From Aurantimonadaceae bacterium (lineage in GTDB: Bacteria > Pseudomonadota > Alphaproteobacteria > Rhizobiales > Rhizobiaceae), in contig CANJKV010000013.1 in NCBI GenBank assembly GCA_947474855.1, positions 1 through 43,207 on the forward strand: 43,207 bases of DNA. Direction: 5' to 3'. Of the stretch, positions 1 through 43,207 are shown piece by piece (position 1 is the stretch's first letter; the number at the start of each line of letters is the position of its first letter). The translations under genes were made by a program, and so were the position numbers. The notes beneath the pieces were generated by a model. That model did not search any database and was not told the origin of the DNA. It saw only the letters and a program-made list of their open reading frames with translations.

Positions 1-197
1 CCACTTCGGTCGATCCGACCATCTGACGCCAACATGCGGCGGTCCATCGAGACCGACCGCGGAGAGAACCATGAACCCGGCGTGTGCGCAGACCTCAGTC
101 AGCCAGCTTGACGAATGCGATTAGAGAACTTTTCAGGGGGCAGACCAGTTTCTCCGCTTACGATATGGAGACATTCTCCACTTAGCAAGATGCGGAG

Positions 198-755
198 ATG
201 GAAATGGGCGAAGCGGGTCTGCGTGCCGATGCGGAACGGAACCGCCAACGCATCCTCGCCGCGGCGGAGGAGCTCTTCCTGGAACGGGGGGCGAGCGTGT
301 CGCTGGACGAGGTGGCCAAGCGAGCCAAGGTCGGCGCCGGCACGCTCTACCGCCGTTTCCCGACACGGGAGGCGCTTCTCGCGGCCACCAGCAACGAACG
401 CTTCATGTCGGTCGCCGAGGCGAGCCGAGGACGGGATGCGGATCACGAGCCCGACGACGCGCTCCGTCGATTCCTTGAAGCGTTCGCGCTGAACGCGAGC
501 GTCTACCGAAGCCTTGCCGCTTCGCTTGGAACCGTCATCCAGCACCGGACCCCCGGCTGCAACGCGATCACCGAGGAAGGGCACCGACTCCTTCGGCGCG
601 CCAAGGAGGCCGGCGTCCTGCGCCAGGATGCCAGCTTCGACGACATCGTCTGCGTCGTGAGCGCAATCTCCATCGCCGTCGAGAAGGAGAGCGCGCCGGT
701 ACCGCGGGTCGCCCATCTGGTAGACTTGCTGTTCAACGGCATGCGCGAGCGCTGA
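198..755 (+). CDS. TetR-family transcriptional regulator
   Basis: A 185-residue protein with the TetR layout: an N-terminal helix-turn-helix at about residues 17-62 (key string TLYRRFPTREALLAA, the TetR recognition-helix signature) and a variable all-helical ligand-binding domain behind it. TetR proteins usually repress a nearby gene and let go when a small molecule binds. No divergent partner is visible to its left within the 197 bases available, so the target may lie outside the window or be the MFS/SDR pair at 1.8-3.8 kb, from which it is separated by the transposase relic. The ATG at 198 follows GATGCGGAGATGGAA; a second ATG directly upstream would not change the domain. The family call is safe, the ligand is unknown. 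Confidence 0.88.
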   Translation: MEMGEAGLRADAERNRQRILAAAEELFLERGASVSLDEVAKRAKVGAGTLYRRFPTREALLAATSNERFMSVAEASRGRDADHEPDDALRRFLEAFALNASVYRSLAASLGTVIQHRTPGCNAITEEGHRLLRRAKEAGVLRQDASFDDIVCVVSAISIAVEKESAPVPRVAHLVDLLFNGMRER

Positions 756-918
756 TCGCTGAAATCGCGGGCGAGGTCCAGTCCTGCGGATGCTGCACGG
801 ATGCGCGGCAGCTCCGAGCGATGACTCAGCCGAATTCGCGCCGATGGCATCGGATGCTGTCCGATTGCCCGTGGGAGGCACGCAGCCGCTGCGAAGGGCT
901 TCTCGGCAGGATCCTGAC

Positions 919-1398
919 CCGGAAGCGGACCGTCTGGTTTGCGAAGAAGGGCCTCTGCGTTCGCGCCGACTTCACCTACGACCCGGTCGCCGACCACTAC
1001 GTCTGCCCCGCCGGAGCGTTGTTGACCAACGTCAAGGCCCATCCGACCGGTACGGCGACAACGAGCAAAATCGCGATCTCGACACCTGCCTTGCCTGCAA
1101 GATACGGGAGCGGTGCACGCCCGAGAAGGTGAAGCGGATGAAGCGATGGCGGCACGAGCACGTGCTGGAGGCCATGCAGAAGCGGCTCGACGCGATGCTG
1201 GACGCCATGGCGGTCCGCCGAGCGACCGGGGAGCACGTCTTCGGCACGCTGAAGGCCTGGATGGGTGCGACGCCGTTCCTTATGAAGGGGCTTGCAAACG
1301 TCAGAACCGAGATGAGCCTGGCGATCCTGGCCTACAACATGAAGCGAATGATCCACCTGTTCGGCACCGCAAAGCTCATCGAGGCCCTCCGGGCCTGA
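919..1398 (+). pseudogene. IS1182-like transposase remnant (C-terminal part, frameshifted)
   Basis: Two overlapping frames together spell the C-terminal third of an IS1182-type DDE transposase. Frame 2 (about 919-1050) reads through FTYDPVADHYVCPAGALLT, the hallmark segment before the Cys-rich part. Frame 1 (about 1080-1398) continues with TCLACKIRERCTPEK and then EHVFGTLKAWMGATPFLMK, RTEMSLAILAYNMKR. The jump from one frame to the other between about 1050 and 1085 shows a frameshift, and the N-terminal two thirds, including the first catalytic Asp residues, are missing. It cannot encode an active enzyme. The relic sits between the TetR gene and the MFS/SDR pair. Confidence 0.8.
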
Positions 1399-1807
1399 AC
1401 CAGGTCGCCGCCTCGTGCGTGCCAGCAATCGGCCATCGCGACCGGCGTGCGCCACCGAGTTTTGAAACAGTCTCGACCCTTCACGGCCGTTCCACGACTT
1501 TCGGATTTCCCCGAAAGCGGCCATACGGATGTCGCCAAAGTCACTCATCCAGCAGCTTGTTCATCATCCGAACATTGACTGAACCGCCGTGGCTAACGCT
1601 CAATCTTGATGCCAGCGTTGAAAAAGCGCAGCAAGACTCGACCAAGGTTCCGGCAGGTGGGTGACAGCGCTCGCCGTAGGTCGGTGTGCTAGTTGATGAC
1701 ATAACAGATACGTTGGGCCGAATCCGGAACTGATCGGCACCTTGTGCTGTCCCGGTGCGAACTCGAGACTACAGCCGCCGCGGCGGCCTATGGTCCGACC
1801 ACTACCT
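1399..1807. other. Intergenic stretch behind the transposase relic
   Basis: No convincing gene on either strand. The first about 90 bases (through GAGTTTTGAAACAGTCTCGA near 1457-1476) probably still belong to the decayed insertion sequence, because such a tail commonly follows the transposase stop. No perfect terminal repeat could be assigned by eye. Confidence 0.4.
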
Positions 1808-2539
1808 TCAGCTCATGTACCAGCCGCCGTTGACGTTGATCGTCTGCCCCGTGATGTAGCCGTTGCTCGCCAGCATGACCACGACAGGAGAGACTTCCTC
1901 GGCCTGACCGAAGCGCCCGACTGGAATCAGCGTGGGCTGGATGGCCGGGTTTCCCTTGATCATGTCGGTCTCGATGAGCGCGGGGGCGACGGCGTTTGAC
2001 GTAATCCCTTCCTTTGCGAGGATCGCCGCGTAGGAGTGCGCCAAGCCGATCAAACCTGCCTTGCTTGCCGCATAGTGAGGGCCGATGATCCCGCCGAGCT
2101 GGGCCGCGATCGACGAGATGGTGACGATTCGGCCCCATCTCGTCGATCGCATGTCGGGAAGGGCGGCCTGAGTGATGTGGAACGCCGAGCTGAGATTGAC
2201 CGCGATCGCCTCGCTCCAGTCGGAAGCCGTGATCTCATCCAAGGACCGCGCGGGATTGATGCCCGCATTGTTCACGAGGATCGCGATCGGACCCAATGCG
2301 GCCTTCGCACGTCCAACGAGGTCGGCCGCGGCGACCGGGTCGGAAATGTCTGCCGCGATCGCCACGGCGGAGCGTCCCGCCGCCCTGACCGCGTCGACAA
2401 CCTCCCCGGCTCCCGCCGAGTCCCGGTTGTAGCCGACGGCCACGTCGCATCCGGCGGCTGCCAGAGCCTTGGCGATGTCGCGGCCGAGCCCGCGGGAGGC
2501 GCCGGTCACGAGCGCGACCCGTCCGGTGAGATCATCCAT
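1808..2539 (-). CDS. Short-chain dehydrogenase/reductase (FabG-like)
   Basis: A 243-residue classical SDR, an NAD(P)H-dependent soluble oxidoreductase. The nucleotide-binding TGASRGLG is at residues 12-19, NNAG at 90-93, the catalytic Ser at 142/143, and Tyr156-x3-Lys160 in YAASK. The end NVNGGWYMS is typical of the FabG-like group. The ATG at 2539 is chosen over an in-frame upstream ATG because AAGGAG lies at the right distance and the dinucleotide fold starts at once. The stop codon of the upstream MFS gene overlaps this start by eight bases, so the two genes are translationally coupled. The substrate cannot be read from the sequence. Confidence 0.9.
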   Translation of the reverse strand: MDDLTGRVALVTGASRGLGRDIAKALAAAGCDVAVGYNRDSAGAGEVVDAVRAAGRSAVAIAADISDPVAAADLVGRAKAALGPIAILVNNAGINPARSLDEITASDWSEAIAVNLSSAFHITQAALPDMRSTRWGRIVTISSIAAQLGGIIGPHYAASKAGLIGLAHSYAAILAKEGITSNAVAPALIETDMIKGNPAIQPTLIPVGRFGQAEEVSPVVVMLASNGYITGQTINVNGGWYMS

Positions 2540-3755
2540 GTCGACGCACTCCTTCGTCGTGCGCGGGCACGGCCCGCTTGCTGAGGAAGAGGACAAGCGC
2601 TCCGGCGCAGACCAGCGCCAGCGACACGCAACAAACCCCGGTCCAGCCGGCATGCTCGAAGGCAAGGGACCCGGCGAGGGATCCGACCGCCCCGCCGCCG
2701 AAGGTGGCGACCATGTAGAGCGTGTTCAGCCGTCCGCGGATGGCGTCGCCGAGCGCGAAGATGCGGGCCTGGTTGGCGACCTGGCCGCTCTGGAGGCCGA
2801 AGTCGAGAAGGTTCACGGCCACGACGAGGGCCACGAGGGACGAGGCACCGAGCCAGCCGGACAGTACGAAGGAGACGAGGACGCATGCGAGGGCCGCAGC
2901 ATTGATGACGAGGGTGCCGACGCGGTCTGACAGCCTTCCCGCCATCGGCGCGAGAATGGCGCCGAGCGCCCCGTAGAGGCCGAACAGGCCGGCAGATGCC
3001 GGGCCGAGTCCGAATGCGGGTCCGCCGAGATGGAAGGAAAGGGTCGCCCAGAAGGCCGAGAAGGCCGCGAAGACGCAGAAGCCCAGCGCCATCGAGAGGC
3101 GAAGCGGCCCCAGCGTGAGGAGCGGCAGCAAGGAGCCAAGCAGTTGGAGATAGCATGGCCGATGCGGCACAGCCGTCCGTTCCGGAACCAGGCGCGGCAG
3201 GACGACGGCGAGTCCCGTGGTCAGGCCGGCGGCCAGGACGTAGGGAGCACGCCACGAGCCGGTGACCTCCGCGAGGCTGCCGGAAACCGTTCTCGAGAGT
3301 AGGATGCCGAGAACCAGTCCCGTCTGCAACGTGCCGATCACCCGGCCGCGCCGCTCCGGCGGCACGAGACCGGACGCGACCGGGATGAGGACCTGCGGCA
3401 CCACGGTCGTCGCCGCGACGGCGAAGCTCGCGGCGACGAGGCTCCAAATGCCCGGCGAGGAGGCGGCGCCCGCGAGCGACAGGGCGGTCAGGAGAAGGAG
3501 CACCCGCACCAGCCTTCGGGGATCGACGGCGTCGGCGAGCGGCAGGATCAACAGGATTCCGAGCGCGTACCCGACCTGGGCAGCCACGGCGACGTAGCCA
3601 GCCACCTGCTCCGGGACCCCTAGGGTGACCGAAATCTGGTGCAGCAGGGGCTGGGCGAAGTAGACGTTGCCGACGGTGATGCCGCAGCCGGCCGACATGA
3701 CCGCCAGTGCACCGATCGACGGTGATGTCGACGGTCCGTGCGATGCGTCACGCAT
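2532..3755 (-). CDS. MFS transporter (12-TM, DHA1/YnfM-like)
   Basis: A 407-residue inner-membrane protein with about twelve hydrophobic segments. The first (ALAVMSAGCGITVGNVYFAQ) carries the NVYFAQPLL motif found in a group of bacterial MFS exporters, and the loop between TM2 and TM3 has the MFS motif A remnant PLADAVDPRRLVR. It is probably a proton-coupled efflux pump for a small organic molecule. The ATG at 3755 follows GAGGGGG; the open frame extends further upstream only as non-coding sequence. It is the first gene of a two-gene unit with the SDR at 1808-2539, so exporter and reductase may act on related compounds. Confidence 0.88.
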   Translation of the reverse strand: MRDASHGPSTSPSIGALAVMSAGCGITVGNVYFAQPLLHQISVTLGVPEQVAGYVAVAAQVGYALGILLILPLADAVDPRRLVRVLLLLTALSLAGAASSPGIWSLVAASFAVAATTVVPQVLIPVASGLVPPERRGRVIGTLQTGLVLGILLSRTVSGSLAEVTGSWRAPYVLAAGLTTGLAVVLPRLVPERTAVPHRPCYLQLLGSLLPLLTLGPLRLSMALGFCVFAAFSAFWATLSFHLGGPAFGLGPASAGLFGLYGALGAILAPMAGRLSDRVGTLVINAAALACVLVSFVLSGWLGASSLVALVVAVNLLDFGLQSGQVANQARIFALGDAIRGRLNTLYMVATFGGGAVGSLAGSLAFEHAGWTGVCCVSLALVCAGALVLFLSKRAVPAHDEGVRRHG

Positions 3756-3853
3756 GTCCGGCCCCCTCGCCGCAAAGCCTCGGTCGCCCACCCCGGCCAC
3801 TCCCACGGTCCCGCGAGGCGACATCGAACGTCGCTGGCTCCGCCCGACGCAGT

Positions 3854-4003
3854 TCATTGGCATCCATCCTCGAAACACGTGGCCGCCACGAAGGCACTTG
3901 TCCAAAAGCCCGGGCGCGAGTTGGACGCCATCTGCATGAGTGCGGTGACGATCAAGACGGCGACCAACGAGCCGGCGCCTTTCAGAACAGGATTCTTTGT
4001 CAT
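3854..4003 (-). CDS. Putative small membrane or exported protein (49 residues)
   Basis: A short frame between the MFS gene and the flavoreductase gene. It begins MTKNPVLKGAGSLVAVLIVT, that is, a Lys-containing N-terminus followed by a hydrophobic helix at about residues 10-26, then a polar tail that contains FEDGC near the end. The layout fits a signal anchor or a secreted peptide. It runs in the same direction as the MFS gene, 98 bases upstream of its start, and could be co-transcribed. The upstream sequence has only a weak ribosome-binding site, so chance cannot be excluded. No homologue is recognised. Confidence 0.35.
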   Translation of the reverse strand: MTKNPVLKGAGSLVAVLIVTALMQMASNSRPGFWTSAFVAATCFEDGCQ

Positions 4004-4224
4004 CGTCGTGTATCCGCTGTCGTGACGGTTGGGACCGCTTCCTCCGCTCGACGCACGGGTCGTGCCGGGTGCGGTTCAGTCCCATGTGGCACCGACTTTC
4101 GCCCTGCGCGCGTCCTCCGCGGCTGAATGGCGGGAAAGCTCGATCATTTGGCGCTCGATCGAAAACATGAGGATGGAACTCCGCTTATCAATCCTTGGCG
4201 ACCGGCAGTCAGCAGGAGGTCCGG

Positions 4225-4941
4225 ATGGCGGACGGGTACGGTTTTCACGAAGGCGAGGTGACGGCGATCCGCGAGGTCAGTCCCTCGATGCGGCGGGTGA
4301 CGATTGCCGGCCGAGGATTGGCCGGCTTCGACGTCTCCGCGCCGGGCCAGTGGATCAAGCTGTTCGTGGACGACTCGCCCCGCGGCGGACGAGCTATGAC
4401 CGTCCGCGACTGGCGCATCGACCGCCTCGAACTCGACATCGACATTGCCTCGCACCCGACGTCGGACGGCCTCGTAGGGCGCTGGCTTCAATCGGCGGCG
4501 TCTGGATCGAGGGTCCGCCTCGCCGGCCCCAGGAGCACCTTCCGTCACCTGCCGGGCCACAAGCTCCACCTCTTCGGCGACGAGACGGCCCTGCCCGCGA
4601 TCTCCGCGATCGTGGAACACCTGCCGAGCGGTGCCGAAGCCTTCGCCTGCATCGAGATCCGCCGGCCCGACGCCGTCCTCGAGGCGGCCAGCATGGCCGA
4701 CGTCACCTGGCGATGGCTCGTCTGCGGAACGGAGACGCCGGGTGCCGGCCTCCTGCGGTGCTGCCGCGAGCTCGGATGCGCGTCGGGAAGCGACCAGGCC
4801 TTCGTCGGGTGCGAGGCGACGGCCGCCCGCGAGATCCGCCAGCTTCTCCAGGCCGCGGGCTTCGCGCCCGGCACGGCGCACGTCTCCGGCTACTGGAAGG
4901 CGGGAGCCCGCGAGCACGTGGACGCAGAAAGCGACTACTGA
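4225..4941 (+). CDS. Siderophore-interacting protein (FAD/NAD(P)H flavoreductase)
   Basis: A 238-residue cytoplasmic ferric-siderophore reductase of the SIP/ViuB type. The N-terminal FAD barrel contains RAMTVRDWRIDRLELD (the R-x-Y/M-T signature that binds the FAD phosphate), followed by an NAD(P)H half with GDETALPAI and a C-terminal SGYWKAGAREH, all typical of the family. These enzymes release iron from imported ferric siderophores by reduction. The frame is open from a TTG at 4195, but the ATG at 4225 is preceded by AGGAGGT at an ideal distance, so it is chosen. It converges with the AraC gene, 25 bases apart. No siderophore receptor or transporter is nearby. Confidence 0.9.
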   Translation: MADGYGFHEGEVTAIREVSPSMRRVTIAGRGLAGFDVSAPGQWIKLFVDDSPRGGRAMTVRDWRIDRLELDIDIASHPTSDGLVGRWLQSAASGSRVRLAGPRSTFRHLPGHKLHLFGDETALPAISAIVEHLPSGAEAFACIEIRRPDAVLEAASMADVTWRWLVCGTETPGAGLLRCCRELGCASGSDQAFVGCEATAAREIRQLLQAAGFAPGTAHVSGYWKAGAREHVDAESDY

Positions 4942-4966
4942 GCCTGCGGGGGGACGCTCCTTCCGG

Positions 4967-5743
4967 TCAGGCGGGATCCCGTTCCTCGAAGAAGCGTGAC
5001 GGGGTCGTACCGAAGGTCGATCGGAAGCTGGCGATGAAACCGCTCGCGTTCCCGTATCCCACATCGAGGGCCGTCGAGGCGACGCTCGCGCCGGCAGCGA
5101 GGTGCTCCAGCGCCGCGAGCATGCGCATGCGCAGTCTCCAGGCGCCGACGCCCATGCCCGTGTCCCGAAGGAACAGGCGCTCGAGCGTCCTCTCGCTCGC
5201 TCCGGCCTCCCTCGCGATCGCGCCGATGGGGCGGCGGTCGGCCGGATCGCGCCTCATGGCGTCCGCCGCCGCGCGTGCCCGCGGGTCCGTGGGCTCCGGC
5301 ACGTGGATCGGCTCCTGCGGCAGGAGCGCCAGACGATCGAGCAGCACGCGGACGAGTCGCGCCTCGGGTCCGTCCGCGGCGTAGGTCCAGGGCAAGCCGA
5401 CGGAGGCGACGATCAGTTCGCGGACCAGGGGCGGCACGCCCAGAACCGCGCAGTCGTCGCGATGGCCGACTCCCTCCATGTCCGGGGCGAAGTAGAGGGT
5501 CCTCAGCATCAGCGGCCGCGCGTTCGACATGGCGTGCAAGGTGCCGGGCGGCACCCAGAGGGCACGGCCCGGCGGCAGCACCCACCGTCCCCGGTCGGTC
5601 GAGACCGTCATCGCTCCCCGCACGGCGTAGACGAGCTGCGCACGGCGGGCATGCGCATGGGCGGGCACCTCGCCCGGCTCGAAATCATAGGCGTATCCGA
5701 CGACCGGCGCTGCCGCGCCGTCCGGATCCATGGATGGCCGCAT
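4967..5743 (-). CDS. AraC-family transcriptional regulator with N-terminal cupin
   Basis: A protein of about 258 residues. The N-terminal cupin region (HAHARRAQLVYAVRGAMTV, then WVPPGTLHAM) is followed by a two-HTH AraC domain in the last 100 residues (IGAIAREAGASERTLERLF and STALDVGYGNASGFIASFRS, ending TPSRFF). Such regulators sense a small molecule with the cupin and activate or repress transcription. The ATG at 5743 has GGAG at good distance; an alternative ATG at 5827 would overlap the coxG-like stop by ATGA but lacks a ribosome-binding site. It is the last gene of the catabolic unit, or it may have its own promoter in the 80 bases behind coxG. Confidence 0.88.
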   Translation of the reverse strand: MRPSMDPDGAAAPVVGYAYDFEPGEVPAHAHARRAQLVYAVRGAMTVSTDRGRWVLPPGRALWVPPGTLHAMSNARPLMLRTLYFAPDMEGVGHRDDCAVLGVPPLVRELIVASVGLPWTYAADGPEARLVRVLLDRLALLPQEPIHVPEPTDPRARAAADAMRRDPADRRPIGAIAREAGASERTLERLFLRDTGMGVGAWRLRMRMLAALEHLAAGASVASTALDVGYGNASGFIASFRSTFGTTPSRFFEERDPA

Positions 5744-5823
5744 CCACTCGCTCCAAGGATCATCCCGCGGCCGTCCTAGGCCCTTGGCTACGGGGCGTCC
5801 ACGCCCCGGAGCTTCCGGGATCA

Positions 5824-6294
5824 TCATCCCGCGAGGGCCGGGCTCCCGGCGGCGGCCCGATCGCGGATCCTGCGGTCCAGGTTGGCGAAGAACTGCTGCG
5901 CGAGCTTCTGCGCCGTCGAGTCGATCAGCCGGCCGCCCAGTTGAGCGAGCTTGCCCCCGACCTTGGCCTCGCTGTCGTAGGTGAGGAGCGTGCCGTCTCC
6001 ATCGGGCGCGAGCCGAACGTCTGCCCCTCCCTCGGCGAATCCCGCGATGCCCCCCGCTCCCTTGCCGGAAATCCGCAGGGCGTTCGGCGGCACGAGGTCG
6101 GTGAGCATGACATCTCCCTTGAACGTCGCCTTGACCGGACCGACCTTCAGCACGACCGACGCCGTGTAGCCGTCGCCCGAGCGCTCGAGGGCCTCGCAGC
6201 CCGGGATGCAGGCGCGCAGCGTCTCCGGGTCGTTGACGAGCGCCCAGGCATCCTCGACGCTGCATTCCAGTCTCTGCTCGCCGCTCAGCTTCAT
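5824..6294 (-). CDS. CoxG-like SRPBCC protein
   Basis: A 156-residue protein of the carbon monoxide dehydrogenase subunit G family (SRPBCC/START fold): MKLSGEQRLECSVEDAWALV, the segment NDPETLRACIPGCE, and the Gly-rich GKGAGGIAGFAEGGADVRL. CoxG-type proteins accompany molybdenum hydroxylases and are thought to help membrane attachment or maturation rather than to carry a cofactor. This one lacks a C-terminal membrane helix, unlike longer CoxG proteins. The ATG at 6294 follows GGGAGGAAGGCG. It belongs to the same minus-strand unit as the hydroxylase genes, and its presence with them supports one common pathway. Confidence 0.88.
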   Translation of the reverse strand: MKLSGEQRLECSVEDAWALVNDPETLRACIPGCEALERSGDGYTASVVLKVGPVKATFKGDVMLTDLVPPNALRISGKGAGGIAGFAEGGADVRLAPDGDGTLLTYDSEAKVGGKLAQLGGRLIDSTAQKLAQQFFANLDRRIRDRAAAGSPALAG

Positions 6295-6354
6295 CGCCTT
6301 CCTCCCTTCTGAGCTTTCGGCGGGAGACAATGGCTCCCGCCGACCGGATCCGTG

Positions 6355-8361
6355 TTACCCGGCAAGGGCGGCGGCGCGCTCGGCGATCGCGTCCGCGTCG
6401 GGAATGATCGCGGCCTGTAGCACCGGGCTGACGGGCATCCGCGTGTCGGGCGTCGTCAGGCGTTCGATGCGCAGGGACGAGTCGTTCCCGGCCGCCTCGC
6501 GGATTCGGAACGCGACCTCCCCGGCAAACCCGCCGCTTCGCACCGCCTCGTGCACGATGAGGACGCGCCCGTTCGCGGCGCGAACGACGTCGGCGAGCGC
6601 TTCCTCGTCCAGGGGATTCAGCCAGCGCAGGTCGAGAACCGAGGCCTCGACGCCCCGCTCGGCAAGCTTCTCGGCGGCTGCCAGGGCCCTCGGCACCATG
6701 GTGCCCCAGGTCACGATGGCCACGTCGCCGCCAGAACGGCGAAGGCGTGCCTTGCCAACGGGCTCGGCGCCCTCGGTCAACTCCACCGTCGACTTCGCCT
6801 GATAGAGGCCGCGCGCTTCGATGACGACGCAGGGGTCCGGGTCGGCGGCCGCGGCGCGGAGCAGCGCGTAGGCGTCGGTGGCCGACGCTGCGAGCGCCAC
6901 CTTGAGGCCGGGCACATGGGCCAGCATCGCCTCGATGCACTGTGAGTGCTGGGCACAGGACCCCGGCGTGGCGCCCTGCTGGGTGCGCACGACCATCGGA
7001 ACCGACGACTTGCCGCCCGTGATGTAGCGGATGTTGGCGGCCTGGTTCACGAGCTGGTCGAGGGCCACGAAGATGAAGTCGGCCCACATGATCTCGACGA
7101 TCGGCTTCATGCCAGCCACCGCCGCGCCGACGGCGGAGCCGAGGATCGCGTTCTCGGCGATCGGGGTGTCGAACACCCGGTCGGCGCCGAAGTCGCGCTG
7201 GAGGTAGCGGCTCGCCTGGAAAATACCACCGCCCTTGCCGACGTCCTCGCCGTAGACGAGCGTGTTCGGGTCGTTCTCGAGCTCGGCGCGCAGCGCGGCG
7301 CCGACGGCCTCGATGAAGGACATCTCCTTGGTCTCGACGACGCGCGGAGCGGCCGCGACCTTCGGCTCCGCGACCACATGCAGGATCGCGTTCGACGCCT
7401 TCGGCTCCGGTGAGGCCATCACCTCCTCACCCATCTCCTCGGCGCGGCGCTCCTCGGAGGCGCGGAGCTCGGCGACCTCCGCCTCGCTCATCAACCCCGA
7501 CTCGACGAGGCGGCGGGACAGGAGCGTGAGGGGATCGATCTCGGTCGCCGCCTGTCTGTCGGCCTTCGAGCGATAGTGCTCCATGTCGCGGTTGTAGTGG
7601 CCCCAAAGGCGGGGCACGCGGAACTCGATCAAGCTCGGACCGTCGCCCTTGCGCGCACGCTCAGCGGCCATTGCGACGGAGTCGCGAACGACGACGGGGT
7701 CGGTGCCGTTGACCGTCGCGGACGGCATGGCGTAGCCCGCGGCGCGCTGGGCAATGCGGTCGACAAGGAACATGTCGGAGGTGGCGGTCAACTCGGACCA
7801 CCCATTGTTCTCGACGACAAAGATGACGGGCAGCTTGCGCACCGAGGCGAAGGCGAGCGCCTCGTGGACGGAGCCCTGGTTCATCGCGCCGTCGCCGACG
7901 GTGACGATCACGACGCGACCGTTGCCCTTGGCGACGTTGGCCATCGCGACGCCGCAGGCCATCGTGGTCCCGGCGCCGACGATGGAGTTCTCGCCGATGA
8001 AGCGGGTATGGGGCGCCATGAGGTAGGCGGAGCCGCCGCGGCCGCCGTTGACGCCGCCTTCTCGCTGGCAGATCTCGGCCATCACCGAGCGCGCGTCGAG
8101 CCCGGAGGCAAGGGCCCAGCCGTGACCGCGGTAGGTGCAGATGACCTGGTCGTCGTCCCGGAGCGCCGCCATGGCGCCGAGCGGAACCGCCTCCTGTCCG
8201 GCGCACAGGTGCATCGAACCCATGACGCGCGGCGGGTTGGTGTGGGACAGGGACTGCACCTTCGCCTCGACGGCGCGGATGAAGGCGATCTCGCCCAGCA
8301 TCTGCCGGGCAAAGTTGTGGTCCTCGTCCCGGATGGGGACGACCTTCGCGACTGCGCTCAT
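6355..8361 (-). CDS. Fused alpha-beta thiamine-diphosphate E1 dehydrogenase
   Basis: A 668-residue protein joining both E1 subunits of a 2-oxo-acid/acetoin-dehydrogenase-type enzyme. The alpha part (about 1-330) has the TPP motif GDG at 156-158 with NN at 185-186. A charged linker follows, then the beta part from Met347 (MSFIEAVGAALRAELENDP, VYGEDVG, PIAENAILGSAVGAA). E1 decarboxylates a 2-oxo acid or cleaves a diketone on TPP. No lipoyl E2 or E3 gene lies in this unit, so it may use a housekeeping E2/E3, work like acetoin-cleaving AcoAB, or act with another acceptor. GGGAGAG precedes the ATG. The substrate is unknown; pyruvate dehydrogenase proper is unlikely in this context. Confidence 0.88.
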   Translation of the reverse strand: MSAVAKVVPIRDEDHNFARQMLGEIAFIRAVEAKVQSLSHTNPPRVMGSMHLCAGQEAVPLGAMAALRDDDQVICTYRGHGWALASGLDARSVMAEICQREGGVNGGRGGSAYLMAPHTRFIGENSIVGAGTTMACGVAMANVAKGNGRVVIVTVGDGAMNQGSVHEALAFASVRKLPVIFVVENNGWSELTATSDMFLVDRIAQRAAGYAMPSATVNGTDPVVVRDSVAMAAERARKGDGPSLIEFRVPRLWGHYNRDMEHYRSKADRQAATEIDPLTLLSRRLVESGLMSEAEVAELRASEERRAEEMGEEVMASPEPKASNAILHVVAEPKVAAAPRVVETKEMSFIEAVGAALRAELENDPNTLVYGEDVGKGGGIFQASRYLQRDFGADRVFDTPIAENAILGSAVGAAVAGMKPIVEIMWADFIFVALDQLVNQAANIRYITGGKSSVPMVVRTQQGATPGSCAQHSQCIEAMLAHVPGLKVALAASATDAYALLRAAAADPDPCVVIEARGLYQAKSTVELTEGAEPVGKARLRRSGGDVAIVTWGTMVPRALAAAEKLAERGVEASVLDLRWLNPLDEEALADVVRAANGRVLIVHEAVRSGGFAGEVAFRIREAAGNDSSLRIERLTTPDTRMPVSPVLQAAIIPDADAIAERAAALAG

Positions 8362-8409
8362 GCTTTCTCTCCCATGGGTGCGGAAGGCTTTGCCGTTCCG
8401 CTTGATGCT

Positions 8410-9105
8410 TCAGGTCCGGTGGGGCACGGACGCGGTCCGGTCACGGAACCCGACGGTCGTCTCCCGTTCACCGACCGTCACGTCGATCGCCTCGACGTAC
8501 TCGGGCTCGCCCGGGTCCGCGTCGAGCAGGTAGGCCGTCACGAAGGCCCGCAGGACGGGCGAGTGCGTCACGCACACGTAGCGGGTGCCGTCGCTTTCCG
8601 GGCGGTCTGCGAGGCTGCGGCAGAAGGCCATGATGCGCCGGGCCACCGCGCGTCCGTCCTCGCCGGGCGGTTCGGCGTGATTGAGCCAGAAGCCGATGCG
8701 GTCGGGTGCCGAGATGAACTCGCGGAAGAAGCCGACCCGCTCGACGTCCGGCTCGGACAAGAGGCCGGCCGGAAGCTGGTCGACGTAGGCCTTCGCGCTC
8801 GACACCATCTCGACGCGGTGCCCGGCGAGCAGGACGTCGGGATTGCGGATCGCCCATTCCGGCCGCGCGGGCACGAGCTCGGCTTGCCCAGCGGTCATCG
8901 CGAGGAGCCCGCGCAACCCCTCGGCGGTGTCCCGGGTGCGGCGCGTCGCGGTCGACAGGAACTCGACACGTCCGCCTTCGCCGACGAGGGGTGCGAGGCG
9001 GTCCGCCGCCCGCTCGATCTCAACGTTGGCGTTGGCCGAGAGGGGTACGTCGCCACGGTGCGAGTCGACGCGTCCGTGCCGCAGGAGGTGAACGACGACG
9101 CTCAT
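8410..9105 (-). CDS. Histidine phosphatase family protein
   Basis: A 231-residue member of the phosphoglycerate-mutase-like superfamily. The phospho-accepting RHG is at residues 9-11, followed by the family's second basic region (FLSTATRRTRDTAEGL), and the late catalytic His sits in CVTHSPVLRAF. These enzymes remove phosphate from small metabolites. Its ATG overlaps the stop of the iron-sulfur subunit gene by ATGA, so it is firmly part of the operon. Because the operon also encodes a dikinase-like phosphotransferase, it is a fair inference that it dephosphorylates a pathway intermediate. Nothing in the sequence names that compound. Confidence 0.82.
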   Translation of the reverse strand: MSVVVHLLRHGRVDSHRGDVPLSANANVEIERAADRLAPLVGEGGRVEFLSTATRRTRDTAEGLRGLLAMTAGQAELVPARPEWAIRNPDVLLAGHRVEMVSSAKAYVDQLPAGLLSEPDVERVGFFREFISAPDRIGFWLNHAEPPGEDGRAVARRIMAFCRSLADRPESDGTRYVCVTHSPVLRAFVTAYLLDADPGEPEYVEAIDVTVGERETTVGFRDRTASVPHRT

Positions 9106-9572
9106 GCGGCGACCTTCTCATCGCGTAGCATCCCCGCCGCGAGGCGGACCGCGTCGGCGATCTTCACGTAGCAGCCGCAACGGCAGATGTTGCCTGCCAG
9201 GGCCTCGGCGATCTCGTCGTCCGTCGGATCGGGGTTCTCGTCGAGGAAGGCACGGGCCGTCAGGATCATCCCCGGCGTGCAGTAGCCGCACTGGAACGCG
9301 TTCGCCTTTTCGAACGCGACCTTGACCGGGTCGTCGGACGGAACGCCCTCGATCGTGGTGACCTCCTTGCCGTCGGCAAGGCCAACGGGAAGGATGCAGC
9401 TCGCCGTGGTCTGGCCGTCGACGATGACGGTGCATGTCCCGCAAAGGCCGATGCCGCAGGTGCCGCGAACGCTCGTCAGCCCGACCTCGTCCCGGAGGAC
9501 GTTCAGCAGCATGTCCTTGCCGTCGACGCCAAGCGCGGTCTCGGTACCGTTCAGGTGAAGGGTGCAGTTCAT
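9102..9572 (-). CDS. Molybdenum hydroxylase, small [2Fe-2S] subunit (CoxS/XdhC-N type)
   Basis: A 156-residue two-cluster ferredoxin subunit. The plant-type [2Fe-2S] ligands are Cys39, Cys44, Cys47 and Cys59. The second cluster in the four-helix domain uses Cys95 and Cys98 (FQCGYCTPGMIL) with Cys130 and Cys132. The subunit passes electrons between the Mo site and FAD. An oddity is NICRCGCY where most relatives have CRCTGY, which adds Cys134 beside the second cluster. It overlaps by ATGA with the large-subunit gene upstream and with the phosphatase gene downstream. The length is normal for the family. Confidence 0.95.
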   Translation of the reverse strand: MNCTLHLNGTETALGVDGKDMLLNVLRDEVGLTSVRGTCGIGLCGTCTVIVDGQTTASCILPVGLADGKEVTTIEGVPSDDPVKVAFEKANAFQCGYCTPGMILTARAFLDENPDPTDDEIAEALAGNICRCGCYVKIADAVRLAAGMLRDEKVAA

Positions 9573-11668
9573 TCCGCGGCCTCCAGTTCCCGTGTCCCGG
9601 CCTGCGCATCGCGCTCGTCGATGGCGTCGAGGATCCGCTCCGGCGTCATGGGCAGAGAACGGGGACGGATGCCGAACGACTGGAGAGCGTTGCCGATGGC
9701 GGCCGGGATGGGCGGCAACGCCGTCTCGCCCAACCCGTGGACGGGAGCGCCCTCGCGTTCCACCAGGTCGTGCGTGATCCGCGGCAGGTCCGTGATCGAG
9801 GGGACGTTGTAGTCGGACAGGTTGGCGTTCATCACCTGGCCGTCGGCGAAGTCGATGCTCTCGAAGAGCGAGGTGCCGAGGCCCATGATGATCGAGCCCT
9901 CGTTCTGGAGCTCGGCCGCGGCCCGCACGACGACCTTCCCCGCATAGACCGAGGCATGGACGTGGCGGACCTTCATGCTCCCCGTCTCCTCGTCGACCTC
10001 GACGACGGCGCCGGCCGCGCCCTGGTGCCAGTGTGACGAAGCGATGCCCTGGCCCGTGTCGGGATCGAGGCCTCCCTGGTCGGCGACCTCGCCGACCCCG
10101 GTGCGTCCGTCCTCCCGGAGGTTGCGGACGGCTTCCACGAGCGCCCGGCTCATCATGTGCGTCGAGCGCGAGGAGGTGGTGCGGGTGTCGTAGGGCGAGA
10201 CGTCGGTGTCGGGATCGGGGAAGGACACATCGTCCACGCCGACGCCGAGTAGCTCGGCGGCCATCGTGCGGATCGCGTAGCGTGCGCCCTGACCCATCTC
10301 GACGGTGGCGCAGCGCACCCGGTACGTGCCGTCCTCGAGCGCGTCGACGGCAACGGAGGCGCGGCTCGGGGTCTGCATCCCCTTCATCAGGACGCAGAGG
10401 CCCTTGCCCTCGCGTCCCTCGTTCCAGCCGATCGCCTCCGCCGCGTTGCGCAGGCACTCCTCGAAGGCCACGTCGTGCATGACCTCCCCGGTCGCGTAGG
10501 CGTCGCCCTCGCGAAGGAGGTTTTTCAGGCGCAGCTCCAGCGGGTCGATGCCGAGCCTGTCGGCCATGATGTCCATGGTGCGCTCGGAGGCCCAGATCGA
10601 CTGCATCTGGCCGTAGCCGCGGTAGGCCCCGTTGGGCGGCGCGTTCGTGTAGACGCAGTGCGAGTCCACGTGGACGTTCGGGATCCGGTACGGACCCGGC
10701 GCCGCGAAGCCCATCTTCTGGGCGACCCCGGGCCCGCAGTCCGCGTAGGCCCCGGTGTCCGCATGGCAGGTGACGGTCTTGGCGACGAGCGTCCCGTCCG
10801 CCTTCGCCCCAAGCCGCACCGTGATGCGGGAGGGATGGCGGTTCAGGGTCTGCCACTCCTCGGCCCGGTCGAGAACCATCTTGATCGGGCGGCCGGCCTT
10901 GCGCGCCGTCGCGGCGGCGAGGCCCTCGAGCCGAACGAAGGTCTTGGCGCCGAACGAGCCTCCCATGGGCGGGCAGACGACGCGGACGCGCGACTGGTCG
11001 ACGCCGAAGATCGCGGCGAGATCCATGCGGACGTTGAAGGGCGTCTGCGTGCCGGACCAGACCTCGAGTCGGCCGTCGTCCGTCCAGCGCGCCAGCGTCG
11101 CGTGCGGCTCCATCGGCACGTGTGCGGCGCCGTCGGTCGTGAAGGTCTCCTCGACCACGACGTCGGCCTGCGCGAACCCCGCCTCGACGTCCCCATGCCG
11201 GATGCGGAAGCGATGGCACACGTTGGACCCGTCGACGGGTCGGATGCCGAAATAGGCCGCGTCGTTCTCCGAGACGTGGTGACGCTCGTGGACGAGCACG
11301 GCCCCGTCGGCAACGGCGTCCTCGATCCCGAAGACGGCGGGCAGTTCCTCGTAGTCGACCTCCACCAGGGCAAGCGCCGCGTCCGCGAGACGGCGCGTCG
11401 GGGCGGCAACGACCGCCACCGGGTCTCCGACGAACCTCGCCTCGCCTCGCGACAACACGGCCTCGTCGCGGATCTGACAGCCGTACATCGACAGGTCGGC
11501 GACGTCGTCGGGGGTCAGGAGGACGGTGTTCTCGGGAAGGGCCGAACCGTCGATCGAGACGACCCGGGCGTGGGCATAGGGGGACCGGACGATCCGGGCG
11601 TGCCACATGCCCTCGACGGCGACGTCCTGTGAGTAGCGCAGCGAGCCCCCGCTCCTGGGATCAGCCAT
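9569..11668 (-). CDS. Molybdenum hydroxylase, large molybdopterin subunit (CoxL-like)
   Basis: A 699-residue catalytic subunit of the xanthine-oxidase family, which hydroxylates a carbon next to a ring nitrogen or carbonyl with water as oxygen source. Seen are GGSFGAK at 236-242, the cofactor segment AYRGYGQMQ at 348-356, and the catalytic Glu648 in HGLGETALPPIPAAIGNAL. The CO-dehydrogenase active-site string AYRCSFR is absent (AYRGYG instead), so this is not form I CO dehydrogenase but a hydroxylase of unknown substrate. It is slightly shorter than typical CoxL. It overlaps the medium-subunit gene by eight bases and the small-subunit gene by four. Confidence 0.93.
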   Translation of the reverse strand: MADPRSGGSLRYSQDVAVEGMWHARIVRSPYAHARVVSIDGSALPENTVLLTPDDVADLSMYGCQIRDEAVLSRGEARFVGDPVAVVAAPTRRLADAALALVEVDYEELPAVFGIEDAVADGAVLVHERHHVSENDAAYFGIRPVDGSNVCHRFRIRHGDVEAGFAQADVVVEETFTTDGAAHVPMEPHATLARWTDDGRLEVWSGTQTPFNVRMDLAAIFGVDQSRVRVVCPPMGGSFGAKTFVRLEGLAAATARKAGRPIKMVLDRAEEWQTLNRHPSRITVRLGAKADGTLVAKTVTCHADTGAYADCGPGVAQKMGFAAPGPYRIPNVHVDSHCVYTNAPPNGAYRGYGQMQSIWASERTMDIMADRLGIDPLELRLKNLLREGDAYATGEVMHDVAFEECLRNAAEAIGWNEGREGKGLCVLMKGMQTPSRASVAVDALEDGTYRVRCATVEMGQGARYAIRTMAAELLGVGVDDVSFPDPDTDVSPYDTRTTSSRSTHMMSRALVEAVRNLREDGRTGVGEVADQGGLDPDTGQGIASSHWHQGAAGAVVEVDEETGSMKVRHVHASVYAGKVVVRAAAELQNEGSIIMGLGTSLFESIDFADGQVMNANLSDYNVPSITDLPRITHDLVEREGAPVHGLGETALPPIPAAIGNALQSFGIRPRSLPMTPERILDAIDERDAQAGTRELEAAE

Positions 11669-12476
11669 GGTGGGTCTCCTCGATGGCGCGGCGGACCTCG
11701 ACGGCGACGACGCGGCGGCGGTACTCGGCGGAACCGCGCGCGTCCGACAGCGCATCGATGCGCCCCGCATACTCGTCCGCGATCTCGCGGGGCGAGGCGC
11801 CCATCCCGCAGACGTCCGGGAAGAACTGCGGCTGCATGGCCGCGGCACCGACCACGACGCGCAGCCGGCCGGAGTGCCTGGCGGCCGCGACGGACACGCA
11901 GGGCCGGTCCTCGTGCGAGCGGGTGCGGAACTTGCGGTAGACGGCGGCCTCGTGGCCGCCGGGCACCACGACGGAGGTCAGGAGTTCGTCCGACCCGATG
12001 GCCGTCTCGTAGAGGCCGAGGATGAAATCCTCGACGGGCAGCTCGCGGCGCCCCCGCGGGCCCTCGAGCACCACGCGCGCGCCGAGCGCGGCGAGCATCG
12101 AGGGCGGGTCCGAGGCGTAGTCGGCGTCCGCAAGCACGCCGCCAACGGTGGCCCGGTTGCGGATGCGGGGCGACGCGACGAGCGAGAACATGTGGGCGAG
12201 CGCCGGCCACAGGCGGCGAACCTCGGGGTGGTTCTCCACTTCACGGTGGGTCACCATCGCTCCGAGCGTCAGTTCTCTCCCGATCTCGATGCGCCGCAGC
12301 TCCGGCACGTCGCGAAGCGACAGCATCGCCTCGGGCGCGAGCACACCGTTGTTGATCAGGACGCCGAGGAAGGTTCCGCCGGCGACAACGACGGTCTCGT
12401 CGCCATAGTCCTCGCGGAGGTCCAGCGCCTCGCGCAGGGACCGGGGCGCGTGCCAGTGGGTCGCCGCGCCCGTCAC
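11661..12476 (-). CDS. Molybdenum hydroxylase, medium FAD subunit (CoxM-like)
   Basis: A 271-residue FAD-binding subunit. AGGTFLGVLINNGV (residues 32-45) is the first FAD pyrophosphate loop, ATVGGVLADADYASDPP (109-125) the second, and the C-terminal third is the CO-dehydrogenase flavoprotein C domain. It takes electrons from the iron-sulfur subunit. The GTG at 12476 overlaps the stop of the ATP-grasp gene (GTGA), which fixes the start; no ATG fits. The gene order medium-large-small is that of many uncharacterised alphaproteobacterial hydroxylases. Confidence 0.92.
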   Translation of the reverse strand: MTGAATHWHAPRSLREALDLREDYGDETVVVAGGTFLGVLINNGVLAPEAMLSLRDVPELRRIEIGRELTLGAMVTHREVENHPEVRRLWPALAHMFSLVASPRIRNRATVGGVLADADYASDPPSMLAALGARVVLEGPRGRRELPVEDFILGLYETAIGSDELLTSVVVPGGHEAAVYRKFRTRSHEDRPCVSVAAARHSGRLRVVVGAAAMQPQFFPDVCGMGASPREIADEYAGRIDALSDARGSAEYRRRVVAVEVRRAIEETHHG

Positions 12477-13297
12477 AGCGTGGTCACCGGGCGCGACTGG
12501 AGCAGGTGGACCGAGCCGGCGGCGATCGCCCACTCGATGTCCTGGGGGCGGCCGAAGTGCTTCTCGAGGCGATCCGCCAGCGTCGCCAGGTCGACGAGCT
12601 CCTCGGGCGTCAGCACGCCGCCATGGACGAGGTTCTCCTTCTTCGAGACGCCCTTGCGGTCGACGACGTAGTGGTCCGGCGTCACCTCGCCCGAGACCAT
12701 CTGCTCGCCGAGGCCGTACACCGCCTCGATCAGCATGCGGTCCCGTCGCTTCGTGACCGGATGGACGGAGAACACGACGCCCGCCTTCTCGGCGTCGACC
12801 ATGCGCTGGACGACGACGGCCATGCGCAGGTCGTCGAGCGAGCCCTTCTCCGAACGATAGAAGAGCGCGCGTTCGGAGAAGAACGACATCCAGCACTCGA
12901 CGACGCGCTCGCAGACCTCGTCCTCGCTGGACACGTTCAGGAACGTCTCCTGCTGCCCGGCGTAGCTGGCGGCCTCGGAGTCCTCGGCGCAGGCCGAGGA
13001 ACGGACGGCGACCTTGCCGCCGCCGAGTTCACGGTAGGCGGCGAGGATCTCGTCCCGGACGCCGTCTGCCGCCTGGACGAGGAGCTGGCAGCCCTTGTGG
13101 TCGCGCTCACGGGCCAGGGACCGGAGGCGCTCCACATCGAGCGAGGACTCCATGACGTGCGACGGGATCACGAAGCCGCCGGGCACCGGCAGACCTTCGG
13201 CAGCCATGTTGGCGAGGCTCGCGCCCTTGCCGCCCGCGACGGAGACATCGCGGCACTCCGGTTCAGCGAACCAGACGATGTTGCGCCCGGCGCCCAT
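12473..13297 (-). CDS. PEP-synthase-like ATP-grasp subunit (N-terminal half as separate protein)
   Basis: A 274-residue protein equal to the nucleotide-binding half of PEP synthase/PPDK. It has GGKGASLANMAAEGLPVPGGF (first Gly near residue 21), the ATP-grasp motifs AVRSSACAEDSEAASYAGQQ, and the domain end DIEWAIAAGSVHLLQSRP. It should cleave ATP and hand a phosphoryl group to the His of the partner encoded at 14677-16410. Free-standing halves of this kind occur in phenylphosphate synthase of anaerobic phenol degraders and in some uncharacterised clusters. The ATG at 13297 overlaps the cyclase stop by one base (TGATG). It is somewhat shorter than the usual domain of about 330 residues. Confidence 0.9.
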   Translation of the reverse strand: MGAGRNIVWFAEPECRDVSVAGGKGASLANMAAEGLPVPGGFVIPSHVMESSLDVERLRSLARERDHKGCQLLVQAADGVRDEILAAYRELGGGKVAVRSSACAEDSEAASYAGQQETFLNVSSEDEVCERVVECWMSFFSERALFYRSEKGSLDDLRMAVVVQRMVDAEKAGVVFSVHPVTKRRDRMLIEAVYGLGEQMVSGEVTPDHYVVDRKGVSKKENLVHGGVLTPEELVDLATLADRLEKHFGRPQDIEWAIAAGSVHLLQSRPVTTL

Positions 13298-14016
13298 CAG
13301 CCGACGATCCCAACCGCGCGCACGGGGGCGCCCGTGGTCCCTTCCCACTTGATGGGGAAGACGGAGAGCTTGAAGCCGTGGCTTGGCAGCTTGTCGAGGT
13401 TGGTCAGGTTCTCGAGGTGCCAGTAGTCCTCGTCGATCATGACCTTGTGGGCGTGCCAGAACTCCTTGCGCTCGAACATCGCCCAGACAGGGGGGTCGAA
13501 GGTCGGCGCGTCGGTGCCCATCATGCGCACGCCCTTGGAGATGAGCCAGCGCGTGGCCTCGTCGGTCATGCCACAGTGGTCGGTGATGTAGCGGGGCTCG
13601 TGGTTGTAGGCCGAGGCTCCCGTCTGGATCAGGACGATGTCCTTCTCCTTCAGGGTGTAGCCGATCTTGGCCAGCGCTCCCTCGAGGTCGGCGACGGTGA
13701 TGCCCGCGCCCTTCTCCAGGTGACGGAAGTCGAGGACGACGCCATCAGAGAAGCAGTAGTCGAGGGGGATGCCCTCCGGGCCGGGGGCATCGGGCCCCCG
13801 CATGTGCTTGACCGCGTCGACGTGGGTGCCGGCGTGGTCGGAGTGGCTGACAGTGTAGTGGGCGGTCAGCCAGTTCTCGCCGTGCTCACCGGCGCCGATG
13901 TTCGTCGCGAACTCCTGCCAGCTCTCGGTCATCTTGATCTGCGGCGGCGTAACCCGCGGGAAGGTCATCATGCCCTCCTTCACGGTCATGGAGAGGTCGA
14001 TCAACTGCTGTGCCAT
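13297..14016 (-). CDS. Cyclase-family metal-dependent hydrolase (KynB/isatin-hydrolase-like)
   Basis: A 239-residue protein of the cyclase/kynurenine-formamidase family. The metal site reads HAGTHVDAVKH with ligands His61, His65 and Asp67, followed by His71; LIDLSMTVKEGM is the usual start. Members hydrolyse amides or lactams such as formylkynurenine and isatin, and some act on cyclic esters, so here it probably opens a ring or cleaves an amide. GGGAAGG lies about 9 bases before the ATG, inside the end of the GntR frame. It sits between the two dikinase halves, which argues that phosphorylation and hydrolysis belong to one route. Confidence 0.9.
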   Translation of the reverse strand: MAQQLIDLSMTVKEGMMTFPRVTPPQIKMTESWQEFATNIGAGEHGENWLTAHYTVSHSDHAGTHVDAVKHMRGPDAPGPEGIPLDYCFSDGVVLDFRHLEKGAGITVADLEGALAKIGYTLKEKDIVLIQTGASAYNHEPRYITDHCGMTDEATRWLISKGVRMMGTDAPTFDPPVWAMFERKEFWHAHKVMIDEDYWHLENLTNLDKLPSHGFKLSVFPIKWEGTTGAPVRAVGIVG

Positions 14017-14671
14017 GGCTTCTGCCTTCCCGGATCAACTGTCCGAAGGTTTCGACGTGGACGCGCATCTCCCTGGCGGCCCTCACGGGGTCGCGGGCCT
14101 TCAGCGCGTCGAGGATCGGCCGGTGCATCTGCGCGACGCGCATCAGGCCGTGGTCGGCGATCATGACGGCGACGGCCGTCACGAGGGTTCGTTGCTCGAT
14201 CATCAGGCCGCCCCACGTGTCCATGAGGATCCGGTTGCCGGCGGCCTCGACGATCAGTCGGTGGAAGTCGGCGTCGTGCGCCACGAGGTCCTGGACGTGG
14301 TTGCGCTCGGCGGCCTCCACCATCGCCCCGTAGACGAACTCGAGCTCGCCGATCTGGCCGTTGAGGCGACGGGCGGCGAGCGTTCCGGCGAGTTCCTCGA
14401 GGGAGGCGCGGACCGGGTAGATCTCGGCGAGTTCGTTGGGATCGATCCGCCGGACCCGCGCGCCCTTGTAGGGTTCGGTTTCGAGGAAGCGCATCGACAC
14501 GAGGTCCCGGATCGCCTCCCGCACGGGCGACTGGCTGAGGCCCAGCTCGCGCGCGATCTGGGATTCGACCAGACGGTCGCCCGGCTGGTACTCCCCGGCG
14601 AGGATGCGGTTGAGCAGGGTTTCCTTGACCTGCTCGCTCAGGACCTTGGGACTGATCATGCCGTGCTTCAC
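13886..14671 (-). CDS. GntR-family regulator (FadR/FCD type)
   Basis: A 261-residue regulator. The winged HTH at about 10-75 has VESQIARELGLSQSPVREAI, and the FCD ligand domain follows with the metal-binding pattern D-x3-H (HDADFHRLIVEAAGN) and a later His in MHRPILDAL. It begins with GTG at 14671 (an ATG at 14659 is possible). The last roughly 45 residues after QLIREG are not part of the fold and are read from the other frame of the cyclase gene, giving a 131-base overlap that is long for two genuine genes. It is probably the substrate-sensing repressor of the unit, acting on the paired palindromes at 16554-16587. Confidence 0.9.
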   Translation of the reverse strand: MKHGMISPKVLSEQVKETLLNRILAGEYQPGDRLVESQIARELGLSQSPVREAIRDLVSMRFLETEPYKGARVRRIDPNELAEIYPVRASLEELAGTLAARRLNGQIGELEFVYGAMVEAAERNHVQDLVAHDADFHRLIVEAAGNRILMDTWGGLMIEQRTLVTAVAVMIADHGLMRVAQMHRPILDALKARDPVRAAREMRVHVETFGQLIREGRSHGTAVDRPLHDREGGHDDLPAGYAAADQDDRELAGVRDEHRRR

Positions 14672-14676
14672 CGTGT

Positions 14677-16410
14677 CTAGGACAGGATGTCCACGACGCC
14701 CGTCGTGCCGTTCACGCGGACGCGGTCACCCGTCTTGATCTGCTGGGTGGCGTAGGACGTGCCGACGACCGCGGGAAGACCGAACTCGCGAGAGACGACC
14801 GCGGAGTGCGAGGCGCTGCCGCCCGCGTCGGTGACGAGCCCGGAGATCTTGGTGAAGAGGACGACCCAGGCGGGGTTCGTCATGCGGCAGACCAGGATCT
14901 CGCCGTCCCGCACCTCGTCGAAGTCGTCGAGCGACATGACGAGGCGCGCGCTGCCCTCGACGACGCCCGGCGACGCGGCGAGGCCCTTGATCTCGCCCGT
15001 CTTCGTCGGCGGCTCGCGGTAGAATTTCTCGGGGAAGCCCCAGAGCGAGGCGTACGGGAAGGCCAACGCCTCCTCCGTCGCCGTGCCGACCCACTCGGGC
15101 GGACGGACGGCGGACTGCTCCTCGCGCAGGTCCCGGCGCTCGGAGGCGAGCTCGCGGGCATCATAGGCCGCCGGATCGCCGATCAGTGCCCGCAGCTCGT
15201 TATAGCGAAGGAACATCACGTCCTCGGGGTCGTCGACGACCCCTGCCGCGACCAGCTTGCGCCCGATGGCGAGGAGGACGGTTCGAAGGCGCGCGTTCGT
15301 GCCCTGGTCGATGAAGAAGTGGTGGTCCGGCGTCAGGGGATTCATCTTCAGCGACTGATCGAGCGCGCTCTGAAGACGGTCCCGGTCGGCTCCCTCGGGA
15401 ACGCCGTCCATCAGCTCGCGGACCGCATCGTCGAGGTCCTTGCGCACGGCGGCGATTGTCTTCGGGTAGTCGTAGTCGGTCAGGAGGTAGCCGCGAACCG
15501 CCTCGATGATCGGGCCGGGGTTCTCGCGCCACAGCGGGAACACGACCTCGTGCGACCAGATCGACTTGTGGCCGAACTCCTCCTGGTAGGGCTTCAGGCG
15601 GTCCCGGACGAAGGCGCGTCCAGCCTCGGTTCCCTCGAGGGCCTGGACGACCTCCTTCGAGGTCGCCGCCTGGAAGGCCTTGGTCAGGTCGGCGTCGCCC
15701 TTCACCAGCTCCTTCATGCGCCAGAGCGCCTCGATCGAGTCCCAGTTCCGGTCCTCAACCGAGTTCTGGAGGCGCCCGGCGAGCTCCGGGGGGGCGTCCT
15801 TGCGCAGCTCGGCGATCGCCCCGTTCAGCGCCATGGTGGCGGAGAACTGGGAGAAGTTCAGCATCCAGTGGATCTTCCAGTGGCGATCGTGGATGTCGAT
15901 GGCGTCCTCGAGCAGGATCGCCAGCGCCGTCAGGCTCGCGCTCTCGGTGTCGAAACCGTCGATGTAGGCGAAGTTGCGCTCGATCTCCGGACGGATGCGG
16001 CCCTGCCACCAGTCCATGAAGTTCTCGGCGTAGTGCGGGAGCACCGCGCCCATGTAGGCGCCGATCTTGCCCGCATACTGAGGATCGCTGGGTACGCGGG
16101 GCACGTAGCGCGCCTGGAACTCGCTGGACTCGGCGCGAAGGGTCGAATCCGCCGGGATGGCCGCCGTGTAGAGGTAGCCGTTGATGTTCTTGGAGATCCA
16201 ATCGCTGGCGAAGGGCGTGCCGAAGCGGCGGAACATGTGGTCGCAGGTCAGCCACCAGCCGCCGATGTCGTAGAACATGGGCGACATCGGGTTCGGACAG
16301 TGGACATCGTCCAGGATCCAGAAAAGCTCGCGCTCCCCTTCCTTCCAGTCGATCGGGAATTCGTTGCTGCCATGGAACGCGCCGAGCGCGATCGGACCAT
16401 TTCCGTCCAT
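14677..16410 (-). CDS. PEP-synthase-like mobile/phosphohistidine subunit
   Basis: A 577-residue protein. The first about 440 residues form a large domain with little similarity to known catalytic domains (for example HCPNPMSPMFYDIGGWWL near the start). The last about 110 are the swivelling phosphohistidine domain: IKGLAASPGVVEGSARLV, then TDAGGSASHSAVVSREFGLP with the phospho-acceptor His535. It would shuttle phosphate from the ATP-grasp partner to a substrate bound by the large domain, as in phenylphosphate synthase or rifampicin phosphotransferase. There is no PEP-synthase C-terminal barrel, so PEP synthesis itself is unlikely. The ATG at 16410 has GGAGG at ideal spacing. First gene of the unit. 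Confidence 0.87.
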   Translation of the reverse strand: MDGNGPIALGAFHGSNEFPIDWKEGERELFWILDDVHCPNPMSPMFYDIGGWWLTCDHMFRRFGTPFASDWISKNINGYLYTAAIPADSTLRAESSEFQARYVPRVPSDPQYAGKIGAYMGAVLPHYAENFMDWWQGRIRPEIERNFAYIDGFDTESASLTALAILLEDAIDIHDRHWKIHWMLNFSQFSATMALNGAIAELRKDAPPELAGRLQNSVEDRNWDSIEALWRMKELVKGDADLTKAFQAATSKEVVQALEGTEAGRAFVRDRLKPYQEEFGHKSIWSHEVVFPLWRENPGPIIEAVRGYLLTDYDYPKTIAAVRKDLDDAVRELMDGVPEGADRDRLQSALDQSLKMNPLTPDHHFFIDQGTNARLRTVLLAIGRKLVAAGVVDDPEDVMFLRYNELRALIGDPAAYDARELASERRDLREEQSAVRPPEWVGTATEEALAFPYASLWGFPEKFYREPPTKTGEIKGLAASPGVVEGSARLVMSLDDFDEVRDGEILVCRMTNPAWVVLFTKISGLVTDAGGSASHSAVVSREFGLPAVVGTSYATQQIKTGDRVRVNGTTGVVDILS

Positions 16411-16877
16411 CGCCAATCCTCCAATTGGTGGCCCGCTCCGGGCCTCGACAGTGATGTGCCAGGGGAGCGGCTCCCCCCGCTCCGGACCGCTCGCACCGCA
16501 TGGGGTGCCGTCTGGTCGAGCGAACAAAAGCCGACTGGCGATCTCGCGTCAAGCGATAATCGATTATTGACTTTCGATAATCGATTACTCTAGCGTGACC
16601 TCATCCGCCCGGCCCCCTGCCTGATCGTGCTTGCGGGCCCGTTCGAGCTGGCGGCACCCTGTGACAGGGACGGCGCCGGCAATGGGTTTGGGAGGACCCT
16701 CGACATGGTCCCAGTCAAGACGGCGGGCAACGGCTTCAGTGAAAGACGGCGAGCGCCCGCCTCGACCGCCCGCAACGCCAGTAAGGCAGGCCGACTGGCG
16801 TTTGACCGCGTCATCGGCGCCGCGCCGATACCGCGCCGGAAGCGCCTCTGACCGCCCCCGCATTCCCGGAGAGCATC
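16411..16877. other. Divergent control region of the catabolic cluster
   Basis: 467 bases between two outward-reading transcripts. No gene is supported. The AT-rich patch at 16551-16590 contains the twin palindromes described separately and is the only low-GC spot, so promoters for both directions are likely here. The remainder (16590-16860) holds frames without codon signal. Confidence 0.6.
16554..16587. promoter_or_regulatory. Twin palindromic operator, probable GntR site
   Basis: The 13-mer CGATAATCGATTA occurs twice in direct orientation, at 16554-16566 and 16575-16587, centres 21 bp apart (two helical turns). The first copy extends into the perfect 12-bp palindrome ATAATCGATTAT (16556-16567), the second contains the 10-bp palindrome TAATCGATTA. 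FadR-type GntR dimers bind such short palindromes. The site lies 145-175 bases upstream of the first gene of the unit, and on the other side about 290 bases upstream of the dehydrogenase gene, so one regulator could control both directions. Confidence 0.7.
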
Positions 16878-17822
16878 ATGAAGACCGTCATCGTTGGCAC
16901 CGGCCTGATCGGCCGTGCCTGGGCCATCTCGTTCGCCCGCGCCGGGCACGAAGTGATGTTATGGAATCGCCGTTCCCAAGGCTGCGCGGAGGCTCTCGCC
17001 TACATCGAGCAAGCCCTTCCCGAGCTGGCCCGCCAGGACCTCCTGCGCGGACTCCAGCCATCCGAGGTGCTCGCCCTCGTCAGCGCCGCAAACGACCTGG
17101 AGGCCGCGGTCGCCGATGCCGACTGGATCCAGGAGAACCTCGTCGAGAGCGTCGAGGCGAAGAAGGAGATTTTCTCGAGGCTGGACGCGGCGGCGAAGGC
17201 CGACGCGATCATCGCGAGCTCGACCTCGGGCATCGTGCCCTCGCTGTTCACGGACGACCTTCCCGGTCGGCACCGTTGTCTCGTGGCCCATCCCCTGAAC
17301 CCGCCGTACCTGATGCCTGCCGTCGATCTCGTGCCGGCCCCTTGGACGTCGCCGGAGACGATGGAGCGCGCCGCCGACGTCATGCGGGCCAGCGGCCAAG
17401 TGCCGATCGTCATGAAGCGCGAGGACACGGGGTTCGTGACGATCCGCATGCAGGGCGCGATCTATCAGGAGGCCTTTCGCCTGGTCGCGGACGGCCTCGC
17501 CTCGCCCGAGGATGTCGACGTCGCCGTCCGCGAGGGGCTGGCCCTGCGCTGGTCGTTCATCGGCCCCTTCGAGACGGCGGACCTCAACGCGCCGAACGGC
17601 ATCCGCGACTTCGTCGAGCGCTACCGCGGCCTCTACGACACCCTCGCCCGTCGCGATGGGCCCGTAGCGTGGGACGGCGCCCTCCTCGACGGTATCGAGG
17701 CCGACCGGAGGGGCAAGCTGCCGATGGAGGACCACAAGGCCCGGCAGCGTTGGCGCGACGGTCGCCTGATGGCGCTCGCGGCCCATAAGGTGGCGCGCTC
17801 AAAGGCGGAGGCATCGTCGTGA
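16878..17822 (+). CDS. 3-hydroxyacyl-CoA dehydrogenase family protein (lambda-crystallin/L-gulonate dehydrogenase-like)
   Basis: A 314-residue NAD(P)-dependent dehydrogenase. The Rossmann GTGLIG is at 7-12, SSTSG with Ser115, and the catalytic stretch has His138 and Asn141 in HPLNPPYLMP. The segment LVPAPWTSPETME matches the short 3-hydroxyacyl-CoA-dehydrogenase relatives that oxidise free hydroxy acids or carnitine. At the end of the second strand, where NAD enzymes have Asp, it has Asn30 followed by two Arg (LWNRR), which could favour NADP. The ATG follows GGAGAG. It overlaps the next gene by GTGA, and it faces away from the hydroxylase operon across the shared control region. Confidence 0.87.
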   Translation: MKTVIVGTGLIGRAWAISFARAGHEVMLWNRRSQGCAEALAYIEQALPELARQDLLRGLQPSEVLALVSAANDLEAAVADADWIQENLVESVEAKKEIFSRLDAAAKADAIIASSTSGIVPSLFTDDLPGRHRCLVAHPLNPPYLMPAVDLVPAPWTSPETMERAADVMRASGQVPIVMKREDTGFVTIRMQGAIYQEAFRLVADGLASPEDVDVAVREGLALRWSFIGPFETADLNAPNGIRDFVERYRGLYDTLARRDGPVAWDGALLDGIEADRRGKLPMEDHKARQRWRDGRLMALAAHKVARSKAEASS

Positions 17823-18919
17823 GGGTCGTCCGCGTCGAGACGGCGGAGTGCAAGCTGCCCCTGCCACGTCCCATCAGGCTCGGCCCCGTGGAAATCCGCA
17901 CGCGCGACTTCGTCGTCCTTCGGCTGACGGCAGACGACGGGACGACCGGGGATGCCCTTGCCTATCCGCGGGGTGGCCCCCTCCTCGAGGCGACCGCCCG
18001 GATGGCTCACGGCGTCGTCGGCAAGGATGCCGACATGCGTCGAGCGACGGTGGACGGCTTCCTCCAGAACCACGTCAACAACCGCGCCGGATACGTGAAG
18101 GCCGCGAGCCTGTTCGACATCGCGTTGTGGGACCTCGCCGCCAAGCGTGCGGGCCTGCCGCTCCACAGGATGCTCGGCGCCGTCAGGACGAGCGTTCCCG
18201 TGATGGTGGTCGCCGGCTACTACCTCGACCAGCGAACGGTGGCCGACGTCTGCCGGGAGGTCGGCGAACTGTGTGATGCGGGCTACCAACGCATCAAGAT
18301 CATGATCCTCGGCAACGACCCGGCCTTCGACGAGAAGCTCGTGCGCTCGGCGCTTGCGATCGCAGGCGATCGTCTGTGTGTCGACGCGCACTGGGCGTTC
18401 CGCTCGGTACCGGAAGCCCTCCATACGCTTCGCCGCCTTGACGGGCTCGGCCTGCGATTCGTCGAGGATCCCTTCGGGCCCTTCCAGGCGACCCTCTATC
18501 CCGAACTCCAGGCGGCCATGCGCACGCCGCTCGGGTCCGGCGAGGACCTGTCGGATCCCCACGACCTTTTCGCACTGTCACGCAGCATCTCCGTGCTGCG
18601 CGTCGACGCGACGACCTGCGGCGGCATCACGGCCGCGCAGTCGGTGGTGGAGGCGGCGTCGCTGTCGGGTCGCTCGGTTCTGCCCCACGTGTTCCTGCCC
18701 GTGCACGCGCAGTTGGCCGGCGCCCACAGGGCGATCGACGCCGCCGAGTACATCCCGGTGGAAAGCGGCGCGTGCCCGATGTTCGACCTCCTCGAGGGCA
18801 AGCCCGACATCGAGGGCGGCACGCTGCGCATCGACCAGCGGCCGGGTGCCGGATTCACGTTGGACTGGGCGGCGGTGGAGCGGTACGCCGCGACCCGGGG
18901 AGAAACGGTCGAAGCCTGA
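17819..18919 (+). CDS. Mandelate racemase/enolase superfamily enzyme
   Basis: A 366-residue enolase-superfamily protein of the mandelate-racemase subgroup, which abstracts a proton next to a carboxylate for racemisation or dehydration. Barrel residues can be read: Lys160 (in QRIK, so the first Lys of the usual K-x-K is Arg), Mg ligands Asp189 (CVDAHWAF), Glu216 (FVEDPFGP) and Glu242 (SGEDLSD), and Asp263 with His290 (VLPH) as the Asp-His dyad. The GTG start overlaps the upstream stop codon. With the dehydrogenase it forms a two-gene unit suited to a hydroxy or sugar acid. The exact reaction is unknown. Confidence 0.88.
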   Translation: MRVVRVETAECKLPLPRPIRLGPVEIRTRDFVVLRLTADDGTTGDALAYPRGGPLLEATARMAHGVVGKDADMRRATVDGFLQNHVNNRAGYVKAASLFDIALWDLAAKRAGLPLHRMLGAVRTSVPVMVVAGYYLDQRTVADVCREVGELCDAGYQRIKIMILGNDPAFDEKLVRSALAIAGDRLCVDAHWAFRSVPEALHTLRRLDGLGLRFVEDPFGPFQATLYPELQAAMRTPLGSGEDLSDPHDLFALSRSISVLRVDATTCGGITAAQSVVEAASLSGRSVLPHVFLPVHAQLAGAHRAIDAAEYIPVESGACPMFDLLEGKPDIEGGTLRIDQRPGAGFTLDWAAVERYAATRGETVEA

Positions 18920-19028
18920 TCGGGGCAGGACAGACGCACCCGCGGTGTCGTTGCGCTCCACTTCGGCGAACGGGAGGAAGCGGTCATCGGCCGGACGAAC
19001 GCCGCCCCCTACCCGCCCGCCGCCTCGA

Positions 19029-20051
19029 TCATCCCCGCTCGTCCAGCATCGGGAAGTTGCGCTGCTGCCAGATCGGGTATGGGGGAGCCGCGTCGCTGGC
19101 CGCGTCGAGCCGCTCCACCTGCTCCGCCGTCAGCTTCCATCCGACGGCACCGAGGTTCTGCACGAGCTGCTCCTCGTTGCGCGCCCCGACGATGACGCTG
19201 GACACCGTCGGGCGCCGCAGGAGCCAGTTCAGGGCGACCTGCGTGATCGCCTTGCCCGTTTCGCGGGCGACCTCGTCCAAGGCGTCGACGATGCGGAAGA
19301 GGTGCTCGTCCTCGTAGCGAGGTCCGGTCCCGGCGATGTCGTGCGCGCGGCTGCCCGGCTGCGCCGGCTGGCCGCGACGGATCTTTCCAGTGAGCTTGCC
19401 CCAGCCGAGGGGGCTCCAGACGAGGGCGCCGACGCCCTGGTCGCGGCCCAGCGGCAGGAGCTCCCACTCGTAATCGCGGTTGAGGAGCGAATAATAGGCC
19501 TGATGGGCGACGTAGCGCGCATGGCCGTGACGGTCCGCGGCCGCCAGCGACTTCATCAGGTGCCAGCCAGGGAAGTTCGAGGCGCCGACGTACCGGACCT
19601 TGCCCGACCGAACGAGACCGTCGAGCGTCGCCACGGTCTCCTCGACGGGCGTGTTGTAGTCCGGCCCGTGCATCTGGAGCAGGTCGACGTGGTCGACGCC
19701 GAGACGGCGCAGCGAGGCGTCCACGGCCTCGACGAGGTGCTGGCGGGACGAGCCGAAGTCGTTCGGGCCATCGCCGCTCGGATAGGTCGCCTTCGCCGAG
19801 ATGAGCAGGCGATGCCGCTTGCCCTTGATGGCCGCGCCCAGGATTTCCTCGGCAAGTCCGTTCGAATAGACATCGGCGGTGTCGAACATGCTGACCCCGT
19901 GGTCGAGGCAGACGTCGACGAGGCGGGAAGCGCCTCCCGAATCCGTCGATCCCCATGCCTTGAAGAAGTCGTTGCTGCCGCCGAAGGTGGCGGTGCCGAA
20001 GGACAGGGCCGGGATGCGAAGGCCGGAATGGCCGAGGCGATTGAATTCCAT
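19029..20051 (-). CDS. Aldo/keto reductase
   Basis: A 340-residue NADPH-dependent aldo/keto reductase. The catalytic tetrad is visible as Asp57, Tyr62 (FDTADVYSNG), Lys87 (ISAKATY) and His128 (LLQMHGPD). The cofactor region near the C-terminus reads SSVIVGARNEEQL. The ATG at 20051 follows GGGAGAACGACC and begins the typical MEFNRLGHSGLRI. It is the last gene of a minus-strand series MFS-SDR-AKR; 109 bases separate it from the SDR gene. It faces the enolase-superfamily gene tail to tail. Confidence 0.92.
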   Translation of the reverse strand: MEFNRLGHSGLRIPALSFGTATFGGSNDFFKAWGSTDSGGASRLVDVCLDHGVSMFDTADVYSNGLAEEILGAAIKGKRHRLLISAKATYPSGDGPNDFGSSRQHLVEAVDASLRRLGVDHVDLLQMHGPDYNTPVEETVATLDGLVRSGKVRYVGASNFPGWHLMKSLAAADRHGHARYVAHQAYYSLLNRDYEWELLPLGRDQGVGALVWSPLGWGKLTGKIRRGQPAQPGSRAHDIAGTGPRYEDEHLFRIVDALDEVARETGKAITQVALNWLLRRPTVSSVIVGARNEEQLVQNLGAVGWKLTAEQVERLDAASDAAPPYPIWQQRNFPMLDERG

Positions 20052-20160
20052 GGTCGTTCTCCCGAGTGGAACGCGGCCGGCTCGGAGCCGACCGCCTTGG
20101 GCCATGCGGACGCCGGGCTCGGCCCGGAGGACCGGACCCGGCGTCGCGGAGCGTCCGCCC

Positions 20161-20877
20161 TTACGCCAGATGGCCGCCGCCGTTAGCGTGGAGGACGGTG
20201 CCGGTGACGTAGCGATTGGTCATCACGGCCAGCGCCGCCTCGGCGAGATCGCGCGGTTCTCCGACCCGGCGGGCCGGGAGCGACTTCGTCAGGCCGTCGA
20301 AGAACTTCTCGCGGTCGGCCTCGGGCATGAAGCCCCAGCCCTCCGTCCGCACGACGCCGGGATTGACGCAGTTGACGCGCAGTGGCGCAAGCTCGACCGC
20401 GAGCGCGCGGGCAAAGCCCTCCAGTCCCGCATTGACGGCAGAGACGACGGACGTGCCCGGTCCGGGACGGTCGGACGCGAGGCCCGTGAAGAAGGTGATG
20501 CTGCCGCCCTGGCGGATGCGCGGGGCCGCCGTGCGCGAGGCGAAGAACGGGCCCCAGAACTTCGAGCCCAGCATGGCCTCGACGGCCTCGACGGAGAGTT
20601 CGCCAACGGGTGCGTAGGTCAGCTTGGCCGCGGTCGTGACGAGATGGTCGAGCGATCCGATCCGCTCGAATGCCGCGACGACCTCGGCTTCCTTGCCGAT
20701 GTCGAGGTGGATGGCCTCGACGCGTCCGCCGAGCCGTTCTCCGGCTTTCGCCGCGCTGTCGGGCGACGACCCGGCGACGACGACGGATGCCCCCTCCTCG
20801 AGGGCGAGTTCGGCAAGCGCGAAGCCCATGCCCGAGGTTCCGCCGAGGATGACGACGCGTTGGTCCTTGAGACGCAT
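20161..20877 (-). CDS. SDR-fold protein lacking the Tyr-x3-Lys pair
   Basis: A 238-residue protein with an SDR fold: nucleotide loop GGTSGMG at 12-18, acidic LDIGKEAEV, and C-terminal TGTVLHANGGGHLA. At the place of the catalytic Tyr-x3-Lys (around 145-149) it reads TSVVSAVNAG, so both residues are missing, and the usual NNAG is TTAA. This is a recognisable SDR subgroup with VVSAVN in that position. It may use another acid/base or may not be a dehydrogenase. It lies between an MFS gene (54 bases upstream) and the AKR gene, in one transcript. Confidence 0.85.
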   Translation of the reverse strand: MRLKDQRVVILGGTSGMGFALAELALEEGASVVVAGSSPDSAAKAGERLGGRVEAIHLDIGKEAEVVAAFERIGSLDHLVTTAAKLTYAPVGELSVEAVEAMLGSKFWGPFFASRTAAPRIRQGGSITFFTGLASDRPGPGTSVVSAVNAGLEGFARALAVELAPLRVNCVNPGVVRTEGWGFMPEADREKFFDGLTKSLPARRVGEPRDLAEAALAVMTNRYVTGTVLHANGGGHLA

Positions 20878-20931
20878 GACGTTGCTTCCTTGTCTGAGGT
20901 TGGTTGGGGGGTTGGTTGAGGGAACGGCGGA

Positions 20932-22107
20932 TCAGCCGGCCGCGTGGGGTCGAACGCCGCGCTGTCCGCGCAGCACGATCGGCAAGGCGAGTGCGACGAC
21001 CACGGCGCCGACGATGGCAGTCGCGGGGTACCCCACCATGGTGACGACGCGCGCCCCGGCGAACGATCCGAGGGCGATGCCGACGTTGAAACCCGCGATG
21101 TTGAGGCCCGCCGCGACCGCGGACACATCCCGTGCCTCGGCAGCGGCCGCTGCCATGATCCGCGCCTGGAGGGCGGGGACCGCTGCGAAGGTGGCCGCGC
21201 CGAGCAGCGTCACGAGGACGATCATCGCTGCCGGGACGGAGGCAAGGACCCAGATTCCGAAGAGGACAGCCGACAGGGTTGCGAGGATTCCGGCGGACGC
21301 GGCGTCCGGACCGAGGCGGTCGGTCAGGCGGCCCCCGACGACATTCCCGACCGTCGCGGCGGCGCCGTAGCCGAGGAGGAGGAGCGAGACGGATCCGACG
21401 CCCAGCCCCGTCACCTCCGATAGAAGCGGGGAGATGTAGGTGAACGAGGCGAAAGTGCCCGAGTAGGCAAGCACGGAGAGCGAGGCCGCGGCCAGCAAGC
21501 GAACGTTCGCGAGCGCCGCGAGGCTACTCCGGACGTCGCCGGACCCGGACCGGGCGTTCGTGCCGGCCTTGGGCATCGTGAAGACGATCCCCGCGAGCCC
21601 TGCGGCGGCACACAGCGACACGAAGACGAACACGGCGCGCCAGTCCCATACGCTGCCGAGAAAGGTGCCGAGCGGGACGCCGAGCACGAGGGCGACCGTG
21701 AGGCCGCCGAACACGAAGGCCACGGCGCCCCCCGCCCGTTGAGGCCCGACGATCCCGGCCGCGATGCTGGACGCCACCGCCAGGAACACCCCGTGGGCAA
21801 GACCGCTGGCAAAGCGCGCGCCAAGGAGGGGCATCAGCGTCGGAGACAGCGCCACCGCCAAGTTGCCGACGACGAAGAGCAGCATGAGCGAGAGCAGGAG
21901 CGCACGGCGGGGCCACCCCACCGTCAGTGCGGTAAGGATCGGTGCGCCGACGGCGACGCCGATGGCATACGCGGTCACCGCTTCCCCGACCTGCGCGGTC
22001 GGCGCATTGAGATCGGCGCTCATCGCCGGAAGCAAGCCGATGACGACGAACTCCGTGAGCCCCAGCGCGAATGCGCAGAAGCTGAAGGCGTAGATGGCGG
22101 GTGGCAT
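20932..22107 (-). CDS. MFS transporter (DHA1, AraJ/sugar-efflux-like)
   Basis: A 391-residue, 12-helix inner-membrane transporter. It starts straight in TM1 (YAFSFCAFALGLTEFVVIG), with the segment GLLPAMSADLNAP and the TM4 motif ARFASGLAHGVFLAVASSIA seen in the AraJ/PbuE/YdhP-like group of proton antiporters. It probably exports a sugar, nucleoside or drug-like compound. First gene of the MFS-SDR-AKR series and divergent from the LysR gene across 99 bases, which makes it the likely LysR target. Confidence 0.9.
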   Translation of the reverse strand: MPPAIYAFSFCAFALGLTEFVVIGLLPAMSADLNAPTAQVGEAVTAYAIGVAVGAPILTALTVGWPRRALLLSLMLLFVVGNLAVALSPTLMPLLGARFASGLAHGVFLAVASSIAAGIVGPQRAGGAVAFVFGGLTVALVLGVPLGTFLGSVWDWRAVFVFVSLCAAAGLAGIVFTMPKAGTNARSGSGDVRSSLAALANVRLLAAASLSVLAYSGTFASFTYISPLLSEVTGLGVGSVSLLLLGYGAAATVGNVVGGRLTDRLGPDAASAGILATLSAVLFGIWVLASVPAAMIVLVTLLGAATFAAVPALQARIMAAAAAEARDVSAVAAGLNIAGFNVGIALGSFAGARVVTMVGYPATAIVGAVVVALALPIVLRGQRGVRPHAAG

Positions 22108-22206
22108 GAGATGACCTCCGCGGCATCGGTTGCGTGCCGTTGGCTTCGGATATACGCCTTTCCTCAGCAGAGAAAACTACCGCGTTTCGGAAGGCATCTT
22201 ATCAGG
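22108..22206. promoter_or_regulatory. LysR/MFS divergent promoter region
   Basis: 99 bases between divergent LysR and MFS genes, richer in A/T than the flanks (around CGTTGGCTTCGGATATACGC and AGAGAAAACTACCG). LysR regulators normally bind T-N11-A sites in exactly such a gap. No single box could be fixed with certainty by eye. Confidence 0.45.
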
Positions 22207-23124
22207 ATGGCAAAGATCGGATCGCTCGAGGGGATCGTCGAGTTCGTGGCGGCGGCGGACGCCGGCAGCTTCTCCGCCGCCGCAAGGGTTCTCGGCGTCT
22301 CGGTCGCGCATGTGAGCCGCAAGGTGGCCGAGCTGGAGGCCGGGCTCGGGCTCCAGCTCATCCAGCGAACGTCCCGGCAGAGCGTCCTGACGGACGCAGG
22401 GCGGGAGTACCATGCGCGGTGCCGGTCGGCGCTCGACGAGCTGGAGGAAGCCCGGGAGGGGCTGCGCCGGGACCGGGACGACCTTCTCGGACCCATCAAG
22501 GTCGGGGTCGGAGGACATTTCGCGGAAGGATACGTCATGCCACTCCTTCTGGACTTCGCCGCGCGCCATCCGGGCATCTCGGTCCACATCGATCTCTCCA
22601 GCCGCAACGCGGACATCGTCGAGGAGGGGTTCGACCTCGCGGTTCGGGCGGGACCGCTCGCCGCCTCGTCCCTCGTCGCGCGGCGGCTTGTCGGATTCCC
22701 GCTCGTCACGCTCGCCTCGCCGGCACTGCTCGAACGTACCGGGCCGATCGCCCATCCCGATCGCCTCGACCCGGCGGCATGCCTCGGCCTCGGCGAGCGC
22801 GGTTGGTCGTTCCGGAAGGGGCGCGACGAGCGCAGCATCGTTCCGGCCGGTCGTATCCGATCGAACGACGGCGCAACGCTGGTGACGGCCGCGACCGCCT
22901 CGATGGGTATCGCGCAGGTCCCCGGATACTACGGGCGCCGCGAACTGCGGGAGGGACGGCTCGTCGCGATTCTCACGGACTGGACGCCGCCCGAGCCGTT
23001 CGAGTTCCACCTCGTCTTCCCGCCGCAGCGTCGGATGGCGAGGCGCGTCCGGGAACTTGCGGACCACCTCACCGCGGGCATCCGGCAGGCGGTCGGCGGG
23101 GAGCTTCCCTCCGCCGACACTTGA
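22207..23124 (+). CDS. LysR-family transcriptional regulator
   Basis: A 305-residue LysR protein. The N-terminal winged HTH (SLEGIVEFVAAADAGSFSAA, then RVLGVSVAHVSRKVAELE) is followed by a two-lobed effector domain starting at LGPIKVGVGGHF, including VRAGPLAASSLVARRL. The HTH recognition helix has the shape of the CrgA/DmlR-like LysR branch. The ATG at 22207 is chosen because the domain starts there; the upstream open frame is shadow of the MFS gene. It is divergent from, and probably controls, the MFS-SDR-AKR operon. It ends nine bases from the stop of the following SDR gene on the other strand. Confidence 0.92.
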   Translation: MAKIGSLEGIVEFVAAADAGSFSAAARVLGVSVAHVSRKVAELEAGLGLQLIQRTSRQSVLTDAGREYHARCRSALDELEEAREGLRRDRDDLLGPIKVGVGGHFAEGYVMPLLLDFAARHPGISVHIDLSSRNADIVEEGFDLAVRAGPLAASSLVARRLVGFPLVTLASPALLERTGPIAHPDRLDPAACLGLGERGWSFRKGRDERSIVPAGRIRSNDGATLVTAATASMGIAQVPGYYGRRELREGRLVAILTDWTPPEPFEFHLVFPPQRRMARRVRELADHLTAGIRQAVGGELPSADT

Positions 23125-23133
23125 TCCCTATCC

Positions 23134-23898
23134 TCAGCTCAGTGGTGGCTGGCCATTCGACGCCGAGAGGCCGCCGTCGACGGGCAGGTTCACTCCGTTG
23201 ACGAAACGGGCGTCGTGGCTGGCGAGGAAGGCGATGACGTCGGCGACCTCCTCCGGCTGCGCCGCCCGCCCGATCGGAATCCGCTCGGCGAACTTCGCCA
23301 TCAGCTTCTCGTCCGTCAGCATGTCCTCCGTCAGTTCGGACGCCGTCAGGCTCGGGTTCACGGCGTTCACGCGAACGCCCTTGCCGCCGAGTTCCAGTGC
23401 CAGCGAGCGAGTCAAGTTCGTCACCGCGCCCTTCGCGGCCGTGTAGGCGCCCATGTTCCAGTCTCCCCCGATGCCGGATACCGAGGAGACGTTCACGATC
23501 GAGCCGCCGGCCTTGAGGAGATGCGGCAGGCATGCCTTCGTGGTGTGGAAGATGCCGTCAAGGTCGATCGAAATCACCTTGCGCCAGTCCTCCCAGGAGG
23601 TCTCCGCGAACGGTCCGGACACGGCGACGCCCGCATTGTTCACAAGGACGTCGACCCCGCCGAAGCGATCCGCGGCCGCCTGCACGAGCGCCTTCACGTC
23701 GCCCTCCTCGGAGACGTCGCCGGGCTGGACGAGCACCCGCGAGCGATCCGCGAGACCCGCCGCCACCTTCTCCAGCTTCTCCGCCGTCCGGCCGGACAGG
23801 ACGACGTTGGCGCCGTCGGCATGGAACCGCTTGGCGGTCGCCGCGCCGATGCCCGATCCCGCCCCTGTCACGATGACCGTCTTGCCTTCGAAACGCAT
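23134..23898 (-). CDS. Short-chain dehydrogenase/reductase
   Basis: A 254-residue classical SDR with all catalytic parts: TGAGSGIG at 11-18, NNAG at 87-90, Ser138/139, Tyr152-x3-Lys156 (YTAAK). The N-terminal FEGKTVIVTGAGSGIG and R37 in SGRT suggest NADP preference. It is convergent with the LysR gene and divergent from the DHA2 exporter 304 bases away. It may belong to the LysR-controlled functions, but nothing in the sequence proves this. Confidence 0.9.
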   Translation of the reverse strand: MRFEGKTVIVTGAGSGIGAATAKRFHADGANVVLSGRTAEKLEKVAAGLADRSRVLVQPGDVSEEGDVKALVQAAADRFGGVDVLVNNAGVAVSGPFAETSWEDWRKVISIDLDGIFHTTKACLPHLLKAGGSIVNVSSVSGIGGDWNMGAYTAAKGAVTNLTRSLALELGGKGVRVNAVNPSLTASELTEDMLTDEKLMAKFAERIPIGRAAQPEEVADVIAFLASHDARFVNGVNLPVDGGLSASNGQPPLS

Positions 23899-24202
23899 GT
23901 TCTGCCTCTTCGCTCGATTGGTTTGGGGCGAGAACGGTGGCGGCTGCGGCTGGCTCCCCGGGAGACGCGCGGTTCGCGTCGTGCCGGGACGGACAGGGTC
24001 TCCGATCCAGGCCCCGCGCCCAGGCGGCCCAGCGGTTTCGGCCCTTCTTTACAGACGGGAAAAGCAACTTCTCCGGGCCGGACGGCAGCCCCGCCTCGGG
24101 ACAGCATCTGGCGAGATCGCGCCATCGATTGTCCCGATAGCGTTACGCTGCCGAGCTCTTGCCGCCTACATTGGAACCATTCCAAACAATGAGGGCAAGC
24201 TG
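23899..24202. other. Intergenic region upstream of the DHA2 exporter
   Basis: 304 bases between divergent SDR and exporter genes, no gene. The last 35 bases contain the palindrome listed next; the rest is GC-rich without visible repeats. Confidence 0.5.
24171..24185. promoter_or_regulatory. Palindrome TTGGAA-CCA-TTCCAA, possible repressor operator
   Basis: A perfect 6-3-6 inverted repeat ending 17 bases before the ATG of the exporter gene. Its position, at the probable transcription start, suits a TetR- or MarR-type repressor that controls efflux. No regulator gene is adjacent. Confidence 0.4.
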
Positions 24203-25702
24203 ATGCGCTGGCAGTACAAACACAGGGTGGCCTCGGTCTTCGTGCTGGGTCTTTTCCTCGACCTTCTCGATACGACGATCGTCAACGTCGCACTCCCCAC
24301 CATCGCGGCCGACCTCGGGGTCCAACCCTCGGACATGCAAGGTGTGGCCACTGCCTACCTGATCGCCCTGGCGACCGTGATCCCGGTCAGCGGCTGGGCG
24401 GGCGACCACTTCGGCACCAAGCAGGTCTTCGTCGCGGCCCTGGCCCTCTTCACCTCGGCCTCGGGCCTGTGCTCGGCGGCGACTAACCTGGAGATGCTCG
24501 TCGCCTTCCGCGCCTTGCAGGGAATCGGAGGCGGACTTCTCGTCCCGGTCGGCGTCACGATGCTGATGCGCGCTAATCCCCCGGACGAGCGCGCGAGCGC
24601 ATCGGCCGTGTTGGCGGTGCCGGCAGCCCTGGCGCCGGCCCTCGGTCCCTTGCTCGGCGGATACCTTGTGGAGGCCCAGGGCTGGCGGTGGATCTTCGCC
24701 GTAAACGTCCCGGTCGGTCTGGTCGGGATCGTCTTCGCCGCCTGTGCCCTGCGCGAGCATCGCGAAGGGGGGGCCGGACGTCTTGATCTCCTGGGCTTCA
24801 GCCTCTCCGCCGGAGGCCTCGCCGCGACCATGTACGCGCTGGCCATCGCGGCGGAGAAGGGCCTCGGCGACCGGGAGGTCGCCGCCTGCGGCTCCATCGG
24901 ACTTGCCCTCCTGGTGGTCTTCGCGATCCACGAGACCCGTACCCGCGATCCCCTGATCGACCTCGGCCTGTTCAGGGAACGGGCCTTCGCCGTCGGCAGC
25001 GCCGTCACCTTCCTTGCGGCCACGGCCTTCAGCGGCGCGCTATTCCTCCTGCCGCTGCTCCTCCAGCAACAGATGCGGTTCGGCCCCATGGAGGCCGGCA
25101 TGGTCACGTTCGCCCACGCCGCCGGCATCCTGATCGTCATGCCCGTTGCCTCCGGGCTGTATGCCCGCCTGGGCGTGCGGACAATGCTGGCTGCCGGGAT
25201 GGGCATCATGGGAAGCGCGACGCTGGCGCTGACGGCTGTCGATGGCGCGGCGAACGTGTGGCCGTTCGCCGCGCCCATGCTTTTGGCGGGGGTCGGCTAC
25301 GGCCTGACGATCGTGCCCCTTCAGGTCGCCACGTTCTCCGGCACCCCGCCCGAGGCCCTCGGCCGGGCGAGCGCCGCGTTCAATTCCGTGCGGCAGGTCG
25401 CGCTCGGGGTCGGAGTGTCGTTCGTCGCCACGACGCTCGCCTGGCGGCTGGACGTCCATGCCGGCGCGATGGGCTCGTCCGCCAACGGCGCGCGCGTCCT
25501 GGCCGCCTTCCACGAGGTGTTCGAGCTGGCTGCGGGCGTCGCCGGCCTGGGGATGCTGGCCGCCTGGTTCGCGGTCGACCGCTCCCGCGAGAGCCCGGCG
25601 ACGGGGCTCTGCGACGGGACGACTGCCGTCTGCGGGGGCGAGGCACGCCGATCCTGTGCCGTCGCGACTTGCCCGCGCCAAGGATGGCACTCGCTGGCCT
25701 GA
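24203..25702 (+). CDS. MFS drug-efflux transporter (DHA2, EmrB/QacA family)
   Basis: A 499-residue, probably 14-helix exporter. It has LDTTIVNVALPTIAADLG, the DHA2 TM1 signature, WVATAYL-like GVATAYLIALA, motif C-like PALGPLLGGYLVEAQGWRWIF, and NVPVGLVGIV. Such pumps expel hydrophobic drugs or toxic metabolites with proton exchange. The ATG at 24203 fits the usual N-terminus with a short cytoplasmic KHR stretch; the frame continues upstream only as antisense of the SDR. The C-terminal about 35 residues after the last helix are Cys-rich and unlike the family, perhaps a read-through tail. Confidence 0.93.
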   Translation: MRWQYKHRVASVFVLGLFLDLLDTTIVNVALPTIAADLGVQPSDMQGVATAYLIALATVIPVSGWAGDHFGTKQVFVAALALFTSASGLCSAATNLEMLVAFRALQGIGGGLLVPVGVTMLMRANPPDERASASAVLAVPAALAPALGPLLGGYLVEAQGWRWIFAVNVPVGLVGIVFAACALREHREGGAGRLDLLGFSLSAGGLAATMYALAIAAEKGLGDREVAACGSIGLALLVVFAIHETRTRDPLIDLGLFRERAFAVGSAVTFLAATAFSGALFLLPLLLQQQMRFGPMEAGMVTFAHAAGILIVMPVASGLYARLGVRTMLAAGMGIMGSATLALTAVDGAANVWPFAAPMLLAGVGYGLTIVPLQVATFSGTPPEALGRASAAFNSVRQVALGVGVSFVATTLAWRLDVHAGAMGSSANGARVLAAFHEVFELAAGVAGLGMLAAWFAVDRSRESPATGLCDGTTAVCGGEARRSCAVATCPRQGWHSLA

Positions 25703-25954
25703 ACGGGCCCGGAAGAGCCCTCCGAGAACTCGACCGCGCCTTCATCCTGCCGAGCTCGCCGCCAGCCTTACCGTCCGGGAAAGCACCTTCCCGGCCCGGG
25801 CGGTTCTCCGACCCGTCCACGCCTACACCTAGACGTTGGCGGCGGAGGACGAACATACCGTCACGACCAGCATGGAGGGGGCGATTTCCGGCGCTGCCGA
25901 GGCGCGCCGTGCGGGTCGCCGACCGCCCGAGCTCGACAGGGAGGCGCATTGACG

Positions 25955-27763
25955 ATGAACGCTCCAACCAACGGGCGGCCCATGTCCGACTACGGTCTGA
26001 TCGGCGACATGCGCGGCGCCGCGCTCGTCGCCTCCGACGGGTCGCTGGACTGGCTGTGCCTCTCGCGCTTCGACGCGGAGCCGGTGTTCCTCGGGCTTCT
26101 CGACGCGGACAAGGGCGGGGGCTGCACGATCGACCTCGGTGGTGCGATCTCGACCGTCCGCCACGGCTACCTCGACGGCACCAACGTGCTCGAGACCCAT
26201 CTGACATGCGACGACGGCTCGATCTCGGTGACCGACTTCATGCCCATTCGGGCGCTCGAGGAGGTCGGCGACGTCGGGGCCGACAGCGACGCGCCCGGCC
26301 GCCTCGTCAGGATCATTCGATGTACGGGCGGCGCGGTCGACGTCACGGTCCGCATCGCGCCGGCATTCGACTGGGGCCGCCGCCGGACGGCGCCGGTCCT
26401 CGCCTCCTGGACGGCGTCCTACGTGGAGGATCGTCTTTATCTCGCCTCGTCCCACTCCGTGTCCCCGGACGGCTCGGCCGTGACGACCGGAGGACGCCTC
26501 GCCGAAGGCGAGACTTTGACGATCGTGCTGACGCAGGCGGGACCGTTGGACGCGGTGGCCGTGGAGAATGCGCCGGACCAACTGTCGGATACCGTCCGCT
26601 ACTGGCGGGACTGGGACGCGCGTTCCACCTGCGCCGGCCCCCATGCCGCCGCCGTCTCCCGCAGCGCCCTCTGCCTGAAGCTCCTGACCTACGCCCCGAC
26701 GGGCGCCATGATCGCGGCGCCGACGACGGGCCTACCGGAGGCGGTCGGCGGCGTTCGCAACTGGGACTACCGCTTCGTGTGGACGCGAGACGCCTCCTTC
26801 AGCGTGTCGGCCTTCCTCAACATCGGGCACCGACGGGAAGCGGCTGAGTTCTTGCGCTTCCTGCACAACGCCTGCGGAGACGGAGACGTCGTCCGGGTGA
26901 TGTACGGCGTCGACGGTCCGGTGCCCGAGGAGCAGGAACTCCATCATGTCTCTGGATGGCGAGGATCCAGACCGATCCTCGTCGGCAACGAGGCCAGCGA
27001 TCAGAAACAACACGAGATCTACGGCGAGCTCCTCGCGGCGCTCAATCTCTACCTTTCCCGACATGGAACGGACGGGCTCTGCCCCGAGCTGCGTGCTGCC
27101 CTGCCCGATTTCGTCCGCCGGCTCGCCGAAGCGGCCATCGAGAACTGGCGGATCCCCGACCAGGGCATCTGGGAACTGCGCGGTGCGCCCCGCCACCTCC
27201 TGCACACGAAGGCGATGTGCTGGGTGGCGCTCGACCGCGCGATCACGCTGGCGCCGCGCCTCGGGCTCGATGTTCCAGACCTTTGGCGGAGCGAGCGGGA
27301 CGCGATTCGTTCCGAATGTCTGTCGCAGGGGTGGAACCCGCACGTCGCCGCGCTGACCATGGAATTCGGCGGCGAGGCGCTCGACATGTCGACGTTGCGC
27401 CTGGCTCTTATGGGAATGCTCGAGGCCGGCGACCCGAAGATGACGGCGACGCTGGAGGCCTCCGTTCGCGAACTCGGCGAGGGCGACCTTTACTGGCGCT
27501 ACCGCTTCGACGACGGCCTGCCCGGCGACGAGGGCGCGTTCGCCGCCTGCTCCTTCTGGGTGGTTGCCATGCACACGCTCCGCGGCGAGCTCGAGGCGGC
27601 GCGCTCACTCCTCGATCGGCTGCTGGCGCGCGCGACGGGGCTCGGCCTGTTCTCCGAGGAGTTCGATGGCTCCTCGGGCGAGCAGATCGGCAACTTCCCG
27701 CAGGGCTTCACTCACATGGCCGTCATCCACGAGGCCGTCCGGCTCCACGAGGCGACCGCCTGA
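25955..27763 (+). CDS. GH15 family glucoamylase/trehalase-like protein
   Basis: A 602-residue soluble glycoside hydrolase of family 15. The N-terminal beta-sandwich (DYGLIGDMRGAALVASDGSL) is followed by the (alpha/alpha)6 barrel with RNWDYRFVWTRDASFS, the general-acid motif DQGIWELRG and the second catalytic-region LFSEEFD. It hydrolyses alpha-glucosides such as trehalose, maltose or dextrins with inversion. No signal peptide is seen, so the enzyme is cytoplasmic. GGGAGG lies 10 bases before the ATG (and 4 before an in-frame TTG at 25949). The SDR of the general-stress type follows 70 bases downstream, suggesting co-expression under osmotic or desiccation stress. Confidence 0.92.
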   Translation: MNAPTNGRPMSDYGLIGDMRGAALVASDGSLDWLCLSRFDAEPVFLGLLDADKGGGCTIDLGGAISTVRHGYLDGTNVLETHLTCDDGSISVTDFMPIRALEEVGDVGADSDAPGRLVRIIRCTGGAVDVTVRIAPAFDWGRRRTAPVLASWTASYVEDRLYLASSHSVSPDGSAVTTGGRLAEGETLTIVLTQAGPLDAVAVENAPDQLSDTVRYWRDWDARSTCAGPHAAAVSRSALCLKLLTYAPTGAMIAAPTTGLPEAVGGVRNWDYRFVWTRDASFSVSAFLNIGHRREAAEFLRFLHNACGDGDVVRVMYGVDGPVPEEQELHHVSGWRGSRPILVGNEASDQKQHEIYGELLAALNLYLSRHGTDGLCPELRAALPDFVRRLAEAAIENWRIPDQGIWELRGAPRHLLHTKAMCWVALDRAITLAPRLGLDVPDLWRSERDAIRSECLSQGWNPHVAALTMEFGGEALDMSTLRLALMGMLEAGDPKMTATLEASVRELGEGDLYWRYRFDDGLPGDEGAFAACSFWVVAMHTLRGELEAARSLLDRLLARATGLGLFSEEFDGSSGEQIGNFPQGFTHMAVIHEAVRLHEATA

Positions 27764-27833
27764 TCCGACGGAACCGTTCGGGGCAGCCACACGCGGATGC
27801 CGCGGTGACAGAGACGAACCAAAGGAGACTCAC

Positions 27834-28703
27834 ATGACCGATACAGCGACGCACCGCGCCGAGCCGCCGTTCGATGCGCAGCCTCAAGCCTACCCCGGAT
27901 CGACCGCGGCCATGACGCCTACGCCCGATCACGGCGAGGACAGCTACCGAGGTTCCGGTCGCCTTGCCGGGAAGATCGCGGTGGTTACGGGCGCCGACAG
28001 CGGGATTGGCCGCGCCGTTGCGATCGCCTTCGCGCGGGAGGGCGCGGACCTCGTCCTGTCCTACCTCGACGAGGACATCGACGCGCGCGAGACCGCCCGC
28101 TGGGTCCAGCAGGCCGGCCGCAGGGTGGTGCTGGTGCCGGGCGACCTCTCCGATCCGTCCCACGGCGCGGCCCTTGTCTCGCAGGCAGTCGAGGAGTTCG
28201 GCCGCATCGATGTCCTCGTCAACAACGCCGGGTACCAGAAGTGTGCCGACTCCATCGACGACATCTCCGTCGAGGACTGGAACCGCCACTTCGCGGTCAA
28301 CGTCCATTCGATGTTCTACCTGGTGAAGGCGGCGGTGCCGCACATGGCCAAGGGGGCATCCATCATCAACACCGCCTCGATGAACGCCAAGATGCCCATG
28401 GAGCGCCAGCTCGCCTACTCGTCGACGAAGGCGGCCATCACGAACTTCACCGCGAACCTCGCTAAGCTACTCGCCGACAAGGGCATCCGCGCCAACGCCG
28501 TGCTGCCCGGCCCGATCTGGACGCCCTTGATCCCGGCGACGATGAACGACGAGGAGGTCGAGGGCTTCGGCAAGCAGGTGCCGATGCAACGGCCCGGACA
28601 GCCGGCCGAGCTCGCTCCCCCTTACGTCATGCTCGCGTCCGACGAAGGAAGCTACATTTCCGGAGCAATGATCGCCGTCACGGGTGGGGCCGCTCTCCTT
28701 TAA
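27834..28703 (+). CDS. SDR with long N-terminus (YghA/GSP39-like)
   Basis: A 289-residue SDR of the group with about 40 extra N-terminal residues that include PDHGEDSYRGSGRLAGK. TGADSGIG is at 52-59, NNAG at 130-133, catalytic Tyr195-x3-Lys199 in YSSTK, and the end is YISGAMIAVTGG. Members are soluble oxidoreductases often found with stress and biofilm genes (YghA, general stress protein 39). AAAGGAG precedes the ATG. It is probably in one transcript with the GH15 gene. Confidence 0.92.
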   Translation: MTDTATHRAEPPFDAQPQAYPGSTAAMTPTPDHGEDSYRGSGRLAGKIAVVTGADSGIGRAVAIAFAREGADLVLSYLDEDIDARETARWVQQAGRRVVLVPGDLSDPSHGAALVSQAVEEFGRIDVLVNNAGYQKCADSIDDISVEDWNRHFAVNVHSMFYLVKAAVPHMAKGASIINTASMNAKMPMERQLAYSSTKAAITNFTANLAKLLADKGIRANAVLPGPIWTPLIPATMNDEEVEGFGKQVPMQRPGQPAELAPPYVMLASDEGSYISGAMIAVTGGAALL

Positions 28704-29206
28704 CGGCCTCGCAGCGTTGTGCTCCGGGACGAGGAGCGACGTTTCCTGAAGCTTTCGTCTATCGCAGGGCCGAGGCGACGACCGCGACGTGCTGTTCCGC
28801 CCTGTTAATCGCCAGGACTGCCACATCATTCGCAGGAAGGACTACTCCGCGCAGCCGCCGCTCGATCGGCCGGCGGCTGCCCTGGCCGTGCCGGATCAGA
28901 TGGCGCCGCTTTTCTCCGACGCGACGCGGGCCGGCACGACGACGTATCCCGGCCGCTCGGGTGTAATGTCGAACGCTGATCGTCTGATCGTCCGTTCGAA
29001 CTTCCGCAGGGATCGTTCGCTTCCCGACAGAAGTGCTCGAGAGCGGACCGGCAGGAAAATCCTTGTCTGGTATCGGGGGCAGGCAAAGGGGGCGCCCGGA
29101 AGCGGCCGGATGGGTTTCGACCCTTCATCGCCTTCCGATCGGCCGTCGACCCAAGCCGGAAGCTGCTGATCGGCGCAGCCGGTCGCCATAGCCGTCATCA
29201 GCACGC
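28704..29206. other. Gene-free stretch
   Basis: 503 bases with open frames on both strands but none with a credible start signal, family motif or codon bias; the frames contradict each other. A low-complexity arginine/proline-rich reading is what GC-rich non-coding DNA gives. No repeat or RNA was recognised. Confidence 0.5.
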
Positions 29207-29886
29207 TCAACGGGTTACCAGACCGATCGGCGTTGAAGCTGTGCGCCGATTGACACTTTGCTCTTGCGTCGTCGCCCGGTCGGAGACCAACGGATCCTGT
29301 TCCCCCAGGTCGATGACGGCGCCCGCCGCCTTCAGCGCCGAGAGGTACCAGTCGGCCTCCATGAGAAGCTCGGGGAAGTAGACGCTGGGCGGGTACGCGG
29401 GCCGGCCCTCGAGTCCCAGAACCGTGGAAAGCGCCAACGCACCGCCGAGCCCGGTAAGCGCGGCTTGGCCCTTGCCGAACTCAAACGTCACGCGCCGACG
29501 CCTCGGCCTGCCGCCCGTCGCACCCTCGATCTCCACGATCAGCTCCGTGGCGGCGCTCCTGCCCCGGCGCCGCCTGGAGGACATGGCGGTCGCGAGGTCA
29601 AACCGGACGGACCTGGCCCGCGTCATCGCCTGAAGACTGACGATGTCATAGGGGAGAAGGCACTTCCGCGCAGCGTACGGCCGTCGAGCGTTCGGAACTC
29701 GCGGGTTGCCGCCGCCTTGGTCAACCAGACGCGGCGACCATCTCCGAACGCCCAGACGCCGGATCCTCCCTCCGCACCCCGTTCCATGTCGGCCATGGCT
29801 GCGGGACCGGTGGCATCCAACTCGTCGACCACCGCCCCGATGGCCACCGAATGAACGACAGATGGCCTCCTCGCGGACGGTGGCAC
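29207..29886 (-). pseudogene. Saccharopine-dehydrogenase-like gene fragment, frameshifted
   Basis: Two frames give the C-terminal half of a saccharopine-dehydrogenase/reductase-like protein. The first (about 29886-29640) contains VVDELDATGP, then GVWAFGDGRRVWLTKAAATR and RTLDGRTLRGSAFSP. After a one-base slip in the CCCC run near 29650 the other frame continues YDIVSLQAMTRARSVRFDLA, GQAALTGLGGALALSTVLGL and YPPSVYFPELLMEADWYL, ending at 29207. The N-terminal Rossmann half is absent. Either a decayed gene or, for the slip alone, a sequence error, but the missing N-terminus shows it is a remnant. Confidence 0.6.
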
Positions 29887-29964
29887 CGGGGGATCAGCAC
29901 CTTGAGGCGGGCATCGCGTCCGACTGGCAGGAGCGAACGGACGGTCGACGATCCGCCCCCGTCG

Positions 29965-30765
29965 TCAGGCCCTAGCGTCCTCGTCCACAAGGTCGCTGAG
30001 GTAGTCGAACTCCGTGAAGCGGATGCGCCCTTCCATGTCCGCGACGAAAGTGTTCCCGGCGGAAAGCGCGTCGTGCGTCACGGTCAGGCGCGGCGTGGAC
30101 TCTGGAAGCAAACCCGAAAGGAGGTTGCCAGCGAAGTCCGCGGCATCCTCGTCGGCGGCCATGAACAGCAGGCTCACCTCGTACGGCCCGCCGCTCTCGT
30201 CATCGGGAGACCATTCGATGTAGATGTTGGAGATCGCGTCGTGGAGCGTGCCGTCGCGGTACTTTGCCTTGAGGGCCGTTTCGAGCCCCTTCAGGACACT
30301 CTCCCTCAAGGCGACGACCAGCGCGTTGGGGAGCGCGATCCGAGAATAGTACCTGGAGATCCAGCCGCCGATCCTGCGTCCCTCCGAGGCTCCCGGCTGG
30401 ACGCCGTCGGGTCTGAAGCCGAGGAGGAGCGAGCGGTCGACAAGCTTGCGGGAGTTCAGGTCGACCGCCAGAGCCGCGTGCTCGCAGCCGACGAGCGGCA
30501 CATGCAACTTGCGGAGGTTCTTGCCTCTGGCCTCGGGGCTGCGCTCCTTGAACGCGGCGACCGGATCGACCGCCGCGATCTCCACATGCGGGTCGACATC
30601 CCACCGGACCGACACGACGGTGCAGGACTGGGTGAGGACGATCAGGCGCTGCCCGCGCTCGAATCCCTGCGGCACCCCGACGGTCTCGTTGGACGTGAAC
30701 ACGGATCCCTGCCGCCATCCGGCATCAAGGAGCCGCTGCGCCTCGTCCTCTCCCATGTCCTGCAA
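29965..30765 (-). CDS. Uncharacterised 266-residue protein (third gene of accessory cassette)
   Basis: No family recognised with certainty. The N-terminal half has RLIVLTQSCTVVSVRWDVDP followed by VEIAAVDPVAAF. The string T/S-Q-S/T-C-x-V near a strand end recurs in uncharacterised proteins found with defence and plasmid genes. The C-terminal half is mixed alpha/beta (SRYYSRIALPNALVVALRES) with an acidic end. No signal peptide or membrane helix. The start is TTG at 30765 preceded by GAGG, or ATG at 30756. It follows the HTH gene by 32 bases and is the last gene of the cassette. Confidence 0.7.
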   Translation of the reverse strand: MQDMGEDEAQRLLDAGWRQGSVFTSNETVGVPQGFERGQRLIVLTQSCTVVSVRWDVDPHVEIAAVDPVAAFKERSPEARGKNLRKLHVPLVGCEHAALAVDLNSRKLVDRSLLLGFRPDGVQPGASEGRRIGGWISRYYSRIALPNALVVALRESVLKGLETALKAKYRDGTLHDAISNIYIEWSPDDESGGPYEVSLLFMAADEDAADFAGNLLSGLLPESTPRLTVTHDALSAGNTFVADMEGRIRFTEFDYLSDLVDEDARA

Positions 30766-30797
30766 TGCGCCTCGAGCTCCCGTCGGTCCGGTGTGAC

Positions 30798-31382
30798 CTA
30801 CGAGGAAACGGCAGCGCCCGGCAGGTCGTCAAGCACAGGGTTGCCGCCATGCCGGGGAGGCTTGGCTTCACGCTTGGCCTCGAACTTGGCGTAGCGCTCC
30901 ATCGTCGGGCCGAGCGCCTCAATGCGCCGGCGCACGGCATCCGGGTCGAGGACCTCCGCCGCGAGATCCTCGCGGAGCGAGCGTCCGTCCGCGCCCTTCT
31001 GGTTCCAGACACGGTACAGTTGGCGGTAGTGCCCGCCCGTCGATTCCTTGAGGAGGCTGAACAGCGAGCGGATGCGTTCGTCGTTCTGGGGGCGGACGAC
31101 AGCCGTCTGGTCCAGCCAGGAGTAGATCGTCTTGCGCTCGACGCGCGCCATCTCGGCGATCGCCGAAATGGGAAAGCCGTTCTCGCGCATGACGCGGACG
31201 ATCTCGTGGACCGTCAGGCTGCTCGGGCGGGTCGCCACTCGCCGACCGACGCCGAGGTCGGCCGAGTGCCCCATCCAGGCCGTCGAGACGAACTGGCGGG
31301 CTTGCGCGTTTCCGATGACGAGGCAGGAGGCGACGGCCGTCACGACGGCGATCGTCCCGTTCTTGAAGCCTTCCTGTGCCAT
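30798..31382 (-). CDS. HTH-domain protein with hydrophobic N-terminus (second gene of cassette)
   Basis: A 194-residue protein in two parts. Residues 9-27 (GTIAVVTAVASCLVIGNAQA) are hydrophobic, like a membrane anchor or signal peptide. Residues 57-95 form a helix-turn-helix (IVRVMRENGFPISAIAEMARVERKTIYSWL), followed by a helical region and a basic tail. HTH plus membrane-like N-terminus is unusual; if the segment is buried instead, the protein may simply be a DNA-binding antitoxin or regulator of the cassette. Its ATG overlaps the TIGR04255 gene's stop by one base (TGATG), so expression is coupled. Confidence 0.75.
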   Translation of the reverse strand: MAQEGFKNGTIAVVTAVASCLVIGNAQARQFVSTAWMGHSADLGVGRRVATRPSSLTVHEIVRVMRENGFPISAIAEMARVERKTIYSWLDQTAVVRPQNDERIRSLFSLLKESTGGHYRQLYRVWNQKGADGRSLREDLAAEVLDPDAVRRRIEALGPTMERYAKFEAKREAKPPRHGGNPVLDDLPGAAVSS

Positions 31383-32161
31383 CAGTCCTCTCCGTTCCAA
31401 ACCTTGAGCGCATGGTCCGTCACGAGAGCGTCGAAAACGCTCCGGATCGGACCGTGCAGTTCGAGCATCCGCTCGCGGACGTCGAACCCTTCCATGTCGA
31501 GCGGCGCGTCGAAGGCCGCCCCGTGATCTACGTCCAGTACGGCGAAGTCGCCGTCGGGGCGCTTGGGTGCCCACTCGCCCCGCTGCGTGGCCTCGCTGTT
31601 GAGTTCCAGCGGAAGCACCGTGGGCGGCCGCCGTAATGCCTGCACCCGCAACATGCCCATGTCGGTGGCATAGCCCGCCGCGTAGACGCCTTCCTGGACC
31701 GACAATCCGGCCCTCTCGATATCGGCTGGAAGGAACCCCTCGGCAAGGTACTCCTCCAGCCTTTCCCCCGACTTCGGGACGATCAGGTCGACGTACCGCA
31801 GCCCGATGCCATGGACGTACTTGATGTCTGCGGCAAGGACGCAGGCGACGAAGCGGTCCACGAAATCGCCCCGATCGACGTAGCGGTTCGTATGCAGGGC
31901 GATGTGCCCGGCGTTCACCATGAGCGCCCAGGAACCGTCCTGCGAGGCGAGTTGCCACGTCGTGATCTCGTTGTGGGTGAAGTTCACCCCATCATGGTCG
32001 ATGTTCACCTGGAAGTGGGGAGCGGTGAACTCCTCCTGACGCGGATACAGATCGCTCAACCTTGCCTGGAGGGCCGCTGCGAACGGGCGGGGGTCGATGA
32101 GCTCCGGAAAGCGCAAGACACCCAGCACGTACACGACAGGTGCATTCTTGAGCTTTGTCAC
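31382..32161 (-). CDS. TIGR04255 family protein (first gene of cassette)
   Basis: A 259-residue protein with the diagnostic start of the TIGR04255 family, KLKNAPVVYVLGVLRFPELI, followed by the QARLSDLYP, VQVN-like FQVNIDHDGVNF and the RYVDLIVP region in the middle (LRYVDLIVPKSG). The function of the family is not established; members are accessory, scattered among bacteria, often near plasmid or defence genes. The start is GTG at 32161 with GGGGGAT seven bases before it. It is the first gene of a tight three-gene unit. Confidence 0.82.
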   Translation of the reverse strand: MTKLKNAPVVYVLGVLRFPELIDPRPFAAALQARLSDLYPRQEEFTAPHFQVNIDHDGVNFTHNEITTWQLASQDGSWALMVNAGHIALHTNRYVDRGDFVDRFVACVLAADIKYVHGIGLRYVDLIVPKSGERLEEYLAEGFLPADIERAGLSVQEGVYAAGYATDMGMLRVQALRRPPTVLPLELNSEATQRGEWAPKRPDGDFAVLDVDHGAAFDAPLDMEGFDVRERMLELHGPIRSVFDALVTDHALKVWNGED

Positions 32162-32184
32162 CGCCGATCCCCCATGAGCGCCTC

Positions 32185-32211
32185 ACTATACACTCAACTA
32201 AACACGTGCAA
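32185..32211 (-). promoter_or_regulatory. Candidate promoter of the three-gene cassette
   Basis: On the minus strand TTGCAC (32211-32206) and TATAGT (32190-32185) are separated by 15 bases, about 25 bases upstream of the GTG start. The spacing is short, but this is the only AT-rich spot in the 250-base gap between the replication gene and the cassette. Confidence 0.4.
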
Positions 32212-32412
32212 CGGCCGTGGCACAATTCCCTCTTTCAGGGGGTTCCCGGCTGCCCCTTCAAAGGGCCACCGGCGCCGATCCGCCGTAGCTTCCCGCTATC
32301 GGCGGATCGGCCTTCGATATCGACGCGATGGACGCATCGGGATGCCCCGGAAGGTCGCGACGCTGCACCCTGTCGATGATGCACAGCAGGCTCCGTGCCG
32401 CCGCCGCATCAG

Positions 32413-34479
32413 TCAATTGCAATCTTCTTCGCTCTCTTCATCAGCAGCCTCGCGGATCTCGTCGCCCTCCATGTCGATATCCTCCTCGAGCGTGTAGTTG
32501 AGGTAATCGTATTCGTAGCACTCTGCGAGCTCTTCGGCGCGCTCCTCCCTTTCGCGACGAGCCTGCATCCGTTCGAGCCGGCGCGAGGCGTTGTATTTCG
32601 AGCGAGCCGCCTGCCGTGCCTCATTTTTCCTGCGGAGGAGTTCGTCTCCCTCACGCTCCCGGCTCGATTGCCGATCCTCGAGGATCTTGCGCTCGCGATC
32701 GATGAACTCCGCCAGCCCCTCCGTGCGACGCTCACGAAGCGCCGGCTCCGGAACCGGTCTTCCGATAAGAGCCGCCCCACGCCGTTTCAGATCCTGCTGG
32801 CAGATCGAGCGCGTACCATCGTACCGGAGGCCTGCCCACGTCACCGGGTCCAAGAGATCCGGATCGTCTCGCTCCTCGAGCGCGAAACGGAAAGCGGCCC
32901 GGTCCGGACCTTCACGATCGATCGTCTCGCGCAGCCGCTCGCCGCGGTAACGCCTGTCGGCAAGTCTGCCGGTCAGATCGCCGTAGTGTTCGACGCCCGC
33001 ATTCAGCATCTCGTCGATCGCCAAGCGCCAAGCCTCCGCGATCCGCTCGACCTCGGTCCGCGTCAGCCCGCCGCAGCGATCGGCGATCTTCCGCCATGTG
33101 CTCAGCCGCACGGTGTACGCCGGCTCGTCGACAGGGATGAGACGCTCCCGATGCCGCGCCCGCATCGTCCGATCTTCCCAAGCCCGGAGCCTGATCAGCT
33201 CGGGCGATGATTCGGGCGGCAGCTCGGTCGGGTCGTCCGGGGGATCCAGGGGCTGACTGCGCAGTTGCCGCAAATCCGGCAGGTGGCTGAGCCTGAAGGT
33301 CACCGCGTCTCCGGTGAGCGACGCAGCGGCGACCAGATCTTCCATTCGGCCTCGCGACAGGTCGGCCATCACCCTCGCGCCGTCGCCGAGCAGCACCGCG
33401 CCGTCATGCATGCCGAGAATGTTGCGGGCGACCTGGGCCCGACGACTGCCGCTGGTCCACCTGTACGAAACGGCGTCAGCCAGTTCGTCGAGAGTCAGGA
33501 CGACGTTCCATTCCCCGATCCTCGGCCGCCGCAGCGCGAGGCGACGCCTGCCACGGCGGACATGATAGGTTTCCCAAGACGCGGAATCGGCCATGAGACG
33601 CTTGAGCAGCGCTGCCGTATATCTGCAGCGAAACATCGCAAGCCGCCGGACATCCAGATAGGCGAACGGCAGGAACCGGCCTTTCTCCTGACGGGAAAGA
33701 TCGAGGAAGGAGCGCAGTTCTGGCGCCAACGAGAACCGCAGGCCTTTTCCGAGATGGGCCAGGCCGGAAAGCGGCGCGAACTCAACCGTGGTTCCGGCTT
33801 GTTCCTGCGATCGGCCGTCCCGGCCACGCCCAGGGATGTCCTTCATGAGATCGCCCGTGGCCGCGGGTGACGATTCCGCTTCGGCATCGAACTCACTCAC
33901 CTGTGGTTCGTGGTAGGCGATGCCGAGCATTGCTTCGTAGCGCCTGACGAGATCGAGAACAGCCGCTTCTCCCCGGAGCTCGGCCGCTTCCGTTGCGATC
34001 ATCAGGCGATCGAACCCTTCCTGCGCGAGCTGATCGCGGACACGGCACGTCACATCCGCCAGCCGGATGGGCAATATTGGCGGAAGGGGCAGGACACGCC
34101 TGGTGCGTCGGCGAGGTAGAGATGGCAGCGAGAACCACCGCGTACTGAGCCGCTCGAGGGACTGGATAATGCGGGCTCGGCCTCCCGGTCCAAGCTGGTC
34201 GAGAATAGTCTGGAGATCCGAGAAGCGGACGAGGCAGGCGTCCCGTTGCATCTCCGGATCGACTTCGATGGCGACGGATATCAGCAGCTCCAGCAGAGCG
34301 TGATCGACAGCGGTACAGATATTCTCGTCAACGCAGCGCAGGCCGGCCAGATAGGGAAGGAGGCGGGGCGAAGAGAGCGCCTCTTCCGCAGCGGGCAAGC
34401 CGCCTTCGGCGAACCGCCATCCACGGGGACGCGGCAGGAACGGGCGTTGAGCAGCAGCTGTCATCATGTCGGAAAGCAT
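32413..34479 (-). CDS. Putative plasmid replication initiator
   Basis: A 688-residue protein not matching a chromosomal family. The N-terminal 350 residues look like two winged-helix domains: NICTAVDHALLELLISVAIE with FSDLQTILDQLGPGGRARII, and later LRFSLAPELRSFLDLSRQ with FLPFAYLDVRRLAMFRCRYT, AALLKRLM, the pattern of Rep_3-type initiators (a tyrosine/leucine-rich helix then recognition helix). The C-terminal about 120 residues are a highly charged coiled coil ending in an acidic tail. The company of a MarR-like gene and a KfrA-like gene supports a plasmid role. It might instead be an orphan DNA-binding protein of an integrative element. The ATG has no strong ribosome-binding site. Confidence 0.62.
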   Translation of the reverse strand: MLSDMMTAAAQRPFLPRPRGWRFAEGGLPAAEEALSSPRLLPYLAGLRCVDENICTAVDHALLELLISVAIEVDPEMQRDACLVRFSDLQTILDQLGPGGRARIIQSLERLSTRWFSLPSLPRRRTRRVLPLPPILPIRLADVTCRVRDQLAQEGFDRLMIATEAAELRGEAAVLDLVRRYEAMLGIAYHEPQVSEFDAEAESSPAATGDLMKDIPGRGRDGRSQEQAGTTVEFAPLSGLAHLGKGLRFSLAPELRSFLDLSRQEKGRFLPFAYLDVRRLAMFRCRYTAALLKRLMADSASWETYHVRRGRRRLALRRPRIGEWNVVLTLDELADAVSYRWTSGSRRAQVARNILGMHDGAVLLGDGARVMADLSRGRMEDLVAAASLTGDAVTFRLSHLPDLRQLRSQPLDPPDDPTELPPESSPELIRLRAWEDRTMRARHRERLIPVDEPAYTVRLSTWRKIADRCGGLTRTEVERIAEAWRLAIDEMLNAGVEHYGDLTGRLADRRYRGERLRETIDREGPDRAAFRFALEERDDPDLLDPVTWAGLRYDGTRSICQQDLKRRGAALIGRPVPEPALRERRTEGLAEFIDRERKILEDRQSSREREGDELLRRKNEARQAARSKYNASRRLERMQARREREERAEELAECYEYDYLNYTLEEDIDMEGDEIREAADEESEEDCN

Positions 34480-34866
34480 CTCGTCGCGAAGTGATTACCG
34501 GCCACGATTGGAAACTTCACAGGATCAGAGCGACGGACAGCCGGGCGCAGCGGTGTGCGCCCCGCCACGGCAGCGAGTATAGTGAGGCTCTTAGGCCGCC
34601 GGCCGAAGGCTCGTCCGAACCTGTGCCATGCGACATCGAAGCCGCTCGATGCGCAGCGTTTCCATACTTTTTCAATATGTGCTGCCGTCGCACGGCGGGA
34701 TGGCCGAAACGCCCAGGAACAAAGGGAAGCAGCCGAGCACCTGGTGTGAAGTTTCTTGTCGAATGCGCATGGTCATATCCGATGGCGCTGTCGGGATGCC
34801 ACATCGGACGCGCTGGTCCGCCTTCCCGCGTCGGTCGCTTCGCTCCGAGGTTCTCGCCTGACACCT
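34480..34866. other. Gap between putative rep gene and MarR-like gene
   Basis: 387 bases without a supported gene. A short AT-rich patch lies near 34667-34682 (TACTTTTTCAATATGTG). A replication origin next to a rep gene would be expected about here, but no iterons were found by eye. Confidence 0.35.
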
Positions 34867-35316
34867 TCATTTCCCGACCTCGGCGGACTCATCGGCAACA
34901 TGATCCAGAAAGACATTCTTCCAGGGATTGGGCCGCCCGCTGAGGACCTCGTCGATCCGAAAAGCCACATGCAACCCCTCTCTCGTCAGCCGCAGTCGCC
35001 GAACACGACGGTTCTTCTCGTCGATGCCGCGCTCGATCCACCGAAGTCCCTTCGTGTGCTGGTAACCGTCCTCGAGAAGGTCGAGCTGTCGTCCGAGAGT
35101 GCCGTAGGGAATGTCGAGCTCTTCGGCGATCTGCGTAAGCGGCAATCCCTGCTCGCTGAGAAGGCGGTCGAGATTTTCGGCGATGTACAACCATAGCTTG
35201 AGAGTGCCCGCGGATAGACCACTCTTCTCGGCCGTGACGACATCGAGAACGGCCCGGGCTTTCCGGAACTCGTCGGAAAAGACCGGGTATTCGAGAGGAT
35301 GGAAAAAGATGAACAC
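34867..35316 (-). CDS. MarR-like winged-helix protein
   Basis: A 149-residue DNA-binding protein. It has LKLWLYIAENLDRLLSEQG, LTQIAEELDIPYGTLGRQLD (recognition helix), and the wing RWIERGIDEKNRRVRRLRLT, the MarR pattern. Starting MFIFFHPLEYPVF, it begins with GTG at 35316, preceded by GGAGG five bases away. It lies between the putative replication gene (same strand, 387 bases downstream) and the divergent KfrA-like gene, so it probably regulates the plasmid-type functions. Confidence 0.78.
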   Translation of the reverse strand: MFIFFHPLEYPVFSDEFRKARAVLDVVTAEKSGLSAGTLKLWLYIAENLDRLLSEQGLPLTQIAEELDIPYGTLGRQLDLLEDGYQHTKGLRWIERGIDEKNRRVRRLRLTREGLHVAFRIDEVLSGRPNPWKNVFLDHVADESAEVGK

Positions 35317-35366
35317 GCGTACCTCCAGTGCCGCGACGAGTTAGATCGCCCCGGAATTTAACGCTA

Positions 35367-35394
35367 TTGACGATAAAATCAAATTCACTACCTT
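35367..35394 (+). promoter_or_regulatory. Candidate promoter for the KfrA-like gene
   Basis: TTGACG at 35367-35372, 16 bases, then TACCTT at 35389-35394, in the most AT-rich spot of the divergent gap. The -10 is poor, but the position just ahead of the operator at 35418-35449 is right. Confidence 0.4.
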
Positions 35395-35417
35395 AGGCGA
35401 GATGATAGAAAATGGGC

Positions 35418-35449
35418 ATCGTACCGGTGGTGGTACGGTACGGTACGAT
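35418..35449. promoter_or_regulatory. KfrA-type operator with inverted and tandem GGTAC repeats
   Basis: ATCGTACCG (35418-35426) is the exact inverse of CGGTACGAT (35441-35449). Between them lie three tandem GGTAC units (35432-35446), and the whole ends in front of the ribosome-binding site of the KfrA-like gene. KfrA proteins autoregulate through repeats in their own promoter, so this is the expected target. Confidence 0.7.
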
Positions 35450-35459
35450 GGAGACCGCA

Positions 35460-36158
35460 ATGCGCAGGAAGGCGACGACGGAGGAGCTGCTCACGGCTTA
35501 TCGCAAGGTGCTGCAGGCGGGCGATCGGGACCCATCCCAGAACACGATCCGTGAGCTGATCGGCGGCTCCAAATCGACGATCCAGGCCCTTTTCGTGGAG
35601 AATGCGGCGAGCCTCGCGGCCATGCGGGACGAAAGCCTTCACCTGCCGAGCGACTTCCGCGACGCCGGAAAGACCTTCGTTCACGGCCTCTGGCGGGCGG
35701 CGGAACGCGAGGCGCGCATCCAGATGGAGGGTCACCGCGACATCTACGAGCGAGAGCACGATAAATTGCGGGACGAGCTCGGGAAGCACATCGAGGCCGC
35801 CGAAGCGTTGGCGGACGCATATGAAACGCAGACGCATGAACTCGACGAGGTGAGAAAGGAGCTGGGCTGGACGCAGGAGGCGCTTCGGAGGGCCGAGGCC
35901 GAACGACTGGAGGCTGTGGAACAGGTCGCCCGCCTGCGCGGCTCCGAGCGAACCCAGCTTGAGATTCGAGCGTCCCTCGAGGATCTCATCGAAGCAAAGG
36001 TGAGGAGTGCGATGCGGCGGAAATCCCGCGCCGAGGAAGCGGGAAATTCACACGCGATGCCCATGCAGGCGCACCTCGAGGAATTCATCGATCAGCAGAT
36101 CGAGCATGACAGAGCGACCGCGGAGGATTGGCAGCCGCCTCGTCGCGCTCACGCATGA
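35460..36158 (+). CDS. kfrA: KfrA-like plasmid DNA-binding coiled-coil protein
   Basis: A 232-residue protein of the KfrA type. The N-terminal HTH domain has TEELLTAYRKVLQAGDRDPS and NTIRELIGGSKSTIQALF, followed by a long alpha-helical coiled coil (about residues 70-190, rich in Glu/Arg/Leu). KfrA binds its own promoter and helps plasmid maintenance and partition. Upstream frames would start at 35412 or 35448, but these would place the operator inside the coding region; the ATG at 35460 has GGAG at six bases, so it is preferred. Divergent from the MarR-like gene. Confidence 0.82.
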   Translation: MRRKATTEELLTAYRKVLQAGDRDPSQNTIRELIGGSKSTIQALFVENAASLAAMRDESLHLPSDFRDAGKTFVHGLWRAAEREARIQMEGHRDIYEREHDKLRDELGKHIEAAEALADAYETQTHELDEVRKELGWTQEALRRAEAERLEAVEQVARLRGSERTQLEIRASLEDLIEAKVRSAMRRKSRAEEAGNSHAMPMQAHLEEFIDQQIEHDRATAEDWQPPRRAHA

Positions 36159-37057
36159 CGGAACACAAACCAGGCAACCTCGTCGCTGAATCCCGCTGAG
36201 CGACCTTCCGCCGATCCACTCTGACGTGCCCAAGCATGTCAGCGGCGGAGAATGGCTCAGCCAGCGCAGCGGAGTGAATGTATGTGGATCGGCGTGTAGC
36301 TGCGCCGCCAATGGACCCAATAATCTGTGGAGCGGCTTAATCTTGAGCTGGTCGGCGCGCATTGCGGATCAACAACGCTCATCGCCAATCGACACGCACA
36401 CACATATTCAGACACAGATTGCCTTGCATTATGCAAAAAACGGAGGGGCAAGTTACAATGACGTGCCACCATGTCGCGAGCATACCCAGGCACCCCTACT
36501 CGATACGTCCTCAAGTCGTGTTCATCGAGCTTATGCTGGGCCATGGATCGCCCGAACTGCTTCCTTGATCCCCTGTGGCAGTTCGGTTGGCTTTTCGTGA
36601 GAATGCTCCATGAGGCGCCTTGGACGAACTCCTCGTGGTCGGCTCTGTCGTGGACATGTGGAACGAAGACGAAGGTGCACAAACAGACCGGCTAACGAAC
36701 TTCGAGGTGACCCGACGCCGAGACAGCAGGTTTATGATAAGTGCGCTTCTAGGCGGCATTCGTCGCAGCCGCAGCCGCAGTCCTGGCCACGGCACGCGTC
36801 GCCTGGCTCGCCGCCGATGCCCCGGTTACGTGCAGAAGTCGCAGCGGAATATCGGAATGCGGAGGTTCTAAGGATGGAGCGCGATAGAAGGAAGGTGAAC
36901 AGGCCGACCAAGAACATCGCCTCCACCTCGACCGCAGGAATGAACGCATCGGGCCGCCGGAAATCGATCTTTAGCGGACTGATCGTTTCGCGTTGTCAGC
37001 GGCCGACACCGTCACGGCGTATGAAGAAGTAACGGGGTGGTATGCCGGTTGGGGCCG
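36159..37057. other. Poorly coding stretch of the mobile region
   Basis: 899 bases, visibly less GC-rich than the rest (36240-36700), with frames on both strands but none with family motifs. The 6-1-6 palindrome TTGCAT-T-ATGCAA is at 36424-36436. A minus-strand frame at 36732-36917 could make a 61-residue peptide with a hydrophobic start (MFLVGLFTFLL) and a Cys cluster (CGCGCDEC), but it overlaps CGCAGC triplet repeats and may be chance. Probably decayed plasmid or phage DNA. Confidence 0.45.
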
Positions 37058-37070
37058 TCACGCCGTGACG
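37056..37070. terminator. 7-1-7 palindrome at the end of the 123-residue gene
   Basis: CGTCACG-C-CGTGACG overlaps the stop codon of the minus-strand gene at 37058. A further copy of the half-site, CGTCACGGCG (37010-37019), pairs with CGCCGTGACG (37061-37070). Either a transcription terminator or a protein-binding site; no T-run follows on the minus strand. Confidence 0.35.
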
Positions 37071-37429
37071 CTATCCTGCACTCGGGATCGCTCGAGGGCC
37101 GCTCGCACGCACCCGGTGTTGGGCTTCGCGTCGAGCCAGCTTTTCAGCCGACCCGCAGCACGCTTCTTTGAAAGCACGGCGTCATACCCCCGAAAGGCCA
37201 AGCCTTCGGCCGCCATGCGGCGCACGTCCCGCAGAATGGCCTTCGCCTGTTCCGGGGCGAACGTCATGACATGGAGCGTGAAGGCTTCCACCAGTGCTTG
37301 ATCCAGCGCCCTCACATCGGGCATCGTCGTGGCCGTCCTCTCCCGCCACCGGGCCGTCCGCGCTGCAGCCTGCTCCCGGTCGCGTCGCTTTCTGTGAAGC
37401 GGCTTCGTAGGCGTTAGTGAAATATCCAT
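37058..37429 (-). CDS. Uncharacterised 123-residue protein
   Basis: Not recognised. The start is very basic (HRKRRDREQAAARTARWRER), the middle is helical with VEAFTLHVMTFAPEQAKAIL and DVRRMAAEGLAFRGYDAVL, and a single Cys lies near the end. It could be a small DNA- or RNA-binding accessory protein. AGGAG lies nine bases before the ATG, in support of translation. It is divergent from the 86-residue gene at 37503. Confidence 0.6.
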   Translation of the reverse strand: MDISLTPTKPLHRKRRDREQAAARTARWRERTATTMPDVRALDQALVEAFTLHVMTFAPEQAKAILRDVRRMAAEGLAFRGYDAVLSKKRAAGRLKSWLDAKPNTGCVRAALERSRVQDSVTA

Positions 37430-37502
37430 CGTTCCGTGCTCCTATGGGTTTGTGACGCCGGCTGCTGCCGGGATTTCACAGACGCTGGCGAGGGAAGCCC
37501 CG

Positions 37503-37763
37503 ATGACCTGGAACGCCCACAATTTTTCGCGCTCGCTCGAGGGTGGCATCCTCGGTATCGCCATTGCCGCCGGGAACGCTGCCGCCGTCCGCCGTGCCCA
37601 TGATGCCGCCGACGCGGACGCGGCCAGCGCGGTCGGACACCTCGCCTCCGCTCTCCGCCGCGAGCGCCGCCGGAATGCCGAGTTAGAACAGCTGGCGGTC
37701 GCGCTCTACGACCGCCTGCGCCTCGCCGAAGACGCGCTCGAGGCTATTCGCGATCTTCGCTGA
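37503..37763 (+). CDS. Small coiled-coil protein (86 residues)
   Basis: Not recognised. It starts MTWNAHNFSRSLEGGILGIA with a GAGGG site before it; the second half is a charged amphipathic helix (ALRRERRRNAELEQLAVALY) suited to a coiled coil. An alternative upstream start at 37452 would add 17 residues. Its end overlaps the convergent gene on the other strand by 20 bases. Typical of small phage or integrative-element genes. Confidence 0.55.
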   Translation: MTWNAHNFSRSLEGGILGIAIAAGNAAAVRRAHDAADADAASAVGHLASALRRERRRNAELEQLAVALYDRLRLAEDALEAIRDLR

Positions 37764-38304
37764 GCAGGTCGCGGACGTGGACGCGCTTCAGCATCATCTC
37801 CTTCAACAGCTCGTCGCGGGACGGCACCCGTCTGGACGCTGGTGAGGCTGCCGGCTTCGGGCAGTGCGACGGCAGCAGCGGCATCCTCAGCGTCCTCGTC
37901 CCGGCGAGATGCAGGACGATGTCCTTTTCCGTCGCCTTGACGATCTGGCTCAGGTCGAGCCCGTCCCGCTGAGCGAGCCATGCCAGGATTTCCGCGTCCC
38001 GCCGGCGCTTCGGATCCAGCCACGAAGATGGGATTTCGCGATTCACGATCAGCTGCCGGGCCGCCCTCCTGACCCTTTCCGCTTCGGACGGAGCCGAAAC
38101 ATGCTGGCGGATCTGCTCGAGGCTCCGTCCGGCCGGCGTCTCCTCAGCCTCGTCGACGACGGCGGCCGCGACATCCGACAGCGGCGCCGGCCGCTGCGGC
38201 ATCAGCACGCTGATGATCATCCGGACGCCCCGCACCACGACCTCGACCGGCACCAGCACCAGCATGGCAACTGCCGCCAGCGCCCTCTTGAGAATTCCTC
38301 GCAT
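37744..38304 (-). CDS. Uncharacterised membrane-anchored 186-residue protein
   Basis: Not recognised. Residues 5-35 form one or two hydrophobic segments (AAVAMLVLVPVEVVVRGVRM), then an alpha-helical cytoplasmic part with AEILAWLAQRDGLDLSQIVK (HTH-like) and a basic end with EMMLKRVHVRDLL. GGAAGGA precedes the ATG. It is divergent from the four-HTH gene across a 236-base AT-rich control region. Confidence 0.6.
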   Translation of the reverse strand: MRGILKRALAAVAMLVLVPVEVVVRGVRMIISVLMPQRPAPLSDVAAAVVDEAEETPAGRSLEQIRQHVSAPSEAERVRRAARQLIVNREIPSSWLDPKRRRDAEILAWLAQRDGLDLSQIVKATEKDIVLHLAGTRTLRMPLLPSHCPKPAASPASRRVPSRDELLKEMMLKRVHVRDLLSEDRE

Positions 38305-38540
38305 TGCCGTATTCCTTCCCGCTTCCCGTGCAATCCTCGGTCAAGCCCGAGACGCATTCATATATAATCCTTCCGCAAGCAAGAATTCCGGCGAACCGAG
38401 ATCGTACGAAATTCGTAGGATTTCTTCGGAACTTCGCGCGGTTTGATGTTGACAAAAATTCCGCCGAAAAAATTTTTTGATGGATGCTTGAGAAATCGGC
38501 ATAGTTGCACGAGAACGCCAGTTGATTGGCGTCGGAACGC
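38305..38540. promoter_or_regulatory. AT-rich divergent control region of the element operon
   Basis: 236 bases, strongly enriched in A/T. It holds the 6-1-6 inverted repeat TACGAA-A-TTCGTA (38405-38417), a -35-like TTGACA at 38449-38454 followed by the A/T run around 38467-38478, and the inverted repeat ACGCCA-N6-TGGCGT (38515-38532) just before the first gene. One of the operon's own HTH proteins may bind these repeats. Confidence 0.5.
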
Positions 38541-39239
38541 ATGGCGAGGACGGCAGTGAGCGACCCCGATCAGGATCAGAAGCGCAGGCTGTGGAGCGCG
38601 ATAAATGACGAGCGCCTTCGCGGGTTGTGGGCGCGGGACATGCCTGTCGACGAGATCGCGGCCCGTCTCGGCCGGCCGCCCGGCAGCGTCCGCACCCGGG
38701 CCTCGCGCTTGCGGCTGATCCGCGACAACGCGCCTCCCGGCGTCCGCCAGCAGATCCTCGACCTTCACCGCCAAGGCGCGCTCTCGAGCCGTATCGCCCT
38801 GAAGGTCTCCCTCGACCCCGTGAGCGTCGGCGCGATCCTGCGCAGAGCGGGCCTTTCCCCGAACGTCGTCTCCGACCCGACGAAGCGTCACATCCGACCG
38901 GCCGCGCCGCCGAAGACCTTCGGGGTCGTCATCCGCACTGGTCGCCGCTGGATCGCGGACGAGGATGCGCTGCTCCGGCAGCTCGTCGACGCGGGCCTGC
39001 CCGACGCGGTGATCGCCGGCCGCCTCGGGCGCGAGCCGGACTCCGTCGCCCGCAGGAAGAGCGATCTGAAAATCGGCCGGCGCGGGCGGGCCGACGCGCT
39101 TCCGGACGAGACGGTCGCCCGCATCGCCGACATGCGCCGGCGTGGTCTTACGGCCGGCGTGATCGCCCGCCTGACGAAACTGCCCGTCACCAGGATTGCG
39201 AGCGTGACGACGACGCTCCGCAGGCAGGGGGTGCTCTGA
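38541..39239 (+). CDS. Protein with four tandem helix-turn-helix motifs
   Basis: A 232-residue protein in which four HTH-like units can be read: RLRGLWARDMPVDEIAARLG, QILDLHRQGALSSRIALKVS, EDALLRQLVDAGLPDAVIAG and ARIADMRRRGLTAGVIARLT. The first and third resemble GcrA/Myb-like units (Trp ... L...G...IA..LGR....V..R). Four units in one small protein suggest binding to a long or repeated DNA site. ATG at 38541 preferred to TTG at 38526. First gene of the eight-gene operon; its stop overlaps the next start (TGATG). Confidence 0.7.
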   Translation: MARTAVSDPDQDQKRRLWSAINDERLRGLWARDMPVDEIAARLGRPPGSVRTRASRLRLIRDNAPPGVRQQILDLHRQGALSSRIALKVSLDPVSVGAILRRAGLSPNVVSDPTKRHIRPAAPPKTFGVVIRTGRRWIADEDALLRQLVDAGLPDAVIAGRLGREPDSVARRKSDLKIGRRGRADALPDETVARIADMRRRGLTAGVIARLTKLPVTRIASVTTTLRRQGVL

Positions 39240-40021
39240 TGTGCTCCGATCTCGAGGAGCGCCTCGTCGCTCGCATCCGCTATCACGGCGACCGCCTGAT
39301 GTCCGGGCTGCCGGACTGGCCGAACACGTCGATCTCGATCGGCGGCGAGCGGCTGTCGATCCAGGCCGAGCGGCTGAACCCTGGTCCCAACCTGCCGCAG
39401 ATTTTCCGGCACACGATCAGGATCCCGCTCGCCGGCCTCGTGCGCGTGCAGGAGCTTGCCGGCATCGAGACGGTCGGCCGGCTCGTTCTCGTGGATGCCG
39501 AGATTCTGGCCGACCGGAAGGAGGACGGGCCTGTCCTCGGCGTGCTGGGCCTCCGGGCGTGGTACGACCAATATGGCAGGAGCCACAAGGTCGTGATGCG
39601 CATGCCCGACGGAACTCCGATCGTCGGGCGCTGGTCGACTGCCTACCAAGGCTCCCAGAGGTACTCTATCGCCGCCATCCGCCGCGGGCGTCGGCTGGCG
39701 AAACGGCTGTTCGGCAGCCTCGTCTGGAGCAGCGCCTTCAAGGATCCCGATTTCGACTGGGAGGGCTGCCGCCTCGCGCACTTCAAGCTGGAGGCGAGCG
39801 GAATAGTCGTACCGTGCATCGTCGATGCGGACGGTGAACCCCGCGATGCGATGCTGCGTCAGGCTGACGACAGGCGCTGGCTCGTCAGCACGGACTGGCA
39901 GCACCTACGGCCGCTCCTGAAGCGCTACAACGGCGGCGAATTCCGTGCTGTCACCGAGGACGGGGGCGACACCGGCGGCGATCACCTCGACGACCTGGTG
40001 CTCGAGGATTTCCGGTTGTGA
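39239..40021 (+). CDS. Uncharacterised 260-residue protein
   Basis: Not recognised. A mixed alpha/beta soluble protein with GLPDWPNTSISIGGERLSIQ near the start, HTIRIPLAGLVRVQELAG, IETVGRLVLVDAEIL, and a late WSSAFKDPDFDWEG. No signal or membrane segment. It is coupled by overlap to the HTH gene upstream (TGATG) and to the XRE gene downstream (GTGA). Codon use is ordinary for the region. Confidence 0.65.
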   Translation: MCSDLEERLVARIRYHGDRLMSGLPDWPNTSISIGGERLSIQAERLNPGPNLPQIFRHTIRIPLAGLVRVQELAGIETVGRLVLVDAEILADRKEDGPVLGVLGLRAWYDQYGRSHKVVMRMPDGTPIVGRWSTAYQGSQRYSIAAIRRGRRLAKRLFGSLVWSSAFKDPDFDWEGCRLAHFKLEASGIVVPCIVDADGEPRDAMLRQADDRRWLVSTDWQHLRPLLKRYNGGEFRAVTEDGGDTGGDHLDDLVLEDFRL

Positions 40022-40461
40022 CCGACGCCCTCCCCCTCGCCGTCCGCCTGGTCGCAGCCCGCAGCCTTCGGGGCCTGTCGTGCGGGCAGCTGGCGGAGGC
40101 CGCCGGCGTCACGCCGTCGATGCTATCGTCCTACGAGGCCGGCCGCGTCGTGCCCAGCATCGGCGGCCTCGTCCGGCTCGCCGACGCCTTGGAAGTCAAC
40201 GCCGACTTCCTTCTCGGACGCTCCGACGAGCCGCTCGCCGCCGGCGAGCGGACGGACGCGATCCTGGAGCGCCTCGGGACGCTCGACGCGGCCGAGATGA
40301 AGACGATCGACGACCTGCTCTCGACCTGGTCGGCACGCCGCCGACCAACGCCGAAACGGGAGCCGGCACGGGTCGTCGTGCCGGAGCCGCGCTGGGCGGC
40401 CGCCGAAGGGATGATCCGCGATCGCATCCGGCGGGCCAAGGGTCTGCCCGAAAACAACTGA
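40018..40461 (+). CDS. XRE-family HTH regulator
   Basis: A 147-residue Cro/CI-type protein. The HTH at about 8-66 reads VAARSLRGLSCGQLAEAAGV, TPSMLSSYEAGRVVPS, LADALEVNADFLLG, the classical XRE order. The C-terminal half is helical and basic. GTG start overlapping the upstream stop (GTGA). Probably the immunity-type or operon regulator of the element, acting on the inverted repeats ahead of the operon. Confidence 0.85.
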   Translation: MTDALPLAVRLVAARSLRGLSCGQLAEAAGVTPSMLSSYEAGRVVPSIGGLVRLADALEVNADFLLGRSDEPLAAGERTDAILERLGTLDAAEMKTIDDLLSTWSARRRPTPKREPARVVVPEPRWAAAEGMIRDRIRRAKGLPENN

Positions 40462-40479
40462 CGAGAAAGGGAAAATAAC

Positions 40480-41010
40480 ATGAAGAAGTTTCTGATCAGG
40501 GCCGTCGAAGAGGCTCAGAACGGCGTCCTCGACGTCGGCCGGCTGACGTCCGACGACGGTCTCGCGCACTGGTGCGGGGGCGCGTTCGAGAAGCTCGAGG
40601 CCGAGCGGGAGCGGCTCGATGGCATCGCTCCGACGCTGGCGCCGGCGCCGAAGACCGGCTCCATGCTCGTCGGCTCGTCCGTGCCCGCCGTCGCCTCGTC
40701 TTCGCCGCCTCTCGACGGCTTCCAGCTCGACGACGTCATGGCGATGATCTTCATGGAGGAGTGGAACAAGCTCTGCCTCGAAACGAAGAAGGCCCCGCCC
40801 GATCTGTGGCTGTCGGGCGAGTTCCTTTGCTACCAGCCGCACCTCTGGACCGCCCGGATCGCTGGCCGCGTGGACGAGCTGATCGCGGCCGAAGTCGAGA
40901 ATCGCCTGGAGGCGGCGATGGGGCGGGCCGAGGTCGACCGCTTGATCCAGGCGACGGAGCGGGCGTCGAAGAAGAAGGCCGGCGCCCGAGACGGCGGGAG
41001 GGCGGCATGA
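40480..41010 (+). CDS. Uncharacterised 176-residue protein
   Basis: Not recognised. The protein is helical, with LAHWCGGAFEKLEAERERLD, a Ser/Ala/Pro-rich linker near 55-75, and MAMIFMEEWNKLCLETKKAP, WLSGEFLCYQPHLWTARIAG in the second half, ending basic (RASKKKAGARDGG). AGAAAGGGAAAATA precedes the ATG. It overlaps the HIRAN gene by ATGA. Likely a cargo gene of the mobile element. Confidence 0.6.
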   Translation: MKKFLIRAVEEAQNGVLDVGRLTSDDGLAHWCGGAFEKLEAERERLDGIAPTLAPAPKTGSMLVGSSVPAVASSSPPLDGFQLDDVMAMIFMEEWNKLCLETKKAPPDLWLSGEFLCYQPHLWTARIAGRVDELIAAEVENRLEAAMGRAEVDRLIQATERASKKKAGARDGGRAA

Positions 41011-41471
41011 TCGACCTCACCCACCTCTCGGACACCGACGCCGGCGCGGAGATCGCCCGCATCGCCGCCGGCGAGCCCACGACGACGAGCCCGATCGCGG
41101 GGTTGCAATTCCACAGCTATGCTCGCGACGACGGCATGGACGGCGTCGTCATGCCCGCCGCCGGCGACCGCCTCCGCCTCGTCAGGGCGCCGGACAACGA
41201 GTACGATCCCTGCGCTATCGAGGTCTGGTGGCGCAACGACCACAGGCTCGGCCATCTGCCGAGGGTCCTCGACGGCGATCTCGCGCCCGTCCTCGACGCC
41301 GGGGAGCCGGTGCGGGCCTATGTGCTCGACGCCGGTACCGGGCGGGCCTGGAGCGCTCAGGTGCTCCTCGTCGGCAAGGGCGTGCAGAAGACGCTCGACG
41401 AGGATGACGCTTGGGAGGAGGAGCGGTGGCAGAGGCTGCGGGATTCGTGGGATGGGGAGGAGCCGTTTTGA
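41007..41471 (+). CDS. HIRAN-domain protein
   Basis: A 154-residue protein whose residues 28-125 match the HIRAN domain (found at the N-terminus of HLTF and in stand-alone bacterial proteins): GLQFHSYARDDG, RLRLVRAPDNEYDPCAIEVW, and LGHLPRVLDGDLAPVLDAGE. HIRAN domains recognise DNA ends or stalled replication structures, so a role in DNA metabolism of the element is a fair inference. ATG start overlaps the upstream stop (ATGA). Its stop overlaps the TTG of the next gene. Confidence 0.8.
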   Translation: MIDLTHLSDTDAGAEIARIAAGEPTTTSPIAGLQFHSYARDDGMDGVVMPAAGDRLRLVRAPDNEYDPCAIEVWWRNDHRLGHLPRVLDGDLAPVLDAGEPVRAYVLDAGTGRAWSAQVLLVGKGVQKTLDEDDAWEEERWQRLRDSWDGEEPF

Positions 41472-41740
41472 GCGACACCGTGAGCCGAGTTCTGCCGTCG
41501 AAGCCGTTCACCACGCCGATGCCGGCCGTGACGCCGCCTTGCATGTCGGCCGCCGATGTCGTCCGAATCCTGCGCCGGGCCTGCGAGGATCTCGGCGGGC
41601 AGAAGAGATGGGCCGAAGCGGCCGAGCTGTCTCCACAATATGTCAACGACGTGCTCGCCGGGCGAAAGGCGCCCGGCGAGCTGATGTGCCTGGCGCTCGG
41701 GCTGGAGCGGGTCGTCACGTACCGGCGGAGGGGGTCGTGA
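41468..41740 (+). CDS. Small HTH protein (90 residues)
   Basis: A 90-residue protein with a single lambda-repressor-like HTH in its C-terminal two thirds: VVRILRRACEDLGGQKRWAE, AAELSPQYVNDVLAGRKAPG. Such short HTH proteins are common as phage-type regulators. A TTG at 41468 overlaps the HIRAN stop and is preferred because of coupling; an ATG at 41543 would give only the HTH core. One base of overlap with the following ATG. Confidence 0.65.
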   Translation: MSDTVSRVLPSKPFTTPMPAVTPPCMSAADVVRILRRACEDLGGQKRWAEAAELSPQYVNDVLAGRKAPGELMCLALGLERVVTYRRRGS

Positions 41741-42120
41741 TGATCGGCGGCGCCCCTCGCACCGACCTCGAGATCGAGGACCTGCCGATCGGCGGCGGCA
41801 AGTACTGGCGGTACCTCTCCAGCTTCGCCGACCGCGTCACCGAGTCGGAGGCGATGGGCCTGGATATCGGCGAGTTGGGGCATTTCCTGTCGTTCGATCC
41901 GCACGAAACCGTGGGATTTTTCAGCCTGCGCGACCGCCTCGGCTACCGGATCTTGACGATGCGCGTCGACTGCGGCGAGCTGGCGGACGTCAGGGCGCCG
42001 GGAAATCGTCTGGCGGCTCCCGAGGAACGGGCGCTGGCGGAAGCATCGGCGGAGGAGTTAGGACTGCGGGTGCTGGCGCTAAACGGGCTGTCGCTCGGCG
42101 GCGGCGGAGGTGGGCCATGA
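41740..42120 (+). CDS. Uncharacterised 126-residue protein
   Basis: Not recognised. A small soluble protein with LEIEDLPIGGGKYWRYLSSF, GELGHFLSFDPHETVGFFSL and a Gly-rich end (SLGGGGGGP). The ATG at 41740 shares one base with the previous stop, and the last bases overlap the next ATG (ATGA). Accessory gene of the element. Confidence 0.6.
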   Translation: MIGGAPRTDLEIEDLPIGGGKYWRYLSSFADRVTESEAMGLDIGELGHFLSFDPHETVGFFSLRDRLGYRILTMRVDCGELADVRAPGNRLAAPEERALAEASAEELGLRVLALNGLSLGGGGGGP

Positions 42121-42239
42121 CGGAGACCGTCGCTCAGGTGACGGACGCGAGGTGGTACCTCCCCGCAGCGATGTGGATCGCCGCGCCCGGCGTTCTCATG
42201 TGGTTGCGGTATCGGAACAATCCAAAGGATCCGCGATAG
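42117..42239 (+). CDS. 40-residue membrane peptide
   Basis: A very short gene, MTETVAQVTDARWYLPAAMW followed by a hydrophobic stretch (IAAPGVLMWL) and a basic end RYRNNPKDPR. One membrane helix with positive C-terminus. Its start overlaps the upstream stop (ATGA), which argues for real translation. Last gene of the operon. Function unknown; small membrane peptides of this kind occur in phage and plasmid operons. Confidence 0.5.
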   Translation: MTETVAQVTDARWYLPAAMWIAAPGVLMWLRYRNNPKDPR

Positions 42240-42363
42240 CTCGCGTTAACCACTTTTCCGGAAGTGCGTTGAACTTTGCAAATAGCGGTCGTAGGGTCTT
42301 CGGGCCTCGGGAGGTATGCGGGGCCGTAGCATGGGTCCGGCCTCAGCCGGCTTTTGATTTAGC

Positions 42364-42403
42364 GGGAAAGGGTCTGCGGCTCGACGGCTGCGGGCCCTTT
42401 CCC
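42364..42403. other. Hairpin GGGAAAGGG...CCCTTTCCC
   Basis: A 9-bp perfect stem (42364-42372 with 42395-42403) around a 22-base loop, 125 bases behind the last gene of the operon. No T-run follows, so it is a possible factor-assisted terminator or a recombination-related structure near the tRNA fragment. Confidence 0.4.
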
Positions 42404-42526
42404 CGTTCTGGGCCCCGGTTTCCGACGCTCTCCGGATATCTCCGGTTTCGACGGGCAGATGCGGGCATTCCGGGGCACGCCGGGGAACACCGAAGCCCTG
42501 CGCTGCAAGGCTTCCGCAGCCTCCGC

Positions 42527-42576
42527 CCTCGTTCACACCGAGGGGGTCACAGGTTCGATCCCTGTCGCGCCCACCA
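42527..42576 (+). repeat. 3' half of a tRNA (anticodon CAC, Val-like): integration site relic
   Basis: All parts of a tRNA 3' half can be drawn. Anticodon stem CCTCG/CGAGG with loop TTCACAC (anticodon CAC at 42534-42536), variable loop GGGTC, T arm ACAGG-TTCGATC-CCTGT, acceptor strand CGCGCCC, discriminator A and encoded CCA ending at 42576. The 5' half with D arm and GGGCGCG is absent upstream, where unrelated sequence stands. Integrases that use the 3' end of a tRNA gene as attB leave exactly such a fragment at the other end of the element. It is therefore read as an att site, not a working tRNA. Confidence 0.75.
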
Positions 42577-42828
42577 TTATCCGACATGACATCCGAATTC
42601 GACGAAGCGGCAAAACGGCTCCGCGCGACGAGATCGCGGATGACGGCGTCGTGTGGGCAAACGGGCGCGGTATCGATCCCGATGAAGGCGACGCTGCTTG
42701 CGTCCAAAGGCATCGTCGCAAGGTGGCCGATCGGTCGCTGTATACGCGATGAAACGAAGCGCGACGTTTTTCGGACAGATCGGATCGGGATGCGGGAGCC
42801 GGTTCGGCCGGGCCCATAATAGGTGTCG
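42577..42828. other. Gene-free stretch behind the att-like site
   Basis: About 250 bases without a supported gene. An AT-rich spot with TCGCTGTATACGCGATGAAA lies near 42734-42753. No repeats to either side were found. Confidence 0.4.
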
Positions 42829-42859
42829 ACCGGGTTCGACGAGCGTCGTCGAACCCGGT
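42829..42859 (-). terminator. Strong hairpin terminator of the dehydrogenase gene
   Basis: A 14-bp perfect stem, ACCGGGTTCGACGA paired with TCGTCGAACCCGGT, around the loop GCG, 50 bases behind the stop codon of the minus-strand gene at 42910. On the minus strand it is followed by ACCTATTATG rather than a clean T-run. Stem strength and position make it the transcription end of that gene. Confidence 0.6.
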
Positions 42860-42909
42860 CTCTGACCGTCGCCGCGGCGACGATGCCGTCCTCGCGACGC
42901 GGCTCCGCG

Positions 42910-43207
42910 TCAGAGCACGATGTTCGAGCCGCGGATGGCTTCGCAGACGGCATCGGTGACCTGACGCGTGGTGGCCGTGCCGCCGACGTCCGGCGTCGTC
43001 ACGCCGCTGCCGGTGACCGTCTCGACGGCGTGCATCAGGCGCTTGGCGGCCTGAGGCTGGCCGAGGTGCTCCAGCATCTGGGCGGCCGTCCAGAAGGTGG
43101 CGACGGGGTTGGCGATGCCCTTGCCGGTGATGTCGAAGGCCGAGCCGTGGATCGGCTCGAACATCGAGGGGAAGCGACGCTCCGGGTCGATGTTGCCGGT
43201 GGGCGCG
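42910..43207 (-). CDS. Tartrate/D-malate (isopropylmalate-like) dehydrogenase, C-terminal part, cut by window end
   Basis: The last about 98 residues of a beta-decarboxylating dehydrogenase. After NIDPERRFPSMFEPIHGSAF, the family's C-terminal signature around the catalytic His and NAD site, follow GIANPVATFWTAAQMLEHLG and DVGGTATTRQVTDAV. FEPIHGSAFDI and TFW are more like tartrate/D-malate dehydrogenase (TtuC/DmlA) than like LeuB. It oxidises and decarboxylates a 2-hydroxy acid with NAD. The start lies beyond the right edge. It ends before the terminator hairpin and lies outside the tRNA-bordered element. Confidence 0.88.
   Translation of the reverse strand, partial: APTGNIDPERRFPSMFEPIHGSAFDITGKGIANPVATFWTAAQMLEHLGQPQAAKRLMHAVETVTGSGVTTPDVGGTATTRQVTDAVCEAIRGSNIVL

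Follow-up and report, generated by a model that had tools for sequence, protein, structure and literature searches.

Introduction

Catabolism of 3-hydroxypyridine (3hpd) in Ensifer adhaerens HP1 reportedly employs HpdA1-A4, a four-component molybdenum (Mo) hydroxylase, together with a PEP-utilizing protein and a dikinase. Two studies describe two-component dikinases as initiating phenol, 4-cresol, and hydroxyphenylethanone catabolism (PMC12167813, PMC9618137), HpeHI resembling rifampin phosphotransferase (RPH) in architecture and fold (PMC12167813). Why aromatic catabolism sometimes spends ATP on a phenol first is called unclear by the HpeHI authors (PMC12167813, PMC9618137).

The present analysis concerns a 43,207-nucleotide stretch of an Aurantimonadaceae bacterium (contig CANJKV010000013.1, positions 1 to 43,207), referred to as the window. 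A sequence-only reading had proposed an eleven-gene catabolic unit in it and knew of no characterized pathway with this set; the relevant pathways are known in part (PMC12167813, PMC9618137).

Gene Organization

The eleven minus-strand frames at 4967–16410 are all open and intact (Table 1). Ten of the eleven proteins gave Pfam matches above the curated cut-offs, as did the eleventh, the AraC-family regulator. Seven of the ten junctions are overlaps of 131, 1, 4, 8, 4, 4, and 4 bases, the longest arising because the GntR frame extends into the cyclase gene, and three are gaps of 5, 48, and 24 bases (the last being 60 with the later CoxG start). Open frames, Pfam matches, and junctions thus confirm a real, intact, tightly packed series, although the statement that nearly every junction overlaps was slightly strong. 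The span as first reported is incomplete: two divergent plus-strand genes at 16878–18919 very probably belong to the set, which recurs with them, differently arranged, in the Paracoccaceae locus L010.

Table 1. Genes of the module in the window.
Product	Position	Strand	Matches and remarks
PEP-utilizing dikinase subunit (PEPut)	14677..16410	-	PF00391, E 2.5e-24
GntR/FCD-family regulator	13886..14671	-	PF00392 + PF07729
PF04199 cyclase	13297..14016	-	PF04199, E 7.5e-34
PPDK_N, ATP-grasp dikinase subunit	12473..13297	-	PF01326, E 1.7e-73
CoxM-type FAD subunit, Mo hydroxylase	11661..12476	-	PF00941, E 5.1e-43; GTGA overlap with PPDK_N
CoxL-type molybdopterin subunit	9569..11668	-	PF02738, PF20256, PF01315
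CoxS-type [2Fe-2S] subunit	9102..9572	-	PF01799 + PF00111; 4-base overlaps on both sides
Histidine-phosphatase-superfamily protein (HisP)	8410..9105	-	PF00300, E 6.4e-12
Fused alpha-beta TPP-dependent E1	6355..8361	-	PF00676, PF02779, PF02780
CoxG/SRPBCC protein	5824..6330 (or ATG 6294)	-	PF06240, E 4.4e-36
AraC-family regulator, cupin-type sensor	4967..5827	-	PF12833 + PF02311
3-Hydroxyacyl-CoA-dehydrogenase-like NAD enzyme (PRK06129 family)	16878..17822	+	NF004783, 422 bits (cut-off 347)
Enolase-superfamily (MR/MLE) enzyme, acid-sugar-dehydratase-like	17819..18919	+	PF13378 + PF02746

Comparisons below refer to 28 rows, namely the window, T. roseum, and 26 genome loci (L numbers), two of which, L030 and L035, represent different contigs from a single MAG. 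Some absences in these rows coincide with the ends of contigs or fetched stretches, and others are genome-wide.

The Split Dikinase

The two-component architecture is present as a PF01326 protein and a PF00391 protein encoded in one gene series. The ATP-grasp subunit carries the motifs GGK, VAVRSSA, and QSRP, while in the substrate-binding/swivel subunit the predicted catalytic His535 lies near the C-terminus within GGSASHSAV, which fits the GGx..(S/C)H pattern of two-component dikinases, and is invariant in 20 aligned members. An AlphaFold2 model of the swivel subunit PEPut (pLDDT 84.9) found its best PDB matches in RPH (TMq 0.67); in this Foldseek search ranks 1–6 were all RPH chains (best E 1.1e-20, TMq 0.48–0.67), and rank 7 fell to a TMq of 0.15. 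Domains, motifs, and fold bear out the split dikinase and support a pair in which PEPut would be the HpeH/CreH/PpsA-like and PPDK_N the HpeI/CreI/PpsB-like partner.

Identity as a PEP synthase or pyruvate phosphate dikinase was rejected, the subunit containing only PF00391 and no C-terminal PEP/pyruvate-binding barrel. Membership in the PpsA/CreH/HpeH clade was also rejected, since the swivel-subunit tree places the window in its own clade of 14 rows (support 100/99) and joins the Pps, Cre, Hpe, L071, and haloarchaeal rows together (100/100). In the ATP-grasp tree the window clade comprises 11 rows (99/97), and the remaining rows do not form one clade. The Pps, Cre, and Hpe labels in these trees were assigned by gene neighbourhood, and the tree program flagged long branches.

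Molybdenum Hydroxylase, Phosphatase, and Cyclase

Pfam matches of CoxM, CoxL, and CoxS substantiate the Mo hydroxylase, with molybdenum cofactor, FAD, and two-[2Fe-2S] subunits all present, as in the xanthine oxidase family. The nearest solved chains of CoxL are the 4-hydroxybenzoyl-CoA reductase alpha subunit and nicotinate dehydrogenase, and near its C-terminus lies the GLGE motif, which has a catalytic role. CoxL is 70% identical in L010 and L016; a close CoxL (E ≤ 1e-100) was missing from eight of the ten genomes searched (L011, L013, L014, L015, L018, L023, L026, and L031). Only distant Cox subunits, farther from the dikinase, occur in L011, L012, L014, L015, and L018, and the Anaerolineae locus L031 has an AOR-type enzyme in place of the CoxL-type one. 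CoxG, found in seven rows, five of them just 25–30% identical, is proposed to serve the Mo hydroxylase either as a fourth, separately encoded component or as a maturation factor.

The phosphatase assignment holds (PF00300), HisP carrying the motif LLRHG and the second-histidine motif THSPV. HisP occurs in 11 of the 28 rows and an HD-type protein, read from DUF4202 and HD matches just below curated cut-offs, in another 11, none having both. Other dikinases, too, come with phosphatase-type genes: HD together with a P450 in Rhodococcus, HAD in an Hpe-type locus, and a metallophosphoesterase alongside Rieske oxygenase genes in haloarchaea. HisP is proposed to remove the priming phosphate; alternatively, its target could be the phosphohistidine of the dikinase.

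The hydrolase falls in the metal-dependent isatin-hydrolase/arylformamidase family, as Pfam, motif, and structural match agree. Its HxGTHxD metal motif reads HAGTHVD in the window, and H61, G63, T64, H65, D67, H71, and F19-P20-R21 are invariant across the 15 members aligned, which represent four phyla and are 61–71% identical. Isatin hydrolase A is the top structural match of the model (pLDDT 75.9), and this protein of the Mn-type isatin-hydrolase fold is proposed to be the ring-opening hydrolase. The cyclase is fused to an HD protein in L022, an 87% identical protein occurring in L021, and in L016 and L017 a second cyclase gene (Cyc2) stands immediately before HisP. No match at E ≤ 1e-20 was obtained in five of the six genomes searched, mostly draft MAGs (L012, L013, L018, L023, and L026), and the cyclase is, to judge from these genomes, not obligatory to the dikinase set.

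Putative Downstream Enzymes

The fused E1 is supported by its three Pfam domains, with a TPP-binding GDG...NN motif and both E1 halves. It is, however, not core to the common set, as a close relative occurs in 2 of the 28 rows against 14 for FAH, with no row having both: besides the window, only L010 encodes a close orthologue (76%), and L031 has split E1 halves that are 35–40% identical. The E2 and E3 of pyruvate or acetoin dehydrogenase are not among the eleven genes, and E1 is proposed to catalyze C–C cleavage of the ring-opened product as a lineage-specific part.

The dehydrogenase-like enzyme has a relative of 59% identity within the L010 cluster. The enolase-superfamily enzyme, whose nearest NCBIfam model is talarate/galactarate dehydratase (below cut-off), has a 61% identical one in L010. 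BKACE was detected at E ≤ 1e-100 in three rows (L020–L022), the window being without a match; that of L022 matches PF05853 and, as best NCBIfam model, 3,5-dioxohexanoate:acetyl-CoA acetone transferase at 314 bits (cut-off 430).

Distribution of the Gene Set

The cyclase was found in 20 of the 28 rows, and PPDK_N and a phosphatase in 22 each, which is more than chance. Rather than being confined to close strains, parts of the set recur together across phyla, with relatives of the set in Paracoccaceae, Actinomycetota, Thermomicrobiota, and Chloroflexota. The window shares the order PEPut-GntR-Cyc-PPDKn-CoxM-CoxL-CoxS collinearly with L016 and L017, both Actinomycetota; L010 and Thermomicrobia have most of the same parts in different orders. 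The series of L019, from a Chloroflexi genome, is cut off within the cyclase where the contig stops; the remainder of a cyclase, together with PPDK_N and CoxL (the latter two 64% and 67%), lies on another contig. The L013, L019, L020, and L026 genomes encode PPDK_N as well, beyond the stretches fetched. A GntR-family gene is present in 25 rows, the family being large and not all members necessarily orthologues, and the AraC regulator had no match in the other 27.

The set is not a feature of the order: the swivel subunit was found in 1 of the 61 nearest genomes at E ≤ 1e-80, being missing from the other 60, and in 1 of 385 genomes of the class at E ≤ 1e-100. Named strains with the module are T. 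roseum DSM 5159, Thermomicrobium sp. CFH 73360, and Thermalbibacter longus CFH 74404, and Roseibaca ekhonensis CECT 7235 carries it without the cyclase or a close CoxL.

Proposed Pathway and Alternatives

Gene content, order, families, active-site motifs, predicted dikinase fold, conservation, and replacement patterns were taken together, and from them we infer the order of steps, the chemistry of each, and the substrate class. The reading arrived at, to which we give about an even chance, is a catabolic pathway of phosphorylation, Mo hydroxylation, dephosphorylation, hydrolytic ring opening, and lineage-specific chain cleavage. The dikinase would move the β-phosphate of ATP, by way of the swivel phosphohistidine, onto a hydroxyl group, phenolic or enolic, of a ring compound that is probably heteroaromatic. 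With this electron-rich oxygen masked, the ring would become electrophilic enough for the CoxMLS-type enzyme to insert a water-derived oxygen, whereupon HisP, or an HD-type enzyme in other lineages, would strip the phosphate, and the Mn-type cyclase would hydrolyze the resulting lactam-, lactone-, or 1,3-dione-like ring. The open-chain oxo acid would then enter the end module, which here may comprise the fused E1, a 3-hydroxyacid dehydrogenase, and the enolase-superfamily enzyme and elsewhere FAH with a small ABM-family protein, or BKACE; given how much these end modules vary, lineages may not share one open-chain product. The core steps would need no oxygenase. In favour of this reading are the collinear gene order, the alternation of HisP and HD-type proteins, the HD-cyclase fusion, and L071, where a dikinase of another clade is likewise paired with a Mo hydroxylase. 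Weighing against it are the five genomes, mostly draft MAGs, that have the dikinase but gave no cyclase match, the eight of ten genomes lacking a close CoxL, the other possible role of HisP, the sub-threshold matches behind the HD assignment, and the divergent end modules. Activation by phosphorylation, as originally suggested, is the best reading, and hydroxylation, which had been offered as its alternative, is more likely a successive step.

A carbocyclic variant, less probable yet the strongest competitor, would start from a di- or trihydroxybenzene (resorcinol-, hydroxyquinol-, or phloroglucinol-like), the cyclase making a retro-Claisen C–C cut of a cyclic 1,3-dione like dihydrophloroglucinol cyclohydrolase, followed by 3-hydroxyacid dehydrogenase and beta-keto cleavage. 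The cyclase-family hydrolase and 3-hydroxyacyl-CoA-dehydrogenase-like types in the window agree with it, as does BKACE in L020–L022, and cyclases 33–37% identical to that of the window adjoin BKACE in at least six of the 60 plasmid matches listed (two of these being near-identical Shinella plasmids). However, BKACE reaches E ≤ 1e-100 in just three of the 28 rows, the invariant F-P-R motif of the module cyclases is missing from the two BKACE-linked cyclases aligned, and an electron-poor heterocycle better suits the nucleophilic attack made by a Mo hydroxylase.

It is improbable that the dikinase acts late, on the open-chain oxo acid in the manner of PEP synthase, with HisP regulating the swivel phosphohistidine (SixA-like) and the Mo enzyme, where present, attacking an unphosphorylated ring. 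The swivel domain is common to PEP synthase, histidine phosphatases acting on phosphohistidine exist, and several genomes retain dikinase and HisP without the cyclase or a close CoxL; against this, the swivel subunit, with only PF00391, has no pyruvate/PEP-binding domain, RPH accounts for every high-TM structural match listed, and an unrelated HD-type protein substitutes for HisP, fused to a cyclase in L022 and in the near-identical protein of L021.

Operation of the 3hpd pathway itself, or of a close derivative yielding 2,5-dihydroxypyridine, is very unlikely, as compared through L071, a 2,5-dihydroxypyridine-pathway locus used as proxy. L071 combines a dikinase with a Mo hydroxylase, an SRPBCC protein, and an HD-like protein, so that the kinds of parts agree (dikinase pair, CoxMLS, separate SRPBCC) and T. 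roseum shares the HD/DUF4202-like protein. The window dikinase nevertheless falls outside the swivel-subunit clade containing that of L071, the two CoxL are approximately 28% identical, and the L071 2,5-dihydroxypyridine dioxygenase was unmatched by tblastn in the 28 module rows and had no match in the window's own genome, a search in which an empty answer proves little. Equally remote is a reductive Mo enzyme that would remove an aryl or enol phosphate in a reductive dehydroxylation like the one by which 4-hydroxybenzoyl-CoA reductase takes off a hydroxyl: the alpha subunit of that reductase is among the best solved and NCBIfam relatives of CoxL, and AOR takes the place of CoxL in L031, but the match is far under the family cut-off (390 of 995 bits) and a separate phosphatase would be redundant.

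For the pathway preferred here, we tentatively suggest a so far undescribed logic, somewhat less probable than the pathway itself, in which phosphate serves the Mo hydroxylase as a removable activator and ring opening proceeds without O2. On this view, dikinase and Mo enzyme became paired in two distinct dikinase clades, and the module moves from phylum to phylum. That another dikinase clade is linked to a Mo hydroxylase suggests one reason why ATP would be spent, phosphorylation lowering ring electron density before the nucleophilic enzyme acts. The module also offers a defined gene set, in named strains, for finding the compound and studying hydrolytic ring opening.

Comparison with Known Systems

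RPH shares the domain plan and fold of the window dikinase, by the structural match and PMC12167813, but is one chain that inactivates an antibiotic, whereas the window has two chains within a catabolic gene series. HpeHI, CreHI, and PpsAB, acting in acetovanillone, 4-cresol, and phenol catabolism, have in common with the window the ATP-grasp and substrate/swivel subunits, the catalytic-histidine motif, the RPH-like fold, and adjacent or nearby genes. The swivel subunit is 25% identical to that of the Pps-type locus L007, and the next enzymes are a Mo hydroxylase and a cyclase in the window versus a carboxylase or P450 in those systems.

The anaerobic phloroglucinol pathway of Clostridium scatologenes (PGR, DPGC, TfD, TAL) likewise combines a cyclase-family hydrolase with a 3-hydroxyacyl-CoA-dehydrogenase-like enzyme; a BKACE is present in three module loci and unmatched in the window, which adds a dikinase, a Mo hydroxylase, and a phosphatase and whose cyclase bears a distinctive F-P-R motif. 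The 3hpd cluster shares the dikinase pair, the Mo hydroxylase, and the separate SRPBCC protein. In L071, CoxS and CoxL are fused and distant in sequence from those of the window, and in place of the 2,5-dihydroxypyridine dioxygenase the module has its own cyclase and E1 or FAH. The 3-hydroxypyridine cluster is the nearest precedent of the module rather than its orthologue.

Gene Content and Extent of the Module

The series consists of eleven open genes on the minus strand, every one in the family that the sequence-only reading had named, with a codon-position composition that is strongly coding in the genes sampled (fewer than all eleven) and a GC content of 69%, versus 66% to its left and 67% to its right. 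Seven of the ten junctions are overlaps, and the remaining three leave 5, 48, and 24 (or 60) bases between neighbouring genes; the source is a 5.48-Mb draft genome split over 415 contigs. The frame of the regulator GntR (261 aa, the last ~44 residues outside the FCD match) extends 131 bases into the cyclase gene, and in Thermomicrobium roseum the counterparts of these two genes do not overlap.

In a Paracoccaceae MAG (IP29b_bin.62, locus L010), one stretch carries CoxG, GntR, CoxM, CoxL, CoxS, a histidine phosphatase (HisP), MLE, 3HAD, the dikinase swivel subunit (PEPut), a second GntR, the cyclase, the ATP-grasp subunit (PPDK_N), and E1, its ends abutting CoxG and E1. The set is 44–76% identical to the window genes in a different gene order, and its MLE (enolase superfamily) and 3HAD (3-hydroxyacyl-CoA-dehydrogenase-like) are counterparts of two divergent window genes. 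The unit very probably exceeds the reported span and, with MLE and 3HAD, comprises thirteen genes in the window, all with relatives in L010 except AraC. Because two rearranged clusters retain the same twelve gene kinds, the evidence for functional linkage is strong.

Positions of the module and of features at comparison loci
Locus	Positions	Strand	Feature
Window	4967-16410	-	eleven-gene series
Window	13886-14016		GntR–cyclase overlap
Window	16878-17822	+	3HAD
Window	17819-18919	+	MLE
L005	7490-9593		Tm-1-like (UPF0261) protein site
L031	14575-17086		Tm-1-like (UPF0261) protein site
L069	14089-15489		Tm-1-like (UPF0261) protein site
L070	5095-6378		Tm-1-like (UPF0261) protein site
L021	12549-14150		copy of HD–cyclase fusion
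L022	5331-6890		HD–cyclase fusion
L031	4-17086		Anaerolineae stretch
L071	1483-11720		dikinase stretch, same order as window genome
L073	9400-12287		two-part dikinase, same order
L074	8276-10749		two-part dikinase, same order
L104	2800-6774		Agrobacterium plasmid stretch

Distribution and Probable Transfer

A T. roseum plasmid bears a 52–55% identical relative, and a pattern scan with one genome per species yielded 26 further loci. With the window these make up 28 rows, which are not independent, as many are Thermomicrobia or Rhodobacteraceae, and L030 and L035, both from one MAG, appear to be two pieces of a single locus. GntR is present in 25 rows, PPDK_N in 22, the cyclase in 20, CoxG in 7, and 3HAD with MLE in 2; CoxL of at least 50% identity occurs in 15, the Cox subunits of five loci (L011, L012, L014, L015, L018) are all distant, and the CoxM match of L023 is weak. 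The strict motif patterns missed members, namely PEPut of L016, L017, L020, and L022 and, with the first-His pattern, every HisP, so conservation is read from the alignments and from the window sequence itself. From PEPut to CoxS the window is collinear with L016 and L017 of the Actinomycetota, after which it continues with HisP-E1-CoxG-AraC, whereas these have FAH-ABM-Cyc2 (a second cyclase)-HisP. In the Chloroflexi locus L019 the contig ends after PEPut-GntR-cyclase, and a different contig of that genome holds the C-terminal part of a cyclase, PPDK_N, and CoxL at 79, 64, and 67%. A chance neighbourhood was rejected, as the same parts occur in four phyla.

In a contrast set of 13 loci of other two-part dikinases, PEPut and PPDK_N are present, a search at E ≤ 1e-8 matched none of them to the module cyclases, and only one, L071, has CoxL. 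Two other PF04199 (cyclase family) genes lie near the L071 dikinase, which counts against an exclusive link between cyclase and dikinase.

The window genome alone has the swivel subunit among its 61 nearest genomes (E ≤ 1e-80) and among 385 sampled genomes of its class (E ≤ 1e-100); the next best match in 397 genomes of the order reaches E 2e-58, a partial-length alignment with 32% identity. In the tree, the window groups with Paracoccaceae rows; its further grouping with Actinomycetota and a single Chloroflexota row is less firm. Such a distribution and tree are those expected of a module that spreads by horizontal transfer.

A Separate Dikinase Clade

PF00391 is the sole Pfam domain of the swivel subunit; PEP synthase identity was rejected, as it has no PEP-binding domain. 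Among the best 50 structural matches listed for its model (pLDDT 84.9, pTM 0.85), only rifampin phosphotransferase chains gave a full-length alignment with TMq >0.2, and a rifampin-phosphotransferase-like fold was likewise reported for HpeH (PMC12167813).

The trees used 14 of the 28 PEPut rows and 11 of the 22 module PPDK_N rows, with the PPDK_N rows of nine loci trimmed to no more than the final 345 residues. The swivel-subunit tree places the window in a clade of 14 rows with support of 100/99, apart from a second clade (100/100) that unites haloarchaeal rows and L071 with dikinases that are, by neighbourhood, Pps-type (L007, adjoining ppc genes), Cre-type (L066 and L067, with P450 and HD genes), and Hpe-type (L065, with biotin carboxylase genes). 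The ATP-grasp tree keeps the window clade (11 rows, 99/97), and there the other dikinases do not form one clade. Because the branches are long, as the tree program warned, the separateness of the window clade is safer than any sister relation.

L073 and L074 belong to another well separated two-part dikinase clade with a swivel subunit of ~545 aa, and L074 has a 3HAD-like gene nearby. Tm-1-like ATP-binding proteins recur next to two-part dikinases from more than one clade, accompanied in T. roseum by a PF09370 protein. The haloarchaeal plasmid loci L006 and L008, with a two-part dikinase, Rieske dioxygenase genes, an aldehyde dehydrogenase, and a metallophosphoesterase, are another phosphate-plus-oxidation combination.

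Phosphatases and Cyclase

Within the stretches seen, HisP and an HD/DUF4202-like protein each occur in 11 of the 28 rows, never together, and 6 rows have neither. The T. roseum protein is read as HD type because its DUF4202 match lies slightly below the cut-off, its L071 homologue has DUF4202 and HD matches (both below cut-off), and the HD residue pair is conserved in these proteins. In L022 an HD/DUF4202-like protein is fused to a second PF04199 cyclase, and L021 has an 87% identical copy (Pfam domains determined in L022); in L016 and L017 the second cyclase stands immediately ahead of HisP. Fusion and adjacency place the proposed dephosphorylation beside the proposed ring opening.

Metal-site residues are invariant in all 15 aligned cyclase members, and the fold match of the cyclase model (pLDDT 75.9) is the Mn isatin hydrolase, which recognises its substrate via Ile32 and Leu34 (PMC10470551). 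In the module cyclases an invariant F19-P20-R21 aligns with this stretch; its pocket position comes from the alignment, as it lies within a low-confidence part of the model (residues 13–25). In the alignment, F-P-R is not found in five plasmid cyclases, two L071 cyclases (a gap there), or two second cyclases. The invariant arginine would suit an anionic substrate. The L104 stretch combines two Mo-hydroxylase-type subunits, CoxG, BKACE, a thioesterase, and a cyclase-family gene, adjoins genes annotated as dioxygenase and maleylacetate reductase, and has no annotated dikinase.

Core, End Modules, and Order of Steps

Any single absence from a draft genome is uncertain. Of six whole genomes queried for the cyclase at E ≤ 1e-20, five (those of L012, L013, L018, L023, and L026) gave no match, as did eight of ten queried for CoxL at E ≤ 1e-100; the L022 CoxL sits on a separate contig. 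PPDK_N was found in four of six genomes whose locus stretch had none; HR26 (L030) and HR27 (L029) gave none at E ≤ 1e-40, and L035, a further contig of HR26, has a partial PPDK_N (62%). The L020 PPDK_N lies, by coordinates and assuming the same contig, probably just beyond the stretch taken. Since several genomes show no cyclase or no close CoxL, dikinase and phosphatase are the firmest part of the module; cyclase and Mo hydroxylase are frequent yet replaceable or lost, mainly in Rhodobacteraceae.

The fused TPP E1, stressed in the title of the sequence-only reading, falls outside this core, with a close relative in 2 of the 28 rows, the window and L010 (L031 has split halves). FAH occurs in 14 rows and ABM in 15, the two together in 14, and BKACE in L020–L022, alongside FAH in L020 and L021; E1, FAH with ABM, and BKACE are alternatives or additions. 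FAH is similar to 2,4-didehydro-3-deoxy-L-rhamnonate hydrolase and ABM to LsrG, both below cut-off, a hint of diketo-acid chemistry. The L031 stretch has PGK, GAPDH-like, and lactate-racemase-like genes and an aldehyde:ferredoxin oxidoreductase without a CoxMLS match, its E1 halves lying between PPDK_N and cyclase.

The same absences bear on the order of steps. They slightly lower, to an even chance, the reading of phosphate priming, in which the dikinase would phosphorylate a cyclic hydroxyl ahead of Mo-dependent hydroxylation, dephosphorylation, and ring opening, and they also slightly lower the doubtful proposal, perhaps one chance in a few, that the phosphate is a removable activator for the Mo hydroxylase. 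They add a little weight to a late-acting dikinase, which would phosphorylate an open-chain oxo acid while HisP regulated the swivel phosphohistidine; this we still consider improbable.

Comparison with Known Systems

L071 holds a dikinase pair, CoxM, SRPBCC, a fused CoxS-CoxL, an HD/DUF4202-like protein, and a 2,5-dihydroxypyridine dioxygenase that matches the solved enzyme at E 1e-93, a gene set that we take to be a likely 3-hydroxypyridine cluster. The passages of a physiology paper on Agrobacterium DW-1 contain neither "dikinase" nor "PEP". An orthologue of the 3-hydroxypyridine cluster was rejected for the window on the dikinase tree, CoxL distance, and the lack of a match to the 2,5-dihydroxypyridine dioxygenase in the 28 rows and, less tellingly, in the window genome. 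Candidate substrates are a hydroxylated heterocycle, favoured by the presence of a Mo hydroxylase and by the parallel with 3-hydroxypyridine, a 1,3-dihydroxybenzene, favoured by the phloroglucinol parallel, and, more speculatively, 3-hydroxy-4-pyranones; the gene contexts of E1 relatives (among them a Paracoccus stretch that carries no annotation) and of CoxL relatives gave no clear substrate clue.

The 4-cresol pathway reportedly includes P450 and phosphatase steps. Phenol phosphorylation as an opening step has precedent (PMC12167813, PMC9618137). No prior description of this dikinase clade combined with a Mo hydroxylase and cyclase was found in the open-access literature searched. Every family in the module has precedent, and the module appears to be new as a combination, joining a separate dikinase clade with a Mo hydroxylase and a cyclase.
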